Origin: Parolsenella catena
GTDB taxonomy: Bacteria; Actinomycetota; Coriobacteriia; Coriobacteriales; Atopobiaceae
Direction of reading: 5' to 3'
DNA: 64,000 nt
Assembly (NCBI RefSeq): GCF_003966955.1
Contig: NZ_AP019367.1
Coordinates: forward strand, 1,612,001-1,676,000
Numbering within the stretch: position 1 is the stretch's first letter; every line of letters begins with the position of its first letter. Made by a program: the position numbers and the translations under genes. The notes below the pieces were generated by a model that saw only the letters and a list, made by a program, of their open reading frames with translations, was not told where the DNA came from and did not search any database. This document shows positions 1 through 64,000 of the stretch, one piece after another.

Positions 1-1404
1 CTTCCAGGCGCCCGAGAAGTGCACGTTGCCCTCCTCGTCGGCGTTGTCCATGCTCGCCTCGGCGGTAGTGCGGTCATAGCCCACGAAGGTCCACGTGCCG
101 TCAGCCGTCTCCACGCTCGTCTGCGACGGGGCGAGTGCGCTGATCTCGCTGCCGCGCGAATAGGGTTTGCTATCCGCGGGGAGCAACGCCAGCACCTCGT
201 CGGGCAGCTGCTGGCCCGGCGTGGCGCTCTGGAACTCGTACTTGGCATGGAACTCGGAAAGAGACCCGCTGCCTGCCGCAATCAGACAGACTTCGTCCCC
301 AGAGCCGATGTTGGCATAGTCGGGATACTTCCGACGCTTCTCCTTCGACTGGTCAAAGTAGCGAGAAGTTTCGTCGTCGACATACCAACCGTCGATCCTC
401 TCGTTGGTCACGTCGTCCGGCTTGCTGCCAAGGTAGCGCTCACCCATGCTTTCGGCAGGAGACAGCCGTGCCGGAGTATTAGCAAGATAGACGTCCGATG
501 CCGCGCCATTAGCGACGTTATTGCAGAGCTTCGCATTGTTCACGACCACTGCTCCGTCGTTTCCCACCGCAGCGAGTCCGCCGCCACATATCGTGGCCGT
601 GTTGCCGGTGATGGAGCCTCCACCAATCTTCATCTCGGCGGAGTTGTCGGAGAGCATGACACCGCCACCCACGTCAGCACGATTGCCCGAGATGGTGCCG
701 CCATTCATGGTGAAGAACGATCCATACGCTACGAACACGCCGCCGCCGAAGCTTTGAAAAGTCTGGTCAGGATCCGAAGGAGGAGCTATCGCGTAACAAT
801 CCGTGATTTCGCCGCCATCCATAACGAACGTGCCGCCGTAGGCCACCCCGACGCCTCCGCCGTAGCAAACGGATCCGCCGTTTATGCCACAGTGCCTGAT
901 GGTGCCACCATGCATGTGGAACGTGCCGCCATAGACAGTGACGCCGCCGCCGTAGTAGTTGTTGCCCTCGCGGCCGGCGAGCGTGACGCCCGCGTACATG
1001 TCGCAGGTGCCCTCAACGTAAAGCAGGCCCGGGACGTCGTTGTTCTGCTCGTCCGAACCCTTGATGGTCAGGGTGTCGCTGCCGTCCGCAGCGCCCAGGC
1101 TCAGGTGCGAGCCCTTCATGACTTGAAGGGAGCCGTACGTGCCAATCGTCAGCGTGTGCCCACAGCCCAGGATGGTGACCGGGCACGGCCCGGACACGCT
1201 GGCTTCCGACTCGATATCGGCCGCAAGCTTGATGACGTAATCTCCGTCCGCTTTCTCGTTGATGTCAGCAACGGCGTTCTTGAACTCCTTGCTATTGCCC
1301 ACCTCGTAGACGTTAGATTCCGTGGCAAACGCCAACGTGGGTGCCGCAAACACGCAAGATACGAGCATCGTCATAAGGGCAAGCGCCCTGCCAAACGTCT
1401 TCAC
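1..1404 (-). CDS. Secreted beta-helix / SHIRT-domain surface protein (3' end outside window)
   Basis: The reading frame begins at a GTG at 1404-1402 and stays open to the window edge, so only the first 468 residues are visible. The N-terminus has a lysine, an arginine and a hydrophobic stretch ending in LAFATES, a typical Sec signal peptide. Residues of about 60-270 carry many glycine-rich repeats of the form GGxFxMxGGxIxxN, as in right-handed parallel beta-helix polymorphic repeats. The last visible part (YEF..., WTFVGYDR..., FSGAWK) resembles a SHIRT/MucBP-like spacer repeat of Gram-positive surface adhesins. A wall anchor would lie beyond position 1. Role in adhesion is inferred from family type. 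The ORF on the opposite strand here is a shadow. Confidence 0.8.
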   Translation of the reverse strand, partial: MKTFGRALALMTMLVSCVFAAPTLAFATESNVYEVGNSKEFKNAVADINEKADGDYVIKLAADIESEASVSGPCPVTILGCGHTLTIGTYGSLQVMKGSHLSLGAADGSDTLTIKGSDEQNNDVPGLLYVEGTCDMYAGVTLAGREGNNYYGGGVTVYGGTFHMHGGTIRHCGINGGSVCYGGGVGVAYGGTFVMDGGEITDCYAIAPPSDPDQTFQSFGGGVFVAYGSFFTMNGGTISGNRADVGGGVMLSDNSAEMKIGGGSITGNTATICGGGLAAVGNDGAVVVNNAKLCNNVANGAASDVYLANTPARLSPAESMGERYLGSKPDDVTNERIDGWYVDDETSRYFDQSKEKRRKYPDYANIGSGDEVCLIAAGSGSLSEFHAKYEFQSATPGQQLPDEVLALLPADSKPYSRGSEISALAPSQTSVETADGTWTFVGYDRTTAEASMDNADEEGNVHFSGAWK

Positions 1405-1648
1405 TAAAACCTACTTTCAAACGTGACCACAACCGTAGACAGAGCATCGAGCTCCCCGTGCGAACAAAAACGACGCTCGCGCTGCATCAAAGGTTCGTTG
1501 CAACTAAATTTGTCAGTTTATTAAATTCTTGTTGCCCGGTCCACAGCAATTCAGACTAGCTACACCGCTCAACAGCGCCACTACTCCCCCACGCACTTAT
1601 AGTGAACGAGACGCCATATCCACCCGAACAGGCTCGAAGGCAGGCCCC

Positions 1649-2917
1649 ATGACCCCAGCGCAAAAGAAGATAGTCGTTACGCTCGGGTTTTGCGGGCTCG
1701 TCTCCGCCGCAGACAACTGGTTTGTCTCTCCTGCGCTCCCGGCGATCGCCCAGACGCTCGCCATCGCCCCGGCAACCGCAACGGTCATCCTCACCGCATA
1801 CCTCACGCCTTACGGGCTGCTGCAGCCCGTATGTGGCGCCATTGGCGATGCCGTTGGACGCGTGCGTCTCCTTTGCATCATCGTCGCGGGCCTTGCCGTG
1901 AGCACCGTGCTTTGCGCCGCAGCGCCCACGCTCGAAGCGCTCGTCGTGGCGCGAATCGTCACTGGCTGCTTCGCCGCGGGAATCATCAGCGTAAATCAGT
2001 CTCTCGTTGGCAGCGTCGTGAGCGAGGAGGACCGACAGGGCGCCGTAGGTCTGCTCATGGGCGTCACGTTTACCGGCCAGGGTCTTTCGGCGGGCCTCGG
2101 CGGGTTCATCTGCGACCTTGTGGGGTGGCGCGCGGCATTTATCTGCTTTGGCGTACTCGGCGCAGCTGCCTGGCTCGGCGTCAGGCGCCTGAGGTACCTC
2201 GACGAGATGGACGGCGCGGGTACCGTCGACGCGGCAGGCGCCGGCGTGAGTGCCATCGACGCGGCAGGCGCCGGCGTAAGCGCCGCAGGCGTGGGCGTGG
2301 TCGGCTCAGCTGAACGTGAGCCCTTCAGGCCCGCGGCGTTTCTCCGCCACGCGGCGCAAATCCTCTTTGGACCCGGACGCGCCATCTATTTCGTTGCCTT
2401 CACGACCGGCATCATCTTCCTCGGGGTGTACGGATTCATGGGCACCTTCCTGGCCGAGAGGTGCGGCCTCTCCTCTACCCAGGCGGGCCTGCTCATGATG
2501 TTCTACGGCCTCGCCTGTCTCGCCGGCGGCAGCATTTCCGGCCGCATCGGCGAAGCTCGGGGCCAGCGTGGCGTTATCGCCGTGGGCGAGACCTCGGGCG
2601 TCATCGCAACGGCCCTGCTAGTGGCGTCGACAATCACGGGCTCGTGGATGCCCGCGCTCCCCGCCGCGGCGTGCCTCGGCCTGGGCTACATACTGGTACA
2701 GCCCACGCTCGTCTCGTTCTCCATGGATATCGACCCCTCGCACACGGGCCTCTGCACCGGGCTCATCGGCCTGGGAGTGTTCGCGGGAGGCGGCATTGGC
2801 AGCAGCCTCGGCGGCATTGCCATTGCCGGCGGCGGCTACCTTGCGCTCTGGACAATCGCCGGTGTGGCGCTTATCGCCCAGGCGATCGCCGGCGCGAGGT
2901 TCCTGCCGCGGAAATAA
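1649..2917 (+). CDS. MFS transporter, 12-TM drug/solute efflux type
   Basis: The protein has 422 aa, starting at the ATG at 1649 (MTPAQKKIVVTLGF) with AAGG upstream. A longer in-frame extension to 1529 lacks a signal and is not used. The pattern of hydrophobic helices, the DxxGRVR-type loop after helix 2 (GDAVGRVRLL) and the GxxLGP-like repeats are those of the major facilitator superfamily, DHA1-like proton antiporters. The substrate cannot be read from the sequence. The central cytoplasmic loop between the two six-helix halves contains a tandem repeat (DAAGAGVSAI twice) that looks like a recent DNA duplication. It stands alone, divergent from the surface protein on its left. Confidence 0.85.
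   Translation: MTPAQKKIVVTLGFCGLVSAADNWFVSPALPAIAQTLAIAPATATVILTAYLTPYGLLQPVCGAIGDAVGRVRLLCIIVAGLAVSTVLCAAAPTLEALVVARIVTGCFAAGIISVNQSLVGSVVSEEDRQGAVGLLMGVTFTGQGLSAGLGGFICDLVGWRAAFICFGVLGAAAWLGVRRLRYLDEMDGAGTVDAAGAGVSAIDAAGAGVSAAGVGVVGSAEREPFRPAAFLRHAAQILFGPGRAIYFVAFTTGIIFLGVYGFMGTFLAERCGLSSTQAGLLMMFYGLACLAGGSISGRIGEARGQRGVIAVGETSGVIATALLVASTITGSWMPALPAAACLGLGYILVQPTLVSFSMDIDPSHTGLCTGLIGLGVFAGGGIGSSLGGIAIAGGGYLALWTIAGVALIAQAIAGARFLPRK
2228..2287 (+). repeat. Two 30-bp in-frame tandem repeats in the MFS central loop
   Basis: Two adjacent 30-bp units begin GACGCGGCAGGCGCCGGCGT and encode DAAGAGVSAI/A. The length is a multiple of three, so copy-number change would keep the frame. Confidence 0.8.
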
Positions 2918-3200
2918 GGCGAGGTACCAGCGACGGAGCAGCGCGAACGACAAGGTGTCGCAATCGGCGCCAGCCCCTTCGGCCCGCGCCCGAGTTCGAA
3001 CGATTGTTCGATGGATTTCGTGTCAGAAGGGCCAGCCGGCGCGCTGGGCTATGTTAAGTTGCTTATCTAAACCAAATTACCCGGCCCCAAACACACGAAG
3101 ACGCAGTGGCAGGCGCATCGCGCCGCGGCGCTGGGGTCGCAACCGATACGCACGCCCGATGAGACCCGGGCGCTGGCAAGGGAGCACCGAGAGAGCGAGC

Positions 3201-5198
3201 ATGGCAAAGAGCACCGCAAACTATGGCAACGACAGCATCCGTCAGCTCAAGGACGAGGAGCGCGTCCGCCTGCGTCCCGCCGTCATCTTTGGCTCTGACG
3301 GCCTCGACGGCTGCGCGCACGCCGCCTTCGAGATCCTCTCCAACTCGGTCGACGAGGCTCGTCAGGGCTTTGGCAAGCTGATCACGCTCACCGCCTTCGC
3401 CGACAAGTCCATCCAGGTCGAGGACAACGGCCGCGGCTGCCCGCTGGACTGGAACCCCTCCGAGAAGCGCTTCAACTGGGAGCTCGTCTTCTGCGAGCTC
3501 TATGCCGGCGGCAAGTACGACAACAACGAGGGCGGCGACTACGACTTCTCGCTGGGCACCAACGGCCTGGGCTCATGCGCCACCCAGTACGCCTCGGAGT
3601 ACATGGATGTCACCGTCTGGCGCGACGGCAACAAATACTCGCTGCACTTCAAGAAGGGCAAGGTTGTAGGCTCCAAGAAGAAGGCCCTTGAGGTCGAGCC
3701 CACCGATGAGCAGCGCACCGGCACCACCATCAGGTGGCGTCCGGACCTCGAGGTCTTCACCTCGATCGACATCCCCCACGAGTGGTACCGCGAGACCATG
3801 CGCCGACAGGCCGTGGTCAACGCCAACATCACGTTCCGCCTGCGCATCGAGGCCGAGGACGGCACCTTCACCGAGGAGGACTTCTGCTACCCCAAGGGCA
3901 TCGAGGACTACGTGCTCGAGAAGGTCGGCGCCAACTACCTCACCGAGCCCTTCTTCATCGAGGCGGACCGCAGTGGCCGTGACCGCGAGGACCTGCCAGA
4001 CTACAACGTTAAGATCACGGCGTGCCTGTGCTTCTCGCGCACCTTCCAGATGCAGGAGTACTACCACAACTCCTCGTGGCTTGAGAACGGCGGCTCGCCC
4101 GAGAAGGCGGCCCGCAGCGCCCTGACCAGCGCCCTTGACGCCTACATCAAGAGCCAGGGCAAGTACAACAAGAACGAGAGCTCAATCAAGTGGCAGGACG
4201 TCCAGGATTGCCTGGTGCTCGTGACCAACTGCTTCTCCACCCAGACCTCCTATGAGAACCAGACCAAGAAGGCCATCAACAACCGCTTCATCCAGCAGGC
4301 CATGACGGCCTTCTTCAAGGAGCGCCTCTCCACCTACCTGATCGAGAACAAGGACGCCGCCGGCAAGATCGTGGACCAGGTGCTCATCAACAAGCGCTCC
4401 CGCGAGAACGCCGAGAAGACCCGCCAGAGCATCAAGACCAACCTGCAGCAGAAGACCGACATGGCCAACCGCGTGCAGAAGTTCATCGACTGCCGCTCCA
4501 AGGACAAGACCCGCCGCGAGGTCTACATCGTGGAGGGCGACTCGGCGGCGGGCGCCATTCGCACGTCTCGCGACGCCGAGTTCCAGGGAGTCATGCCCGT
4601 CCGAGGCAAGATCTTGAACTGTCTCAAGGAGGACTACCCGCGCATCTTCAAGTCCGACATCATCATGGACCTCATGCGCGTGCTGGGCTGCGGCGTGGAG
4701 ATCAAGGACAAGCGCATCAAGAACCTCGGCTCCTTTGACCTGGACAACCTCAACTGGAACAAGGTCATCATCTGCACGGATGCAGACGTCGACGGCTACC
4801 ACATCCGCACGCTCGTCCTCACCATGCTCTACCGCCTCGTGCCCACGCTCATCGAGAAGGGCTACGTCTACATCGCAGAGTCGCCGCTCTATGAGATCAA
4901 CTGCAAGGAGAAGACCTACTTCGCCTACACGGAGCTCGAGAAGAACGACGTCCTCAAGCAGATCGGCAACCAGAAGTGCTCCATCAACCGCTCCAAGGGT
5001 CTTGGCGAGAACGATCCGGACATGATGTGGCTCACCACCATGAACCCGGAGACGCGCCGCCTCATCAAGGTGGAGCCCGAGGACATTGCCAAGATGGAGA
5101 CCATGTTCAACCTGCTGCTGGGCAACGACGACGAGGGACGCAAGCAACACGTCGCCGAGCATGGCAAGGAGTACCTGGACCAGCTCGACCTGCAGTAG
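3201..5198 (+). CDS. parE: Type II topoisomerase subunit B (ParE/GyrB-like paralogue)
   Basis: ATP-binding subunit of a type IIA topoisomerase, 665 aa. It starts at the ATG at 3201 (MAKSTANYGNDS); the ORF upstream of that is not protein-like. GHKL ATPase motifs are visible: EILSNSVDEA (Mg-binding Asn), VEDNGRGCPLD, and GTNGLGSCATQYAS as the variant of the lid GLHGVG. The Toprim domain follows, with VEGDSAAGAIRTSRD, RGKILNCL and DADVDGYHIRTL. The family tail NRSKGLGENDPDMMW precedes the C-terminus. The motifs depart from classical GyrB (SAAG instead of SAGG, LGT-NGLG lid), which fits the second divergent gyrase-like pair found in Coriobacteriia and Clostridia. It is followed 75 bp later by its partner A subunit. 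Whether it decatenates (topo IV) or supercoils is not decided by the sequence. Confidence 0.88.
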   Translation: MAKSTANYGNDSIRQLKDEERVRLRPAVIFGSDGLDGCAHAAFEILSNSVDEARQGFGKLITLTAFADKSIQVEDNGRGCPLDWNPSEKRFNWELVFCELYAGGKYDNNEGGDYDFSLGTNGLGSCATQYASEYMDVTVWRDGNKYSLHFKKGKVVGSKKKALEVEPTDEQRTGTTIRWRPDLEVFTSIDIPHEWYRETMRRQAVVNANITFRLRIEAEDGTFTEEDFCYPKGIEDYVLEKVGANYLTEPFFIEADRSGRDREDLPDYNVKITACLCFSRTFQMQEYYHNSSWLENGGSPEKAARSALTSALDAYIKSQGKYNKNESSIKWQDVQDCLVLVTNCFSTQTSYENQTKKAINNRFIQQAMTAFFKERLSTYLIENKDAAGKIVDQVLINKRSRENAEKTRQSIKTNLQQKTDMANRVQKFIDCRSKDKTRREVYIVEGDSAAGAIRTSRDAEFQGVMPVRGKILNCLKEDYPRIFKSDIIMDLMRVLGCGVEIKDKRIKNLGSFDLDNLNWNKVIICTDADVDGYHIRTLVLTMLYRLVPTLIEKGYVYIAESPLYEINCKEKTYFAYTELEKNDVLKQIGNQKCSINRSKGLGENDPDMMWLTTMNPETRRLIKVEPEDIAKMETMFNLLLGNDDEGRKQHVAEHGKEYLDQLDLQ

Positions 5199-5273
5199 CG
5201 CACGCTGCTGTCGCCAGCGCAACGCACGTGGCAGCGCACCAAACGAATTCGAGAAACGTCACAAGAGGGAACC

Positions 5274-7514
5274 GTGGCAAAGAAGAAGACAAAGGCACAG
5301 CCCAAGAAGAAGCAGGTCAACGCCGAGAACGTCATTGGCCTGCACTCCGAGGTAACCGAACAGCCCATCACGCAGACGCTCGAGTCCAACTACATGCCCT
5401 ACGCCATGAGCGTCAACGTCTCGCGCGCGTTCCCGGAGATCGACGGCTTCAAGCCCTCGCACCGCAAGCTGCTCTACACCATGTACAAGATGGGCCTGCT
5501 CAAGGGCGAGCGCCAGAAGAGCGCCAACATCGTGGGCCAGACCATGAAGCTCAACCCCCACGGCGACGCCGCCATCTACGAGACGATGGTGCGCCTCGCC
5601 ACGGGCAACGAGGCCCTGCTCACGCCCTTCGTTGAGTCCAAGGGCAACTTTGGCAAGTACTACTCGGGAGACCTGAGCTACGCGGCCTCCCGTTACACCG
5701 AGGCCAAGCTCGCCCCCATCAGCGCAGAGATATTCAAGGACATCGACAAGGACCCGGTGGACTTCGTTGACAGCTACGACGGCGCCATGAAGGAGCCACG
5801 CCTGCTGCCCACGTCGTTCCCCAACATCCTCGTCTCCGCCAACAAGGGCATCGGCGTGGCCATGGCCTCCGACATCTGCGGCTTCAACCTCAACGAGGTC
5901 TGCACCGCCACCATGCACTACCTCGAGGACCCCGAGTGCGACCTTCTCGAGTACATGCCCATGCCCGACTTCTCCACCGGAGGAGAGATCATCTACCGCC
6001 GCGACGAGATGGAGAAGATCGTCGAGACGGGCCTTGGCAGCTTCCAGATTCGCTCGCGCTGGCGCTGGATCCCCGAGGAGCGCATCATCGAGGTGTACGA
6101 GATTCCCTACACCACGAAGACCGACGTCATCATCGAGCGCATCGTGAAGCTCTCCAAGGAGGGCAAGGTTCGCGAAATCTCTGACATCCGCGACGAGACG
6201 GACCTCTCGGGCCTGCGCATCGCCATCGACGTCAAGCGTGGCGTTGACCCCGAGAAGCTCATGGCCAAGCTGTTCAAGACCACCACGCTGCAGGACTCGT
6301 TCTCCTGCAACTTCAACGTGCTGGTTGACGGCTACCCGCGCGTCATGGGCGTGCGTCAGATCCTGCACGAGTGGGTTGCGTGGCGCATGGACTCCACGCG
6401 CCGTCGCATGAACTTCGACCTCGCCAAGAAGTCCGAGCGTCTGCACCTGCTGCACGGCCTCGAGGCGATCCTGCTCGACATCGACAAGGCCATCGCAATC
6501 ATCCGCAACACCAAGCTCGAGGCGGAGGTCGTGCCCAACCTCATGAAGGGCTTCGGCATCGACGAGACGCAGGCCGAGTTCGTTGCCGAAATCAAGCTGC
6601 GCAATATCAACGAGGAGTACATCCTCAACCGCACCAAGGACATCGAGAAGCTCGAAGGCGAGATCGCCGAGCTCGAGGGCATCCTGTCGAGCGAGGACAA
6701 GATCAAGCAGGTCATCAGCGACGAGCTGGCCGCAGTCAACAAGAAGTACGTGACGCCGCGCAAGACCGGCCGCGTTGACCCGGCCGATGTCATTGAGGTG
6801 AACCTGGAGCCCGAGGTCGAGGAGTACCCCGTCACGATCATGCTCTCGCGCGACGGCTACCTCAAGAAGATGACCGACCGCGTGCTCAAGAAGGCCAGCT
6901 CGCTCAAATACAAGGACGGCGACAAGCCCTTCATCGAGTTCCCGTCCTCCAACACGCACGAGCTGCTCGTGTTCACCGACAAGAGCCAGGTGTACAAGTG
7001 CAAGGTCGCCGCGTTCGAGGACACCAAGTCCGCCCAGCTCGGCTCCTACCTGCCGACCGACCTCGAGATGGAGCCGGACGAGAACGTCATCTGGGCGATC
7101 GATCCCGAGGACTACAAGGCAGACGTGCTGTTCGCCTTCGAGAATGGCCGCGTCGTCCGCGTGGCGCTGGCGGGATACGTGACCAAGACCAACCGCAAGC
7201 GCCTCAAGAACGCCATCTACGGCGGGTCCAAGCTGCTGTTCGCCCAAGTGCTCAAGGAGGACCGCGACCTCGCGCTCGTCTCGAACGACGGCCGCCTCAT
7301 GAACTTCAATACGTCGCTGCTCAAGACCAAGACGACCACCAACACCCAGGGCGTCCAGGCCTTCACGGCCAAGAAGGGCCGCATCGTCACCGCCGTCGGT
7401 GCGATCGAGGACTTCCTGGGAGGAGACGTCTGGACAGAGAAGTTCTGCGCCCAGGCCCTCCCCTGCGCTGGTGCCCTCATGAAGGAAAGCGACATGCCGA
7501 GCCTGTTCGACTAG
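5274..7514 (+). CDS. parC: Type II topoisomerase subunit A (ParC/GyrA-like paralogue)
   Basis: DNA-cleaving subunit, 746 aa, GTG start at 5274 preceded by AAGAGGGA. The winged-helix domain has DGFKPSHRKLLYTM and the quinolone pocket PHGDAAIYETM. The catalytic tyrosine is Tyr141 in ASRYTEAKLAPIS. A coiled-coil tower (residues of about 370-490, rich in E/K/L) and a short C-terminal beta-pinwheel region (about 500-730) follow. At the positions equivalent to E. coli GyrA Ser83 and Asp87 it has Ala99 and Glu103. It forms a two-gene operon with the B subunit. The C-terminal domain lacks an obvious GyrA box (QRRGGKG), which favours a topo IV-like or specialised enzyme over gyrase. Confidence 0.88.
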   Translation: MAKKKTKAQPKKKQVNAENVIGLHSEVTEQPITQTLESNYMPYAMSVNVSRAFPEIDGFKPSHRKLLYTMYKMGLLKGERQKSANIVGQTMKLNPHGDAAIYETMVRLATGNEALLTPFVESKGNFGKYYSGDLSYAASRYTEAKLAPISAEIFKDIDKDPVDFVDSYDGAMKEPRLLPTSFPNILVSANKGIGVAMASDICGFNLNEVCTATMHYLEDPECDLLEYMPMPDFSTGGEIIYRRDEMEKIVETGLGSFQIRSRWRWIPEERIIEVYEIPYTTKTDVIIERIVKLSKEGKVREISDIRDETDLSGLRIAIDVKRGVDPEKLMAKLFKTTTLQDSFSCNFNVLVDGYPRVMGVRQILHEWVAWRMDSTRRRMNFDLAKKSERLHLLHGLEAILLDIDKAIAIIRNTKLEAEVVPNLMKGFGIDETQAEFVAEIKLRNINEEYILNRTKDIEKLEGEIAELEGILSSEDKIKQVISDELAAVNKKYVTPRKTGRVDPADVIEVNLEPEVEEYPVTIMLSRDGYLKKMTDRVLKKASSLKYKDGDKPFIEFPSSNTHELLVFTDKSQVYKCKVAAFEDTKSAQLGSYLPTDLEMEPDENVIWAIDPEDYKADVLFAFENGRVVRVALAGYVTKTNRKRLKNAIYGGSKLLFAQVLKEDRDLALVSNDGRLMNFNTSLLKTKTTTNTQGVQAFTAKKGRIVTAVGAIEDFLGGDVWTEKFCAQALPCAGALMKESDMPSLFD

Positions 7515-7551
7515 CACGACCGGCTGAAACCGCGGAAGTCGAACCGCCACA

Positions 7552-7576
7552 TGAACAGGGGTACGTCCCCTGTTCA
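7552..7576. repeat. Palindromic dispersed repeat TGAACAGGGG / CCCCTGTTCA
   Basis: Perfect 10-bp arms with a 5-nt centre (TACGT). It lies exactly at the point where the terminase fragment begins. The same style of palindrome, with different arm sequence, recurs at 63934-63960. Confidence 0.8.
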
Positions 7577-8500
7577 CCGCCCGAAGTTCGGGCGCGGCTA
7601 CGCCGCCGTGGTGTGGTTCGAGGAGCTAGACCAGTTCGACGGGATCGACACGGTCCGCTCGATACTGAACTCGCTCAGGCGCAGCGGGGACGACTTCTGG
7701 ATCTTCTATACCTACAACCCTCCGCGGACGCTGTGGAGCTGGGCGAACCACGAGGAGCTGGAGCGCGAGCGACGCTCGGACACGCTGGTCGGGCGCTCGA
7801 GCTACCCGGACGTGGTGGGGACGCACCCGGAGTGGCTGGGCGCGCCCTTCGTGGAGGAGGCCGAGTACCTGCGGGACGTGGACGAGCGCGCGTGGCGGAG
7901 CGAGTATTTGGGCGAGCTGACGGGGCCCGGCGGGTCCGTGTTCGACAACGTGGCGGAACGGCAGCTCACCGACGCGCAATGCAGTGGCTTCTCTCACACG
8001 CGAAACGGCGTGGACTGGGGATGGTTCCCGGACCCATGGCGCTTCGTGCGGTGCGGGTGGGTGCCCGGGGAGCGGCGGATGTTCCTGTTCCAGGAGCTGT
8101 CTGCCAACAGGAAGACGCCGGCCGAGACCGGGGCCATGGTGGCCGAGGCACTGACGTACGCGGACGAGCCCGGCGGGGACCCCTGCCAGCACGACGAGCT
8201 GATATGGGCGGACGACACGCCGGGCGGCAAGCAGTCGATGGCGGTGTGGCGTCGCGAGCTGGGGCTGAGGGTGCGTCCCGCCCGGAAGAGTAACATGAGG
8301 AGGCTCTCGTACGAGTGGCTGGCGGGGATGCGCGAGATCGTGATAGACCCGGTGCGGTGCCCGCTCGCCTACGAGGAGTTCAGGCTGAAGGAGTTCGAGC
8401 GCGACCGCGACGGCACGTGGGTGGACGAGATACCGGACGGGAACGACCACAGCATCGATGCCGTGCGCTACGCCGTGATGGATGACGTGCTGAGGGGGCG
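7577..8500 (+). pseudogene. Phage terminase large subunit, 5'-truncated remnant
   Basis: The reading frame encodes the C-terminal two thirds of a PBSX/Terminase_3-type DNA packaging motor. A Walker B-like segment (AVVWFEELDQFDG), the coupling motif region (FYTYNPPRTLW) and the RNase H-like nuclease domain (GVDWGWFPDPW, WADDTPGGKQSM, DGNDHSIDAVRYAVMD) can be read. The ATPase Walker A part is absent: the homology starts directly after the palindromic repeat. After about 8500 the frame runs into sequence antisense to the neighbouring abiH, so the true C-terminus is also lost or replaced. There are no other phage structural genes around. It is a prophage or satellite scar. Confidence 0.8.
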
Positions 8501-8554
8501 TAGAGGATTGTCTGGTGCTCTTTTTCATCATGCGGGCAATAAGAAACAGCTGAG

Positions 8555-9780
8555 CTATTTTCTCCTCATCGTGTCAGAAAGCTCTTTGACGGCGAGGCGC
8601 CCCTCTATGAGCAGCTTGTGTATGAGGTTTTTCCCATGGTCCTTGTTGTCGAGGGTCCTGCCATAGGCATCCAGCAGCTTGATCACCTGGCTCATTGTCT
8701 CAACCCTAACCTCCTCGGAAGTCTTGTCGCCGTGCCTCCGGTAGAAGAAGATCAGCTGCGTCCGTCCCTCATATAGGTGTACGGAGTCGAATATTGCCTG
8801 AAAGTAGGAGTAGTCGGCGGAACCAAGGGAGTGCCCGTAGAACTTTATGAGCGCCGTCCCGTAGTCTTGGTAGCCGATGGGGGATGCTGCGTGCACGAGC
8901 GAGCGGGTGTCGGACACGTCGAGGGACAGCAGGCGGTAGGTCTTGGTGAAGGGCGTCACTGTGGGGTCGTTCATTCGTCCCGTACCGTCTATGCCGAACA
9001 CGATCTCGCCGCCGAGCCTTCCGTGGATGTTGATGTAGCTCGTCTCATGCTCTTCGGTACGTAGGCCCTCGATGGGGTGCGTGTAGTTGAAGCTGAGTAC
9101 GCTCTCCTCGATGTCGTAGTTCTTTTCGCTCGGGCGACCCTGGATGATGAGCTCGCACATGAGCCTGCGCGCGTTTTCACGGTAATCGGGCTGGTCTTTC
9201 TCTGCCTGCGCGAGATAGGCGGAAAACTCTTTCTCAAGACATTTGAGGTCGTGGCGGGTGAGTTCCAGCAACTTCTCCTTGTTCCACTGTCTGGCCTTCT
9301 GCGAAGAGCCTTCACTAAGGTACGAGGCAGCCTTGTACGAAATGCTCTTTGAATCGAAGGTGCTCTTCTTGCCCCTCGAAATGTCTCGAAGTACGTCTAC
9401 GGTCTCGTCAAGAGACGACTTCCAGAGCTCGGAGTTGGTATCCCCCCCCAGCCCTTCGGTACCACCCAGCGCGCTATCGCGCCCTCGACGTCAGCCCAAT
9501 GATCGCCATCCATAGATCCGAGGATGACGTCCCATAGGTTCCTCTTAATGCCTAGTGGATTGGACTCGCTATTCCCTTCTTGCTCGAGGACCCTATTCCG
9601 GGCACTGATAAAGCTCGTAAAGCTCGACTTTAGCTTGCATTCGAGATCGAAGCCGTTACCGATGACCACGAGCTGGTGCCAGGAGGGACGCATATCTGGC
9701 ATACGCGGCTGTATGTCTGAGAGATATTGGTAGCTCGGAGTGAAGTTGAGCTTATGAAGGTTGAAGCCGGGGATATCCAA
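8555..9780 (-). pseudogene. abiH: AbiH-family abortive infection protein, frameshifted at a G8 tract
   Basis: Two overlapping frames together make one AbiH protein. The first part starts at a TTG at 9780 behind AGAAGGAAAG (or at the ATG at 9693). It contains the family hallmark LVVIGNGFDLE, then LWDVILGSM and DHWADVEGAIARW. The second frame continues with GGDTNSELWKSSLDETVDVL and the C-terminal FNYTHP and INIHGRLGGEIVFGIDG motifs, ending at 8555. The break coincides with a run of eight G on the coding strand (+ strand C8 at 9442-9449): nine or six G would restore the frame. AbiH proteins give abortive resistance to phage; the mechanism is not established. It may be dead, phase-variable, or a sequencing artefact. 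Confidence 0.78.
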
Positions 9781-10162
9781 GTGCTTTCCTTCTCTAAGCA
9801 GGGGTCGATGGTGCTGTTGCGAAGGTCGATTGTCTGCATCACCTGCTTTACGTTTTTATTTTAGCGTGCGGATGATACATCCGCCAAACGATGCGAGCAG
9901 CGTGGCAGATGGACTCGCGGGGTTACTTTACGACTACGGGGACACCGACGGGTTCGGACGGGTCTAACAGGTGCACCGCAGGACCATCGTGCCGGCGATG
10001 CCGGATCCCCCATCGAGCACGCGACGGGCGGTGGTGCGTGAGAAGGTTCTTCTCCTCGCTCTTCCGTATGAGTTGCGGGCTCGAGCGTTCTTCTCTCCAT
10101 ACGAAAGCGCGTCGTGTGTTTCCGCACGACGCGTCGCCATCGTTGTCCTTGTCGGCCAGCCT
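9781..10162. other. Intergenic stretch without a recognisable gene
   Basis: About 380 bp lie between the abiH start and the small reverse-strand ORF. Several overlapping ORFs exist on both strands, but none has a ribosome-binding site, a consistent composition or a recognisable motif. It may hold the abiH promoter and decayed sequence. Confidence 0.4.
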
Positions 10163-10474
10163 CTATGCGGCGAGCGGCACGACCTTTTCGTCTCGGGTAT
10201 ACGGGATACCCCAGAGCGTGAGGGTATCCTCGAAGTCGGTTATCAAGCAGTCGTCGGCGTGGCCCTCCACATTGTCTGCCGCGTCTGCGAGCGAGTAGTC
10301 GTCAGTCGGCTCGAACGTGACGGTCGTCTCGCGCTCGGTGGCGTCGAACATCATCTCTGTGAGGACGCCCTTGCTTGCCTCGCGCACGAAGGCATTTCCC
10401 TCGGGCGTGACACCCCACGAAAGGGCTCTGTTTTCGGTTCCGCTTTATCTCACCACGGTCTTCTCGTCTGCCAT
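10163..10474 (-). pseudogene. Small acidic hypothetical protein with an early in-frame TAA
   Basis: An ATG at 10474 opens MADEKTVVR, then a TAA, and the same frame continues through SGTENRALSWGVTPEGNAF to VVPLAA at 10163. The downstream part alone can start at a GTG at 10387 and gives 74 aa. It is acidic and matches no family I recognise. It is divergent from the methylase-specificity fusion and its start abuts one of three GGTTA-N4-TAACC sites. That is the usual position of a small regulator or antitoxin for the neighbouring system. The early stop may be real decay. Function unknown. Confidence 0.45.
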
Positions 10475-10477
10475 TAT

Positions 10478-10560
10478 GGTTTCTTCTAACCAAAGACTGT
10501 GCTTGACTCTTTCTGAGGATATGGTTATCGTTAACCACAGAAGTACGGTTAACTATAACC
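10478..10560. promoter_or_regulatory. Three GGTTA-N4-TAACC operator-like palindromes in a divergent promoter
   Basis: Sites are at 10478-10491 (GGTTTCTTCTAACC, one mismatch), 10523-10536 (GGTTATCGTTAACC) and 10547-10560 (GGTTAACTATAACC). The last two are also inverted copies of one another (13 of 14 bp) around a 10-bp spacer. A promoter candidate, TTGACT (10503-10508), 17 bp, TATCGT (10526-10531), has its -10 inside the middle site. The last site ends directly against the AGGAGG ribosome-binding site of the next gene. A bound protein would block both transcription and translation start. Confidence 0.65.
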
Positions 10561-10571
10561 AGGAGGCAACA

Positions 10572-12308
10572 TTGTCATTCTCACCTGAGCAGACCAGCCG
10601 TATCATGATTGCAAAGGACCTCGACCACATAGAGCCCTCGAGCGGCATGGGCGTGGACGCCAACCTCGCGGCATACGCCGCCTTCCTCCTGATAGAGAAG
10701 GGCCTTGACCGCCACGACATCGACCACGAGCAGTACCTCTCGGTCGTAGGCGACCACCAGCTCGACCCAATCCTGCGAGACCGCTTCGTAACTGATTCCG
10801 ACGGGTCCTTCGAGAGCGCCGCCTTGCGCCTCTGCTCAAGCTCCTACACTACTGACGAGCTGCGCGACTTCGTGCTCCACTATAACGTGGATGAGGACAG
10901 GAACTTCGGACTGCGGAGGGAACTCACGACCCCCGAGCCCATTCGCACCCTCGCGCTCGCCGTCCTCGATTGCCACGACGGCGAGCGCCTCTACGACGCG
11001 TGCTGCGGCGCCGGGTCCTTTCTCGTCGACGCCATCGAGAGGACTCCCGACATCAGGACCTACGGCGTCGATGTAAGCAAGGACGCGGCATGCCTGGCTG
11101 TCGCGCGCATGAGCCTGCTCCCGGGAGACCGCCCCATCGCCTTCGGCGACGTGTTCCACAGACCCGCCCTCGGCACCTACGACAAGGTCTTCATCAACCC
11201 GCCCTTCGGCATGAAGCTACCCTTCATGCGCAACCCCGGCGCCGACTACCTCGCCCCCTTCGTGGAAGAGTCCGACCCCATGGGACGTCCCGCTTCCGCT
11301 GACTGGGTGTTCGCCCGGCTCGCATACGACTCCCTCGCCGAGGGCGGCACCGCCGTGGCCATCGTCACCAACGGCGCCCTCGGTAACGGCGGCGACCAGC
11401 GGGCGCGGCGCTACTTCGTCGAGAACGGGATGCTCCGCGCCGTCGTGGCGCTCCCGACCAGGCTCTTCCGCTCGACCGCCCTCGGCTGCGCGCTCCTCGT
11501 GCTCGGCCGCAACGACGGGCCTGTCCGCATGGTGGACGCCTCCGACCTCGCCGACGAGGGCCGGCGCTGGAACTCGCTCTCCGACGAGGCCGTTTCTGAG
11601 ATTGTGGGCCGCATCGGCGCCGGCGGTCCTATGAGCCGCCTCGCCGAGCGCGCCGACATTGCCTCGCGCGGCTACAGCCTCTACGCGAGCCGCTACCTCG
11701 GCCAGGCGCCCGACCTCGTGAACCCCAGGCCTCTCGGCGACCTCACGCTCGCCATCGAGCGCGGGGCGGGCTTCAGCGCGAGGGAGCTCGACACGCTCAC
11801 GACCGAGGAGGACACGGGGCTCTTCTACGTGCGGCTCTCGGATATCGAGGACGGCGCAATCTCGGACGACCTGCCGAACCTCACCAGCCTCAACGATAAG
11901 ACCGAGAGGCAGTGGCTGCGCACCGGCGACCTCGTGATCTCCAAGAACGGGGCCCCCTTCAAGGTGGCCGTGGCGGACGTCCCCGAGGGCAGGACCATCC
12001 TCGCCAACGGCAACCTCTACGTCATCAGGCTCGACACGGAGCTCGTCGACCCCTACTTCGTGGCGGCGTTCCTCGCGAGCGAGGACGGCAAGCGGAGCCT
12101 GGAGCAGATGGTCGTGGGGACGACCATCCCCAACCTGCCACTTCGGAACCTCAGGCAGATACAGATACCCGTGCCGCCGGCCGACGTGCAGCGCAGGGCC
12201 GCCGAGGGGTACCGTGCCCGCCTCGACGAGATCTCCGTCCTGAAGATACGCATCCGCAAGGCCCGGGAGGCTGCGGCCGGCGCCTACGACGAGGCGGTGG
12301 GGCGTTGA
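10572..12308 (+). CDS. N6-adenine DNA methylase fused to a type I specificity half (M-S fusion)
   Basis: The start is a TTG at 10572, five bases behind a perfect AGGAGG; 578 aa. Residues of about 1-350 are an HsdM-like SAM-dependent adenine methylase, with motif I YDACCGAGSFL (142-152) and the catalytic NPPF (209-212). From about residue 385 the protein becomes an HsdS-like target-recognition module with a C-terminal helix (TGDLVISKNGAPFK, GTTIPNLPLRNLRQIQIPVP, then a coiled coil). It has only one recognition domain, so a dimer would be expected to read a symmetric or bipartite site. The next gene overlaps its stop. A restriction subunit is not part of this unit, although a type I set follows. 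It could be a solitary methylase, a BREX-like or an unexplored defence component. Confidence 0.8.
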   Translation: MSFSPEQTSRIMIAKDLDHIEPSSGMGVDANLAAYAAFLLIEKGLDRHDIDHEQYLSVVGDHQLDPILRDRFVTDSDGSFESAALRLCSSSYTTDELRDFVLHYNVDEDRNFGLRRELTTPEPIRTLALAVLDCHDGERLYDACCGAGSFLVDAIERTPDIRTYGVDVSKDAACLAVARMSLLPGDRPIAFGDVFHRPALGTYDKVFINPPFGMKLPFMRNPGADYLAPFVEESDPMGRPASADWVFARLAYDSLAEGGTAVAIVTNGALGNGGDQRARRYFVENGMLRAVVALPTRLFRSTALGCALLVLGRNDGPVRMVDASDLADEGRRWNSLSDEAVSEIVGRIGAGGPMSRLAERADIASRGYSLYASRYLGQAPDLVNPRPLGDLTLAIERGAGFSARELDTLTTEEDTGLFYVRLSDIEDGAISDDLPNLTSLNDKTERQWLRTGDLVISKNGAPFKVAVADVPEGRTILANGNLYVIRLDTELVDPYFVAAFLASEDGKRSLEQMVVGTTIPNLPLRNLRQIQIPVPPADVQRRAAEGYRARLDEISVLKIRIRKAREAAAGAYDEAVGR

Positions 12309-12832
12309 CGCCCCTCTCCGCCGCCGAGCTCGACGACCTGGGGCAGACCGTGGGAGAGCGTCTGGAAGACGGCCTCCTGCCGGCCCTCACCATGGCGAAC
12401 CGGACCGGCGAGCTCGATGAGCTACTGCGCCTCCTGGGGATGTCCGGCCTCCTGGGCGACGACGGGCGGGCCGAGGTCCGCCCCACCAAGGTCCTCGTTA
12501 TCGGCTGCAGCATGACGAGCGAGGGGAAGCTCCGGAGCATCGCGAGAAGGCGCGGCATCTCCTCCAACGATCTAGAATGCGCACTCGACTACGACGAGCT
12601 GAAGCACTTCAACTTCGCGAAGCTGCGCAGCTCCTACGTCTACCGGGCCGTTCTCGTGGGGCCTATGCCGCACAGCACGCCCGGCAAGCTGGGCGCATCC
12701 AGCGCCGTCACGGAGATGGAAGCGCACCCAGAGACGTACCCGCCCGTCATAAGGGTCGAGGACTCCAACAGGCTGAAGATAACGAACAACAGCTTCGCGC
12801 GGGCGCTGGACGCGCTGAACGCCACCTATTGA
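12305..12832 (+). CDS. Conserved hypothetical partner of the methylase fusion
   Basis: A TTG at 12305 overlaps the preceding stop codon, so the two genes are translationally coupled; 175 aa. The N-terminal third is helical and acidic. The rest has an alternating beta-alpha pattern: KVLVIGCSMTSEGKLRSI, FAKLRSSYVYRAVLVGPMPH, then YPPVIRVEDSN and a final helix. This suggests a small Rossmann-like or NYN-like fold with a conserved VIGCS loop and a GPMPHS loop. I recognise no named family or catalytic residue set. The tight coupling implies it works with the methylase, perhaps as a sensor or effector. Confidence 0.7.
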   Translation: MTPLSAAELDDLGQTVGERLEDGLLPALTMANRTGELDELLRLLGMSGLLGDDGRAEVRPTKVLVIGCSMTSEGKLRSIARRRGISSNDLECALDYDELKHFNFAKLRSSYVYRAVLVGPMPHSTPGKLGASSAVTEMEAHPETYPPVIRVEDSNRLKITNNSFARALDALNATY

Positions 12833-12877
12833 GGTCTTAGAATATAAACCATGGCATCGATGAAAGGCTAAACCGAA

Positions 12878-14680
12878 TTGGCTAACGAAAGAGAGCTCCA
12901 AGCCACGACCACAAAACAGGCCACCGAGAAGGCAGCACTCGTATGGAGCATCGCCGACACCCTGCGCGGGCTCTATAAGCCCGTCGAGTACGGACGCGTG
13001 ATCCTGCCCATGACCATCGTAAAGCGCTTCCACGACTGCCTGTTGCCCGCGCACGAGAGGGTGCTCGAGACCGCCAAAAGGACTGCAGGGCTCGACGTAC
13101 GCGACGGATTCCTGCGCCGCGCCTCGGGCTACGACTTCTACAACACGTCCTCCTTCACGTGGGAGACCCTGCTGGCCGACCCAGCAGGCATAGAAGAAAA
13201 CTTCACGGACTACCTTCAGGGCTTTTCCGAGAACGTGCAGGACATCCTCTTCCAGTCCGGCATGAAATTCGACAACGAGATCCGCACGATGGCCGACAGC
13301 GGCGTGCTGTACCAGGTCGTCAAGGACTTCGGCGGCAGTAAGGGCGACTTCGGTCCAGACAAGATAACCGAGGTCGAAATGGGTGGTATTTTTGAAAACC
13401 TCGTGAGCCGCTTCTCCGAGACCGACGAGGCCGGAGAACACTTCACCAGCCGCGACATCGTCTACCTCATGACCGACCTCGTCATCGCCGCCGACCCGCG
13501 CGTGTTCGAGGGCGACCACATCCGCCGACTCGTGTACGACGGCTCCATGGGCACCTCGCAGATGCTCAGCTGCATGCGCGAGCGGCTTCTCGCACTCGAC
13601 TCCGAGGCAGACGTGCAGACCTTCGGGCAGGAGCTCAACCCGTTCACCTTCGCCATCGCCAAGGCCTCGGCGCTCATCCGCGGCGAGGACGCCGACAACA
13701 TGCGACGCGGCAACACCTACGACAACGACCAGTTCCCCGACTACGAGTTCGACTACGTGATTCAGAACCCGCCCTTTGGCATCTCGTTCGCAGCACAACA
13801 GGCTGCCATCAAGGCCGAGCACGCCAAGGGCAACGAGGGACGCTTCCCCTGCGAGCTTCCCGCCGTAGGTGACGGGCAGACGCTCTTCGCCCTGAACGGC
13901 CTCGCCAAGCTCAAGGACGAGGGCATTATGGCCATCGTCCAGGACGCCTCCCCGCTCTACAAGGGCAAGCCTGGAAAGGGCGAGGACGATTACCGACGCT
14001 ACATCCTGGGGAACGACTGGCTCGACGCCATCGTGCAGCTCTCGACGGACTCCTTCGTAAACACGGGCATCGCCACCTACATCTGGCTCTTCGACAAGGA
14101 CAAGCCCGAAAGCCACAGGGGCAAGGTGCTCCTCGTGGACGCCAGCAACGCCTTCGTCAAGCGCCGCAAGGGCATCGGCAACAAGAAGAACGACATCACC
14201 AGGACGTGCCGCGACCTCATCGTAAAGGCCTTCGGCAACTGGGCCGACGGTACCTGCGAGGGCACGGCCGAGGACGGCTCCACCGTGAGCGTGGAAGCAA
14301 AGCTCTTCGACTCGACGGAGTTTGGCTTTGACCGCATTACCGTGTACACGCCCGAACGCGACAAGAACGGCGATGTCGTCCGAGACCGAAAGGGCAAGCC
14401 CGTCGCCAAGACAGACGAGGGAGGCAAGAAGATTGCCGACACCGAGGATGTGCCCCTGGGCGAGGACATCGACGCTTACATGGCGCGCGAAGTCGAGCCT
14501 TACAACCCTGGCGCCTGGTACGACAAGAAGAAGGTCCAGCGTGGCTACACCATCCCGTTCACGCGGGCGTTCTACAACTACAAGGAGCTGGAACCCGCCG
14601 AAGAAATCGCCAAGCGCATCGTCGAGCACGAGAAGACACTCGAAGCCAGCCTTGAAGCGCTGTTTGGTGAGGGGCGATAA
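12878..14680 (+). CDS. hsdM: Type I restriction-modification methylase subunit
   Basis: The start is a TTG at 12878; 600 aa. The N-terminal helical domain (residues 1-170) precedes the SAM-binding fold. Motif I is the variant VYDGSMGTSQML (219-230), and the catalytic motif NPPFG is at 297-301. FTSRDIVYLMTDLV (189-202) is the family signature just before the methylase core. The C-terminal part (YNPGAWYDKKKVQRGYTIPFTRAFY) is typical of the longer HsdM group. hsdS begins two bases after its stop and hsdR follows, giving an M-S-R operon. It methylates adenine at the site chosen by HsdS. Confidence 0.92.
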   Translation: MANERELQATTTKQATEKAALVWSIADTLRGLYKPVEYGRVILPMTIVKRFHDCLLPAHERVLETAKRTAGLDVRDGFLRRASGYDFYNTSSFTWETLLADPAGIEENFTDYLQGFSENVQDILFQSGMKFDNEIRTMADSGVLYQVVKDFGGSKGDFGPDKITEVEMGGIFENLVSRFSETDEAGEHFTSRDIVYLMTDLVIAADPRVFEGDHIRRLVYDGSMGTSQMLSCMRERLLALDSEADVQTFGQELNPFTFAIAKASALIRGEDADNMRRGNTYDNDQFPDYEFDYVIQNPPFGISFAAQQAAIKAEHAKGNEGRFPCELPAVGDGQTLFALNGLAKLKDEGIMAIVQDASPLYKGKPGKGEDDYRRYILGNDWLDAIVQLSTDSFVNTGIATYIWLFDKDKPESHRGKVLLVDASNAFVKRRKGIGNKKNDITRTCRDLIVKAFGNWADGTCEGTAEDGSTVSVEAKLFDSTEFGFDRITVYTPERDKNGDVVRDRKGKPVAKTDEGGKKIADTEDVPLGEDIDAYMAREVEPYNPGAWYDKKKVQRGYTIPFTRAFYNYKELEPAEEIAKRIVEHEKTLEASLEALFGEGR

Positions 14681-14682
14681 AC

Positions 14683-15945
14683 GTGGCACGAGAGATGAAG
14701 GATAGCGGTTTGCCATATATTGGGGTGATTCCTACCCAATGGAATCTATTCCGGCTTAAGGCTTTTTTCACCCCATACGCAATAACAAACAAACCCGATG
14801 CCAGGGTCTTATCGCTTTATCGTGATTATGGCGTGATACCCAAGGACAGCCGTGACGACAATCACATTGTCACCTCACTTGACACATCAAAGTACAAGTA
14901 TGTGAACAGAGGTGACTTTGTAATCAACAAAATGAAGGCCTGGCAAGGCTCTATGGCCTTGTCTGGTTACGACGGCATCGTTAGCCCTGCTTACCACGTT
15001 TTTAAGTTCAGGTCGGAAGGGCTCTGGCCTCGGTATGCTCATTATCTTCTTCGTTGCAGCTCGCTCTCTGATCTCTGGAGGGGACTTTCAACCGGGCTTC
15101 GTGTTGGGCAATGGGACTTGCACGTAGATGACTTCTTAAACACCTATATTCCTTTGCCGCCACTTAATGAGCAGCGACGCATTGCCGACTATCTCGATGC
15201 CAAGTGCACTGAGATTGACGGAGCTATCAAATCTGCCGAAAGTTCGATTTCTGATTACAAGGCATATCGCAATGCCCTTGTTTATCAAACAGTAATGCAT
15301 GGTATGAGCTCTCATAGCCAGTCAGTAAAAGAAAGCGGCGTTTCCTATATCGGGACCATCCCCCAAAACTGGTCGTGCGTGCCTATAAAGTTGCGATTCG
15401 AAATAGTGAAAAGAATTGCCGGCGGAGGCGGATTCAAGGTTCTTTCAATTACGCAGAAAGGTTTGAAGCCAAAGGACTTCAGCACTGGCAAAGGGCAGTT
15501 TGCTAGAAGTTATGACAACTATCAAATAGTCGAACCCGGTGACTTTGCCATGAATCACATGGATCTCGTTACAGGATGGGTTGATTTATCGAGTCAACTT
15601 GGAGTGACGAGTCCTGATTACCGGGTGTTCAAAGCGCGCGACGAATCTATGGAAAAGCGCTATTACCTGTACGTCTTTCAATCCTACTATTCAGCGCTGA
15701 TTTTCTATGGATTCGGGAAGGGCATCTCTGGCAAGGGACGTTGGCGTCTGCCAGCCCCCGCCTTCTACTCGACTATGATCCCGGTACCTCCGCTTAACGA
15801 GCAGCATGTTATAGCAGACTATCTTGACGCTAAGTGTTCAATAACTGATGAAGCTATTACAAGTAAGCAATCCATCATTGACGACCTCAAAGCCTACAAG
15901 CAATCGCTCATCTACGAAGTAGTCACCGGAAAGAAGGAGGTGTAG
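14683..15945 (+). CDS. hsdS: Type I restriction-modification specificity subunit
   Basis: The start is a GTG at 14683; 420 aa. Two target-recognition domains each begin with a related opening (SGLPYIGVIPTQW and SGVSYIGTIPQNW) and end with the same spacer helix signature (PLPPLNEQRRIADYLDAKC and PVPPLNEQHVIADYLDAKC). The spacers are followed by coiled coils. This internal duplication is the hallmark of HsdS and sets a bipartite asymmetric recognition site. The recognition domains are clearly lower in GC than hsdM and hsdR, as expected from frequent TRD exchange by recombination. The gene is intact. Confidence 0.92.
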   Translation: MAREMKDSGLPYIGVIPTQWNLFRLKAFFTPYAITNKPDARVLSLYRDYGVIPKDSRDDNHIVTSLDTSKYKYVNRGDFVINKMKAWQGSMALSGYDGIVSPAYHVFKFRSEGLWPRYAHYLLRCSSLSDLWRGLSTGLRVGQWDLHVDDFLNTYIPLPPLNEQRRIADYLDAKCTEIDGAIKSAESSISDYKAYRNALVYQTVMHGMSSHSQSVKESGVSYIGTIPQNWSCVPIKLRFEIVKRIAGGGGFKVLSITQKGLKPKDFSTGKGQFARSYDNYQIVEPGDFAMNHMDLVTGWVDLSSQLGVTSPDYRVFKARDESMEKRYYLYVFQSYYSALIFYGFGKGISGKGRWRLPAPAFYSTMIPVPPLNEQHVIADYLDAKCSITDEAITSKQSIIDDLKAYKQSLIYEVVTGKKEV

Positions 15946-15949
15946 CCCC

Positions 15950-18900
15950 ATGGCGACCGATACAAAAGAACGCAACTTCGAGGAGGACATCGAAGAATAT
16001 CTCACTTCAGAGGAGGGAGGTTGGCTCAAGGCCACCGACAAGCAATCCTTTACCTACATCGAGGACGGCTCCTATCAAACCTGGGACAACCACGGTTACT
16101 CCGACCTTCCCGGCCATGGCGTGGACATCATGACCCTCGTGGACTACGTCCAGACCACGCAGCCAAAGACATGGGGCCTATTCGAGAAGCGCTGCAAGAC
16201 GGCCGACCCCACCCGGATGTTCTTCAAGGCCTTCCAGGACGCGGTGAGCCACGATGGCATCCTTCACGTGCTGAAGCATGGGTTCAAGCACCGTGGGCTC
16301 AAGTTCAAGGTCGCCGCATTTCGCCCCGAGTCGGGGCTCAACCCCAAGACCGAGAGACTCTACCGGAAGAACTGCCTGCGCTGCATCCGCCAGTTCCACT
16401 ACTCGGCCACCGACACGCGCAACACCGTGGACGTGGTGCTCGACGTGAACGGCATCCCGCTCGTCGCCCTGGAGCTCAAGGACCAGTTCACGGGACAGAC
16501 CCACGAGGACGCCATCCGTCAATGGAAACTCGACCGCGACCCGCGCGAGGAGGCTTTCCGCTTCGACTCGCGCATCGTGGCGTTCTTCGCCGTGGATCTC
16601 TCGCAGGCGTGGCTGGCGACCGAGCTCAGGGGTGAGGACACCTACTTCCTGCCGTTCAACCAGGGCTCGAACGGACCCGGTGTCGACGGCGGCAGGGGAA
16701 CCCGCCAAACCCCGACGGCTATCAGACGAGCTACCTCTGGGAGGATGTGCTTCAGGCCGACTCCCTGCTCGACATCCTCAACCGCTACGAGCATGTGGAG
16801 GAGAAGCAGGAGACATTTATCGACGCGGATGGACAGGAGCAGGTAAAGACAGTTCGGCACATTATCTTCCCGCGCTACCACCAACTCGACGTGGTGCGCA
16901 AGATCACGCGTGACGTATGTGCCAAGGGGCCGGGGCACAGCTACCTCGTGCAGCACAGCGCGGGTTCTGGCAAGTCGAACTCCATCGCGTGGTGTGCCTA
17001 CCAGCTCTCCACCATGTTCGACGAGAGTAACAAGCCCATGTTCGACTCCGTGGTTATCGTGACCGACCGCACGGTGCTCGACCGACAGCTCCAAGAGACC
17101 ATCAGCGGGCTCGACCACCAGCAGGGGCAGATTACCGTCATCGACGACAAGTGCACCTCCAAGGACCTGCGCGACGCACTCAACGACGGAGCCAAGCTCA
17201 TCGTATCCACCCTGCAGAAGTACTCGATGATCTACGAGGAGGTGCATTCGATCGGCAAGAGGTTCTGCGTCATCGTGGACGAGGCCCACAGCTCTCAGAC
17301 CGGCAGCCACGCCATACATCTCAAGCAGGCCCTGGCGGACACCGAGGAGGCGCTCAAGGAGTTCGCCGACTACGAGGAGCAGTGGGAGGACGCGAGCGAC
17401 TACGAGCGCGACGGGATGCTGCGCCAGATGGCCGCGCAGGGCAGGCACGACAACATAACCTTCCTCGCCTTCACGGCCACGCCCAAGAAGCAGACGCTCG
17501 AGCTCTTCGGGGAGGAGATGCCGGACGGCTCGTACGTGCCCTTTCACGTGTACAGCATGCGGCAAGCCATAGAGGAGGGGTTCATCCTGGACCCACTCGC
17601 CAACTACGTGGCCTACGAGGAGGCAGTGCGGCTGGCGAAGTCCATCCCCGACGACCCCGACGTGCCAAGCTCGCCCACGCTCAAGCTGCTGCGCAAGTAT
17701 ACCGAGCTCCACCCCTACGCCATCGGACAGAAGGCCCGCGTCATCGTGGAGGCCTACCGCGAGATAACCAGCAGGAAGATTGGCGGGCGCGGGAAAATGA
17801 TGGTGGTCACCGGCTCGCGGCTCGCCGCCGTGCGCTACCAGCACGCCATCAAGAGCTACATAGAGTCGCAGGGCTACGGCGGCATCGAGGTGCTCGTGGC
17901 CTTCTCGGGCGCGCTGCAAGACCTGGCAGACGGCGCTGAAGGCCCCGAGTACACCGAGCCCGGCATGAACATAGGCCATGACGGCCAGCACGTGAAGGAG
18001 TCGCAGACCAAGAAGGAGTTCCACAACTGGGGCGCCATCCTCGTGGTCGCCGAGAAGTACCAGACGGGCTTCGACGAGCCTCTGCTCCACACTCTTGTCA
18101 TCGACAAGCGGCTGCGCGACGTGAAGGCGGTGCAGACGATCTGCCGCATCGACCGCACATGCCGGGGCAAGACGGACACGCTCGTCATCGACTTCGCCAA
18201 CACGCGCGACAACATCCTCAAGGCTTTCCAACCCTACTACACCGAGACCGACCTCGCCGAGCCCATCGACACCGACAGGATCTACGGCCTTTTGCGCGAG
18301 ATCCACGGTTACCACGTGTACACGGCGGAGGACGCCGACGCAGTCGCGTCGCTCGAGTTCGGCAAGGACCGCAAGAACGTACAGGGCAGAATCAAGTCTC
18401 TGCTCACCCCCTGCGCCAAGCGCTACAACGAGCTTTCCGAGGAGGACCGTTACCAGTTCCGGCGCAAGGTCCGCAGCTTCATCAAGTGGTACGGCTACGT
18501 GACGCAGATCGTCCGCATGTTCGACCGCGATATGCACAAGGACTATGTGCTGCTCTCGTACCTCTCGCACCTGCTAACGGCCGACAAGATCAACGTGGAC
18601 GCCATCGACGACAAGGTGCAGATGGATTACTACAAGCTCAACGAGACCTACCGCGGAGCCATCGAGCTTGCCGACGAGAAGGGAAAGCTGGAACAGAACG
18701 ATAAGAGGGCCCAGAGCAAGCTTAACAAGCGTAAGGACCCGCTCTCCGAGCTCGTGGCCAAGATAAACGAGGAGTACGCCGGCGACTTCACTGACGACGA
18801 CCGCGTGGTGGTGGACGCGCTGTACCGCCGTCTGTCCCAGAACGAGCGCGTGCGCGAGAGTCTCACGCACGACGGCGAGACCGTCTTCACCGACAGTACC

Positions 18901-19083
18901 TTCCCCAAGATCTTCGGCGACGAGGCCATGGACGCCTACATGGGAAGCCAGGACGCCTTCGCCTCCATATTCCAGGACAGGGAGAAGTACGAGGCCATCA
19001 TGAGGGCCATCGCCGAGATGCTGATTAGACAGGCACATCGTGGGTGGGACGAGGACGACGATTCTGATTCCGATGACGAGTAA
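15950..19083 (+). pseudogene. hsdR: Type I restriction endonuclease subunit, single-base frameshift
   Basis: The first frame (ATG 15950, GGAGGTGTAG upstream) encodes the nuclease domain with VVLDVNGIPLVALELK (PD-(D/E)xK type: Asp161/165, Glu175, Lys177). Near 16697, at GGCAGGGGAACCC, the frame is lost. The -1/+1 neighbour frame continues the protein (NPPNPDGYQTSYLWEDVLQ) and carries the translocase motor: Walker A AGSGKS, DEAH in VIVDEAHSSQ, FLAFTATP and the helicase C domain. Adding one G to the G4 run restores a protein of about 1,045 aa. If the frameshift is real the strain can methylate but not cut. An internal ATG at 16747 could express the motor alone, without nuclease. Confidence 0.88.
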
Positions 19084-19091
19084 GGAGACGG

Positions 19092-19811
19092 ATGCCAAAG
19101 AGCCAGATCATCATCGACGCCGTTAACGGTGACGTGCCCATCGAGAAGTCCCTCAAGAGGCTTCAGGTGCTTGCACATGATGTGCACAACGAGGAGCTTG
19201 AGAGGTGGGCGGAGAATGAGCTGACGGGATACCTGGGGACTGATGAAGTCCCAGATTACCGCAGGACGAAAAGCCTGAACATTACTAACTCAGGATTCAA
19301 TCTGATGGTTCAGGTCAATAACGTCCCACTTCCTGTCGGATGTTTAAGCAGCGACACGCTCGACGAGATTGCCGACGTTCGAATCAGAGAGGATATTCTT
19401 TCCGTCCAGAAGTTCTCCGAGACAGATCCTGGCGGATACCGTGACCTCTCGTTTCTTGCCGGCGAGGTGCTTGAGAAGTCCGGCGGCATACAATGCGTGA
19501 GTATTCGTCAGCTCATTCCCTCTTCCGCCTATGGCAAAGTCCTTGCAGAGGTAAACAACCGCATCATCAAGGCGCTGATGATGCTTGAGGATCAACACGG
19601 CAAGCTCGACAAGCTTGGTATTAGGGTAGATGCCTCAAAGGCAGCACAAGGCAATGCCGCCATCAATGAGACTCTTGGCCTCCCCGTTCAGATCGTCGAA
19701 AAGGAATCTTGGACTTCTAAGGTTGCATGGAACATCATTATCCCCATTATTACGGGCATCGTAGGCACCGTTTTGGGAGCATTGGCGACCATCTGTATGG
19801 GCTTGGGTTAA
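19092..19811 (+). CDS. AbiTii-domain protein with C-terminal membrane anchor
   Basis: The protein has 239 aa; its ATG at 19092 lies 8 bp after hsdR with AAGGAGACGG upstream. The N-terminal 100 residues (IDAVNGDVPIEKSLKRLQVL, AHDVHNEELERWAENELTGY, VPDYRR) match the AbiTii domain of abortive-infection proteins. The C-terminus ends in one predicted transmembrane helix with a GxxxG-type pattern (IIIPIITGIVGTVLGALATI). Its GC content is lower than that of hsdR. Its location at the end of a type I operon and the membrane anchor suggest a back-up suicide or membrane-damage defence. No direct activity can be read. Confidence 0.75.
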   Translation: MPKSQIIIDAVNGDVPIEKSLKRLQVLAHDVHNEELERWAENELTGYLGTDEVPDYRRTKSLNITNSGFNLMVQVNNVPLPVGCLSSDTLDEIADVRIREDILSVQKFSETDPGGYRDLSFLAGEVLEKSGGIQCVSIRQLIPSSAYGKVLAEVNNRIIKALMMLEDQHGKLDKLGIRVDASKAAQGNAAINETLGLPVQIVEKESWTSKVAWNIIIPIITGIVGTVLGALATICMGLG

Positions 19812-20049
19812 TGATGCCCGAACACTTGCAGCATCTTTGAAGACACAGATGGTGTGAATGCGATTTCTTCAGGAGATGCATCGAGGACGGCACCTTCGCG
19901 CACTGGACAAAGAGGCTTCGTGAGCTTTTGTAGGCCTCCTCGATGACGCGAGCCTTCCCTCCCGCCGCCTCCACGCATCACCCGTAGCGGGCGCGGGCCG
20001 CTCGGCCGCTTGCGCTCACCATGGGACGCGCCCCCAAGCAGAGTGCCCG

Positions 20050-20376
20050 CTACGAAGCAATCGTCTTGTAATAAGCACCGAAGTCTGCGAGCGAGTCCAT
20101 GACGGGTATCATCTGACGGCCGAGTTCGGTGAGGCCATACTCGACGCGGGGAGGATTCTCGCCATAGTCATGGCGAAAGACCAGCCCGTCATCCTCCATC
20201 TGCCGCAGGCTGTCGGTGAGCACCTTCTGAGAGATTCCCTCGAGGTCGCGGCGTAACTCGTTGAAACGCCAGGGGCGTATGCGCAGGTTACGGATAATGA
20301 GCAACTTCCACTTGCCGCCGATGAGCGCCACCGCCGTCGCGACCGGACACTCCGGAAGCTCCTCTTTCGCCTTCAC
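20050..20376 (-). CDS. HxlR-family transcriptional regulator
   Basis: The protein has 108 aa from a GTG at 20376 (MKAKEELPECPVATAVALIG). It has the family form: an N-terminal Cys (C10) before TAVALIGGKWKLLIIRNL, and a winged helix with RFNELRRDLEGISQKVLTDSL and YGLTELG. HxlR proteins are dimeric redox- or electrophile-sensing regulators that usually control a divergent gene. Here the divergent gene is a cupin, 150 bp away. A longer ORF upstream of the GTG exists but is not family-like. Confidence 0.9.
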   Translation of the reverse strand: MKAKEELPECPVATAVALIGGKWKLLIIRNLRIRPWRFNELRRDLEGISQKVLTDSLRQMEDDGLVFRHDYGENPPRVEYGLTELGRQMIPVMDSLADFGAYYKTIAS

Positions 20377-20425
20377 GGGAGACCCACTTTCCTCGATCGT
20401 GCCGGTTTCAAAAAAAGATACGCAG

Positions 20426-20454
20426 TTACAAATATGTGCGTACTCGTATTTGCA
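20426..20454. promoter_or_regulatory. Inverted repeat between hxlR-type gene and cupin
   Basis: TTACAAATA (20426-20434) and TATTTGCA (20447-20454) form an imperfect inverted repeat (7 of 8 bp) in an AT-rich patch of the divergent intergenic region. It is a candidate operator for the HxlR regulator. Confidence 0.45.
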
Positions 20455-20527
20455 TGTGTCTTTGCGTTGAATGTATCCCACGCAGGAGATGCCTGCAAGG
20501 TAAATCAGCCTCAGGAGAGGAGCCATT

Positions 20528-20881
20528 ATGGCCAATTACGCAAAGACCAACATCGGCAATGAGGGCCGTGTCGAGCTGCACGAGGTACTCGGGCTTACCG
20601 GGGCTGAGGTGAGCGTCAACAAGCTTCCCGCCGGCGCTGGCGTTCCGTTCGTGCATGCGCACAAGGATAACGAGGAGATCTACGGCGTGCTCGAGGGCGC
20701 CGGCTCGGCCACGATCGACGGCGAGGACATCGAGCTTGCCGCCGGCGACTGGTTGCGCGTCTCCCCCGCCGCGCACCGCCAGTTCCGCGCCGCGTCCGAC
20801 TCGGGCATCACGTACGTCTGCATCCAGGTCAAGCAGGGGTCCCTCGACGCCTTTACGGCCGACGACGCCATCATGCTCTAA
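20528..20881 (+). CDS. Single-domain cupin protein
   Basis: The protein has 117 aa; its ATG at 20528 has AGGAGAGGAG upstream. The metal-binding cupin motif 1 is HAHKDNEEIYGVLEG (two His, one Glu) and motif 2 is GDWLRVSPAAHRQF (His). The fold is one beta-barrel. The substrate is unknown; small cupins under HxlR control often act on reactive aldehydes or quinones, or act as sugar-binding enzymes. Divergent from and probably regulated by the HxlR gene. Confidence 0.88.
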   Translation: MANYAKTNIGNEGRVELHEVLGLTGAEVSVNKLPAGAGVPFVHAHKDNEEIYGVLEGAGSATIDGEDIELAAGDWLRVSPAAHRQFRAASDSGITYVCIQVKQGSLDAFTADDAIML

Positions 20882-20904
20882 TTCGCGATCAGTGCGCGAG
20901 GGGC

Positions 20905-21370
20905 CAACGAAGCTACGCGTTGGCTTCTCGCGCAAATCTCATGCTCGCTACCGCCTCTACCCCAGCCTCGAGCAGCAATGGGCCTACTACGCGCGATACA
21001 TCGACTTCATGCCGCGCGAGCCGACCTCCCGACCCCATCTCGACCGTGGGCGTGCGACGACACGTTTCTGCAGGGCGCAGCGCGGCGCGAGGGTCTTGGG
21101 CGGTACGAGCGCTTCGTGCGCGAGGGCGGCGACGGCCACGTGCTGCTGCTGGAGCTCGGCGCGGGCGAGATGACCCCCGGCATCATCATGCTCCCGTTCT
21201 GGAGCATGATGGCGAAGCTGCCGGATGCGCACCTTTTGAACATCAACATCTCGGACGGCTCGGCCCCACTGCAGCTCGGGAGCAAGGCGGAGGCGATCCG
21301 GGCCGACTTGGGTCGGCTCGTCGCGACGCGTGAGTTCGCGATCTGGGACGTTGGTGCAATTAGAAGATGA
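20905..21370 (+). pseudogene. SIR2-family (SirTM-like) deacylase remnant with internal deletion
   Basis: Two frames hold pieces of one protein. The first has RYRLYPSLEQQWAYYARYID, typical of the mid part of macrodomain-linked sirtuins. The second has DDTFLQGAARREGLGRYERF, then HVLLLELGAGEMTPGIIMLPFW, the C-terminal NAD-binding signature of that class. The NAD-binding GAGxS start, the catalytic His region and the Cys4 zinc part between them are missing, so the gene is an internal-deletion relic. No lipoate or macrodomain partner is next to it. Confidence 0.65.
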
Positions 21371-21535
21371 GCCCTTCCTTTTCGGAAAGTCGCCCGTTAG
21401 AAGCCGCAGATCTTATTCGGGTAGTTTTCCCAGGGAATATAACCCAAACGGGACCTCTTTACGGCAGAGCCTATCTTACAGAGCAACGGACTACTTCGCA
21501 CGGCGGCACACGATCCTCGCTATGCTTTGCGCTTT

Positions 21536-22507
21536 TTACTGCTCGCTATTCGCAATCGCCTGGTCGATAAGCTTGTCGAGTGCTGCGCGCTGCTCGGCGG
21601 AGCTGATGGGTCCCACGATTGGATCCCCTACGATGTTGCCATTCTGATCGATGACATACGTTGTCGGGAACGAGAACAAATTTGACGTAAACTTACCGGC
21701 CTCGCTATCCGACTTGAACCAGATGTTCTTATATGTCACGCCCTTCTTGCTCAGCACGTCCTTGGCATCTGCGATTGCGTCCTCGTTGCCATCGAGCGTA
21801 AAGGAATTGACGCCCACGACTTGACCGCCCTTCTCGGCAAGCTCCTGATTCAGGTTCTCAAGATCGCCCAGCTCGCCCACGCACGGCTTGCAAGTGGTGA
21901 ACCAGAAGTTCATGACGGTGACCTTGTTCTTAGAGAACAGCTCGTCGCTGCTCACGTCGTTGCCGTCCAGGTCCTTGCCCGTAAAGCTGGGGAACTTCGT
22001 CGCCTCGCTCGAAGCATTGGCGCCAGCCGTCATGCCCGCGGCCGAAGCGTCGACGCTCTCGCCTGCGCTCGGTGTGCTTCCACAGCTGGGGAACTCCTTC
22101 TCCAAGCTCTCGAGCTTGTCCTCGATCTCCTTGATCTGCTGCGCACCGGCCTTGAGCGTCTTAAGCTCATCCGCCGTAAACTCATCCTTGGCGCCATCGA
22201 TGGTCTTGAGCAGGAAATCGCCGTAATTGCTGCCGTCCTCAATCATTGCCGAGTCTTTATTTGCCGCACTGAATACCTTTTCCCATAATGCGTTGTCACT
22301 CGAAAGGATATCGTTCTCCTTCTGCATGAGCTTTGCATACAGCTCGGCGGCCTCGTCGGCATTGGTCGGCTCCTGCGCAATGAGCTCCGCGATCTTAGAA
22401 TCGGAGCCCGCAGATTCGCTCGCTTTGCCACCAGGTGCCGAACACACCACAAGACACAAGGCCAGCACCGGCACCATAAACAGGGCCGCAATCTTAGAGA
22501 GCTTCAT
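21536..22507 (-). CDS. TlpA-like thioredoxin-fold lipoprotein
   Basis: The protein has 323 aa, starting at the second ATG (22507, MKLSKIAALF), which sits six bases behind GGAGGA. The signal peptide ends in the lipobox LVVC, so the protein is anchored outside the membrane. Residues of about 30-140 are a helical region. The C-terminal half is a TlpA/ResA-type thioredoxin fold with the active site FTTCKPC and the cis-proline loop SFPTTYVID. It is last in a three-gene operon with a 4Fe-4S membrane protein and a CXXC mini-protein, an arrangement known from Clostridioides. It probably moves electrons or disulfides across the membrane. Confidence 0.88.
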   Translation of the reverse strand: MKLSKIAALFMVPVLALCLVVCSAPGGKASESAGSDSKIAELIAQEPTNADEAAELYAKLMQKENDILSSDNALWEKVFSAANKDSAMIEDGSNYGDFLLKTIDGAKDEFTADELKTLKAGAQQIKEIEDKLESLEKEFPSCGSTPSAGESVDASAAGMTAGANASSEATKFPSFTGKDLDGNDVSSDELFSKNKVTVMNFWFTTCKPCVGELGDLENLNQELAEKGGQVVGVNSFTLDGNEDAIADAKDVLSKKGVTYKNIWFKSDSEAGKFTSNLFSFPTTYVIDQNGNIVGDPIVGPISSAEQRAALDKLIDQAIANSEQ

Positions 22508-22537
22508 GGTCATTCCTCCGTTTTGTCGAAGCTTGTT

Positions 22538-23440
22538 TTACTTTTTATCAGCGGTCAGGGGGAGCTTTTCTGCCGGTACATCCAGGCCATAGCGATAGCT
22601 GATGGCATCGACGGGGCAGGCCCCGATGCACTTTCCGCACCGGATGCATTCGGCATGATTGGGTGCGCGGACCACATCGACGTCCATCTGACAAACCTTT
22701 GAACACTTGCCACACGAGACGCATTTGCATGCATCGACCCGAATCCCCAGTAGGGACACCTTATTCATGAGCGCATAGAATGCGCCGAGCGGACAAATCC
22801 ATTTGCAGAAGGGGCGGTAGAACAAAACGCTCAGCAGCACCACGGCAATGAGAACAGCGAGTTTCCAGGTAAAGAGTTGGCCCAACGCAGATCGAATGCC
22901 AGCATTGGCAATGGCCAGAGGAATGGCGCCCTCGAGCACGCCCTGCGGACAGACGTATTTGCAAAAGAACGGGTCCCCCATCCCCAGATCGTTGGCCACC
23001 AGCGCAGGCAGCACTACCACGGCAAACAGCAGCACGAAGTATTTGATATACGTAAGCGCCTTGAGCCTTTTTGTCGAAAGCTTTTTGCCGGGAATCCTAT
23101 GAAGCAGCTCCTGAAGCCAGCCAAACGGGCACAGAAAGCCGCATACAAAGCGTCCCAGCAGCACGCCGAGCAAAATGAGCGTACCGGTAACGTAGTAAGA
23201 AAAGTTGAACTTGGATGAACCCACCACCGACTGGAACGACCCGATGGGGCACGCACCCGATGCCGCGGGGCACGAATAACAGTTAAGCCCAGGTACACAA
23301 ACTGTTTTTCCCGCACCCTGGTAGATGCCACCCTTGGCAAAGTTGGGCAGGTGAATATTGGTAACCAGCGTCGCCGCCGCCTGAATGAATCCTCGAAATC
23401 GGGCCAAAACATGCGACGCAGCGTTTTCTCTTTTATCCAA
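22538..23440 (-). CDS. Membrane 4Fe-4S binding protein (NapH/YccM-like)
   Basis: The start is a TTG at 23440 that overlaps the end of the upstream mini-protein, with GGAG in range; 300 aa. Several transmembrane helices alternate with conserved cysteine patches: NCYSCPAASGACPIG, FVCGFLCPFGW, CKYVCPQG and CKWICPLG. Two ferredoxin motifs follow at the C-terminus, CVSCGKCSKVCQMD and CIRCGKCIGACPVD. This is the electron-transfer partner type of NapH, NosR and RdxA. It lies between the CD1871A-like protein and the TlpA lipoprotein and likely carries electrons from the cytosol to that exported thioredoxin. Confidence 0.88.
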   Translation of the reverse strand: MDKRENAASHVLARFRGFIQAAATLVTNIHLPNFAKGGIYQGAGKTVCVPGLNCYSCPAASGACPIGSFQSVVGSSKFNFSYYVTGTLILLGVLLGRFVCGFLCPFGWLQELLHRIPGKKLSTKRLKALTYIKYFVLLFAVVVLPALVANDLGMGDPFFCKYVCPQGVLEGAIPLAIANAGIRSALGQLFTWKLAVLIAVVLLSVLFYRPFCKWICPLGAFYALMNKVSLLGIRVDACKCVSCGKCSKVCQMDVDVVRAPNHAECIRCGKCIGACPVDAISYRYGLDVPAEKLPLTADKK

Positions 23441-23579
23441 TTCCGATACACTCCAAGCACAGCCTAATCGCTTTGGCCAGCACGGCATCCGCCTCGCCAC
23501 GCATAACGCCAAAGCACACCATGGCAATTCCGACGATCAACAAAGCGACCTGTACCACGGGTTTTACCGCTTTGAACAA
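23433..23579 (-). CDS. CD1871A-family CXXC mini-protein
   Basis: A 48-aa protein from a TTG at 23579, eight bases after AAAGGAG. It has one hydrophobic helix (VVQVALLIVGIAMVCFGVM), then RGEADAVLAKAIRLCLECIGIG at the end, with the conserved CLEC pair. The ATTGGATAA end overlaps the next gene's TTG start, so the two are translationally coupled. Such mini-proteins always travel with the 4Fe-4S/TlpA pair. The role may be as a small thiol carrier or assembly subunit. Confidence 0.8.
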   Translation of the reverse strand: MFKAVKPVVQVALLIVGIAMVCFGVMRGEADAVLAKAIRLCLECIGIG

Positions 23580-23669
23580 CCCGACCACTCCTTTCGCTAC
23601 GCGGCCATTGGACCATATCGACCATAAAATCCGTGTTAAGCGCGATTTGGAATGTGCAAGGAGACTGTT

Positions 23670-24344
23670 ATGCGTATTTTGATCGTCGAAGACGAGCGAG
23701 CACTGTGCGATGCAATCGCGCGCAGCCTGCGAAACTTGGCGTACAGCGTCGACTGCTGTCACGACGGACAGGAGGCGCTCGACCTACTGAGCGTTGAGGC
23801 CTTCGACCTCGTGGTACTCGACCTCAACCTTCCCCGTATCGACGGCATGACCGTACTCAGGGAACTTAGGAAAACCGACTGCGAGACCAAGGTACTGATT
23901 CTGTCCGCACGTGGCGAAGTATCCGATAAAGTCGCCGGACTCGATGCCGGCGCCAACGATTACCTCACCAAGCCGTTTCATCTGGACGAGCTTGCGGCAA
24001 GGATTCGCAGCCTTACCCTCAGACGCTTTACACAAAGCGACATAGTTTTAACCTGCGGAAAGCTCCGCTTTGACACCAAAGCGCGCATCGCCTCCGTGGA
24101 CAGCGAGGCTTTATCTCTTACGCGCAAGGAAACGGGAATCTTGGAATACCTGATGCTTAATCAGGGGCGTCCGGTAAGTCAAGAGGAGCTTATCGAGCAC
24201 GTTTGGGATAGCAGCGTGAACAGCTTTAGCAACGCAACCCGCGTTCATATCTCATCGCTCCGGAAAAAGCTGCGCAGCGCTTTGGGATACGACCCGATTC
24301 GCAATCGGATTGGAGAGGGCTACGTTATGGAGGATGGAGAATGA
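23670..24344 (+). CDS. OmpR/PhoB-family response regulator
   Basis: The protein has 224 aa; its ATG at 23670 follows AAGGAG. The receiver domain has the acidic pair ED at 8-9, phospho-acceptor Asp51 (VVLDLNLP) and Lys of DYLTKPF. The winged-helix effector includes LTRKETGILEYLML and RVHISSLRKKL. It is divergent from the redox operon on its left and overlaps the sensor kinase (ATGA). Given the divergent layout it may control the CD1871A/4Fe-4S/TlpA genes. Confidence 0.92.
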   Translation: MRILIVEDERALCDAIARSLRNLAYSVDCCHDGQEALDLLSVEAFDLVVLDLNLPRIDGMTVLRELRKTDCETKVLILSARGEVSDKVAGLDAGANDYLTKPFHLDELAARIRSLTLRRFTQSDIVLTCGKLRFDTKARIASVDSEALSLTRKETGILEYLMLNQGRPVSQEELIEHVWDSSVNSFSNATRVHISSLRKKLRSALGYDPIRNRIGEGYVMEDGE

Positions 24345-25492
24345 AAGGGCTTTCGCTGCAATGGCGCATAACGATCATGACGGCACTGCTCACGTGTGCG
24401 GCATGCGTGCTGATGAACTGCTTGGTCAGCTATACGGGCATGCGCTACATGGATGCTATCGGCAATGACATCTCGGCCTTTAACGCAACCGGCGAAGATT
24501 CGCCCCGGGCGTTCGACCCAACGAAAGCGGCCCTCGATGACAAGGTTACGATCGTCGTAAACGACGCACAGGAGTCTTTTGGCACAACAGCCTGGTGCAT
24601 CACGACTGGAGTCACACTCCTTGGCGGCGTGCTGGCATACTTTGTGAGCGGCCGCGCGCTCAAGCCACTACGGGATTTTGCCGCCCAGGTAGAGCGCGTG
24701 CAGCCTGACAACCTAAGCGAAACCAGACTCAGTGAAGATGTGCCCACCGAGCTACAACGATGCAGCGCCTCTTTCAACGACATGATTGCTCGTCTTGGCG
24801 AAGGGTTCTCTGCACAGCGTCAGTTTACCGGCAACGCTGCACACGAGCTGCGCACCCCGCTCGCCCTTATGCAAGCACAGATTGAACTATTCATCTCCGA
24901 GCACTCCGGTTTGCAACCCGAAACAGCCGAGCTGCTCGGCCTGTTACAAGAACAAACCGAGCGGATGTCGCGAATGACCAAGGTGCTGCTTGAGATGAGT
25001 GAGCTCCGCAGCGTTCCCTGCGAGGACGATATTGAGCTTGGCCCCCTGTCCGAAGAAGTCCTCACCGACCTCACTCCGCTTGCCGAGCATAAAGACATCG
25101 CCCTCAATTGCAGTGGATGCGCTCTGATAATCGGAAGCGACACGCTTCTCTATCGGCTGGTGTTTAACCTGGTCGAAAATGCCATCCGTTACAGCCGCCC
25201 TGGCTCGACTGTCAACGTCTCTATCCGCGACAACGACAGCCACGTGTTCCTGCGAGTTGAGGATCAGGGCCCGGGAATACCCAAGCAGTACCGTGAGAGC
25301 ATCTTCCAGCCGTTCTTTCGCCTGGATAAATCCCGCAGCAGGGCATACGGCGGTGCAGGGCTCGGGCTAGCGCTTGTTTGGGAGATTGCGTCGCTCCATG
25401 GCGGCACCGCGGAAGTCGAATCAAGTTCCGAGAACGGAACCGTGATGCTCGTGACCCTTCCAAAACGGACTACAGCGCAATCAGATCGCTAA
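24341..25492 (+). CDS. Sensor histidine kinase
   Basis: The protein has 383 aa, overlapping the regulator by 4 bp (ATGA). Two transmembrane helices (about 9-35 and 84-104) frame a short 48-residue extracellular loop. HAMP-like linker, then H-box NAAHELRTPLA with His168, N-box NLVENAIRYS, G1 EDQGPGIP and G2 GGAGLGLAL. A classical class I kinase. The signal is unknown; the small extracytoplasmic loop suggests sensing at or within the membrane. Confidence 0.92.
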   Translation: MKGLSLQWRITIMTALLTCAACVLMNCLVSYTGMRYMDAIGNDISAFNATGEDSPRAFDPTKAALDDKVTIVVNDAQESFGTTAWCITTGVTLLGGVLAYFVSGRALKPLRDFAAQVERVQPDNLSETRLSEDVPTELQRCSASFNDMIARLGEGFSAQRQFTGNAAHELRTPLALMQAQIELFISEHSGLQPETAELLGLLQEQTERMSRMTKVLLEMSELRSVPCEDDIELGPLSEEVLTDLTPLAEHKDIALNCSGCALIIGSDTLLYRLVFNLVENAIRYSRPGSTVNVSIRDNDSHVFLRVEDQGPGIPKQYRESIFQPFFRLDKSRSRAYGGAGLGLALVWEIASLHGGTAEVESSSENGTVMLVTLPKRTTAQSDR

Positions 25493-25552
25493 AACGGCGA
25501 TACCGCGAGGCATGGCGCGGGTCTGCAAGATTGCACGGCCTCGCAACCCTTG

Positions 25553-25975
25553 CTATTGCGAATTTGAATTGCGCCATTCTGGGGCCTCGCGGTTCAGACC
25601 GGCAATTTTCCGCCGCGCCGCCCATATGGCCCTCGAAGAGTTCGCAACCGTAACAAACGTTGGGAGGCCCTTAGCGGCAGCCCTGGTTCCATCGGACCAT
25701 TCAGTTCCGATCGCTTTGCGCGAGAAGTCGAGCAGGCGGTCGCGGTAGTACCCGTACTGCGCCCGGCGTACCCCGATCTCGGCAGGGATACCGTCGGTGA
25801 GCGATTTCGTTAGGGTGTCGAAGCGGTCGAGGATGTCGACGACCTTCTGCTGGGTGCCGATGGATGGGGCGGGAATCTCGACCCTCGATAAGTCCGCAGG
25901 CGCGGCTTCGATTACCTTTGTCCCTTTCGCTACCGTCTCCAGGGCTTGCCTTTTCGATTTAGCGTATTGCTCTTC
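25553..25975 (-). pseudogene. hsdS 3' fragment (type I specificity subunit relic)
   Basis: The reverse strand encodes the end of an HsdS: LSRVEIPAPSIGTQQKVVDI, then LDRFDTLTKSLTDGIPAEIG, the conserved C-terminal RRAQYGYYRDRLLDFSR, and a stop at 25553. There is no start and no recognition domain. Its 5' edge touches the truncated tetR at about 25975. The motif style (IPAEIxxRxxQYxYYRD) differs from the hsdS at 14683, so it comes from another type I system. Confidence 0.75.
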
Positions 25976-26075
25976 AGATCATCGTGGTGTGCTCGTAGCC
26001 GCGCTCCGCGAGGAGCCGCTCGGCAACGTCGAGAATCTTCTCGACCGTCTCCTCCGGGTACTTATTGCGTGCCAC
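25974..26075 (-). pseudogene. TetR regulator, truncated after the first helices
   Basis: GTG at 26075 behind GGAGGTGCCT opens MARNKYPEETVEKILDVAER, then LLAERGYEHTTM and a TGA. This is the start of a TetR DNA-binding domain cut before the recognition helix. The cut coincides with the junction to the hsdS fragment. It faces the ABC transporter that it probably once repressed. Confidence 0.72.
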
Positions 26076-26092
26076 AGGCACCTCCGTTCTTC

Positions 26093-26104
26093 TTATCGCG
26101 ATAA
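26093..26104. promoter_or_regulatory. Perfect palindrome TTATCGCGATAA, possible TetR operator
   Basis: A 12-bp perfect palindrome sits just upstream of the truncated tetR start and 167 bp before the ABC transporter gene. The place and form fit an old TetR operator. Confidence 0.4.
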
Positions 26105-26270
26105 ACAAACCATGAGTGGCGTACAGGTCGAGAAGGGCTGGCGCCAAAAGAGCCCAACAGCCGTTACGGCTTCGTTAGAAACGCGCCCCACCATGGATGG
26201 TGAACCCGAAAGGTAAGGCGCGCGGGCACGGCGACTCGGCCCGCGCGCCCGGAAGAGAAAGGATAAACCC

Positions 26271-26995
<725 letters not shown>

Positions 26996-26999
<4 letters not shown>

Positions 27000-27766
27000 C
27001 GGGCGAGAAAGGCGGCCTGCTCGCGGGCCTGCGCGCTGAGGCCCTGAAGTCGCGCCACGCGGCACCGGTTCGCCTGGCCGTGCTCATGGCGCTGCCGATG
27101 CCGCTGCTCGGCGCGATGCCCTACCGGGGCGTGCAGATCTTCAGCGCGTGGAACTACTGGTACGCGCTCTTCCTGCCCGTGGCTCTCTCGCTCGTGGTGG
27201 CGTGCGTCGCGCGGGCGGACGCGCGCACGCGGATGCGGGGGCTTCTAGGCCTGGGCTTCCCGCTCGGGCGCGCCTGGTGGGCCAAGGCGCTCTGGTGCCT
27301 CGCGCTCTGCACGCTCTCGAACCTCGTGGTCTTCGGCATCTACCTCGCGGGCTCGGCGTTCTCCTCGCAGGGCCTCACGGCCGCGGGCACGCTCACGATG
27401 CTCCTCTGCGCGCTCGCCAACACGGTGACCGCGGCGTGGATGATCCCCGCAGGGCTCTTCCTCACGGCGCGGCTCGGCATGCTCGCGGGCATCTTCTGCC
27501 CGCTCGCCGCACAGCTCGTGGGTGGGTTCGCCTGGTCGCTGGTGCCGCTGCCGCAGCTCTTTCCACCGTCGGCGAGCATGGTCATCCCCACGAGCTTCAT
27601 CCCCGTGCTGCCGAGCGGCGAGCCACTCGCGGCGGACATGGCGCTCGGCGGGGCGCTCACGGCGGACGGCATGCTCACACTGGCGGGCCTTGCGGTCTGC
27701 GCGCTCGCGTTCGCCGCGCTCACGGCGGCGGGCGCGGCCTGGTTCGCGCGCTCCGAGGAGAGGTGA
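26996..27766 (+). CDS. ABC permease, LanE/MutE-like
   Basis: The protein has 256 aa, overlapping the ATPase gene. It has six hydrophobic segments. The start (GLRAEALKSRHAAPVRLAVL) is typical for the first permease of lantibiotic-immunity exporters, with the IFSAWNYWYALFLP loop after helix 1. Its stop overlaps the start of the second permease. GC content is very high (over 70 percent by eye). Confidence 0.82.
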
Positions 27767-28581
27767 TGGCCATGACACGACTCTCCGACCCGGCGCCGCG
27801 CATGACTCTCCCGCGGGCCCTGCTCTCCGAGGCCCTGCGCCTGGCGCGCTCCCCGCTCACGGCGGTGCACCTCGTCTGCGGTCTGGCAGCCGGTCTTGCC
27901 TGCGGCGAGTACTTCTCCGTAACCCGATGGGACCCGGCGCTGGGCGCGGACGCCTACGCCCAGTTCCTCGGCGCCCTCATGCCGCTCATGTCCGCCATCG
28001 TCTGCGGGCTCGCCGTGGACGAGGAGCGCGCTGCCGGGCGCCTCGCCAACCTCACGGCGGTCCCCTCGCGCGGGCGCGCCGTCGCGGCGAAGCTGCTCGC
28101 CCTTGCGGCGCTCGGCGCGGGCGCGCTGGCCGTGGCGCTCGGCGTGTTCGGGGCCGTGCTCGCCGTCGCCGGGCGCCTGCCGCTCGGGCCCGCTCCGCTT
28201 GCGGCCACCTGGGCGGGCATCGTGCTGGGCAGCCTGCCCCTCTATGCGCTGGGGCTCGGCGTGGCCCTGCGCCTCGGCCGCAACGCCGCCATCGGCGCCG
28301 GCGCGGCGGGGATGCTCCTCGCGTTCTTCTCAGTGGGCGGACTTGCGCACGGCCTCATGACCGGTGAGCTCACCGGTGCCCTGGCGACGCCCCTGAGCTG
28401 GGTGCCGCTCGCCTGGCCCGCGCGCCTGGGGTCGCTCGGGGTAGAGGCCTTCATCGACGCCGCACGCGCGGCGGGCCCTCTCCTCACGACTGCGCTCGCT
28501 GGCCTCGTGCTCACCCTGGCAACCGCCGCCGTCCTTATCGCCTGGTTCTGCCGCTTCGAGGACGGGAGGGCAGATGCGTAG
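27766..28581 (+). CDS. ABC permease, LanG/MutG-like
   Basis: The protein has 271 aa from the ATG at 27766, overlapping the previous stop; a second ATG at 27772 is an alternative. Six hydrophobic segments follow the LLSEALRLARSPLTAVH start, and EYFSVTRWDPALGADAYAQF is an extracytoplasmic loop. It is the second permease of the LanFEG-like exporter. Confidence 0.82.
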   Translation: MAMTRLSDPAPRMTLPRALLSEALRLARSPLTAVHLVCGLAAGLACGEYFSVTRWDPALGADAYAQFLGALMPLMSAIVCGLAVDEERAAGRLANLTAVPSRGRAVAAKLLALAALGAGALAVALGVFGAVLAVAGRLPLGPAPLAATWAGIVLGSLPLYALGLGVALRLGRNAAIGAGAAGMLLAFFSVGGLAHGLMTGELTGALATPLSWVPLAWPARLGSLGVEAFIDAARAAGPLLTTALAGLVLTLATAAVLIAWFCRFEDGRADA

Positions 28582-28672
28582 CGCGGCCGAGGCACCCGCG
28601 GCTGCGCGCGGGGCTCTGGACCGCTGAGCGCGGCGCAAGTACAATGCCGGCGGGAGTTTCAGGAGGTCGAAC

Positions 28673-29335
28673 ATGGCGAGGATACTGGCAGTGGATGATG
28701 AGCGGGCGATCCTCGACGCGCTCGCGCGCGTCCTCGGCCGCGACGGCCATGAGGTCGTCAAGGCAGCGGACCCGACGGCGGTCCCGGGGATGGACCTCTC
28801 GCGCTTCGACCTCGTGCTCTGCGACGTCATGATGCCGGGGCTCGACGGCTTCGAGCTCGTGCGGCAGATCCGCCCGGACTTCGACGGGCCCATCATCTTC
28901 CTGACCGCGCGCGTGGCCGAGGAGGACGCCGTGGCCGGCTACGGCCTGGGCGCCGACGACTACGTCCGCAAGCCCTTCGGGGCCGCGGAGCTGCGCGCCA
29001 AGGTCGCGGCCCATCTACGCCGTGAGCGCCGGCCGCGCTCACACGCCCTCTCCTTCGGGGAGGTGCGGATCGACCTCGGGGCGCACGGCCTCGCCGTGGG
29101 CGGCGAGGCCGTGCCGCTCACGCCCACCGAGTACGCCATCTGCGAGTACCTCGCCCGCCACCCCGGGCAGGTCATGAGCCGCGCGCAAATCCGCGAGGCA
29201 GTGCTCGGCTGGGAGAGCGACGCCGACGACGCGGCCATATCCATGCAGGTCAGCCGCGCCCGGAGGAAACTCTCCGAGGCCGGCGCCGACCCGATCGCGA
29301 CCGTCTGGGGAATGGGGTACAAGTGGCAGCTCTGA
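28673..29335 (+). CDS. OmpR-family response regulator linked to the ABC exporter
   Basis: The protein has 220 aa; its ATG at 28673 follows AGGAGGTCGAAC. Receiver Asp51 lies in DLVLCDVMMPGLDG, with the K of DYVRKPFG. The winged-helix domain contains LTPTEYAICEYLARH and QVSRARRKL. It is in line with the exporter genes and overlaps its kinase, so it most likely controls the exporter. Confidence 0.92.
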   Translation: MARILAVDDERAILDALARVLGRDGHEVVKAADPTAVPGMDLSRFDLVLCDVMMPGLDGFELVRQIRPDFDGPIIFLTARVAEEDAVAGYGLGADDYVRKPFGAAELRAKVAAHLRRERRPRSHALSFGEVRIDLGAHGLAVGGEAVPLTPTEYAICEYLARHPGQVMSRAQIREAVLGWESDADDAAISMQVSRARRKLSEAGADPIATVWGMGYKWQL

Positions 29336-30759
29336 GGACCGGGGCGCGAGGTCGCGGGGGCATGCCACTCTCCTTCGTCATCGCGCGTTACTTCGCCTAC
29401 GCGTTCGCGGCGGTCGCCGCGGCGTGGCTCGCCTCGTTCATGGCGCTCTCCGCGGCGATCAACGCGGGCTTCGTCTACGAGGCAAGCTGGGGGCCGGCCA
29501 ATGCGCGCGAAGTCGCGGAGGGCCTGGCACGCGACGGCGTCTGCGGGCAGCAGGACGTGCCGACGGCGTACCGCCACCTCATCCTGAACAAGGACGGATA
29601 CGTGCTGATGACAGACCTCGAGGGCACGCGGCTCGAGGACGCGACGGAAATGGCCCGTGCGGCACTCGCCGCGGATCCGGGCACAGTGGAGATCGAGGGC
29701 GGGGGCTCGGGCCTCACCTACGCCGCGTTCCCGCTCAAGGGCGGCGGGGCCTGCGCACTCGTCAGCGAGTACCTGCCGCAGTGGGTCTCGCGCGACCTCG
29801 CCGGCCTGCTTCCCAACCCGCAGAACCTCATGCTCGTCGGCGCCGCGGCGGGAAGCGCGCTCGCGCTCGCGCTCGTGGCGCGCCGCGCGAGCCGCGTGAT
29901 CTCGCGCAAGATGGCGCCGCTCGCAGAGGCGGCGGGGCGCGTCGGCGCGGGGGAGCTCGACTTCGCGGTCGGCAGCACCAACGTGCGCGAGGTGAACGAC
30001 GTCCTCGCCGCGATGGACGCCATGCGGGCCTCCCTCGCCGAGTCGCTCGAGGCCCGCTGGGCCGCGGAGCGGGGGCAGCGCGAGCAGGTGGCGTCGCTCG
30101 CCCACGACCTCAAGACGCCACTCACCGTGCTGCGCGCCAACGCCGACTTCGTGGCGGAGGAGCTGGAAGACGAGAAAGACGCCGACCTCGCGGCCGCCGC
30201 GCGCGACATAGCCGGCAGTGTCGAAAGGCTCGACGGCTACGTGCGTCTGCTCATCGAGGCCTCGCGCGGGTCCGGCGGGGCGGAGAGGGCCCCCATGCGG
30301 CCGGCCGAGCTCTGCGAGCAGGTCCTCGCCGAGGCCGCCCAGATCGCCCGGGCGCGAGGCGTGACGCTCGACGCGGCCACGGGCCCTGCTGTCGCGGGCG
30401 CGCCCGAGGCCCCGCTCGACCGAACCGCCCTGGCGCGAGCCGCCGCAAACCTTGTGGTCAACGCCGCCGAGCACGCGCGCTCGCGCGTAGCGGTCTCCTG
30501 CGACGTCGCGGGCGGACACCTCGTCATCGAGGTGTCCGACGACGGACCGGGCTTCTCTCCCGCCGCCCTCGAACGCGGCTGCGAGCGCCTCTTCACAGAC
30601 GACTCCTCCCGCTCCTCGCGCGACGGAGGCCGCCACTACGGGCTCGGCCTCCACGCCGCCTCCGAGGCCGCGAGCGCCCACGGGGGCTCCGTCTCGCTCG
30701 CCAACAGCCCCTCGGGCGGCGCGGTGGCCACCATCGCGGTCCCCCTGTGCGGGGCCTGA
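29323..30759 (+). CDS. Sensor histidine kinase linked to the ABC exporter
   Basis: The start is a GTG at 29323 overlapping the regulator's stop; an ATG at 29362 (MPLSFVIARYF) is an equally good start. Length is 478 aa from the GTG. Two transmembrane helices (about 24-46 and 168-187) border a 120-residue extracytoplasmic domain with a single Cys pair. HAMP, then H-box ASLAHDLKTPLTVL (His261), N-box NLVVNAAEHA, DDGPGFSP and GLGLHAASEAASAHGG. The HDLKTPL type H-box is common in lantibiotic-sensing kinases. Confidence 0.9.
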   Translation: MAALRTGARGRGGMPLSFVIARYFAYAFAAVAAAWLASFMALSAAINAGFVYEASWGPANAREVAEGLARDGVCGQQDVPTAYRHLILNKDGYVLMTDLEGTRLEDATEMARAALAADPGTVEIEGGGSGLTYAAFPLKGGGACALVSEYLPQWVSRDLAGLLPNPQNLMLVGAAAGSALALALVARRASRVISRKMAPLAEAAGRVGAGELDFAVGSTNVREVNDVLAAMDAMRASLAESLEARWAAERGQREQVASLAHDLKTPLTVLRANADFVAEELEDEKDADLAAAARDIAGSVERLDGYVRLLIEASRGSGGAERAPMRPAELCEQVLAEAAQIARARGVTLDAATGPAVAGAPEAPLDRTALARAAANLVVNAAEHARSRVAVSCDVAGGHLVIEVSDDGPGFSPAALERGCERLFTDDSSRSSRDGGRHYGLGLHAASEAASAHGGSVSLANSPSGGAVATIAVPLCGA

Positions 30760-30806
30760 CGACTCAGGCCCCGCACCGGCATGGCTCGCAACCAAACGCT
30801 TCCATC

Positions 30807-31026
30807 TTGAAATACGGGGAGTAAATAGCGAAATCGCAGGTGGAAGGGAGTAAAACGACAAAGAAAAAGCCTCCGTCCCAACGCGGGAACGGAGGCTCGG
30901 TTATCGTATTTACTCACCAACATCGCTGGTGGCTTTGCCGTGACTCTCGTACGAAACGAAACTCAGCGGCACAGTGCGGCACTCAAAAAAGCAGGTCAGA
31001 ACCCTATCGGCCTACTCCCACTCGAT
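30807..31026. repeat. Island boundary repeat, left copy (att-like)
   Basis: About 220 bp align with 50494-50714 at roughly 85 percent identity and in the same orientation. Both contain GGGGAGTAAA, AGGGAGTAAA, a terminator, TTTACTCACC, and end in CTACTCCCACTCGAT (here 31012-31026). That core is the last codons and stop of guaA. Sequences diverge immediately after it. This is the remnant of the guaA downstream region, left behind when the island entered. Confidence 0.82.
30862..30896 (-). terminator. Rho-independent terminator within the left repeat
   Basis: Read on the minus strand, AGCCTCCGT pairs with ACGGAGGCT and is followed by TTTTTC. In the island-free chromosome this would be the guaA terminator. 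Confidence 0.7.
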
Positions 31027-31481
31027 GGCGTCGGTTCTGCCGTCCCGTCACTCCAGTTACACCCAGTTTTCGGCATCGACACGGAACGCGTGCCGCCGAA
31101 TGACGCGATGTCGCGTTTCGTCGGCTTCGGGGACAAAAGCTGGGACAACCTCAAAAACTTTTTTCAAACTCAGGGCTTTGAGTTTTTGTTTTTGTCCCAA
31201 AGTGCGCGGCGGGTCGCCTTTGGAGGCTCGATGGCGCCGAAAACGCCCGTTTTGAAACTCAACCGCCCTTTTGCCCGCAAGCCGCCAGCTGCAATCGCAA
31301 GTGAATTAACGCGGGTGGCTTGCGCGCCATTTGCAAAACCCCAGGTCGCAGGTCTTCGCCATTCGTGAACAAAGTGAGTAGTCTCAGGTGGCTTGCTTAT
31401 GAGTTGGCGAACGGGCCTTCAGGATTCAGGGCAAACATGCTGGTAGAATAGGATTCTCAAATCAATGACAGGAGACCGAGC
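31027..31481. other. Left end of the island, no gene seen
   Basis: About 450 bp of non-coding DNA. It contains a long imperfect hairpin at 31142-31198 (GGGACA and CAAAAACT pairing with AGTTTTTG and TGTCCC). A TAGAAT box near 31444 may be the -10 of the abi gene. Confidence 0.5.
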
Positions 31482-32444
31482 ATGGCCGAACCCCACGATA
31501 GGAAGCCGATCCTCACGATCGAGCAGCAGATAGAGCACCTCAAGCAGAAGGGCGTAGCCTTCGAACTGTGTTCCGAGGAAGAGGCCGCGGACTACCTGCG
31601 CGACAAGTGCAACTTCTTCAAGCTCGCATCCTACCGCAAACTCTTCTCGAAATACGAGGGAGGCCCGCGCGACGGCCGCTACGTAGACCTCGACTTCGGC
31701 CAGCTGCGCCTGCTCGCGGCGCTCGACCAGGAGCTGCGCCACGCCCTGCTCGGCATGACGCTCGACATCGAGCATTTCCAGAAGGTGACACTGCTTCGCG
31801 AGATGGAGGACCGTGGAGAGGACGGCTACGCCATCGTGGCCGACTACATGGCATCGCTTACCACTGCAAACAGGGAGTACCGCCTGCGCGAGCTCAAGAT
31901 GAGCGGCCGCAGCCCCTACAGCTCGAGCCTCTACGCGAAGTACTCCGGCGACATGCCTGCCTGGGCCTTCCTTGAGCTCACCTCGTTCGGCACCCTCATC
32001 GACTTCGTGCGCTTCTGCGCCAGGCGATGGGGCGACAGGCGCCTCGAGGCCTCCCACTACGACCTCAAGCGCGTGAAGTCCGTCCGCAACTGCGCCGCGC
32101 ACGGCTCGTGCCTGATCAACTGCTTCGCCGAGAGGGGCGCCGCCCGGGGCTCGGCGTCCAGCGGCGTCTCCCGAAGGGTCGCCGCCGTGGGGATTCCCAA
32201 GGCGACCAGGAGGAAGTGGATGGGGAATACGGCCATGCAGGAGGTCGCGACCGTGCTCGTGGCGCACTCCGGCTTGGTACCCGAGGGCTCCTCGCGCTCG
32301 CGCGCCGCATCCGAGCTCGCCGAGATGTTCGCCAGGGCCGACGGCGAAACCGAGGCGCTGCCCGACAAGGGGCCCGACGCCGCAGCTCGCTCCGCGCTCG
32401 AGTTCCTTCGCAGGTTGACAGAATCGCTCGGGTTGGTAGAATAG
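31482..32444 (+). CDS. Abi_2 (AbiD/AbiF-type) HEPN abortive infection protein
   Basis: The protein has 320 aa; its ATG at 31482 follows AGGAGACCGAGC. The family opening KPILTIEQQIEHLKQKGVAF is followed by NFFKLASYRKLFSKYE and LDFGQLRLLAALDQELRHAL. The HEPN-type active site is SVRNCAAHGSCLIN, with Arg-x4-His. HEPN proteins of this kind are RNases that cleave RNA on phage infection. A strong promoter sits inside the last codons of the gene and drives the first of two small RNAs directly downstream (see those entries). AbiF-type genes are known to be accompanied by a conserved RNA motif, so protein and RNAs probably form one system. It is the first cargo gene of the island. Confidence 0.85.
   Translation: MAEPHDRKPILTIEQQIEHLKQKGVAFELCSEEEAADYLRDKCNFFKLASYRKLFSKYEGGPRDGRYVDLDFGQLRLLAALDQELRHALLGMTLDIEHFQKVTLLREMEDRGEDGYAIVADYMASLTTANREYRLRELKMSGRSPYSSSLYAKYSGDMPAWAFLELTSFGTLIDFVRFCARRWGDRRLEASHYDLKRVKSVRNCAAHGSCLINCFAERGAARGSASSGVSRRVAAVGIPKATRRKWMGNTAMQEVATVLVAHSGLVPEGSSRSRAASELAEMFARADGETEALPDKGPDAAARSALEFLRRLTESLGLVE
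32415..32442 (+). promoter_or_regulatory. Promoter of small RNA 1, inside the abi 3' end
   Basis: TTGACA (32415-32420), a 16-bp spacer and TAGAAT (32437-32442). It overlaps the abi stop codon (TAG 32442-32444). Five of six -10 bases and all -35 bases match consensus. Confidence 0.75.
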
Positions 32445-32448
32445 CCTG

Positions 32449-32510
32449 CAGATAGCAAAACCTTCACGGTTTTAGGGGCGGACTTGCGCAAGCGACTCTG
32501 CCCTATTTTT
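32449..32510 (+). ncRNA. Abi-associated small RNA, copy 1
   Basis: Predicted from promoter to T-run. A hairpin of AAAACC (32457-32462) and GGTTTT (32468-32473) is followed by GGGGCGG. Then comes a small palindrome CTTGCGCAAG and the terminator-like tail AGCGACTCTGCCCTATTTTT, whose TGCCCT can pair back with AGGGGC. Copy 2 has the same order of elements. Position after an AbiD/F gene matches the reported abiF-associated RNA motif; that identity is inferred, not tested. Confidence 0.65.
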
Positions 32511-32549
32511 ATATTCACTCGCTATAGGAGACGGATGATACCTGGGTCA

Positions 32550-32577
32550 ATGACAGAACTGAGAAGCCCGGAATAAT
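32550..32577 (+). promoter_or_regulatory. Promoter of small RNA 2
   Basis: ATGACA (32550-32555), again a 16-bp spacer, then AATAAT (32572-32577). Each hexamer has one mismatch. The geometry copies that of RNA 1, so the duplicated unit includes its promoter. Confidence 0.65.
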
Positions 32578-32583
32578 GGAGCC

Positions 32584-32643
32584 AGTTAGAAACCCTCGGG
32601 TTTGCGGGGCGGGATCATGAGAGCGATTCTGCCCTATTTTTTT
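32584..32643 (+). ncRNA. Abi-associated small RNA, copy 2
   Basis: Hairpin AAACCC (32590-32595) / GGGTTT (32598-32603), then GGGGCGG, a different short palindrome (TCATGA) and the tail AGCGATTCTGCCCTATTTTT, 19 of 20 identical to copy 1. The stem sequence differs from copy 1 while pairing is kept, that is compensatory change. A T7 run ends it. The divergent centre could be the part that gives each RNA its own partner or target. Confidence 0.65.
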
Positions 32644-32741
32644 CCTCCGTCTGCCCCAACCAAGTAGTTCGAAGATAGCCTGTAGGTGTCCTCGTGGGCG
32701 CCTTTTATAATATGAGCAGGACATTGTCAATAGGCAATGAA

Positions 32742-32773
32742 GGGCCAAGGGCGATTTCGTTCGCCCTTGGCCC
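32742..32773. terminator. Strong 13-bp perfect hairpin
   Basis: GGGCCAAGGGCGA and TCGCCCTTGGCCC with a 6-nt loop (TTTCGT). No clear T-run on either side. It separates the abi unit from the insertion sequences and may act as a bidirectional terminator. Confidence 0.55.
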
Positions 32774-33021
32774 AATCTATCTCCTCCGCAATCCCCGTTG
32801 ACAGCGCGTGTCGGATCGACGCCCGTCTGGCAGTTTAATATTCGCCCATCGCGCAGAATGCGCCGGTGCATCTCGTTGCTACGGCCGGCCCCTCCGTCTC
32901 GTCTGTCTTTTGGCGTGCGTGGCGGCTTCGCCGCCGCACGAAAAAAATCCGAGGATGGAGGCCGACGCCCGTCGAGCCCGGGAATTCCGGGAAAGACCCG
33001 GATATGTGCGCGGCGCTCCCG

Positions 33022-33861
33022 CTAGGCGCCTTCCGCCATTCGGCCCACGGCCCAGCACCAGCAGGCCAGCTCGCGCGCCACCGCGACGTTGGCCACGCTG
33101 CTCTGCTTGCCCGCATCGTCCATGGAGCGGCGCCTGTCGACGAGCCGCCTCACGCCCGCGTTGGCGTGTCGCCTGGTCGCTGCGTCGACTACCTGCCCCT
33201 TGGCCAGGTCTTTCGGCGACCTCGACGCTCCCTTGTAGTGCCAGGCGGCCTCGACGAGCAGCTTTCTCAGGTGCTTGTTGCCGGCCTTGGTTATCCCGCC
33301 GCGGAATCGGGACTCGCCGCTGGAGTGCTCGGAGGGCACCAGGCCCACCCACGCCGCGAAGCCCGACGCCGTGGCGAACCTCGCGAAGCCGTCGGCCTCG
33401 CACGCGATCGAAGCCGCGGTGACCGCGTCTATACCCTTGAGGCATTTGAGCGCGTCGCAGGTCGGCTTCCATCTAGGCTGCTGGGCCAGCGACTTGACCT
33501 TCGCCTCGAGCGCGGCCTTGGCGGCGTCGGCCTCGCGCACGCGCTCGCAGTAGTGGTCCAGCGTCGCCATGGCGGCGGCGTCCCCGAGGTCGATGCGGCC
33601 CACCCACGCCCAGAAATCCCCGGTCCAGCGGTTGCGCCTCTGGCCGGCGGCGTTCCTCTCGTCGTAGACGAGCCCGTGCCTGAGCAGGAACTTCGAAAGC
33701 CTCTGCTTGGCGCGCACGGCGTCGTCGCGCGCGTCGGCCAGCGCCCGCGCCAAATCCCGCGCGCCCTCGCACTCGGCATCGGGCACGTGCACCTCGGTGA
33801 CCACGCCCAGCGCCAGCTGCACCGCGAGGAACTGCGCGTCGCGCCTGTCGGTCTTGCGGGG
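33022..33861 (-). pseudogene. IS110-family transposase, 5' end lost
   Basis: The frame begins inside the family motif KTDRRDAQFLAVQL at about 33861 and runs to the stop at 33022. A coiled-coil middle and the Transposase_20 part follow: LKCLKGIDAVTAASI, FARFATASGFAAWVGLVPSE and FRGGITKAGNKHLRKLLVEA with its catalytic-serine region. The N-terminal RuvC-like DEDD domain is missing, exactly where the IS256 element begins. Downstream, a GC-rich hairpin (about 32914-32940, GTGCGTGGCGGC / GCCGCCGCAC) may be part of the old IS end. Confidence 0.82.
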
Positions 33862-35188
33862 TAACGTACAATCTCTTGCGCACTTTCACAGCAGCATAGC
33901 CTAGATACCAAAAGACACGGCTCCGGCCTTCGGTATGATTCGAGTTGTCTAGATTCGATCATATTAGGAGGCAGAGCCATGTCCGATCCCATCGTATCAT
34001 TCGACGAGGCCGCCATGCGCGGCGAGCTCAGGGAGCTCGTCAGAAGAACAGTCGAGGACACCCTGAACGCCCTTCTCGAGGAGGAGGCCGACGATCTGAT
34101 AGGCGCCGACCGCTACGAGCGGACGGCAGGGCGCGAGGCCTACCGCGCCGGACACTACGAGCGCGGGCTCACGACCACCTCGGGCCAGGTGACCCTCAGG
34201 ATGCCCAAGCTCAAGGGCATGAGGTTCGCGACGGCGATCATCGAGCGCTACAAGCGCCGTGAGACCTCCGTCGAGGAGGCCATGATCGAGATGTACCTGG
34301 CCGGGGTCTCCACCAGGAGGATCGAGGACGTCTCCGAGATCCTGTGGGGCGCGAGCGTGTCGGCATCGACGGTGTCGAACCTCAGCGACAAGGCGTTCGA
34401 GGCCGTCGAGGAGTGGAGGAGCAGGCCGCTGACCCGCAAGTACCCCTACGTCTTCGTCGACGGCATCTACCTCAAGAGAAGCTGGGGCGGCTCCTTCGAG
34501 AACGTGGCCGTGATGGTGGCCATCGGCGTCAACGACGACGGCTACCGAGAGGTGATCGGGGCCGCCGAGGGCTTCACCGAGTCGGCCGAGTGCTGGCGCG
34601 AGTTCCTCTCCTGGCTCAAGGGCCGGGGCCTCTCTGGCGTGCGCATGTTCACCGGCGACAAGGCCGCCGCCATGACGGGCGCGATAGCCGAGGTGTTCCC
34701 GGACGCCGCCTACCAGCGCTGCACGGTGCACTTCTACCGCAACGTGCTCTCGAAGGTCCCCAAGTCCAAGCGCGCCGAGGTGGCCGCGATGCTCAAGGCC
34801 GTCCATGCCCAGGAGTCTCTGGAGGCGAGCACGGAGAAGGCCGGCCGTGTCGCCGCCAAGCTGGAGGACATGAGGCTGGCGGCGGCCGCCAAGTGCGTCC
34901 GCGACGGCGTCGCGGAGACGCTGACCTACACGCGCTTCCCCGCGCGGCACTGGAGACGCATCCGCACCAACAATGCCATCGAGCGGCTGAACCGCGAGAT
35001 CCGCCGCCGAACGCGGGTCGTCGGCACCTTCCCGGACGGCAAGAGCGCGCTCATGCTGGCGACCGCGCGCCTGAAGTACGTGGCCGACAGCGAGTGGGGG
35101 TCGAGGAGGTATCTGGACGTGTCGCTGCTGGACGAGTGATCATGCCGACGGCTGGCGGTCGCCTGCTGGAATTTGCGCAAGATTATTG
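33862..35188 (+). mobile_element. IS256-family insertion sequence
   Basis: The element is defined by imperfect terminal inverted repeats. The left end GTACAATCTCTTGCGCA and the right end (reverse complement) share the block CTTGCGCA, then TTC and AGCAG. It carries one transposase. The exact ends are uncertain by a few bases. No target-site duplication is visible, because the left flank is IS110 and the right flank is different, so a deletion or recombination followed insertion. Confidence 0.75.
33979..35139 (+). CDS. IS256-family (mutator-type) transposase
   Basis: The protein has 386 aa; its ATG at 33979 follows TAGGAGGCAG. RNase H-fold DDE residues sit in YPYVFVDGIYLKRSWGG (first Asp), FTGDKAAAMTGAI (second Asp) and the C-terminal NNAIERLNREIRRRTRVVG (Glu). 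The CTVHFYRNVLSKVPKSKR motif is diagnostic of the mutator superfamily. The frame is intact, so the element may still be active. Confidence 0.95.
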   Translation: MSDPIVSFDEAAMRGELRELVRRTVEDTLNALLEEEADDLIGADRYERTAGREAYRAGHYERGLTTTSGQVTLRMPKLKGMRFATAIIERYKRRETSVEEAMIEMYLAGVSTRRIEDVSEILWGASVSASTVSNLSDKAFEAVEEWRSRPLTRKYPYVFVDGIYLKRSWGGSFENVAVMVAIGVNDDGYREVIGAAEGFTESAECWREFLSWLKGRGLSGVRMFTGDKAAAMTGAIAEVFPDAAYQRCTVHFYRNVLSKVPKSKRAEVAAMLKAVHAQESLEASTEKAGRVAAKLEDMRLAAAAKCVRDGVAETLTYTRFPARHWRRIRTNNAIERLNREIRRRTRVVGTFPDGKSALMLATARLKYVADSEWGSRRYLDVSLLDE

Positions 35189-35273
35189 ACAGTACCTTGT
35201 CTGCATTTTACTAAATACAAATTCAATGTATACAGAAAGATATAAGGAGTGGGAGGGATTCCGCCGTAGTTGG

Positions 35274-35313
35274 CATTGTAGGAAAATCCAAAAGTTTAGA
35301 TTTTCCCACAATG
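35274..35313. other. 15-bp stem-loop between the insertion sequence and small ORF
   Basis: CATTGTAGGAAAATC and GATTTTCCCACAATG pair with one mismatch around a 10-nt loop; the right arm is followed by CTTATCTTTTGG. It could be a terminator shielding the restriction operon from IS transcription. The rest of 35189-35422 is AT-rich and empty. Confidence 0.5.
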
Positions 35314-35422
35314 CTTATCTTTTGGTCTTTGGTTCGGAATAGTGTAGTGCTGGCGGTCTATCTCTTGTTTTCGGTTGCTTGCTTCCTTACCGTACATGAG
35401 CATTGAGAGAAGGAGACAAGCA

Positions 35423-35693
35423 GATGTTGGGTTACGAAGAAAAGATATAGCGCCTCGAACTGCTCGACGCGGTGGCAGATGCCGGGAGGCTGGCGAGGGG
35501 CCTGGACCAGCTGCTCGAGTCCCTGGCTCACGCCGACCAGCTGGACCCGCTCGACGTCGAGGGGGTCCTGGCCCTGAGGTCTATAAGCGAGAGGTGTGCC
35601 GAGCGCATCGGCGACGCGGCGCGCATCCTGGAGGCTCAGAACGAGGTCCTCTATGCGGAGGAGCGGGCCAAAGTCAAACCGCGCGATAACTGA
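35423..35693 (+). pseudogene. Small coiled-coil protein with an in-frame TAG at codon 9
   Basis: ATG at 35423 behind GAGAAGGAGACAAGCAG opens MLGYEEKI, then TAG, and the same frame goes on with RLELLDAVADAGRLARGLDQ through to ERAKVKPRDN. Without the stop it would be 89 aa, amphipathic and helical. A GTG at 35472 could restart a 73-aa form but has no good ribosome-binding site. Family not recognised. Probably an inactivated accessory gene of the island. Confidence 0.45.
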
Positions 35694-35870
35694 GGAACGA
35701 AACCCGGTCCGGAAACTGTTCCTTGATTCCGGCCGGATGATCTTCTCCGCCGCCCGGTGTCGCATTGTGTCCGAGCGGCTGATGTCCCCCTATTCCCAGT
35801 GCCGCGGCGTACCGCTGCGTTATAATTCAGAAAACGCATTTGTATTGCATTTCGAGGGATAGAGGCGCGA

Positions 35871-36083
35871 ATGTCTAACGGCTATAAGGAGCTCATCAAG
35901 GGTAACCCCGGCGAGACCGAGATCAGGAGCTTCCTGGTAAACGGCGACCAGGTATCTGTGACCCTGCGCATCCCCGACACCCTGCGCGACGCGGCGAAGG
36001 AGGAGGCTGCCCTTCGCGGCATGAGCTTCTCCGCCTTTGTGCGCACTTGCATGATCGAAGAGCTCGCGAAGAAGGGACAATAG
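35871..36083 (+). CDS. Ribbon-helix-helix (Arc/CopG-like) regulator
   Basis: The protein has 70 aa. The strand QVSVTLRIPD is followed by helices TLRDAAKEEAALRGMSFSAFVRTCMIEEL, the RHH dimer fold. A TATAAT box lies at 35821-35826, and a direct repeat GCATTT-N5-GCATTT just downstream could be its own operator. It is the first gene of the restriction operon (next start 3 bp after its stop) and probably its autorepressor. Confidence 0.75.
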   Translation: MSNGYKELIKGNPGETEIRSFLVNGDQVSVTLRIPDTLRDAAKEEAALRGMSFSAFVRTCMIEELAKKGQ

Positions 36084-36086
36084 CCC

Positions 36087-38213
36087 GTGACGGAGCCAAT
36101 GCACGACATCTCGGTCGAAGGCTTCATAGAGTCCTTCGACCGCCGATACCCGACTTTCATTCTCAAGACGTTGCTGTGCGACCGCACTACGGGGCGCAAC
36201 ATCATATGGGCCGACAACGAATACGAGGCCCTAGGCGACGGCTACATGGGCGATGACGAGATGACCGTCGAGAAGATCACGGGCATGAACTCCGGCGTCA
36301 TCAAGCCGCGCATCGCCAAAGAGCAGGAGAAGCAATCCCAGCGCACCAAGAGCCGCGCCGAGGTGTTCACCCCGTCATGGCTGTGCAATCAGATGAACAA
36401 CGACTTGGACGAGGCTTGGTTCGGCCGGCGCGATGTCTTCAACACCGAGATCGTTGCGGATGATGGCGCCAATACATGGACGCCGACTAGTGATCCAATC
36501 GAATTTCCAAAGTCAAAGGGACACGGCTGGCGCGCATACGTGGAGGCTACGCGGCTCGAGATCACGTGTGGCGAGGCGCCGTTTGTGTGCTCGCGCTACG
36601 ACACCGTGACGGGAGACGAGCTACCCGTAAGCGAGCGCGTAGGCTTCCTTGACCGCAAGCTTCGCGTTGTGACCGAGAAGACCAAGACTCGCAAGGAATG
36701 GGTGCGCCGGGCCCTCGACGCGCTGCGCGCGACGTACGGCTTCGAGTACCAGGGCGACAACCTGCTTATTGCTCGCGTCAATGTGCTCGAGACGTTCGTC
36801 GAGCATCTCCGCAATCGCTGGGGGTCGGGCCCCCAACAGGACGAGCTCGAGCAGGCGGCATGGATCGTTTCCTGGAACTTCTGGCAGATGAACGGCTTCA
36901 CAGACGCCGTGCCCACCAACAAGATGGGCGCCGAGGTGGAGTCGACCCTGGGGACGTTCGAGGAGCCCGAGCCGGAGCCGATGCAACCGTCGCTTTTCGA
37001 CCTGTTCGATGACGTATTCCCCGACGAGACAACCGAAGAGACCAAAGAAGAGGAGCCAAGGGAAACGGTTCCCCTCTGCGTGATATACGACTGGCAGAAC
37101 GGCGAGCCCTTCGAGTTCGCCGCATTGAAAGGTGAGGCAGCAATTATGGGAAAGAAGTTCTATGCGGTAATCGGTAATCCCCCATATCAGCTTTCAGTGG
37201 CGGAACAAGATTCTGGCAATAAGACCTATGCACCGCCCATCTATCACGAGTTTATGGACTCGGCGTTCAAGGTTTCCGACAAGGTGGAGCTTGTCACTCC
37301 CGCTAGATTCCTATTTGACGCCGGCTCAACCCCAAAGGCCTGGAACAGGAAGATGCTTAACGACCCCCATTTCAAAGTGATGAGCTATAAAGCGGATGCG
37401 TCCAGCGCCTTTCCGAATACCGACATCAAGGGCGGTGTTGCCGTTACCTATCGAGATGCTGATCGGGATTTCGGTGCGATAGAAGTGTTCACACATTTCG
37501 ATGAGCTTCGTACCATCAAAGAGAAGGTTGTAAAACATGGCATCCAACCCCTCGGCGATATCATCTTCGCGGCCGATAGCTACCACTTCACTGAAGCCAT
37601 GCACGAAGACCATCCCGAGATTCGTTATGTTGACGACGACCATGGTCTGTTGAGCAAGAACCACGACTATGACCTTAAGACAAACGTTCTCGACAACCTT
37701 AACAATGTAGTTTTCTTTGACGAGATGCCTGGCGACGGAGATAGTTGCATCAGAATCTTTGGCAGAGGTCGCGCCGGAAGAGCTTACAAGTTCATTTCCG
37801 CCAGATATATCGCTCCGCATCCGAACCTCGACAAATGGTAAGTACTTGTTCCTGCCGCCAACGGATCGGGCGCGCTTGGAGAAGTGCTTTCTACGCCCTT
37901 AATAGGGCGGCCCTTAATAGGGCATACGCAGTCCTTCATAAGCATTGGCAGTTTCAATTCCGAAGCGGAAGCTACGGCTCTCCTCAAATACATAAAATCG
38001 AAGTTCGCTCGGACCATGCTCGGAATTCTGAAGATTACGCAGCACAATCCCGCACCAAAATGGAAGTATGTCCCCCTACAGGACTTTACTTCTGACTCCG
38101 ACATCGATTGGTCGCAGTCTGTTGCTGACATCGACCGTCAGCTCTATGCGAAGTACGGCCTCGACGACGAGGAGATTCAGTTCATCGAATCCCATGTGAA
38201 GGAGATGGACTAG
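36087..38213 (+). pseudogene. Eco57I-type N6-adenine DNA methylase, interrupted by one TAA
   Basis: GTG at 36087 (MTEPMHDISVEGF). Family signatures are SRAEVFTPSWLCNQMNN, TRLEITCGEAPFVCSRYDTV, GFLDRKLRVV, YGFEYQGDNLLIARVNVL and the catalytic FYAVIGNPPYQ (NPPY 364-367). At 37839 a TAA interrupts PNLDKW-*-VLVPAANGSG; the same frame continues GHTQSFISIGSF to 38213. Read through, it would be 708 aa. The stop falls in a conserved K position (AAA/AAG to TAA), so one substitution explains it. The truncated product keeps the catalytic core but loses the last 124 residues of the recognition part. The 3' third is lower in GC. It pairs with the next gene's nuclease-helicase. Confidence 0.85.
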
Positions 38214-38215
38214 CA

Positions 38216-41200
38216 ATGGCGAGCATCGACATCTCCCAGATCATCGAGACCACCGCTCCCGCGGTGCCGCAGATCTATGCCTACACCACGCCCGAGATCG
38301 TCCGCCACAACGGCTGGACCAAGATCGGCTACACCGAGCAGGACGTGCGCGAGCGAATCAAACAGCAAACGCACACCGCCGACGTGCAGTGGCATCTGGA
38401 GTGGAGCGGCAACGCCACGTGGGAGCACCGTGCGGGCACGTTCCATGACACCGACTTCCACGCCTACCTCGAGAAGCAGGGCGTCGAGCGCGAACCCAAG
38501 AAGGAATGGTTCAAGATTAGCGGCGAGGAGTCTCACCAGCAGTTCTACCGGTTCCGCGACACCGACGGCGTGCTGGACGCACCCGGCGCTGCCTCCTACA
38601 CCCTGCGCGCCGAGCAGCAGCGCGCAGTGGAGCAGACGGGAGCCTTCGCCCGCGCCCATTGGGACGAGGGCGGCGCGCACGGCGGCGAGTTCCTGTGGAA
38701 CACCAAGCCGCGCTTCGGCAAGACGCTCACCGCATACGACCTGTGCCGCAGTATCGGCGCGCAGAAGGTGCTCATCGTCACCAACCGCCCTGCCATCGCC
38801 AACTCCTGGTACGACGACTACGTGAAGTTCGTGGGCTTGGAGGGCGGCTACCGCTTCATCAGCGGCGTGGACGCTCTGACCGGCAAGCCCTACTGCCTCA
38901 GCCGCGAGGAGTACCTGCGCGCCATCCGCAACGACCCGGAAGGCCCCAAGGGGTTCATCGAGTTCGTGAGCCTTCAGGACCTCAAGGGCTCCATCCGCTT
39001 CGGCGGCGTGTACCAGAAGCTCGACGAGGTGGCCGACCTCACCTGGGACGTGCTCATCATCGACGAGGCACACGAGGGCGTGGACACCTTCAAGACCGAC
39101 GTGGCATTCGACCACATCAAGCGCCGCTTCACGCTGCACCTCTCTGGCACGCCCTTCAAGGCCATCGCAAACGAGAAGTTCGCCGACGACGCCATCTACA
39201 ACTGGACCTATGCCGACGAGCAGCAGGCCAAGCGTGACTGGCCTGCCGACTCTGAGCAGCCGAACCCCTACGCCAACCTCCCCAAGCTCAACCTGCTCAC
39301 CTACCAGATGAGCGACATCGTCGAGCAGGAGGCCCGCGGCGGCATGGAGATTGATGGCGAGCAGACCGAGTTCGCCTTCGACCTCAACGAGTTCTTCTCG
39401 ACCAAGCACAACGGCGGCTTCGTGCACGACGCCGACGTGGATAAGTTCCTCGACGCGCTCACCACGCAGGAGAAGTTCCCGTTCTCGACACCCGGGCTGC
39501 GCGACGAGCTGCGTCACACGTTCTGGATGCTCAACCGCGTCGACTCCGCCCGCGCCCTCGCCAAGAAGCTGCAGGCGCACCCCGTCTTCAAGGATTACGA
39601 GGTGGTACTCGCTGCTGGCGACGGCAAGATCGACGCCGATGACGAGAACGAGAAATCGCTCGACAAGGTACGCCGCGCGATCAAGGACCACGACAGGACC
39701 ATCACCCTTTCGGTCGGCCAGCTGACCACGGGCGTGACCGTGCCGGAGTGGACCGCCGTGCTCATGCTCTCGAACATGGCGAGCCCCGCACTGTACATGC
39801 AGGCGGCCTTCCGCAGCCAGAACCCGTGCCTGTTCGACCTGGGCGGCGGCAACTACGCGCGCAAGGAGAACGCCTACGTCTTCGACTTCGACCCGGCGCG
39901 CACGCTTACTATCTTTGAGCAGTTCGCCAACGACCTGTACGGCGAGACCGCGCGCGGCGGCGGCGATGTCGAAACGCGCGAGCGCCATATCCGTCAGTTG
40001 CTGAACTTCTTCCCCGTCTACGGCGAGGACGAAGAGGGGCAGATGGTCGAGCTCGACGCCGAGCAGGTGCTCAGCGTGCCGAGGCGCATCCATGCCCGCG
40101 AGGTGGTCAGGCGCGGCTTTATGAGCAACTTCCTGTTCCAGAACATCGCGAGCGTCTTCCGCGCGCCGGCAGAGGTCGTGGAGATCATCCAGCGCTTCGA
40201 TCCCTACGAGCAGGGCAAGGCACAGAACGCCGAGAAGAACAAGGTCGAGATCGATGAGGGCACGGCCGACGAGCTCTCCATCAACGACGAGGGCGAGGTG
40301 GAGATTCCCGACGAGCAGGTCGTAGGCAAGGCTGCGGACATCTTCGGGCCGAAGGTCTACGGCGACATCGCCGTCGAATTCTCAGGCCACATGGACGACA
40401 TCGCGAAAGCCCACGAGGCCGATGACGACGATCGGGTGATGCTCGACAACCTCAAGGAGGCCTTCAAGCAGAGCGTGACCGCGCCTCTGGTACAGGCCGC
40501 CAAGGAGAGCTACGGCAGCGAGCTCAAGCCGCGCCAGCAGCAGCAGATCGAGCGCAAGGTCCAGGCGGACGCCGACATCCAACTCAACCGCCAGGTCGGC
40601 GACTACCAGATTCAGGCGCGCCGCATCGAGCAGTCGCGCAAGGACGAGCTCAAGGCGGCGACAAGCGAGACCGAGCGCGCCGAGGTGAACAAGCGCCATG
40701 ACGAGCAGAAAGCGGAGGCGTTCCAGACGCTCGCCCAGAAGCTCGAGGACTCCCGCGAGGAGCTCGTGCAACGCGCCGGCGAGACCGTGGTGCGCGAGGT
40801 GGAGACGGCGAAGAAAGAGGACGAGAAGCAGGGCATCGAGGACAAGGTGCGCGCTCATCTGCGCGGCTTCTCGCGTACCATCCCGTCGTTCCTCATGGCC
40901 TACGGCGAAGAGGGCACGACGCTCGCGAACTTCGACACCGTGATCCCCGCTGACGTCTTCCAGGACGTCACGAGCATCACCGTTGATGAGTTCCGCTTTT
41001 TGCGTGATGGCGGCGACTACACCGATGGCGAGACCGGCGAGGTAAAGCGCTTCGTTGGGCACCTCTTCGACGAGGTCGTATTCAACGACTCCGTGAGCGA
41101 GTTCATCAAGCTGCGCGAACGCCTGGCCAATTACTTCGACGAGTCCCAGACAGAGGACATCTTCGACTACGTGCCGCCCCAGAAGACCAATCAGATCTTC

Positions 41201-41599
41201 ACGCCGCGCAACGTCGTGGTTCAGATGGTGGACCTCTTCGAGAAGGAGAACCCGGGCTGCTTCGATGACCCGAGCCACACCTTCGCCGACCTGTATATGA
41301 AGTCTGGCCTCTACATCACCGAGATCATCAAGCGCCTGTACCGAAGCGAGGGCATGAAGGCCGCCTTCCCGGACGACCGCGAGCGTTTGGACCACATCCT
41401 GGAGCATCAGGTGTTCGGCATCGCGCCCACCAAGATTATCTACGAGATTGCCACCCACTTCATCCTGGGTTTCCACGACGAGGTCGGCCAAGGATGTGAC
41501 TCTAACTTCGAGCTCGCGGACGCCGCGGAGCTCGCCAAGGAGGGCACGCTGGAGGCATACGTCGAGCGCGTCTTCGGGCCCAAGCTGGGCGAGGCGTAG
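38216..41599 (+). CDS. GIY-YIG nuclease - superfamily 2 helicase restriction protein
   Basis: A protein of 1127 aa starting 2 bp after the methylase stop. The N-terminus is a GIY-YIG/T5orf172-like nuclease (VPQIYAYT at 18-24, WTKIGYTEQDVRERI at 34-48). The SF2 motor follows: Walker A PRFGKT (165-170), DEAH (283-286), LSGTPFKA and a helicase C part with TTGVTVPEW and QAAFRSQNP. A long charged coiled coil (about 770-880) leads to a C-terminal domain with KTNQIFTPRNVVVQMVDLFE and FADLYMKSGLYI, resembling a methylase recognition half without NPPY. It should translocate on and cut unmethylated DNA. If the methylase is really inactive, this gene would be toxic unless silenced. Confidence 0.85.
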   Translation: MASIDISQIIETTAPAVPQIYAYTTPEIVRHNGWTKIGYTEQDVRERIKQQTHTADVQWHLEWSGNATWEHRAGTFHDTDFHAYLEKQGVEREPKKEWFKISGEESHQQFYRFRDTDGVLDAPGAASYTLRAEQQRAVEQTGAFARAHWDEGGAHGGEFLWNTKPRFGKTLTAYDLCRSIGAQKVLIVTNRPAIANSWYDDYVKFVGLEGGYRFISGVDALTGKPYCLSREEYLRAIRNDPEGPKGFIEFVSLQDLKGSIRFGGVYQKLDEVADLTWDVLIIDEAHEGVDTFKTDVAFDHIKRRFTLHLSGTPFKAIANEKFADDAIYNWTYADEQQAKRDWPADSEQPNPYANLPKLNLLTYQMSDIVEQEARGGMEIDGEQTEFAFDLNEFFSTKHNGGFVHDADVDKFLDALTTQEKFPFSTPGLRDELRHTFWMLNRVDSARALAKKLQAHPVFKDYEVVLAAGDGKIDADDENEKSLDKVRRAIKDHDRTITLSVGQLTTGVTVPEWTAVLMLSNMASPALYMQAAFRSQNPCLFDLGGGNYARKENAYVFDFDPARTLTIFEQFANDLYGETARGGGDVETRERHIRQLLNFFPVYGEDEEGQMVELDAEQVLSVPRRIHAREVVRRGFMSNFLFQNIASVFRAPAEVVEIIQRFDPYEQGKAQNAEKNKVEIDEGTADELSINDEGEVEIPDEQVVGKAADIFGPKVYGDIAVEFSGHMDDIAKAHEADDDDRVMLDNLKEAFKQSVTAPLVQAAKESYGSELKPRQQQQIERKVQADADIQLNRQVGDYQIQARRIEQSRKDELKAATSETERAEVNKRHDEQKAEAFQTLAQKLEDSREELVQRAGETVVREVETAKKEDEKQGIEDKVRAHLRGFSRTIPSFLMAYGEEGTTLANFDTVIPADVFQDVTSITVDEFRFLRDGGDYTDGETGEVKRFVGHLFDEVVFNDSVSEFIKLRERLANYFDESQTEDIFDYVPPQKTNQIFTPRNVVVQMVDLFEKENPGCFDDPSHTFADLYMKSGLYITEIIKRLYRSEGMKAAFPDDRERLDHILEHQVFGIAPTKIIYEIATHFILGFHDEVGQGCDSNFELADAAELAKEGTLEAYVERVFGPKLGEA

Positions 41600-41602
41600 C
41601 GC

Positions 41603-42916
41603 GTGGCGGAAGTAGTCGACAGCAAACAGGATGGGCGTGCAGAGGCTGCGCGAGCGGCGGTGAGTGCGGCACGGCGTGAGGATACCGAACTTTGCGCCCG
41701 TCTAGTCTTTCGCGTCTCGCGCAATGAGCTAAGGCGCGTGGGGATCACCACGCCCATCGCTCTCTACGATGAGCTGAAGCAGGTCTTCTGGAACGCAGAC
41801 GAGGGCGTCACCCTGGGCGACCACCTCTCTGTCGGGTTCGGCAAGGTCGACCGCCGCCGTCAGGTGCGCGCCTTCGCCGAGCGCCATGCGGACGAGCCCA
41901 GAAACGTCGCCGCGAAAGCCTACGAGCGCGAATACGGCTTCAGCGCAGGCATCGCCGCGATATGGCTCGACCTGTTCGCCGAGCCCGCGGACGTGAGCTT
42001 CTCGGAGTGGCTTGGCGTCGAGGTCGCTGAATGCCCGACGGGCGCCCCGGCCTCCCGTGCGGATGTGCCCGTAGCGCACGACACCGAGCGCGAGGCACCC
42101 ACCCTCGAGGGCTTCCTTGCCCGGGAGCTTGCCGGCCGCATCTGCGACGAAGGCCTCGTGCGTCGGCGCTTCGCCTTCGAGTTTCCCGACGATCCGCCCG
42201 AAGCGCTCGACCGCGGCATCGAGGATGCGGGCTACTACGAGGACCGCGGCTTGCTCTTCCGAGAAGGGAGCACCCCGAACGACCACTTCACGCGGCTGCT
42301 GGCCGAGCATCCGTCTTTCGCGAAGGGCGACGCCGGCTTCGAGAACGCCGTGTGGCAGCACCCCGCCTTCCGCCAGGTGCTGCGCCAGGCGCTTTCGGAC
42401 CACCGCTTACTTCTCTACGAGGGCGACAGCTACATCTCGTTCTCGCGGCTGCACGACGTGCTAGGCGCGCGCATGGCGGACATCGAGTCGTACGCGCCCG
42501 CGGTGAGCGTGGATGCGCCCGAAGGCGAGCCCTTCACCGTGGCGAGCCTGCGCGCGGGCGGCGCCACTCCGCATCCGCTGTACGGGCTGGACATGCCCGA
42601 CGACTTCTACGAGGGACTGCTCGACGCGGGAGGGCTCCTGCGCAGCTGCACGCTCGCCGGAACCAAGGTGTTCGTCGCCGGAGGCGAGGGGCGGCTTTCC
42701 GCAGCCGACCTCATCGAGTGGATCGTCGCCCACCATGAGGGAATCGAGCGCGATGACCTGCCGAGACTGCTCGCGAACGATCTGGGCATCACGTGCCCGG
42801 CACCGCTTCTGACGACGACCATTTACAACTCCGACGTCTACTACGACGACATCGGGGACGCATATTACTCATCCATGGAGGCATGGAAGAAGGAGGCACG
42901 AAATGAGCTTGCTTGA
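41603..42916 (+). CDS. Unknown 437-aa protein of the composite restriction operon
   Basis: GTG at 41603, 3 bp after the helicase stop; its end overlaps the next gene by 14 bp, so it is part of the operon. Acidic and mostly helical. The region RVSRNELRRVGITTPIALYD may be a DNA-contacting helix-turn-helix. A repeated type of block (FRQVLRQALSDHRLLLYEGD, DLIEWIVAHHEGIERDDLPR) resembles winged-helix modules. The C-terminus (YYDDIGDAYYSSMEAWKKE) is Tyr-rich. No catalytic motif or known family. Likely a sensor or adaptor between the nuclease-helicase and the ParB-SNF2 pair. Confidence 0.7.
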   Translation: MAEVVDSKQDGRAEAARAAVSAARREDTELCARLVFRVSRNELRRVGITTPIALYDELKQVFWNADEGVTLGDHLSVGFGKVDRRRQVRAFAERHADEPRNVAAKAYEREYGFSAGIAAIWLDLFAEPADVSFSEWLGVEVAECPTGAPASRADVPVAHDTEREAPTLEGFLARELAGRICDEGLVRRRFAFEFPDDPPEALDRGIEDAGYYEDRGLLFREGSTPNDHFTRLLAEHPSFAKGDAGFENAVWQHPAFRQVLRQALSDHRLLLYEGDSYISFSRLHDVLGARMADIESYAPAVSVDAPEGEPFTVASLRAGGATPHPLYGLDMPDDFYEGLLDAGGLLRSCTLAGTKVFVAGGEGRLSAADLIEWIVAHHEGIERDDLPRLLANDLGITCPAPLLTTTIYNSDVYYDDIGDAYYSSMEAWKKEARNELA

Positions 42917-44114
42917 GGAAGGGATCGCGACTGGCAACGTCCTGCCGACGGGTCGCAAGGAGAAGCACTCCATCGACAACGTGACGCGCGACTTCGACAT
43001 CTACCGCATCAAGTGCGATCTGCTGTTCTACAACGACCAGAACGACCGCATCGCCACTTGGGTAAGCGAGTACAACTCCGCGCAGGGCGCGGATCTGCTC
43101 GCCCTTGGCCGCGACGAGTACAACGGCGTCATCGAGGACTTCATCGTCGAGAGCAACCCCGGCGCGCTCAGGAAGACCGAGAAGAGCATCGCCCTTCGCG
43201 GCCAGCTTAGGCCGGGCATCGTGCTCAACGACGGACGCGTCATCGACGGCAACCGACGCCTGACCTGCGTCCGCCGCCTCGCGCGGGCGAACAACGAGGC
43301 GGGCTGGTTCGAGGCCGCCATCCTCGACGACGCCACAGGCAGCGACCCCAAGCGCATCAAGCTGCTCGAGCTCGCCATCCAAATCGGCGAAGAGGAGAAG
43401 GTGGCGTACGATCCCGTCGACCGCCTCGTCGGCGTATACCGCGACGTGGTTAAGAACCACCTCATAACCCCTGCGGAGTACGGCAACGCGACGGGCATGA
43501 CCGAGGCGGAGGTGAAAAAACTCGTCGACCGCGCCCAGTACATGGAGGAGTTCCTCGAATTCTGCCAGGCCCCCGAGCAGTACCACCTCGCCCGCGCCCT
43601 CAAGGTCGATGGCCCCTTGGGCGAGTTCAGCCGCGTGCTGAAGAAGTACGACAACAGGCGCGACAAACAGCTTGTCAAACGACTCATGTTCGCCAACATG
43701 GTGGTGCAGCCCGAGGGCGACATCACCCGATACGTGAGAGACTTCGGCAGCGTGGCAGGCACGGATGCGGAGGCCGACTTCAAGGCCGCCGAGCTGCAGG
43801 CCATGTCCGAGCTCCTCGAGAAGATGGGTCCCGACGCCCTCACGCGCGAGAAGGTGAGCGAGCTGCGCTCGGACGGCAACCTCGTCGACGGCTTCAAGCG
43901 CGCAGGCGACCGCGCAAGAGAGACCGTGCGCCGCGTCAAGCTCATGGACACGCCCGCCAAGAAATCCGCCGACTGCCTCTCCGAGCTCGAGAAGATCCTT
44001 CCCGAGATGCTCGACGTGCTGGGACCCGACGAGCTCGAGAAGGTGCGCCGCAACCTCGTTGCCGTCGCCGACAAGGTGGAAGAGCTGATCGGTGAGATCG
44101 ATGAGCGCGCCTAG
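42903..44114 (+). CDS. ParB/Srx-fold protein
   Basis: The protein has 403 aa; its ATG at 42903 overlaps the previous gene. The ParB nucleotide-binding signature is clear: QLRPGIVLNDGRVIDGNRRL (101-120), preceded by an IVESNPGALRKTEKSI loop. A helix-turn-helix-like part (ITPAEYGNATGMTEAEVKKLVDRA without the long run quoted further) and a long C-terminal coiled coil follow. Outside chromosome segregation, ParB-fold proteins serve as CTP switches, nucleases or DNA-modification readers. Here it is translationally coupled to a helicase (ATGA-type overlap of 14 bp), so a role as DNA-loading or sensing clamp for the helicase is plausible. Confidence 0.78.
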   Translation: MSLLEEGIATGNVLPTGRKEKHSIDNVTRDFDIYRIKCDLLFYNDQNDRIATWVSEYNSAQGADLLALGRDEYNGVIEDFIVESNPGALRKTEKSIALRGQLRPGIVLNDGRVIDGNRRLTCVRRLARANNEAGWFEAAILDDATGSDPKRIKLLELAIQIGEEEKVAYDPVDRLVGVYRDVVKNHLITPAEYGNATGMTEAEVKKLVDRAQYMEEFLEFCQAPEQYHLARALKVDGPLGEFSRVLKKYDNRRDKQLVKRLMFANMVVQPEGDITRYVRDFGSVAGTDAEADFKAAELQAMSELLEKMGPDALTREKVSELRSDGNLVDGFKRAGDRARETVRRVKLMDTPAKKSADCLSELEKILPEMLDVLGPDELEKVRRNLVAVADKVEELIGEIDERA

Positions 44115-46044
44115 GGCCGTCGTCTGCTACGACGAGGCGCGCCCCGGCATGTACCTGCGCATCGAGGGGCAAGACATCGCCTCGTTCATGGCCTCGGCCG
44201 CATGGCGCGCCTGGCTGTACTACCCGGCGAGCGCCGTCGACGGCACCGATCGCGACCGCATCCTACTCGACGGCGGCATGGGCCTTCGCGAGTGCCAGGA
44301 CATGCTCGAGGCGATCATGGAGGCCGACGGCCACGGCGTCGAGGTCGCGGTTGACCCGAGCTTCGGCGCCTTCGTGAACGCCGGCGAGACCTACATCCGC
44401 GAGCGCTCCGAGGTGGGGTTGGCCATCAAGGCGCAGACCGCCGAGGGCATCGCCGACGACCCCCAGCTGGGGCCGCGCTTCCGGGAGTTCCGCGACGTAG
44501 TGAACGCCTCGATGGTGCGTCCCCTGCGCGACCGGCAGATGCTCGACGCCTTCTTCATGGCGACGGTTGGGCGCGCGGCCGACTTCTCGGTGCCCGGCGC
44601 CGGCAAGACCGCGACGGTGCTCGGCGTGTTCGCCTACCTTCGCCATTTGGGGCTCGCGCGCCGCATCGTGGTGGTTTGCCCCAAGAACGGCTTCGAGTCG
44701 TGGGAGAAGGAGTGGGTCGCCACCTTCGGGGATAAGCTGCCTTTGAGCTGCTTCTCGCTGGGAGACCCCGCCATAGCGGCGATGTCGACCGAGCGCAGGC
44801 GCAACGCGCTGTCGCTCGACAGCGGCGCGTGCAACCTGTTCACGTTCAACTACGAGTCGCTCTCGGGCTACGTGCGGGAGCTGCATGCCATCATCCCCGA
44901 CCAGACCCTGCTCGTCTTCGACGAGGTGCACCGGGTGAAGGCCATCGGCGGCAGGCGCGCGGAAGCCGCGCTCGAGGCGGCCGACGGCGCGAAGTTCGTG
45001 ATCGCCCTTACGGGAACGCCCATCCCGAACACCTACCAGGACATCTACAACCTGCTGCACATCCTGTACCCCGAGGACTACGACACGTTCTTCGGCTACG
45101 AGCCGGGCGAGCTCCGCGCGCCCGATGCGGACCTCCAGGCAAGCCTCAACGACAGCCTGGCGCCCTTCTTCTGCCGAACGAACAAGGACGAGCTCGGCGT
45201 GCCGCGCCCGGAGCCCGACGAGATCGTGGAGGTCGAGGCGACGCCCGATGAGGACACATTGCTGCGAGTCCTGTACGCGTCTTGCCCCAACGCGCTCGCG
45301 AGGATCATACGCACCCTGCAGCTCGAGAGCGACCCCGAGATGCTCTGCTCTGCAGTGGACCCAGGCGACCTCGAGTACGTGCTCGACCAGGTCGGCGATG
45401 ACTACTCGGATATCGACTACGTCGACTTCTCGCAGACGTTCTACGAGGCCATCGAGCGAAGCCGCCCGAGCTCGAAGCTCGTGGCGTGCGAGCGGCTCGT
45501 GGAGCGCATCGTCGCCGAAGGCCGCCCCGTCATAGTATGGTGCATCTTCGTACGCAGCATCAGCAACCTCCGCCGCGACCTCGCCGCCATGGGGATTCCG
45601 GCAGAGGCGATCTACGGCGCCACGCCACAGGAAGAGAGACGCGAGATTCTGGACGACTTCCGCGCGGGGCGCTTCAGGGTGCTCGTGACCAACCCGCAGA
45701 CGCTTGCCGAGTCGGTCTCTCTGCACAGCGTCTGCCACGACGCGGTGTATTTCGAGTACAGCTACAACTTGGTGCACCTGCTGCAGTCAAAGGACCGCAT
45801 ACACCGTCTGGGCCTGCCCGACGACCAGAAGACGCGCTACTACTTCATGCGCGAGAAGTTCATGCGCGACGGCAGGGAGCTATCCCTCGACGCCGTGATC
45901 TACGACCGCTTGAAGGAGAAGGAGCAGACGATGCTCGACGCCATCGACCGCGGCTGCCTTGAGGGCGGCTACCTCGATGACGAGGACCTGCGTATCGTCT
46001 TCGAGCGCCTGCTGGGAGAAGATGCCAAGAGCCTGGAATACTAA
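44101..46044 (+). CDS. SNF2-like DEAD/DEAH-box helicase
   Basis: The protein has 647 aa from the ATG at 44101. After a 140-residue own N-terminal domain comes the motor: PGAGKT (165-170), VVVCPKNGFESWEKEW (Ia), FDEVHRVK (DEVH 274-277), ALTGTPIPN (III), and the C-terminal lobe with VIVWCIFVRSISNLRRDLA, TNPQTLAESVSLH and QSKDRIHRLG (motif VI, SNF2 form). It resembles the SNF2 ATPases of phage-defence systems such as DISARM DrmD and Zorya ZorD, but the neighbours of those systems are absent. Last gene of the tight operon. Confidence 0.85.
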   Translation: MSAPRAVVCYDEARPGMYLRIEGQDIASFMASAAWRAWLYYPASAVDGTDRDRILLDGGMGLRECQDMLEAIMEADGHGVEVAVDPSFGAFVNAGETYIRERSEVGLAIKAQTAEGIADDPQLGPRFREFRDVVNASMVRPLRDRQMLDAFFMATVGRAADFSVPGAGKTATVLGVFAYLRHLGLARRIVVVCPKNGFESWEKEWVATFGDKLPLSCFSLGDPAIAAMSTERRRNALSLDSGACNLFTFNYESLSGYVRELHAIIPDQTLLVFDEVHRVKAIGGRRAEAALEAADGAKFVIALTGTPIPNTYQDIYNLLHILYPEDYDTFFGYEPGELRAPDADLQASLNDSLAPFFCRTNKDELGVPRPEPDEIVEVEATPDEDTLLRVLYASCPNALARIIRTLQLESDPEMLCSAVDPGDLEYVLDQVGDDYSDIDYVDFSQTFYEAIERSRPSSKLVACERLVERIVAEGRPVIVWCIFVRSISNLRRDLAAMGIPAEAIYGATPQEERREILDDFRAGRFRVLVTNPQTLAESVSLHSVCHDAVYFEYSYNLVHLLQSKDRIHRLGLPDDQKTRYYFMREKFMRDGRELSLDAVIYDRLKEKEQTMLDAIDRGCLEGGYLDDEDLRIVFERLLGEDAKSLEY

Positions 46045-46114
46045 GAGGCCGAACGGCGCACTGACGATATTGGCTCATAAGTAACAACTGCGAAGGAAAG
46101 ATAGGGCTTTAAGG

Positions 46115-47818
46115 ATGGATGCAGGAAAATCTACGATAAGCGGCGTGTTCAACGGATCGCGCCTGCTCGAAATACCTTTCTACCAAAGGGCGTACGTCTG
46201 GGGAGAAGAGCAATGGGAGCGCTTCCTCGGCGACATGGAGTTCGTCACGGCTTCGAAGCGACCTTATTTCCTGGGCTCGATCATCCTGAAGCAAGCCTCC
46301 TCCGGCAACACTTGGTCCGAGGTGTCCGAGGTTCGCACAGTCATCGACGGCCAGCAGCGCCTCACGACCATGGTCATCTTCTTCAAGGCACTCTGCGCGA
46401 GAATCGACGCCGATAGGCTGTTCGAGCGAGATTTCGTCCTGGAGACCGGCGAAGTCGCCTTGAGACATGGCAAGTACGACCGGCAGGATTTCGAGAAGGT
46501 CGTCAGCGCCACGGGCTGCGAGCCTGTCGAGGGCTCCTCGTCCATCGTCCTTGCCTACAACTATTTCCTCAAGAACATCGACCCAGAGAAGGTCGACAGG
46601 AACACGATCAAGTCGAACGTCCAGTTCGTCTGCATCGATCTCACCGAGGGCGAGGACGAGCAGCAGATATTCGACACCATCAACTCGCTCGGGGTGCGCC
46701 TGACGACGGCGGAGCTCCTCAAGAACTACTTCTTCAACCGCGAGAACGAGCAGGCGTTCAAGGAGTGCTGGGAGGACGTCTTCGAACCCACGGCGGAGAA
46801 GAGGGAGTATTGGGAGCAGGAGGTCGTTACCGGGCGCATCAAGCGCACGCTCGTCGACCTGTTCTTCGACGCGTTCCTCCAGATCCTGGTTCAGGACAAG
46901 AAGCGCGGCGTCACGACCGAGGACAAGCTCTTCTATTCGCGCACGTCCAACCTCTTCCAGTCCTACAAGGACTTCATCGGCAGGTACTGCAACGGAGACA
47001 AGGACGAGATCCTCGACAGCATGAAGGCGTATGCCGAGGTGTTCGAGTCCACGTTCGACCCCGGCTACTGCGACGCGGACATCCCCTCCGCTCCCGGCGT
47101 CGAGCGCCTGAACGTGCTGATATTCGGCCTCAAGAACTCGACGCTCATCCCGTACGTGCTCTACGTTCGCAAGAACGCGGAGTCTTCGGGCGAGGAATCC
47201 GAGGTCTTCGCCCTGCTTGAGAGCTACATCGTCCGCCGAACGCTGGTTCAGGCGACCACGAAGAACTACAACAGGCTGTTCACCTCGCTGATCCTGAACG
47301 AGGTGAAGGACGCGGAGACGCTGAGGAAGGCTCTTGAAGCAAACGAAGAGGCGACGACGTACATGCCCGGCGATGACGAGGTTCGAAGGGCGTTCGAGGA
47401 ATCGTGTCTGTACAACCTTCAGTCCAAGGGCGTTCTCTATCTGCTGGAAAGCGCCATTCGCCCAGGCATGAGCAGCACGGCCCTGCTCGGGTTCAACCAG
47501 TACACCCTCGAACACATGATGCCCAAGAAGTGGCGCAACAAATGGGGAGCCCTCGACGATGAGGCTGCCACGCGAAGGGACAGGAAGCTCCTCACGCTCG
47601 GCAACCTCGCCATCATCACGCATTCGCTCAACGCCTCCATCCGCGATGCCGATTGGCCCACCAAGAAGCAGGGAAAGGGATACAAGGACGGTCTTGCCCT
47701 CTGCGCCGCCGGCCTTGCGACCATGGCCGGCGCCCTGGAGAAGGAGTCTTGGGACGAGGGCGATATCGCCGATCGCGCCGAATGGCTTGCGGACAAGGCG
47801 TTGGAGGTCTGGCGTTAA
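46115..47818 (+). CDS. GmrSD-type restriction endonuclease (DUF262-DUF1524 fusion)
   Basis: The protein has 567 aa. The N-terminal DUF262/ParB-like NTPase part has EIPFYQRAYVWGEEQW (19-34) and VIDGQQRLTTMVIF (76-89). The C-terminal DUF1524 HNH-type nuclease has TLEHMMPKKWRNKWG, then LLTLGNLAIITHSLNASI (His-Asn-Asn metal finger). This one-chain GmrS-GmrD layout is that of type IV enzymes that cut modified (for example glucosylated hydroxymethyl-cytosine) phage DNA, and of BrxU. It complements the methyl-dependent system before it: phages that evade one by base modification meet the other. It is 70 bp behind the helicase and may share its transcript. Confidence 0.88.
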   Translation: MDAGKSTISGVFNGSRLLEIPFYQRAYVWGEEQWERFLGDMEFVTASKRPYFLGSIILKQASSGNTWSEVSEVRTVIDGQQRLTTMVIFFKALCARIDADRLFERDFVLETGEVALRHGKYDRQDFEKVVSATGCEPVEGSSSIVLAYNYFLKNIDPEKVDRNTIKSNVQFVCIDLTEGEDEQQIFDTINSLGVRLTTAELLKNYFFNRENEQAFKECWEDVFEPTAEKREYWEQEVVTGRIKRTLVDLFFDAFLQILVQDKKRGVTTEDKLFYSRTSNLFQSYKDFIGRYCNGDKDEILDSMKAYAEVFESTFDPGYCDADIPSAPGVERLNVLIFGLKNSTLIPYVLYVRKNAESSGEESEVFALLESYIVRRTLVQATTKNYNRLFTSLILNEVKDAETLRKALEANEEATTYMPGDDEVRRAFEESCLYNLQSKGVLYLLESAIRPGMSSTALLGFNQYTLEHMMPKKWRNKWGALDDEAATRRDRKLLTLGNLAIITHSLNASIRDADWPTKKQGKGYKDGLALCAAGLATMAGALEKESWDEGDIADRAEWLADKALEVWR

Positions 47819-47821
47819 ACC

Positions 47822-48247
47822 TTACATGCGCCCCATCTCGAAGATGCTTGCGGTGTCGGAGCCCGCATCCATGACGGATGTTGTCGGCTCTTCCAAATGC
47901 GAGGTTTGCGGTGGCGCTTCCGTCACTGGTGCCTCAACCCCCTCGCCGAGCGCCAGGAAGAACCTCATCACGAGCTCGATCCTCTGCTGCAGGGACTCGC
48001 TCAGCTCGCCGTAGGAGGCCGCCAGCCGTACTTCCTTGGACAACTCCGCCATCGAGTCCTTCAACGCCTTCTGCACGCTTACAGAGGGCCTCACCTCGAC
48101 CTGGGTATCGGTGAGCTTGGCGATGATGTAGTCCTGCCTGCTCATGCCGCTCCAGGCTGCCATCTCGCATATGAGCTTGTGCTCCTCGGGCGTGCAGCGA
48201 AACGCCATCGTCTTGCTGCGCTTGCGGGCGCTGTTCTCGCACGGCAT
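47822..48247 (-). CDS. MobC-like / RHH DNA-binding protein of the island
   Basis: The protein has 141 aa from the ATG at 48247 (MPCENSARKRSKTMAFRCT) with GAGGGGG upstream. The segment MAFRCTPEEHKLICEMAAWS GMSRQDYIIAKL type pattern is that of relaxosome accessory proteins (MobC) and RHH proteins in integrative elements. The rest is a coiled coil and an acidic tail. No relaxase is in the island, so mobilisation in trans or a role in replication or excision control is possible. It is convergent with the GmrSD gene, with only a 3-bp gap, and is downstream of the integrase. Confidence 0.62.
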   Translation of the reverse strand: MPCENSARKRSKTMAFRCTPEEHKLICEMAAWSGMSRQDYIIAKLTDTQVEVRPSVSVQKALKDSMAELSKEVRLAASYGELSESLQQRIELVMRFFLALGEGVEAPVTEAPPQTSHLEEPTTSVMDAGSDTASIFEMGRM

Positions 48248-48252
48248 CTTGC

Positions 48253-49323
48253 TTACCCCCTCGCTCCATCGAGCGCGGCGGCCATCTCGTCCTGCTTCGT
48301 GGGGAACAGGTGCGCGTAGCGGTAGGTGATGTCCACCGCCTCGTGGCCCATGCGCTCGGCGATGGCCAGCGCGGAGAAGCCCATCTCGATCAGCAGGCTC
48401 ACGTGGCTGTGGCGTATGTCGTGTATGCGGATGCGCTTCACGCCCGACGCCTTGCACCCGCGCTCCATCTCGTGGGCCAGGAAGTGCTTGGTCACGGCGA
48501 ACAGGCGCTCGTCGGGGGCGACGTCGTCGCGCATCTCGATGAAGTCCGCCATCTCGTCGCGAAGGAAGGCGGGCATGACGATCGTGCGCACGGACTTGGG
48601 CGTCTTGGGGTCGGTCACGGTGTCCACGCCGTGGAGGCTCTGGTACGACTTGTTGATGCGCAGCCGCGAGCTATCCAGCATGAAGTCGGACGGCGTGAGC
48701 GCCAGGAGCTCGCCGCAGCGTATGCCCGTCCAGTACAGCAGCTCGAAGGCGTGGAACGACAGCGGCTTGTCCATGACCGCCTCGCTGAACCTCAGGTACT
48801 CGTCCTTGGTCCAGAACTGCATCTCGCCGCCCTTCTTCGAGCCTATCTTGTCGACCCTGCGCACCGGGTTGTCGGTGAGGCCGTAGTAGCGCTCGGCGTG
48901 GTTGAAGATGGCGTTCAGTTGGTTGTTCACCGTGCGCAGGTACGTCGGCGCCCAGGGCTTCCCGTCGGCGTCCCGGTGCTCGGTGAGCTCGTTTTGCCAC
49001 CTGATGAGGTCGATCGGCCTCACGTCGCACATGCGCATGTCTCCGAAGAACGGCACGAGCTTGTCGTTGATGATGTACTCCTTGGTGATCCACGTGTGCT
49101 CGCGTACGCGCGGCTTCACCTCGGAGGCGTACACCTCGACGAACTCGGAGAACGTCATGTCCATGGCCCCGCCGTTAAGGCTCTTGAACTGGCTCTCCCA
49201 CACTGCGGCCTCCACCTCGGAGGAGAAGCCGCGCTTCGTCTTGTGGCGCTTCGAGCCGCGGGCGTCGCGGTAGTAGCACTGCACGTAGAACGTGCCGTTG
49301 TTGCCATCCTTGTACACGGGCAT
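48253..49323 (-). CDS. int: Tyrosine recombinase (island integrase)
   Basis: The protein has 356 aa. The N-terminal arm-binding domain has the AP2-like start YKDGNNGTFYVQCYYRDARG. The core-binding SAM-like domain is at about 60-160. The catalytic domain shows Arg in TGIRCGELLAL, HxxR in IHDIRHSHVSLL, His in MGHEAVDITYRYAH and the nucleophile Tyr near the end of that motif. It sits 1.4 kb from the guaA junction with an excisionase gene directly upstream, the standard end of an integrative element. Its arm-type sites are probably the TTTACTCCCC repeats beyond the XRE gene. Confidence 0.93.
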   Translation of the reverse strand: MPVYKDGNNGTFYVQCYYRDARGSKRHKTKRGFSSEVEAAVWESQFKSLNGGAMDMTFSEFVEVYASEVKPRVREHTWITKEYIINDKLVPFFGDMRMCDVRPIDLIRWQNELTEHRDADGKPWAPTYLRTVNNQLNAIFNHAERYYGLTDNPVRRVDKIGSKKGGEMQFWTKDEYLRFSEAVMDKPLSFHAFELLYWTGIRCGELLALTPSDFMLDSSRLRINKSYQSLHGVDTVTDPKTPKSVRTIVMPAFLRDEMADFIEMRDDVAPDERLFAVTKHFLAHEMERGCKASGVKRIRIHDIRHSHVSLLIEMGFSALAIAERMGHEAVDITYRYAHLFPTKQDEMAAALDGARG

Positions 49324-49324
49324 G

Positions 49325-49528
49325 TCAGTCCACCTCCGGGAAGTACAGGGCGTCGAAGACGTCGCTCCGGACGCGTCCGCGGATAACCACGCGCCCGCGC
49401 GCCTCCTGCTCGGCGTTTATCTTCCTGATCACCTCGTAGGCGCTGCCTTTCTTGATCCTCAGCAGCTCCGCGACCTCGTCGGCGTCCAGCATGTGCGGCC
49501 TCGGCGTCTTCGCCACCTTCTCGTCCAT
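49325..49528 (-). CDS. xis: Excisionase-like helix-turn-helix protein
   Basis: The protein has 67 aa from the ATG at 49528 with a perfect GGAGGAG, which decides against the ORF's earlier ATG. HMLDADEVAELLRIKKGSAY is a MerR/Xis-like winged-helix start. Its stop is one base before the integrase start, so both are co-transcribed. It probably directs excision and may repress int. Confidence 0.8.
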   Translation of the reverse strand: MDEKVAKTPRPHMLDADEVAELLRIKKGSAYEVIRKINAEQEARGRVVIRGRVRSDVFDALYFPEVD

Positions 49529-49545
49529 GGCTCCTCCAATCAATG

Positions 49546-49628
49546 GCGTACGAATACGTACGGTTTACAGATTCAGAGTAAACGTACGTATCTGTACTGT
49601 CAATAGAATTGCGTACATTTACGTACGC
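49546..49628. promoter_or_regulatory. Three GTAC-N6-GTAC operators between xis and the XRE repressor
   Basis: Sites are at 49546-49563 (GCGTAC-N6-GTACGG), 49582-49599 (ACGTAC-N6-GTACTG) and 49611-49628 (GCGTAC-N6-GTACGC, perfect). Centres are 36 and 29 bp apart. They cover the whole divergent promoter region. This is a phage-like genetic switch, with the XRE protein as the likely reader. Confidence 0.8.
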
Positions 49629-49668
49629 TGATAAGATGTGCTGATACGTAATTCCAGGAGGAGGGCGC

Positions 49669-50082
49669 ATGTCCGTAGGCAAAAACATAAGGCGGTACCG
49701 CAAGTCGCGCGGCATGACGCAGGCTCAACTCGCCGAGGCCGTCGGCCTGACCGAGGGGGCCGTGCGCCACTACGAGAGCGGCATCCGCGCCGTCAAGCCC
49801 GAGCTGCTCGAGTCCATCTCCGCGGCGCTCGGCGTGTCCGTCAACGCCCTCAAGGACTATGGCGTCGAGACCGCGGGCGACCTCATGTCGCTGCTCGTGC
49901 GGCTCGAGGACTCGTTCGGCATCGTTCCCTCCGCCGACGGCACGGGCCTCTCCCTGAACCCCAAGGCTCCGCACGCGCCCAAAGCCGCGACGGCGATCGA
50001 GCTGTGGGCAGAGAAGCGCGCGCAGCTCGAAAACGGCAAGATCGACGCCGACGAATACGAGGACTGGAAAGCCTCGCTGTAG
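49669..50082 (+). CDS. XRE-family repressor of the island
   Basis: The protein has 137 aa; its ATG at 49669 follows CCAGGAGGAGGGCGC. The N-terminal helix-turn-helix is NIRRYRKSRGMTQAQLAEAV with LTEGAVRHYESGIRAVKPE. The C-terminal half is an oligomerisation part ending in KIDADEYEDWKASL. It is divergent from xis-int across three operators and most likely keeps the integration module off. Confidence 0.88.
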   Translation: MSVGKNIRRYRKSRGMTQAQLAEAVGLTEGAVRHYESGIRAVKPELLESISAALGVSVNALKDYGVETAGDLMSLLVRLEDSFGIVPSADGTGLSLNPKAPHAPKAATAIELWAEKRAQLENGKIDADEYEDWKASL

Positions 50083-50169
50083 CGGCTCCCCGCATTTCGC
50101 AACCAGCGCAACCGAATCAGGACGCCAAGCTAGGCGGTGAGCGCCGCTCACGCCTGCGTATGTTGAGTT

Positions 50170-50606
50170 TTTACTCCCCATTGCATGCAAAGGCATTTTC
50201 GGCGCACCTGGGGAGTAAATGACGCGGTGGCTTACATGGCGGCACACGGCGGTACCCCGCGGCATTTCCCCTGATTACTCCCGCTTTCCTTGAGACGGTG
50301 AGATTCTTTACTCCCCATTAACGACCTGGGAAAACGCCGCACAGAGACCGTCAAAAGGCCTATTGAGTTCGATTTGAGTTTCAAAGGACCTAAAACGGCC
50401 CCTTTTCGTTCTCGGGGACAAAAATCGCGCGTCTACTCACTCGGGATAAATCCTTACTCCCATTCCTCCGAATACCGCCCCGTGCCTTGCCGTCTCGAAA
50501 CACGGGGAGTAAATCGCGAAATTGCAGGTGAAAGGGAGTAAATAGCCAAAGAAAAAGCCTCCGTTCCGACGCGGGAACAGAGGCTCGATAATCGGATTTA
50601 CTCACC
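50170..50606. repeat. Cluster of TTTACTCCCC repeats (candidate integrase arm sites)
   Basis: Copies lie at 50170-50179 (+), 50210-50219 (-), 50273-50282 (+, GATTACTCCC), 50307-50316 (+), 50453-50462 (+, CTTACTCCCA), 50504-50513 (-), 50533-50542 (-, AGGGAGTAAA) and 50597-50606 (+, TTTACTCACC). The crossover core CTACTCCCACTCGAT contains the same TACTCCC. The interval 50083-50699 has no gene. Three of the sites are conserved in the left boundary copy (30816, 30845, 30909). Confidence 0.75.
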
Positions 50607-50714
50607 AATGTCGCTGGCGGCTTTGCCGTGACTCTCGTACAAAACGAAACTCAGCAGCACAGTGCGGCACTCAAAAATACAGGTCAGAACCCTGTCAGAC
50701 TACTCCCACTCGAT
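50494..50714. repeat. Island boundary repeat, right copy (att-like, guaA side)
   Basis: Partner of the repeat at 30807-31026, same orientation. The 15-bp core at 50700-50714 is the guaA stop end (codons for IEWE and TAG). Excision between the two cores would leave an intact guaA followed by a terminator. Confidence 0.82.
50551..50585 (-). terminator. Present guaA terminator, supplied by the island
   Basis: On the minus strand AGCCTCTGTTCC pairs with GGAACGGAGGCT and is followed by TTTTTC. It replaces the original terminator, now 19.7 kb away at 30862-30896. Confidence 0.7.
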
Positions 50715-52295
50715 CGTCGCGGGCGGCTTGGACGTGATGTCATAGCAGACGCGGTTGGCGCCGGGGACCTCGGCCACGATGCGGCCAGAGATCCTCGCCA
50801 GCACGTCGTAGGGCAGCTTCGCCCAGTCGGCCGTCATGGCGTCGCTGGACTCAACGGCGCGCAGGATGATCGGGCGCTGGTAGGTGCGCTCGTCGCCCAT
50901 GACGCCCACGCTCTTGATGTCGGGCAGCACGGCGAAGTACTGCCAGCAGCTGTGCTCGGAGTTGCGGTCGCCCGTCTCCTCGAACAGCCTCTGATTGTAG
51001 GCGTCGAGCTCCTCGCGCACGATGGCGTCGGCGTTCTTCAGGATCTCGAGCTTCTCCTTGTCCACCGCACCGATGATGCGGATGGCAAGGCCCGGGCCCG
51101 GGAACGGCTGACGGAACACGATGTGCTCGGGTAGGCCCAGAGCCAGGCCCAGCGCACGCACCTCGTCCTTGAAGAAGTGGTCAAGCGGCTCGATAAGGTC
51201 AAAGTGCACACCGTCCGGGAACGGAATGAGGTTGTGGTGGCTCTTGATGGTGCTCGCCTTGCCGCCCGTCTTGCGCGCGCCAGACTCGATGATGTCCGGG
51301 TAGATGGTGCCCTGGGCCAGGTACTTCACGGGCTTGCCGTCGGTCTCGAGCTGCTGGGCGACCGCGAAGAACTCCTTCCAGAACTGCGTGCCGATGATGC
51401 GGCGCTTCTGCTCCGGCTCCGTCACGCCGGCGAGGAGCTCGGCGTAGCGGTCCTCGGCGTGCACGTGGATGAAGTCAACGTCGAACTGCTTGGTGAAGAC
51501 CTCCTCGACCTGCTCGGGCTCGCCCTTGCGCAGCAGACCATGGTTGATGAACACGCAGGTCATCTGCTTGCCCACGGCGCGCGCGCCAAGGGCGGCGACT
51601 ACGGAGGAGTCAACGCCGCCGGACAGCGCGAGAATCACGCGGTCGTCGCCGACCTTCTCGCGGAACTGCGCCGTCATGGTCTCCACGAGGTTGTCCATGG
51701 ACCAGTTGGCCTCGAGCCCGCAGATGCCAAACAGGAAGTTCTTGAGCAGCTGCTGGCCGTACTCGGTGTGCTTGACCTCGGGGTGGAACTGCGTGGTGTA
51801 GATCTTGCGCTCGGCGTTCTCCATCGCGGCCACGGGGCACACGTCGGTGCTCGCCGTCACCACAAAGCCCTCGGGCACGTTGTTCACGGCGTCAAAGTGG
51901 CTCATCCAGACCGTCTGGTTCGCCGGGGTGTCGGCGAACAGCTTGCTGTCGGCCTTCACGTGCAGCTCGGCGCGGCCGTACTCGCCCACCTCGGGGTGGA
52001 ACACGGTGCCACCCAGCGTCACGGCCGTGATCTGATGGCCGTAGCAGAAGCCCAGCACGGGGATGCCCAGCTCGTAGATCTTGGGGTCAACGCGCGGCGC
52101 ACCCTCCTCGTTCACGCTGGCGGGGCCGCCGGACAGGATGATGGCGCTGGGGCCCGCCGCAGAGATCTCCTCGGCAGTGGCGTCACACGGCATGATCTCG
52201 GAGTAGACATGCAGGTCACGGACGCGACGCGCGATGAGCTGCCCGTACTGGGCGCCAAAGTCGAGAACGATGACCTTCTGCTGGCTTGTCTGCAT
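50700..52295 (-). CDS. guaA: GMP synthase (glutamine-hydrolysing)
   Basis: The protein has 531 aa from the ATG at 52295 (MQTSQQKVIVLDFGAQYGQL) with GGAGGGG upstream; the longer ORF is rejected. It makes GMP from XMP, ATP and glutamine. The class I amidotransferase domain has the catalytic Cys in LGFCYGHQ and His in QFHPEVKHT. The ATP pyrophosphatase has LALSGGVDSS, and the dimerisation end is DITSKPPATIEWE. Its last codons are the integration site of the island, which keeps the reading frame intact. Confidence 0.97.
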   Translation of the reverse strand: MQTSQQKVIVLDFGAQYGQLIARRVRDLHVYSEIMPCDATAEEISAAGPSAIILSGGPASVNEEGAPRVDPKIYELGIPVLGFCYGHQITAVTLGGTVFHPEVGEYGRAELHVKADSKLFADTPANQTVWMSHFDAVNNVPEGFVVTASTDVCPVAAMENAERKIYTTQFHPEVKHTEYGQQLLKNFLFGICGLEANWSMDNLVETMTAQFREKVGDDRVILALSGGVDSSVVAALGARAVGKQMTCVFINHGLLRKGEPEQVEEVFTKQFDVDFIHVHAEDRYAELLAGVTEPEQKRRIIGTQFWKEFFAVAQQLETDGKPVKYLAQGTIYPDIIESGARKTGGKASTIKSHHNLIPFPDGVHFDLIEPLDHFFKDEVRALGLALGLPEHIVFRQPFPGPGLAIRIIGAVDKEKLEILKNADAIVREELDAYNQRLFEETGDRNSEHSCWQYFAVLPDIKSVGVMGDERTYQRPIILRAVESSDAMTADWAKLPYDVLARISGRIVAEVPGANRVCYDITSKPPATIEWE

Positions 52296-52533
52296 GGACC
52301 CCTCCAGATTGTGGTTGCTTGTCGCGACGGCTCCGCACCGCCGCTCTACAGTCTGCTCAATCATACGACATCGCATGTCGCGCGTGTGAACATGGCTTAG
52401 CTTTCCTGTGGACTTTCCGCAGGTTCGCGGCCATGCTAGTACCATTTGTTCGTTGAAGCGAGCATCGCGGCGTGGCGCGCATGGCCAAGGCCCACGCGTC
52501 GGCGCCGAGAACACGTACATACAAGGAGAATGC

Positions 52534-54027
52534 ATGCCGAGATTCAAGGCCACCAAGCGGGACGAGGGCGACCGCCCCAGCTCGTCCGCCTATTCTCGCA
52601 CCGATTCCGCCGAGCGCTACTCGGGCGCCCGCAAGAAGCGCGGCCGCAAGCGCGGGCTCAAGGTCTTCCTCATCACCCTCGTCGTCATCGCGGCCATCGG
52701 CTGCACCGCGGCCTTTGCCGTCATGATGCGCTTCTCGAACAGCTTTGGCATGGCGGCCGACTCCGCCCTTCACGGCACGCTCACCGAGGCCGCATCGGGC
52801 GACCCGTTCTACATGGTGCTCATCGGCGTCGACAAGGACCAGGCCCGCGTCGAGGGCAGCGAGTATGGCGCCAACGAGAGCGCCTATCGCACGGACACGA
52901 TCCTACTCGCCCGCGTCGACCCCACCGAGAAGCAGGTGACGCTCGTCTCCATCCACCGAGACACGCTCATCGACTTTGGCTCCTACGGCAAGCAGAAGAT
53001 CAATGCCGCCTACTCCATCGGCGCCGAGCGCCAGGAGGCCGGCGAACAGGGCGTGAGCGGCGCCTCCTACACCGTCGAGACCATCTCCAAGTTTGCCGGC
53101 GTGCCCATCGCCCACTATGCCGAGATTGACTTTGACCAGTTCATCTCCGTCGTTGACGCCATCGGCGGCATCGAGGTCAACGTCCCCGTAGACGTCTATG
53201 ACCCCGAGTACACCGGCGCCGACATCAAGGCCGGCGAGCAAACCCTCAACGGCAACGACGCCCTGCAGCTGTGCCGCGCGCGCCACGCCTATGACAAGTA
53301 CGGCGACGGCGACGTCTACCGCGCCGCCAACCAGCGTATGGTCATCGGCGCCATCCTCAAGAAGGTCCTCGCAAGCGACCCCATGACCATCGCCAGCACC
53401 GTCACCACCATGGCGGACAGCGTTCAGACCGATCTCTCCATTGGCGACATCGTGTCGCTGGCCACGCAGTTCCAGGGCTTCGACATGTCAACGAACATGT
53501 TCAGCGGCATGGAGCCCACCAACTCCAAGTACGTGAATGACACCTGGTACGAGATCTGCGACACCGCCAACTGGCGGAAGATGATGACCCGCGTGAACCA
53601 GGGCCTCTCCCCCTACGAGAGCGAGGATGAGGACATCACACGGGGCGTCGCGGGCGCCGGTACGGCCACCAAGGGCGCGGACGGCACCACGAGCGCCGCA
53701 GACTCCTCCTCTGATTCCTCGGCCGAGACGAGCGCGGAGACCGACTACTCCGGCACGGTGGAGGTGCTCAACGGTGCGGGCGTCGAGGGCCTGGCGGGAC
53801 GCATCGCCGCCACGCTCGATAACCAGGGCTTTGACACCACCGCCGCCACGGCGGACAGCTACGACTACAGCAAGACGCGCATCATCTACGTGGGCGATGC
53901 CAACAAGGCCAAGGCCCAGGCCGTCGCCGACACGCTCGGCCTCTCCAACCTCGCGGCAGACGACGGCACCTACGCCGGCACGGCTGACGTCGTCGTAATC
54001 CTTGGATCGGACATGGCCAACAACTAG
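52534..54027 (+). CDS. LytR-CpsA-Psr (LCP) cell-wall ligase with LytR_C domain
   Basis: The protein has 497 aa; its ATG at 52534 follows AAGGAGAATGC. Basic cytoplasmic tail, one transmembrane helix (about 42-65), then the LCP domain: DPFYMVLIGVDKD, RTDTILLARVDP, SIHRDTLIDF (catalytic Arg/Asp), INAAYSIG, and LCRARHAYDKYGDGDVYRAA. A Ser/Thr/Ala-rich linker leads to a LytR_C domain (VEVLNGAGVEGLAGRIAATL). LCP enzymes attach wall polymers to peptidoglycan from lipid carriers. It is followed 16 bp later by a second LCP gene. Confidence 0.92.
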   Translation: MPRFKATKRDEGDRPSSSAYSRTDSAERYSGARKKRGRKRGLKVFLITLVVIAAIGCTAAFAVMMRFSNSFGMAADSALHGTLTEAASGDPFYMVLIGVDKDQARVEGSEYGANESAYRTDTILLARVDPTEKQVTLVSIHRDTLIDFGSYGKQKINAAYSIGAERQEAGEQGVSGASYTVETISKFAGVPIAHYAEIDFDQFISVVDAIGGIEVNVPVDVYDPEYTGADIKAGEQTLNGNDALQLCRARHAYDKYGDGDVYRAANQRMVIGAILKKVLASDPMTIASTVTTMADSVQTDLSIGDIVSLATQFQGFDMSTNMFSGMEPTNSKYVNDTWYEICDTANWRKMMTRVNQGLSPYESEDEDITRGVAGAGTATKGADGTTSAADSSSDSSAETSAETDYSGTVEVLNGAGVEGLAGRIAATLDNQGFDTTAATADSYDYSKTRIIYVGDANKAKAQAVADTLGLSNLAADDGTYAGTADVVVILGSDMANN

Positions 54028-54043
54028 ACGAAGCAGGCACAAC

Positions 54044-55336
54044 ATGGCACGCAGACGCGCCCACAGGACGATGACCCCAGCCGAGCAGCAAGCGACTGGC
54101 GCCTCGACCCGTGGGCGCTCCGCGTTCGATCGCCCACGCGAAGCCCGACCATATGGCGAATCGGCCGCCCAACCTCGGCCGCGCGTTGGCCAGCCCGTGC
54201 CGCAACAGGACGTCTACGACGCAGGCCGCTACCGCCGCATGCGGCAGGAGCGCGAGGACAACACCCCGTTGCGGCGTGCCCGCCACGAGATAGAAGAGCG
54301 GATACCCGCTCGCAGTGGATATGGCGAGCAGCTGAACGGCCACGCGCACAGGCGCCTCGACTTTGACGCCCACCGCGCGCTCAAGTACGCAAAGCGCACG
54401 CTCATCGGCGTGCTTGTCGCGCTCCTCGCGTTTTCCGTCCTCATCACCGTGAGGCTTGGGGGCGGCATCTCACTGGAGACGCGACTCTCGCTCACGCCGG
54501 CGCTGCCCGGCACGCCGTTCTACATGCTGCTCGTTGGCACCGACAAGTCAGCGGACCGCGTGGAGAACAACTCCACCGGCGGCGTCTACCGCACGGACTC
54601 CATCATCCTGGCGCGCGTGGACCCGCTCGCGGCCAAGCTCACGCTCGTCTCCATTCAGCGCGACACCCTCGTTGACCTGGGCGGAGACTATGGCCAGCAG
54701 AAGATCAACGCTGCCTACACGTACGGGGGCGCGCCGCTGCTCATCAAGACGGTGTCAAAGCTCGCAAACGTGCCCATCGCTCACTATGCCGAGATAGACT
54801 TCGACAGCTTTACCTCGGTCGTGGATGACCTGGGCGGCATCGACGTCAACGTGCCCATCGACATAGACGACGAGCTCGCGGGCGTGAGCCTCAAGGCGGG
54901 GCCCCAGACCATCAACGGCGCCCAGGCGCTGGGACTCTGCCGCGCGCGCCATGCCTACGACCAGTACGGCGCCGGCGACTACTACCGCACGGCAAACCAG
55001 CGCATGGTGCTGGGGGCCATTCTCAAGAAGGCACTCTCCGGCAACCCATTCATGCTGCTTGCAACCCTCAACGCGGCGAGTGCCAGCGTGAGCACGGACA
55101 TCACGGGCATCGAGCTCATGATCCTGGGCGCCCGCTTCGTGGGATTCGACATGAGCAAGAGCCTCTACTCGGGCCTTGAGCCCACCAAGAGCGAGTACGT
55201 GGGCGGCACCTGGTATGAGAAGGTCGACGAGAGCGCCTGGCAGACGATGATGACCCGCGTCAGGCAGGGCCTGCCGCCCTACGAGGACTCGAGCCAAGAC
55301 CCCACCGCCGGCGTCGCTGGGGTCGTGGGGCAATAA
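54044..55336 (+). CDS. Second LCP cell-wall ligase
   Basis: The protein has 430 aa from the ATG at 54044. The long, basic, disordered N-terminus (about 105 aa) precedes one transmembrane helix (about 124-142) and the LCP domain: TPFYMLLVGTDKS, RTDSIILARVDP, SIQRDTLVDL, INAAYTYG and CRARHAYDQYGAGDYYRTA. It is clearly a paralogue of the preceding gene, but without the LytR_C domain. The tandem arrangement suggests an old duplication with different acceptor wall polymers. Confidence 0.92.
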   Translation: MARRRAHRTMTPAEQQATGASTRGRSAFDRPREARPYGESAAQPRPRVGQPVPQQDVYDAGRYRRMRQEREDNTPLRRARHEIEERIPARSGYGEQLNGHAHRRLDFDAHRALKYAKRTLIGVLVALLAFSVLITVRLGGGISLETRLSLTPALPGTPFYMLLVGTDKSADRVENNSTGGVYRTDSIILARVDPLAAKLTLVSIQRDTLVDLGGDYGQQKINAAYTYGGAPLLIKTVSKLANVPIAHYAEIDFDSFTSVVDDLGGIDVNVPIDIDDELAGVSLKAGPQTINGAQALGLCRARHAYDQYGAGDYYRTANQRMVLGAILKKALSGNPFMLLATLNAASASVSTDITGIELMILGARFVGFDMSKSLYSGLEPTKSEYVGGTWYEKVDESAWQTMMTRVRQGLPPYEDSSQDPTAGVAGVVGQ

Positions 55337-55385
55337 GGCGTCCGCGGCGAGCACCTCTCCCGCTCCCCCGCGCGCCGCCCGCCGT

Positions 55386-55490
55386 AAACTCCGCTCCTTG
55401 GGACGTTTTCCACCCGCAGCCAGCAAACTCCGCCTCCCGGGACGTTTTAAGCCGAAAATAGCCCCCATTCCATCCCCAAAAGCGGAGTTT
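55386..55490. repeat. 24-bp direct repeats and an inverted half downstream of the LCP genes
   Basis: 55386-55409 and 55425-55448 both run AAACTCCGC...GGGACGTTTT (four mismatches), and GCGGAGTTT at 55482-55490 is their inverted start. They can fold into alternative hairpins. Confidence 0.6.
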
Positions 55491-55529
55491 GGTTCGGGAG
55501 TAATAATTTGGTTCGAGCCCAATACAACG

Positions 55530-55572
55530 AGCCCCGCAACCGGACCTAGCCATGGCCGGCTGCGGGGCTTTT
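55530..55572 (+). terminator. Terminator, first of two duplicated copies
   Basis: AGCCCCGCA-A-CCGG pairs with CCGG-C-TGCGGGGCT and ends in TTTT. A 38-bp core (55531-55568) recurs at 56719-56756 with one mismatch. Confidence 0.75.
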
Positions 55573-55584
55573 CGCGAGACGCTT

Positions 55585-55956
55585 TCACTCGAGGTCGGAG
55601 CTGCGCGGCCTGGACTCCTCCAAGCCCATGAATTCGTATCCCCCGCTTGGCAGGATGGTTCTGAGATAACTGACTCTAAGATAATCCCCCACCTCTATAG
55701 AATCGAAAGGGCTTCTCTCATCATCCGACCCCATGTCGAGCCTTATCTCGCCAACAGACCCATCGCCAAAGCCTGTATCCAGGACAATGGTGTGATTGCT
55801 TGGGTTCTTCCCAATCACCTTTCCCGTCGCCTGGGCCATTGAGTCCTCATACCCACCGCTTGTTAAATCGCTCAAATAACACGGCCGTTCAAATGCAATG
55901 TAATACACCAAGAACAGCAGCAAGGGAATTCCGGTAATAACAAGGAAACGCCTCAC
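55585..55956 (-). CDS. Small membrane-anchored hypothetical protein
   Basis: The protein has 123 aa. One N-terminal hydrophobic helix (FLVITGIPLLLFLVYYIAF) is followed by a short beta-rich exported domain (ATGKVIGKNPSNHTIVLDTG, IEVGDYLRVSYL), perhaps an OB-like fold. It overlaps the preceding gene by 4 bp. Lower GC than its surroundings. Not recognised. Confidence 0.65.
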   Translation of the reverse strand: MRRFLVITGIPLLLFLVYYIAFERPCYLSDLTSGGYEDSMAQATGKVIGKNPSNHTIVLDTGFGDGSVGEIRLDMGSDDERSPFDSIEVGDYLRVSYLRTILPSGGYEFMGLEESRPRSSDLE

Positions 55957-56628
55957 ATGAAGACTCCGTTCTTGTCCATAAAGCCCTGGAAGTCGTAGTT
56001 GATAAACGCTTCGTCACTCCACCCGTCGTGAACGACGATGCAATTGAGCGACGTTAATCCCCTGGTTATCCTTCCATACCCAGAAACAGCCATAGCATGG
56101 CCTGCTCTCTTCGGCGCAGAGGCAGTTCCCTCATTAATCGCAAGCATAACAACGCTTTGCCTCAGAGCATCAACCTGATTCTTGAATTTCTGCAAGCTGG
56201 GCGAGACCACGCGAACGGGAAGATTGCCTACGATCTGCTCATAAGGGCCGGGTTTGCCCTCGGCAAATGAAAATCTAGAAACAATACCGGGACAGCGCAC
56301 ATCGAACACGACATAGCCTAGTGGACAATCCGAATAGTCGGTCGCAGTGACTTCATAGCCTTGCAATTGTCCCGAAGAATCGAATAACGGGATAGGCTCG
56401 GAACAGACACATGAGGATAGACCACCGGCTCCCTCAAAAAATGCGCTAGCCATCTCAGCGGCGAGTTCTGGAGAGAGGTGTGAAATTATCATCCAGTTCC
56501 TCAGCGCCAGCAGGAACGGCACCACCAACAAAACTGCAAGCGGCCGAGCCAGCCACAAGCCTAATAAACGTTCTTCTGTCTATCGTCGCCTCCAGCCTCG
56601 AATTGTCCAGCAGAACCGATGACAACAT
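55953..56628 (-). pseudogene. Tat-exported papain-like (C39/C10-type) protein, frameshifted
   Basis: ATG at 56628 opens a frame with a twin-arginine signal (IDRRTFIRLVAGSAACSFVG, then GAVPAGAEELDD). At about 56480 the reading must shift by one base to continue as LSPELAAEMASAFFEGAGGL. That frame has a pro-domain-like part (SEPIPLFDSSGQLQGYEV, GYVVFDVRCPG) and a C-terminal AGHAMAVSGYGR plus IVVHDGW, the His and Asn/Asp side of papain-like C39/C10 peptidases. The catalytic Cys segment is not seen between them. A second start at 56558 would make a 201-aa protein without signal. Probably a dead secreted peptidase. Confidence 0.6.
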
Positions 56629-56718
56629 GACAGAGAGAGGCGTTAATTCAGCACAGAACTAACGGATATTCGGTCGACAGCCGTTTTAACGCGCCGAGCA
56701 TCCCTTGATTAATCGAAA

Positions 56719-56756
56719 GCCCCGCAACCGGGCCTAGCCATGGCCGGCTGCGGGGC
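56719..56756. repeat. Second copy of the duplicated terminator
   Basis: Thirty-eight bp identical to 55531-55568 except one base. It follows with CATCTC instead of a T-run, so it is a poorer terminator. Confidence 0.75.
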
Positions 56757-56780
56757 ATCTCGATTATCGGAGGGCGTAAA

Positions 56781-56866
56781 GATTTCGCCGTGAGACCCCG
56801 AAGAAGGGGCTGAGGGGGATTTGCGCAGCAAATCTGTCCCCGTCCGAGGGGCCTCACGGCGAAATC
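56781..56866 (-). terminator. Long hairpin downstream of ychF
   Basis: GATTTCGCCGTGAGACCCC (56781-56799) pairs with GGGGCCTCACGGCGAAATC (56848-56866), one mismatch in 19 bp. An inner hairpin is GATTTGC-GCAAATC-like. It lies directly after the ychF stop. Confidence 0.6.
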
Positions 56867-56879
56867 GTCAGGTTACACC

Positions 56880-57956
56880 CTACACGTTGAAGCGGAAGTG
56901 CATCACGTCGCCGTCTTCCACGACGTAGTCCTTGCCCTCCATCCGGAGCTTGCCAGCGGCCTTGCAGCCAGCCTCGCCACCAAGCGTCACGTAGTCGTCA
57001 TAGCTCGCGACCTCGGCCTTGATGAAGCCGCGCTCAAAGTCAGAGTGGATGACGCCGGCCGCCTGCGGGGCCTTGGCGCCCACGGGAATCGTCCAGGCCT
57101 TGACCTCCATCTCGCCAGCCGTGAAGTAGCTCTGCAGGCCCAGCGTGCTGTAGGCCACGCGCGCGAGAACATCCAGGCCGCTCGCCTCGATGCCCAGGTC
57201 CTTGAGGTACTCGGCGGCCTCCTCGGCGTCGAGCTCGGAAAGCTCCGCCTCGATCTTGGCGCACACGGGGATGGGCTTGATGCCGTCGATGGGAGCGAGG
57301 TCCTCGCCCAAGGCGTCCTCGTCCACGTTGGCCACGTAGATGATGGGCTTGAGCGTGAGCAGGAACAGCTCGCGGGCGGCGGCGCGCTCGTCGTCAGTCA
57401 TGTCCATGGTCGCGGCGCGGTTGCCTTCGTTCAGCCAGTCAACAAGGCGCTTGGCCACGGCAAGCTTGGGTGCGAGCTCCTTGTCGCGGCGCGCCTCCTT
57501 CTCGAGCTTGGGAATCTGCTTCTCAAGCGTCTGAATGTCGGCGAGGATGAGCTCGGTCATGATCGTGTCGGCGTCCCCGGCAGGGTCCACGAAGTCGGCC
57601 GTGCGACCAACCTCACGCATGACGTTGGGGTCGGAGAAGTAGCGGACGACCTCGCAGATGGCATCCGTCTCGCGGATGTTTGCCAGGAACTGGTTGCCCA
57701 GGCCCTCGCCCTCGGAGGCGCCCTTCACAAGGCCGGCGATGTCCACGAACTCCACCGTGGCAGGCACGATGCGGCCCGGATGCACGATGTCGGCGAGCTT
57801 CTGGAGACGGCTGTCTGGCACGTCGACAATGCCCACGTTGGGCTCAATCGTGGCAAAGGGGTAGTTGGCCGCGAGGCCGCCCTTCTTGGTGAGGGCCGTG
57901 AACAGGGTGGACTTGCCAACGTTGGGCAGGCCAACGATGCCGATGGAGAGTGACAC
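56880..57956 (-). CDS. ychF: Redox-regulated ribosome-binding ATPase YchF
   Basis: The protein has 358 aa from a GTG at 57956. OBG-family GTPase fold with P-loop GLPNVGKST, switch region [12 protein letters not shown]3 [20 protein letters not shown] and the YchF-specific NVDE in place of NKxD, which makes it prefer ATP. The C-terminal TGS domain ends in [11 protein letters not shown]. Single, conserved, length as expected. Confidence 0.97.
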
Positions 57957-58047
57957 GTTCGTTCCTTCCGTAGCTGCCGGGCGCGCCCGGCGTTGCCAGC
58001 CAGCAGGCCAGCCTATCTCGTGCCGGGGAGGACCCCGGCCTTGTTAC

Positions 58048-59331
58048 CTAGTCTTCGTCGTCCCCGCCAAGGTTGAGGCTGTCGAGGAAGTCAAGGCCGC
58101 GCTTGAGCTGCTCCATGCCCTGCTTCTTGAGCTTCTCGACCTCGGCCTTCTGCTCTGCCTGACGCTTCTTACGCTCGATCTCCTCCTTGTCGGGGACCAC
58201 GAGCTCAGAGGCATTGTAGGGCTCAAAGGCAAGCGCGTGCTCGCCGCAGGCCGCAAGGCAGGCACCGCACTCGTTGCAGTAGGCGGCCTCAACCTTGAAA
58301 ATACCGTTATCAGAGAGCTCGCAGGCATGCACGGGGCAGGCGTTGACGCACTCGCCGCACATCGTGCACTTCTCGGAGTCACACACGGGACGCTGGGGGT
58401 GCAGGCGTACGGCGTACTTGGGGTGACGCTGCAGTGTCGTGAGCAGCAGCTGGCGACGCTGCGTGAGGACACGGCGCGCGCGGGCCGGTGCAGGGGCCGC
58501 GGCGCCCTCGAGCGAGCGCGTGAGAGCATTGATGCGGCGCGTGTTCTCGTCAAGCTTCTTGGTGATGGAGCGGGCGGCAGCCACGGCGGGGTTCACGGCG
58601 CTAAGCGCGTTCATCCCCTGCTTGCCAAGGCTGTTGATGAACTCCTTACGCTCAAAGTCGTGGTTCTTCGTGTGATCAAGGGCGCGCTCGTCCACCTCGA
58701 CGCCCATACCCTTGGCCGCGAGTTCCTCCGCCGCACCGATGTGCTCGGCCAAGGCATCCTCGCCCGTGGTGTTGCGGCAGCGATCGCAGATGCCAAGCGG
58801 CAGGTAGACGCTCACGTTGGGGTAGTCCGCAAGAATGGCGTACCAGACCTCGGTGGGCACGCAGCCCACGCAGGGCAGCACGACCTCGTTGCCCTCAGGC
58901 ATGCGTCCGAGCGAGCGCGTGCACGTGACGTAGGCGTGCTCGAACGCCGTGGCGGCGCGGACGATGCGGTCATAGAGCTTGCGCGGGGTGATCTGGAACG
59001 CCGTGAAGCTCTCAGACGGGCAAGCCGCCGAGCACAGGCCGCACTTGCGGCACGTATCGGCAATCTCGATGCCGCCCTCGGACATGTCGATGGCCTTCAC
59101 CGGGCAGACGTCGCGGCAGAGCGTGCATGCACGCTCATTGCCAGACTTGCACGAGACGCACGAGTTGGCGCTCGCGCGCGGACGCTCCTTGTAGTCCGCC
59201 GGGTTCCAGGTCTTGACCTCCTCGGGGTTCGCGGAGAGGGCGTTCGCCACGTCCGAGACGGGATTGGACAGCGCCTGCCAGTCGTTCTTTATGTCGATGA
59301 ACTCGTCGAGCAGGTCTCTGTTCTCGGCCAT
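58048..59331 (-). CDS. Multi-cluster 4Fe-4S ferredoxin-type protein
   Basis: The protein has 427 aa from the ATG at 59331. Cys-rich motifs occur in order: CVSCKSGNERACTLCRDVCP, CRKCGLCSAACP, a lone PCVGC and CDRC pair in the middle domain, CTMCGECVNACP and CNECGACLAAC. At least four 4Fe-4S clusters are expected. The C-terminus is a charged coiled coil. The middle (VTCTRSLGRMPEGNEVVLPC) resembles the HdrA/FlpD-type cysteine domain. A soluble electron carrier or a small oxidoreductase subunit; partner not evident. Confidence 0.8.
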   Translation of the reverse strand: MAENRDLLDEFIDIKNDWQALSNPVSDVANALSANPEEVKTWNPADYKERPRASANSCVSCKSGNERACTLCRDVCPVKAIDMSEGGIEIADTCRKCGLCSAACPSESFTAFQITPRKLYDRIVRAATAFEHAYVTCTRSLGRMPEGNEVVLPCVGCVPTEVWYAILADYPNVSVYLPLGICDRCRNTTGEDALAEHIGAAEELAAKGMGVEVDERALDHTKNHDFERKEFINSLGKQGMNALSAVNPAVAAARSITKKLDENTRRINALTRSLEGAAAPAPARARRVLTQRRQLLLTTLQRHPKYAVRLHPQRPVCDSEKCTMCGECVNACPVHACELSDNGIFKVEAAYCNECGACLAACGEHALAFEPYNASELVVPDKEEIERKKRQAEQKAEVEKLKKQGMEQLKRGLDFLDSLNLGGDDED

Positions 59332-59481
59332 GGCTCTCTCCCCTCCCAGACGCCGCTCCCCAGCGGCATAACTTGTTAATCATACCGCGTTGGGCATCCG
59401 CACACCGCCGGCCGTCAGGCCGAATGGCCACGCCATGCGCACGCACCCGCCGGTCGAAGCCCTTGAGGAGCGGCAACAGCA

Positions 59482-59563
59482 GAGGCCCCGGGCCTTGCCG
59501 TAGCAAACATTCCGCAGCGCGCAAAGCGCGCGAGGACGTTTGCGAGGCAAGACCCGGGGCCTC
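59482..59563 (-). terminator. groEL terminator
   Basis: GAGGCCCCGGGCCTTGCC pairs with GGCAAGACCCGGGGCCTC; the loop contains a second GCGCGC hairpin. It lies 27 bp after the groEL stop. Confidence 0.6.
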
Positions 59564-59589
59564 GTCAGGTAGCTACCGCCTACTCAGGC

Positions 59590-61248
<1,659 letters not shown>

Positions 61249-61322
61249 TCAGCGCCGCGCTTGGCCGAGTCTTGCTTTGCGCGGCAGACAATCACATGAA
61301 GGCGGGAGAGCTCCCGCAGGCA

Positions 61323-61613
61323 TTAGCCCTCGATGACGGCGTAGATGTCGTCGGCGCGAAGCAGAAGGTAGTCCTCGCCGTCAACCTTGACCTCGTTGCC
61401 ACCGAACTTGCCGTAGTAGACCTGGTCGCCAACCTTGACGTCCGGGACGATGCGCTCGCCCTTGTCGCTGACCTTGCCAGCGCCAACCGCGATGACCTCG
61501 CCGCGCTGCGGCTTCTCCTGGGCGCCACTGGAGATGTACAGACCGGTCGAGGTCTTCTCCTCCTTGGGGGCGGGCTTAACGAGAACGCGGTCTCCAAGCG
61601 GCTTCAGAGTCAT
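61323..61613 (-). CDS. groES: 10-kDa co-chaperonin
   Basis: The protein has 96 aa from the ATG at 61613 (MTLKPLGDRVLVKPAPKEEK) with AAGGAGG upstream. The mobile loop is KTSTGLYISSGAQEK and the roof GERIVPDVKVGDQVYYGKFG. Caps GroEL. The operon is groES-groEL. No CIRCE or HAIR element is visible upstream. Confidence 0.98.
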   Translation of the reverse strand: MTLKPLGDRVLVKPAPKEEKTSTGLYISSGAQEKPQRGEVIAVGAGKVSDKGERIVPDVKVGDQVYYGKFGGNEVKVDGEDYLLLRADDIYAVIEG

Positions 61614-61704
61614 ATCCAAGAACCTCCTTCTTGAGCGCCAGCGGCAGGTTCGCCGCCGGTCGCGGGCGTGGCCATCCGCCACGCGCTAGTTACCAACGCT
61701 AGGA

Positions 61705-61733
61705 ATAGTACCCAGCAGACCGCGATATAACAA
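61705..61733 (-). promoter_or_regulatory. groES-groEL promoter candidate
   Basis: On the minus strand TTGTTA, a 17-bp spacer, then TACTAT. About 90 bp separate it from the groES start. Two CGCTAG copies lie just downstream of the -10 and could be regulatory. Confidence 0.55.
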
Positions 61734-61891
61734 CGAAAAATGAAAAAACCTTCTGCGAACGCGCTTAGATTTTGTGAGCGCGGACAGCAGACAGGATATG
61801 AGCGCCCGCAAAACAAGCACGGTGGGGTGCGGCCGATGCGCATCAGCCGCACCCCACCGGGGATACCGCATGCCACAACTCGTCGCCGCCG

Positions 61892-63898
61892 CTACTCCAG
61901 CTCGTCGAGCTCGCGCTGCCAGAGCGTGCAGACAGCGTCGGACGGCATGCGTAGGTCGCCCCTGGGGCTCACCGCGACGCTGCCCACCTTGGGGCCGTCC
62001 GGCAGGCAGCTGCGCTTGAACTGCTGCGAGAAGAAGCGCCAGTAGAACTTGCGCAGCCACTTCATGATCGTCTCGGCATCGTAGGTGCCCACCGCGGCGT
62101 CGTCGGCGTCGGCGCCGCTCGCGTAGCGGCCGCCGAACGCCGCGAGCGCCAGGTGATAGACCTTCGCCGGGCCAAAGCCGCAGCGCAGAACGTTGTAGAG
62201 GAAGAAGTCGTGCAGCTCGTAGGGCCCCACGAGGTCCTCGGTCTTCTGGGAGATCTCGCCGTCCCCCGTGGCCGGCAGCAGCTCGGGGCTCACGGGCGTA
62301 TCGAGCACATCGAGCAGCACGCCCGCGAGCGCAGCGTTGCCGTGGGTGCGCGCGTCGTCTGCCACGTAGCGCACGAGGTGGCGCACGAGCGTCTTGGGCA
62401 CGCCGGCGTTGACGCCATACATGCTCATGTGATCGGCGTTGTAGGTGGCCCAGCCAAGCGCGAGCTCGGAGAGGTCGCCCGTGCCAACCACGAGGCCACC
62501 CTCGCGGTTAGCCACATCCATGAGGATCTGCGTGCGCTCGCGGGCCTGCGCGTTCTCGTAGGTCACGGAGTGGTCCGCCTCGTCATGGCCGATGTCGGCG
62601 AAGTGCTGGCGCACGGCCGCGGCAATGCCAATCTCGCGCAGCTCGCAGCCGAGCGCCTCGCTCATGGCGCGGGCGTTGTCATGCGTGCGGTCCGTGGTGC
62701 CAAAGCCCGGCATCGTGATGGCGAGGATGCCCGAGCGTTCCATGCCAAGAAGGTCAAAGGCGCGGGCGCACACGAGCAGCGCAAGCGTGGAGTCCAAGCC
62801 GCCGGAGACGCCGATGACGGCGCGGCGCGAGCGCGTGTGCGCCAGGCGCTTGGCCAGGCCGTGCGCCTGAATGGCAAAGATGGACTCACAGCGTTCCGCC
62901 CTGCGCGCCGGATCTGCCGGCACGAACGGGTGCGGGTCCACGAAGCGACCTGCCAGGGGCGTCTGCCGCACGCAGAGGGAGAACGGCGAGACCACGAAGC
63001 CGGCCGCCGCCGGGTCGACGTCGAACGTGGACATGCGCAGGCGATCGTGGGCGAGAAGCCCCAGGTCGATGACGGTGGTGACGCCCGTGGAGGCCGGCTT
63101 GTCACCCGCTTGCACGAGCGGCTCGTCCGCAAGTGGCGCGGCTTCCCCGAGCACGCGGCCATTCTCGGCCACGAGGCAGTGGCCACCGTAGACCACGTCC
63201 TGGGTGGACTCGCCCCAGCCGGCGCTCGCGTAGGCATAGGCGCACACGAGGCGGGCGCTCGTGGAGCTCACGAGGCCGCGACGGTAGTCCGCCTTGCCCA
63301 CGAGCTCGTTTGAGGCCGAGAGGTTCACGACGAGCGTGGCACCGGCAAGGGCGGCAGCGGTGCTTGGCGGATTGGGGACCCAGAGGTCCTCGCAGATCTC
63401 TGCCGCCACGATAAGCCCGGGGACGGTATCGCACTCAAAGAGTTGGGACGAGCCGAACGGCACCTCGCCGTAGCCCGCGAACGACACGAGCGTCACGTCC
63501 TCGGGGCCGGCCGAGAAGCGCCTGCCCTCGTAGAACTCGCCATAGGTGGGGATGTTGCACTTGGGCACGAGGCCCAGCAGCTCACCGGCGCACAGCACCG
63601 CGGCGCAGTTGTAGAGCTTGGAGGCCACGCGCACGGGCACGCCCACGAACACGAGCGCGTCCACGTCTGCCGTGAGCTCGGCAAAGCGCGCAAGGCCCTC
63701 CTCGGCCGCGCGGAGCAGCGCATCCTGCCAGAAGAGGTCCTCGCAGGTATAGGAGGTGATGGCCAGCTCGGGCAGCACGATGACCTGGGCACCCGTGACA
63801 GACCGAACTGCCTCGGCACACGCCGCCACGTTGTACTCCACGTCAGCCACGCGAACCGCCGGCGTCAGCGCCGCAACCCTGATGAATCCATCCCTCAT
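61892..63898 (-). CDS. nadE: Glutamine-dependent NAD+ synthase
   Basis: The protein has 668 aa from the ATG at 63898 (MRDGFIRVAALTPAVRVADV) with GGAGGA upstream. The N-terminal nitrilase-type glutaminase has VIVLPELAITSY (Glu), LVPKCNIPTYGEFYE (Lys) and VAAEICEDLWVP (Cys). The C-terminal synthetase has the P-loop VIGVSGGLDSTLAL, GTGDLSELALGWATYNADHM and FFLYNVLRCGFGP. It makes NAD+ from deamido-NAD+, glutamine and ATP. Confidence 0.96.
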   Translation of the reverse strand: MRDGFIRVAALTPAVRVADVEYNVAACAEAVRSVTGAQVIVLPELAITSYTCEDLFWQDALLRAAEEGLARFAELTADVDALVFVGVPVRVASKLYNCAAVLCAGELLGLVPKCNIPTYGEFYEGRRFSAGPEDVTLVSFAGYGEVPFGSSQLFECDTVPGLIVAAEICEDLWVPNPPSTAAALAGATLVVNLSASNELVGKADYRRGLVSSTSARLVCAYAYASAGWGESTQDVVYGGHCLVAENGRVLGEAAPLADEPLVQAGDKPASTGVTTVIDLGLLAHDRLRMSTFDVDPAAAGFVVSPFSLCVRQTPLAGRFVDPHPFVPADPARRAERCESIFAIQAHGLAKRLAHTRSRRAVIGVSGGLDSTLALLVCARAFDLLGMERSGILAITMPGFGTTDRTHDNARAMSEALGCELREIGIAAAVRQHFADIGHDEADHSVTYENAQARERTQILMDVANREGGLVVGTGDLSELALGWATYNADHMSMYGVNAGVPKTLVRHLVRYVADDARTHGNAALAGVLLDVLDTPVSPELLPATGDGEISQKTEDLVGPYELHDFFLYNVLRCGFGPAKVYHLALAAFGGRYASGADADDAAVGTYDAETIMKWLRKFYWRFFSQQFKRSCLPDGPKVGSVAVSPRGDLRMPSDAVCTLWQRELDELE

Positions 63899-63933
63899 GT
63901 GTCCTCCTCGCCCGCGACAAGGCCGGCAACCGC

Positions 63934-63960
63934 GAGACAAAGGGACAGTCCCCTTGTCTC
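63934..63960. repeat. Palindromic dispersed repeat GAGACAAAGGGAC / GTCCCCTTGTCTC
   Basis: Thirteen-bp arms with one mismatch around a single central base. Same design as the palindrome at 7552-7576. Confidence 0.8.
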
Positions 63961-64000
63961 ATTATCCTTGTCCAGCTCAAGCTCGAGCAATGATGTTCCT

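What the first reader, a model, noticed from the sequence alone, without database searches (positions are those of the whole stretch)
32415..32643. Abi_2 HEPN gene followed by two tandem, promoter-driven structured RNAs
Seen: two units, each with a -35, a 16-bp spacer and a -10, then a 5-6 bp hairpin, GGGGCGG, a short unit-specific palindrome, and a 19/20 identical tail ending in CTGCCCTATTTTT. Stems differ in sequence but keep pairing. The first promoter is inside the last codons of the abi gene. Known: AbiD/F proteins are HEPN RNases, and an RNA motif has been reported next to abiF genes, with AbiF linked to RNA antitoxin function and Cas13 origin. Inference: the RNAs bind and hold the Abi protein, and the divergent centres of the two copies may have different partners. 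Two copies under separate promoters may allow dosage or specificity control.
Basis: partly seen in the sequence, partly recalled or inferred. Interest (0 to 1): 0.85.

Follow-up and report, generated by a model that had tools for sequence, protein, structure and literature searches.

The report
HEPN toxin with downstream RNA antitoxin genes
A predicted RNA-cutting phage-defence toxin gene is followed by two small RNA genes of a conserved, previously unclassified RNA family that most likely hold the toxin in check, and the second RNA looks like a leftover antitoxin from a different, related toxin.

Summary
After the Abi_2 (HEPN) gene at 31482-32444(+) lie two promoter-hairpin-terminator units, 32415-32510 and 32550-32641. 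In the 1.8 Mb genome only these two match the covariance model I built from homologues (47.8 and 45.3 bits; next 22). The RNA is a conserved family: 57 of 62 full-length divergent homologues in Coriobacteriia carry it just downstream, with a TTGACA -35 box 40-43 nt before hairpin 1, usually inside the last abi codons. 17 of 19 pairs show compensatory changes. It is not the Rfam abiF RNA (RF03085), which has another structure and lies upstream of a different Abi_2 clade. The protein is related to PbAbiF (8VZ6), solved bound to its ncRNA, and keeps the HEPN RNxxxH motif. Best explanation: a type III-like toxin-antitoxin module whose RNA is encoded downstream from its own promoter. New points: unit 2 is not the toxin's cognate RNA but that of another Abi (46% identical) whose gene is absent here; about 40% of listed family members stand alone; the S. 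aureus sRNA Sau-5971 has the same placement behind an Abi_2 gene. Expression, binding and toxicity are untested. The module ends a 19.7-kb guaA-integrated defence island.

The parts
31482..32444 (+). abi gene, 320-aa Abi_2/AbiD-type HEPN protein; R202-N203...H207 is the HEPN RNxxxH motif
   Evidence: PF07751 68 bits, PADLOC AbiD 79 bits; R202, N203 and H207 invariant in 39 homologues; AlphaFold2 pLDDT 94.9; only significant PDB match is 8vz6 PbAbiF
32415..32442 (+). promoter of RNA 1: -35 TTGACA 32415-32420, spacer 16, -10 TAGAAT 32437-32442, inside the last abi codons
   Evidence: sequence; conserved position 40-43 nt before hairpin 1 in 39 of 49 homologous loci
32449..32510 (+). RNA 1 (cognate): 5' leader CAGATAGC, hairpin 1 32457-32473, terminator hairpin 2 32475-32504, T-run to 32510
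   Evidence: fold; covariance model R2 47.8 bits; covariation
32550..32577 (+). promoter of RNA 2: -35 ATGACA 32550-32555, spacer 16, -10 AATAAT 32572-32577
   Evidence: sequence
32584..32641 (+). RNA 2 (non-cognate type): hairpin 1 32590-32603, terminator hairpin 2 32606-32635, T-run
   Evidence: R2 45.3 bits; 96% identical to the sole RNA of a different Abi gene in L045-L047
31012..32708 (+). block shared mostly at 98-100% identity across Collinsella, Slackia, Olsenella, Senegalimassilia and Thermophilibacter: island end, leader, abi, RNA 1, RNA 2

Best explanation
This is a toxin-antitoxin-like defence module. The HEPN protein (predicted homodimeric RNase) is the toxin. A separate small RNA of about 60 nt, transcribed from its own sigma-70 promoter that starts in the toxin's last codons, is the antitoxin; it binds the protein and keeps the RNase inactive until infection or another stress upsets the balance. 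Unit 1 is the cognate RNA. Unit 2 is the RNA of another Abi allele that once occupied this cassette and stayed when the abi gene plus RNA 1 replaced that allele. Shown here by computation: protein family and motif, conserved covarying RNA family, fixed promoter geometry, linkage in 57 of 62 homologues, and foreign type of unit 2. Inferred from AbiF precedent: expression, binding, neutralisation, RNase toxicity and phage trigger.
For: HEPN residues R202/N203/H207 invariant in 39 homologues. Profile match to PbAbiF 8vz6, E 1.6e-8, and the only significant structural match in the PDB, TM 0.60. RNA downstream in 57 of 62 full-length divergent homologues, 55 by model and 2 by structure only. Covariation: 95% of cells paired, 17 of 19 pairs with changes on both sides, 0/500 shuffles, collapse when slid. 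Promoter: 29 of 49 loci have perfect TTGACA in the expected 24-nt window (shuffled 0.5%) and 39 of 49 at least 5/6 (8.6%), 33 of those 39 inside or overlapping the abi gene. RNA and protein divergence correlate, Spearman 0.45, 0/1000 permutations. Same layout behind Abi_2 genes of a faecal phage and an Evtepia-type phage (33.5 and 28.6 bits). In S. aureus the sRNA Sau-5971 starts 11 nt after an Abi_2 stop codon and is highly expressed (PMC3386247). AbiFCd is toxic and is neutralised in trans by a bound RNA in C. difficile (PMC12373285).
Against: No transcript, binding or toxicity data for this system. The model's seed was chosen for good pairing, so pairing percentages lean upward. Co-divergence is also expected from linked inheritance alone. 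The characterised C. difficile AbiF system places the RNA upstream and co-transcribes it, so the same mechanism is not guaranteed. Sau-5971 is not matched by the model, so it is an analogy. Five full-length homologues have no recognisable downstream unit.
Confidence: 0.78

Rival explanations
1. The RNA is an activator or cofactor (guide-like RNA) that directs the HEPN RNase to phage RNA, in the Cas13 manner, rather than an antitoxin.
For: AbiF proteins are proposed ancestors of Cas13 (PMC12737573; PMC12373285). A fixed separate promoter and a compact conserved scaffold would suit a cofactor RNA.
Against: No variable guide segment: nearly every position is in a conserved stem, loop or linker. 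The two AbiF systems reported as characterised in the papers read use the RNA as antitoxin (PMC12373285, PMC12737573).
Confidence: 0.08
2. The units are only transcription terminators or 3' UTR hairpins of the abi mRNA; any small RNA is a by-product.
For: Unit ends are good intrinsic terminators; Sau-5971 has been described as processed from a large 3' UTR (PMC3386247).
Against: A terminator needs neither hairpin 1, a conserved CAGAT leader, a GTAA linker nor a promoter at fixed distance. Solo copies keep the promoter without the gene. Only two places in the genome match.
Confidence: 0.08
3. Unit 2 is a simple local duplication of unit 1 that gives extra antitoxin dose.
For: Same plan and a 19/20 identical tail; one tandem locus (L061) really is a near-identical duplication (98%).
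Against: Unit 2 is 77% identical to unit 1 but 96% identical to the RNA of L045-L047, whose Abi is 46% identical. The 3' flank matches L047 at 94% and the leader at 88%. In 3 other tandem loci unit 2 is also closest to the RNA of a different Abi.
Confidence: 0.12

Closest known systems
AbiF with abiF RNA (Rfam RF03085); RCd22-AbiFCd of C. difficile (PMC12373285); PbAbiF-AbiFr, PDB 8VZ6
   Same: Abi_2 HEPN protein with RNxxxH motif and a small structured RNA partner; same fold as PbAbiF.
   Different: RNA lies downstream with its own promoter, not upstream and co-transcribed as RCd22 is. Two hairpins of which the second is the terminator, instead of the bulged hairpin CCCGCC-A-AGC..GCU-CAAAUC-GGCGGG. 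Protein belongs to a lower-scoring Abi_2 clade (68-82 bits against 166-190 for RF03085-linked genes).
Classical type III toxin-antitoxin systems (ToxIN, AbiQ, TenpIN, CptIN)
   Same: Proposed logic: RNase toxin held by direct binding of a small RNA.
   Different: Unrelated toxin family; antitoxin is not an upstream tandem-repeat array (definition as in PMC12373285).
Staphylococcus sRNA Sau-5971/RsaL (RF02397)
   Same: Highly expressed sRNA directly behind an Abi_2 gene, TTGACT in the last codons (PMC3386247).
   Different: Different sequence and three hairpins; not matched by the model R2.
AbiD/AbiD1 of Lactococcus
   Same: PADLOC AbiD profile matches the protein.
   Different: I know of no RNA partner described for AbiD; not tested here.

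Membership tests
Rfam abiF RNA (RF03085) | covariance-model match at or above 37 bits | tested here: not met
   no match even at E<=10 in 32300-32800, none in 20 homologous loci or the whole genome; positive control phiC2 scores 37.6
Rfam abiF RNA (RF03085) | RNA upstream of the abi gene | tested here: not met
   units are downstream here and in 57 of 62 homologues; RF03085 hits in the class that can be placed lie upstream of other Abi_2 genes (G065, G013)
Abi_2/AbiD-F HEPN proteins | PF07751 above cut-off and HEPN motif | tested here: met
   68.1 bits against cut-off 25.6; R202/N203/H207 invariant
Abi_2/AbiD-F HEPN proteins | fold of a solved AbiF | tested here: met
   8vz6_A E 6e-4, probability 1.00, TM 0.60/0.64
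type III toxin-antitoxin system | RNA antitoxin binds the protein toxin directly | not testable with these tools
   needs pull-down or co-expression
type III toxin-antitoxin system | upstream repeat array separated from the toxin by a terminator | tested here: not met
RNA family described here (model R2) | two-hairpin RNA with compensatory changes next to Abi_2 | tested here: met
AbiF ncRNA models of Zilberzwige-Tal et al. (AbiFr) | match to their covariance models | not tested

The most novel reading that the evidence does not exclude
Downstream RNA antitoxins of AbiD-type toxins behave as independent, portable immunity genes. Cassettes that swap their toxin keep the old antitoxin (unit 2 here), and many chromosomes keep solo antitoxin RNAs. 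These RNAs protect against, and perhaps disarm, related toxins carried by incoming islands: an RNA-level anti-addiction system.
Probability: 0.3. Interest if true: 0.82.

Novelty: new variant of a known kind. Interest (0 to 1): 0.66.

Why it matters
AbiF and its RNA are the proposed ancestors of CRISPR-Cas13. A second Abi_2 clade with a different, downstream-encoded RNA shows that the RNA partner is not fixed in structure or position. It gives a large natural series (about 150 listed RNAs) for working out which RNA fits which toxin. Solo and non-cognate RNAs make antitoxin specificity and cross-neutralisation directly testable. The layout also suggests a function for Sau-5971/RsaL, a highly expressed S. 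aureus small RNA whose role I did not find described.

Tried and rejected
Rfam abiF membership: rejected. Chance terminators: rejected by whole-genome specificity and conserved promoter. First covariance model R1 missed hairpin 1 because MAFFT misaligned it and was not used. Alignment A2 held one mistyped flank and was discarded for A3. The first promoter scan looked in the wrong window; its promoter part is superseded. IS110 bridge RNA as the identity of the units: considered because a truncated IS110-like transposase lies at 33022-33822, dropped because most homologous loci have the units and no IS110 directly behind them. Plasmid carriage of the block: no match. The first structure job failed and was repeated.

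Full report
OBSERVATION. The abi gene is 31482-32444. Promoter 1 is TTGACA-16-TAGAAT (32415-32442) and overlaps the stop codon; promoter 2 is ATGACA-16-AATAAT (32550-32577). Each is followed by a 5-6 bp hairpin, GGGGCGG, and a GC hairpin running into ATTTTT. Unit 1 folds far better than shuffles (z -4.0), unit 2 only modestly (z -1.5).

PROTEIN. It matches Pfam Abi_2 (68 bits) and PADLOC AbiD (79 bits). In an alignment of 39 homologues R202, N203 and H207 are invariant, the RNxxxH HEPN motif; C. difficile AbiF has R202/H207, needed for toxicity (PMC12373285). A profile of the family finds one PDB chain, 8vz6 PbAbiF, E 1.6e-8. The AlphaFold2 model (pLDDT 94.9) finds the same chain as its only significant structural match (TM 0.60).

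RNA FAMILY. I took the flanks of Abi_2 homologues from 298 Coriobacteriia genomes. Almost all have the same unit right after the stop codon: leader CAGAT, hairpin AAAACC-UUCG-GGUUUU, linker GUAA/GCA, terminator hairpin, AGUUUUU. A model built from 18 of them (R2) matches 55 of 62 full-length divergent loci downstream, with two more by structure. Two of the five without a unit are one near-identical pair (L092, L093). On 64 distinct matches, 95.2% of cells pair, 17 of 19 pairs have changes on both sides, 0 of 500 shuffles reach any measure, and sliding the partner by one base drops pairing to about 60%. Caveat: the seed was picked by a pairing-based finder and A4 is fitted to the model, so the percentage leans upward; the double-sided changes against the shuffles and slides are the stronger evidence. 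In its own genome the model hits only these two units. In a sample of the whole phylum strong hits stay within the same order, so as modelled the family is mainly from Coriobacteriales. A phage from human faeces and an Evtepia-type phage carry clear members behind their Abi_2 genes (33.5 and 28.6 bits), and a Campylobacter plasmid has the same two-hairpin layout without a significant score.

PROMOTER. With the distance fixed from hairpin 1, 29 of 49 loci have a perfect TTGACA and 39 of 49 at least five matches (shuffled windows 0.5% and 8.6%). All 39 lie 40-43 nt before hairpin 1; 30 are within the abi gene and 3 overlap its end. This places the start about 7 nt before hairpin 1 and predicts an RNA of about 60 nt. 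No transcription data were available.

NOT RFAM abiF. RF03085 is a bulged hairpin (phiC2 control). It matches neither these units nor 20 homologous loci nor this genome. In Coriobacteriia it is rare (4 of 199 genomes over the cut-off) and, where positions can be compared (G065, G013), lies upstream of Abi_2 genes scoring about 190 bits, against 68-82 bits for the genes with downstream RNAs examined. C. difficile AbiF scores 166. Two Abi_2 clades thus seem to pair with two RNA types in opposite positions. I could not test the AbiF models of Zilberzwige-Tal et al. (mentioned in PMC12804078), so I cannot exclude that their broader model includes this RNA.

UNIT 2 IS FOREIGN. The nearest relative of unit 2 is the single RNA of L045-L047 (96%), whose Abi is 46% identical to the window's; unit 2 is only 77% identical to unit 1. 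L047 shares the leader (88%), the N-terminal part of the gene (about 76% as DNA together with the leader) and the 3' flank to 32708 (94%), but the C-terminal third of the protein is about 16% identical. The simplest history is that the 3' part of abi with RNA 1 replaced the resident one and left the resident RNA behind. In 4 of 5 independent tandem loci the second unit is closest to the RNA of a different Abi; the fifth (L061) is a true duplication. Among 16 near-identical window-type loci, 13 have both units and 3 have one, and the unit-1 body is always the one kept. The genome has no L045-type Abi; it has one other Abi_2 gene of the other clade, at 489 kb, outside the window.

SOLO RNAs. Of 150 listed RNA matches in the class, 90 lie within 700 nt downstream of an Abi homologue on the same strand and 60 do not. 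I inspected 47 of the latter. Five have a recognisable abi remnant within 500 nt; 37 keep a -35 box with at least five matches at 38-43 nt; 40 keep the T-run. These were found by RNA score, so intact structure is partly ascertainment, but the promoter is not part of the model. Whether they are selected or merely young remnants is open.

S. AUREUS. Behind the Abi_2 gene in L180 (PF07751 82 bits) Rfam places sau-5971 (117 bits) starting 11 nt after the stop codon. It has been reported as highly expressed, next to SA0355 and rpsR, and described as processed from a 3' UTR (PMC3386247); the gene order in L180 agrees. It is not matched by R2, so this is an analogy that gives expression evidence for the layout, not a family member.

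CONTEXT. The 17-nt repeat CTACTCCCACTCGAT(G/C)G at 31012 and 50700, the latter the 3' end of guaA (50700-52556, minus), bounds a 19.7-kb island with a tyrosine integrase (48253-49323), a methylase/helicase pair, an SNF2 helicase and a GmrSD protein. Movement with guaA-targeting islands would explain why the 1.7-kb block is nearly identical across several genera of Coriobacteriia. In homologues the block continues into an azaaromatic riboswitch and a yjdF-like gene.

MECHANISM. Shown: family, motif, RNA structure, promoter, linkage and foreign type of unit 2. Inferred: RNA 1 is made constitutively, binds the HEPN dimer and blocks its RNase; loss of RNA supply during phage attack frees the toxin. 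RNA and protein divergence correlate (Spearman 0.45, 0/1000), mostly with the HEPN part (partial 0.39) rather than the C-terminal part (0.08), although linked descent alone could give a correlation.

Noticed in passing
window 31012-50716: 19.7-kb genomic island integrated at the 3' end of guaA, flanked by CTACTCCCACTCGAT(G/C)G repeats, with a tyrosine integrase, Eco57I-type methylase, ResIII and SNF2 helicases, a GmrSD protein and two genes without Pfam match (41603-42916, 42903-44114).
   Followed up: partly
L180:1136-2216: The known S. aureus small RNA Sau-5971/RsaL starts 11 nt behind an Abi_2 gene, suggesting an antitoxin role.
   Followed up: partly
L035, L045, L019, L098 and window 32709: IS110-like elements beginning AATATGAG...CATTGTCAA sit directly after the T-run of the RNA terminator, or after another T-rich stretch at 32708 in the window; they seem to target terminators.
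   Followed up: no
window 33022-35139: Truncated IS110-like transposase (minus strand), interrupted by a Mutator-family (IS256-type) element whose transposase is at 33979-35139.
   Followed up: partly
L119:556-1565: A solo RNA of the family lies just downstream of an ORF resembling an AbiEii toxin (by eye, not searched); solo RNAs in L146, L158 and L168 share the same immediate upstream sequence.
   Followed up: no
L172 and L008:4227-5000: Homologous blocks continue into an azaaromatic riboswitch and a yjdF-like gene, and in L172 join head to tail with the next copy at the att-like sequence.
   Followed up: partly
L183, L186, L187, L188, L190: Abi_2 genes on Bacillota plasmids are also followed by hairpin RNAs of other types (for example GAAAGAATGGTTCGACCATTCGC), often with TTGAC near the gene end; not matched by R2 or Rfam.
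   Followed up: no

What the first reader, a model, noticed from the sequence alone, without database searches (positions are those of the whole stretch)
35871..47818. Composite defence operon: RHH, Eco57I methylase, GIY-YIG helicase, unknown protein, ParB-like, SNF2 helicase (plus GmrSD)
Seen: six same-strand genes with gaps of 2-3 bp or overlaps of 14 bp, then GmrSD 70 bp on. The methylase and GIY-YIG helicase alone form a known restriction pair. The added unknown 437-aa protein, ParB-fold protein and SNF2 ATPase overlap each other and are placed as if part of the same machine. Known systems with SNF2 helicases (DISARM, Zorya) or with ParB-like/DNA-sulfur proteins lack this set, and their hallmark genes (DUF1998, PglZ, ZorAB, Dnd/Dpt) are absent. 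Inference: a two-motor system in which ParB-SNF2 detects or remodels DNA for the nuclease, or a second independent system stacked behind the first.
Basis: partly seen in the sequence, partly recalled or inferred. Interest (0 to 1): 0.82.

Follow-up and report, generated by a model that had tools for sequence, protein, structure and literature searches.

The report
ParB-SNF2 add-on for bacterial defence operons
Two genes in this operon, a ParB-like DNA-clamp protein and a SNF2-type DNA motor, form an apparently undescribed conserved pair that bacteria have attached again and again to quite different anti-virus systems (restriction-modification types I, II and III, McrBC, BREX), which suggests a general helper module for DNA-based immunity.

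Summary
The operon is real. Six same-strand genes (35871-46044) are tightly packed, with a GmrSD gene 70 bp on. Two corrections: the methylase is cut by an in-frame TAA at 37839, and the ParB/SNF2 overlap is 23 bp.

The conserved unit is the pair ParB+SNF2. In 26 of 26 ParB clusters (70% identity) from Actinomycetota, Bacilli and Alphaproteobacteria, SNF2 follows directly on the same strand; the two trees share 25 of 29 splits. The partner changes: Eco57I methylase plus GIY-YIG helicase (here), type III Mod-Res, BglII-like type II, C5 methylase with Sau3AI-like or NOV_C nuclease, type I, McrBC, and inside BREX operons. The 437-aa protein (U) is an optional third member; its C-terminal domain recurs fused to sigma-region-4, Sau3AI-like or PglZ-N-terminal domains, as an adaptor would.

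Methylase target domains are swapped (20% identity) while U, ParB and SNF2 stay 98-99% identical, so the module probably does not read the methylated sequence. AlphaFold gives ParB the two-domain fold of CTP-switch ParB/Noc/KorB proteins.

Best reading: a clamp-plus-translocase accessory of modification-based defence. The association is well supported; the mechanism is inferred. PADLOC has no model for ParB or U; no description was found in the papers searched.

The parts
35871..36083 (+). small ribbon-helix-helix protein, first gene of the operon; likely operon repressor/antitoxin-like DNA binder
   Evidence: 70 aa, 3 bp before the methylase; NCBIfam YlcI_YnfO_N 36.5 bits over its cut-off of 30; 90-100% identical in all full-operon relatives
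36087..37841 (+). Eco57I-type DNA methyltransferase, N-terminal 584 aa incl. NPPY motif; ended by a premature TAA at 37839-37841
   Evidence: single open frame in L010-L013 and L102; near-identical copies have AAA at this codon
37842..38213 (+). continuation of the methyltransferase frame after the stop (C-terminal target-recognition part; possible internal GTG start at 37884)
   Evidence: (PADLOC MTase_II positions 254-348 match)
38216..41599 (+). restriction subunit: N-terminal GIY-YIG-like nuclease (from reading the sequence; no Pfam hit), ResIII-type SF2 helicase, C-terminal methylase-like region
   Evidence: 91-97% identical in the more distant full-operon relatives
41603..42916 (+). U: 437-aa protein, the short form of a family whose long forms carry sigma-70 region-4 HTH and RNAP alpha-CTD domains; conserved C-terminal domain; proposed adaptor
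   Evidence: no Pfam/PADLOC/NCBIfam hit
42903..44114 (+). ParB-family protein (Srx/CTPase-like N domain with DGNRR, HTH domain, C-terminal long helices)
44092..46044 (+). SNF2-family ATPase, presumed double-stranded DNA translocase
   Evidence: (SNF2-rel_dom 50 bits, Helicase_C 43.7 bits)
46115..47818 (+). GmrSD-type (type IV) restriction endonuclease; adjacent, replaceable, not part of the core
   Evidence: missing or replaced in L010, L013, L101

Best explanation
ParB+SNF2 (42903-46044) is a conserved two-gene accessory module of modification-based defence systems, with U (41603-42916) as an optional adaptor that docks it onto its partner. Proposed mechanism: the ParB-family protein acts as a nucleotide-switched clamp on DNA, the SNF2 protein is the double-stranded DNA translocase that works with it, and the partner supplies the nuclease (here the GIY-YIG/SF2 protein; elsewhere type III Res, BglII-like, Sau3AI-like, NOV_C, PLD, or the BREX effectors). 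Because the methylase target domain is swapped without change in the module, the module most likely does not read the methylated sequence itself; it would add a translocating, sequence-independent step (tracking, remodelling or marking invading DNA). Shown: gene association, tight co-inheritance of ParB and SNF2, partner exchange, ParB fold, SNF2 motor domains, independence from methylase specificity, domain fusions of U. Inferred: clamp behaviour, complex formation, translocation, adaptor role of U, anti-phage function. In this genome the methylase is broken, so the R-M pair here may be silent while the module is intact.
For: ParB and SNF2 adjacent on one strand in 26/26 ParB clusters, usually overlapping or within 15 bp. 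ParB and SNF2 trees share 25 of 29 splits; 500 label shuffles reach at most 3. Partners: type III Mod-Res, N6/N4 methylase plus BglII-like nuclease, C5 methylase with NOV_C or Sau3AI-like nuclease and often Vsr, type I, McrBC-like pair (by reading), upstream of BrxA-BrxB-BrxC-PglX-PglZ-BrxL and between PglX and PglZ. In one 8.9-Mb genome the only C5-methylase match lies about 1.1 kb from the ParB gene. At least 12 partner changes on the tree. Specificity test: L011 vs L012, methylase C-terminal part 20% identical, U 97.9, ParB 99.3, SNF2 97.8%. U fusions: PglZ-N-terminal-like (34% over 112 aa, E 4e-11), Sau3AI-like nuclease, sigma region 4, RNAP alpha-CTD. ParB model pLDDT 85.7; top matches KorB, Noc and CDP/CTP-analogue-bound ParB, Z about 10 over residues 17-350. 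Nuclease-like domain on SNF2 itself in Exiguobacterium (PLDc_2, 25.5 bits, just below its cut-off of 27). Purifying selection: dN/dS ParB 0.01-0.09, SNF2 0.06-0.10, U 0.20-0.23.
Against: No phage-protection data. Two plasmid copies (L019, L020) show U+ParB+SNF2 with no recognised nuclease or methylase nearby, so a partner may not be needed. ParB has N where partition ParBs have the catalytic E of GERR (general knowledge), so NTP hydrolysis is uncertain. Loci were found by ParB (or U) similarity, so SNF2 without ParB would not have been seen; no matched background of random neighbourhoods was computed. One partial ParB (L110) has no SNF2 beside it, and L112 holds only fragments of both. U could not be folded (pLDDT 41).
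Confidence: 0.45

Rival explanations
1. ParB+SNF2(+nuclease) is a restriction system whose self/non-self mark is the partner's DNA methylation; the pair is the restriction half and the methylase the protection half, as in DISARM or BREX-like logic.
For: In many loci the only other recognised genes are one methylase and one NOV_C nuclease directly after SNF2 (L027, L039, L040, L054, L055, L057).
Against: Methylase chemistry (N6/N4 and C5) and target domain change while ParB/SNF2 do not follow; in type II, III and BREX loci the partner already has its own restriction part.
Confidence: 0.2
2. Guard or back-up: the module stays quiet and acts when the partner is inhibited or bypassed (anti-restriction proteins, modified phage DNA), as described for PARIS and GmrSD-type genes lying in BREX operons.
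For: Same niche as known back-up effectors (between PglX and PglZ, after R-M genes; PMC12839542 for GmrSD); independent of methylase specificity; long U forms carry sigma-like and RNAP alpha-CTD domains that could touch host transcription.
Against: No toxin-like domain in ParB or SNF2; no direct evidence for a trigger.
Confidence: 0.2
3. Coincidental stacking in defence islands: the pair is an independent defence system that merely travels with others.
For: Defence genes cluster in islands; U+ParB+SNF2 is found without a recognised partner on Enterococcus plasmids.
Against: Stop-start overlaps with the partner operon (e.g. Res/ParB overlap of 11 bp in L023), insertion within BREX operons, U fused to partner-type domains.
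Confidence: 0.11
4. Partition or maintenance function for the mobile element that carries it (ParB as a segregation protein).
For: ParB fold; carried on plasmids and on an integrated element here.
Against: No ParA in the operon here; also in BREX operons on long chromosomal contigs; obligatory SNF2 neighbour is not a partition feature.
Confidence: 0.04

Closest known systems
Chromosomal/plasmid ParB, Noc and KorB (CTP-dependent clamps)
   Same: predicted fold of N-terminal CTPase-like domain plus HTH domain; RR of the GxRR motif
   Different: no meaningful sequence-level match in the PDB and none over the Pfam cut-off; N in place of the catalytic E; gene always followed by SNF2
DISARM, Zorya, Dpd, Dnd restriction (systems with SNF2-like motors)
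   Same: SNF2 ATPase near a DNA methylase or modification enzyme
   Different: SNF2 scores far under every curated cut-off (DrmD 32.9 vs 610, DpdE 25.9 vs 500, dnd_restrict_1 30.8 vs 600, ZorD 12.1 vs 1500); the window's ParB and U have no PADLOC model
Dpd (DpdB ParB-like ATPase plus DpdE SNF2)
   Same: a ParB-like protein and a SNF2 protein in one defence operon (DpdB described in PMC12839542)
   Different: here the two are adjacent and without the other Dpd genes; no PADLOC DpdB match for ParB
GmrSD and PARIS as BREX-embedded accessories
   Same: accessory genes lodged in or next to modification-based operons
   Different: different proteins; ParB-SNF2 spans R-M types I, II and III as well as BREX
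Type III R-M and Eco57I/GIY-YIG R-M
   Same: the partner operons
   Different: ParB-SNF2 is an added component, not part of these definitions

Membership tests
ParB family | ParB N (Srx-like CTPase) plus HTH domain fold | tested here: met
   pLDDT 85.7, ParB/Noc/KorB best matches, Z 9-10.6
ParB family | GERR-type nucleotide motif | tested here: inconclusive
   G116-N117-R118-R119 invariant in 21 rows; E replaced by N
ParB family | CTP switch and parS-like loading | not testable with these tools
   needs biochemistry
SNF2 ATPases | SNF2-rel and Helicase_C domains over the Pfam cut-off | tested here: met
   (50.0 and 43.7 bits)
DISARM | DrmD-type SNF2 over NCBIfam cut-off | tested here: not met
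   32.9 vs 610
DISARM | DrmA, DrmB (DUF1998) in the operon | tested here: not met
   no such hit among the operon proteins scanned
Dpd | DpdE over NCBIfam cut-off; DpdB-type ParB | tested here: not met
   DpdE 25.9 vs 500; no match for ParB
Zorya | ZorD over cut-off, ZorA/ZorB | tested here: not met
   ZorD 12.1 vs 1500; no ZorAB hit among the operon proteins
Dnd/phosphorothioate restriction | dnd_restrict_1 over cut-off, DndBCDE | tested here: not met
   30.8 vs 600; no Dnd hit among the operon proteins
Eco57I-type methylase | Eco57I domain with NPPY | tested here: met
   52.8 vs 25.3 bits; NPPY
Eco57I-type methylase | intact reading frame in this genome | tested here: not met
   TAA at 37839
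GmrSD | GmrSD_N and GmrSD_C domains | tested here: met
   117.7 and 60.3 bits
BREX (as partner in L107/L114, L108/L113, L111/L115) | BrxA, BrxB, BrxC, PglX, PglZ around the module | tested here: met

The most novel reading that the evidence does not exclude
ParB-SNF2, with U as adaptor, is a universal plug-in for DNA-modification-based immunity: a nucleotide-gated clamp driving a SNF2 motor that upgrades type I, II and III R-M, McrBC and BREX alike, a two-gene defence component that moves as one unit between all these classes.
Probability: 0.35. Interest if true: 0.9.

Novelty: new variant of a known kind. Interest (0 to 1): 0.77.

Why it matters
A pair of genes that stays together while its partners change across nearly every class of modification-based defence points to a step these systems share but that seems unstudied, such as how invading DNA is tracked or what happens when restriction fails. 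It would also bring ParB clamps, known from chromosome segregation, into immunity. The L. lactis, lactobacillus and Enterococcus plasmid copies make it testable, and the family gives a marker (DGNRR ParB followed by SNF2) for annotating many loci now called hypothetical.

Tried and rejected
Filing under DISARM, Zorya, Dpd or Dnd: scores far under curated cut-offs. Trio as an obligatory three-gene unit: rejected, U is absent from most lineages. GmrSD as part of the machine: rejected, exchanged or missing in close relatives. Folding U437: five close sequences only, pLDDT 41, so no fold claim. Viral-contig scan with U: pattern not conserved enough, then no relatives. PDB sequence search with the ParB profile: only helical or coiled-coil noise. 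Plasmid search with the L039 ParB: no match. Paper searches for ParB with SNF2/restriction terms: no description of this pair found by term searches in PMC12839542, PMC10853773, PMC3710099, PMC12458937 or PMC6098607; subscription papers were not searchable.
Full report
Observation. Pfam confirms Eco57I, ResIII, SNF2 and GmrSD domains.

State of the methylase. Nearly identical operons (about 99.8-99.96% DNA identity over 12.8 kb) occur in five other Coriobacteriales genomes, among them Collinsella and Olsenella. Those compared base by base have AAA at the window's stop codon, but four Cs instead of five at 37183, a -1 frameshift in the codons for the catalytic NPPY motif (for four genomes; one search shows the same break at codon 365/366 for the fifth). 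So all six recent copies carry a broken methylase, by two different lesions, while U, ParB and SNF2 are at least 99.8% identical and open. The copies are too young for this to prove selection. More distant relatives (L010-L013, L102) have a single open methylase frame. One of them, L102, has a broken SNF2.

The unit. Relatives of ParB were gathered from genomes, plasmids, phages and viral contigs and their neighbourhoods scanned with profile HMMs built here. Among 57 full-length ParB loci in 26 clusters at 70% identity, SNF2 follows directly on the same strand in every case, mostly overlapping or within 15 bp. Trees of 32 ParB and SNF2 proteins share 25 of 29 splits; shuffled labels share at most 3. 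Prevalence is low: 18 of 395 genomes in the order, 5 of 396 sampled in the phylum. Two of the order's hits are partial: L110 lacks SNF2 and L112 holds fragments of both.

The partners. Type III Mod-Res-ParB-SNF2 operons in Enterococcus, Lactococcus and lactobacilli. N6/N4 methylase, BglII/BamHI-like endonuclease, ParB, SNF2, NOV_C nuclease in L052, L068, L077 (the BglII hit of L052 is just under cut-off). C5 methylase, ParB, SNF2, NOV_C, often with Vsr, in alphaproteobacterial plasmids, 8.6-8.9-Mb actinobacterial genomes, a streptococcal phage and viral contigs. C5 methylase with Sau3AI-like endonuclease in Priestia, Lactiplantibacillus and others. HsdS-HsdR in Enterococcus lactis. An McrBC-like pair in L015 (by reading the sequence). 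BREX: in L107/L114 U-ParB-SNF2 lies upstream of BrxA-BrxB-BrxC-PglX-PglZ-BrxL; in L108/L113 and L111/L115 it lies between PglX and PglZ of a BrxA-BrxB-BrxC-PglX-PglZ operon (in L113 the BrxABC genes are read by their match to the L115 proteins). Mapped on the ParB+SNF2 tree, the partner type changes at least 12 times among 11 states. In genome G297 the only C5-methylase match in 8.9 Mb lies about 1.1 kb from ParB. No matched background of random neighbourhoods was computed beyond that.

The unknown 437-aa protein (U). It has no match in Pfam, PADLOC or NCBIfam. It is the short form of a family whose long forms (about 815-1578 aa) carry a sigma-70 region-4 HTH (33.4 bits, over cut-off, in L019) and RNAP alpha-CTD domains (three stretches, 85.7 bits, in L016). 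Its C-terminal domain also occurs fused to Sau3AI/MutH-like nuclease (L022, L053, L078) and to a PglZ-N-terminal-like domain in the BREX copies (34% identity over 112 aa, E 4e-11). A domain that is joined to pieces of each partner is what an adaptor would look like; this is inference.

ParB. AlphaFold model with 21 sequences, pLDDT 85.7. Best solved matches are KorB, Noc and CDP- or CTP-analogue-bound ParB, Z 9-10.6, covering both the nucleotide and the HTH domain. GNRR is invariant; the catalytic E of partition ParBs is N (the role of that E is from general knowledge).

Does the module read the methylation? L011 and L012 (both Bifidobacterium) differ wholly in the methylase C-terminal part (20% identity) yet agree at 97.9% in U, 99.3% in ParB, 97.8% in SNF2; conversely the window and L012 share the methylase C-terminal part (94%) but U is only 89% identical. 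The module therefore does not follow methylase specificity. All genes tested are under purifying selection; U evolves faster than ParB and SNF2.

Mechanism. Shown: conserved pair, exchangeable partners, folds, independence from methylase specificity. Inferred: ParB as nucleotide-switched clamp, SNF2 as translocase acting with it, partner or fused domain (NOV_C, PLD-like) as nuclease, U as adaptor. Whether it restricts in its own right, assists the partner, or backs it up when it fails is open; a form that needs the partner's methylation as its mark is the least favoured by the specificity test.

Known or new. PADLOC 2.0.0 has no model matching the window's ParB or U, and the SNF2 is far under the cut-offs for DrmD, DpdE, ZorD and the Dnd enzyme. 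The papers searched describe GmrSD (ParB-HNH), DpdB and DndB but not this pair. Subscription literature and newer defence catalogues were not available, so novelty is 'not found', not 'proved'.

Noticed in passing
window 37183 and 37839: Six near-identical operon copies in different genera all have a broken methylase, by two different lesions: a one-base shortening of a C tract in the NPPY codons (five genomes) or a premature TAA (window).
   Followed up: yes
window 37893-37925: 15-bp tandem duplication (ggcccttaatagggc) in frame in the methylase C-terminal part.
   Followed up: no
window 30802-31030 and 50465-50771; 48253-49323 (-): Island with tyrosine integrase apparently inserted at the 3' end of guaA (50700-52556, -), with repeated end sequences.
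   Followed up: partly
window 31482-32444 (+): Abi_2 family gene (68 bits) within the same island: a further likely defence gene.
   Followed up: no
window 33979-35139 (+): Mutator-family transposase next to the operon.
   Followed up: no
L108 8366-9574; L115 8030-9235 (-): Fusion of a PglZ-N-terminal-like domain to the U C-terminal domain inside BREX operons.
   Followed up: partly
L014 6626-9442 (-): SNF2 with a C-terminal extension (residues about 660-938) that reads like a PD-(D/E)XK nuclease; no Pfam hit.
   Followed up: no
L102 6797-8749 (-): A relative with an open methylase frame but broken SNF2, the reverse of the window.
   Followed up: no
L009/L018 (window 39818): One-base deletion splits the GIY-YIG helicase gene in one of the near-identical copies.
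   Followed up: partly
L010 14585-17987: GmrSD replaced by an ATPase-like 710-aa gene and a DUF4268 gene after SNF2.
   Followed up: no
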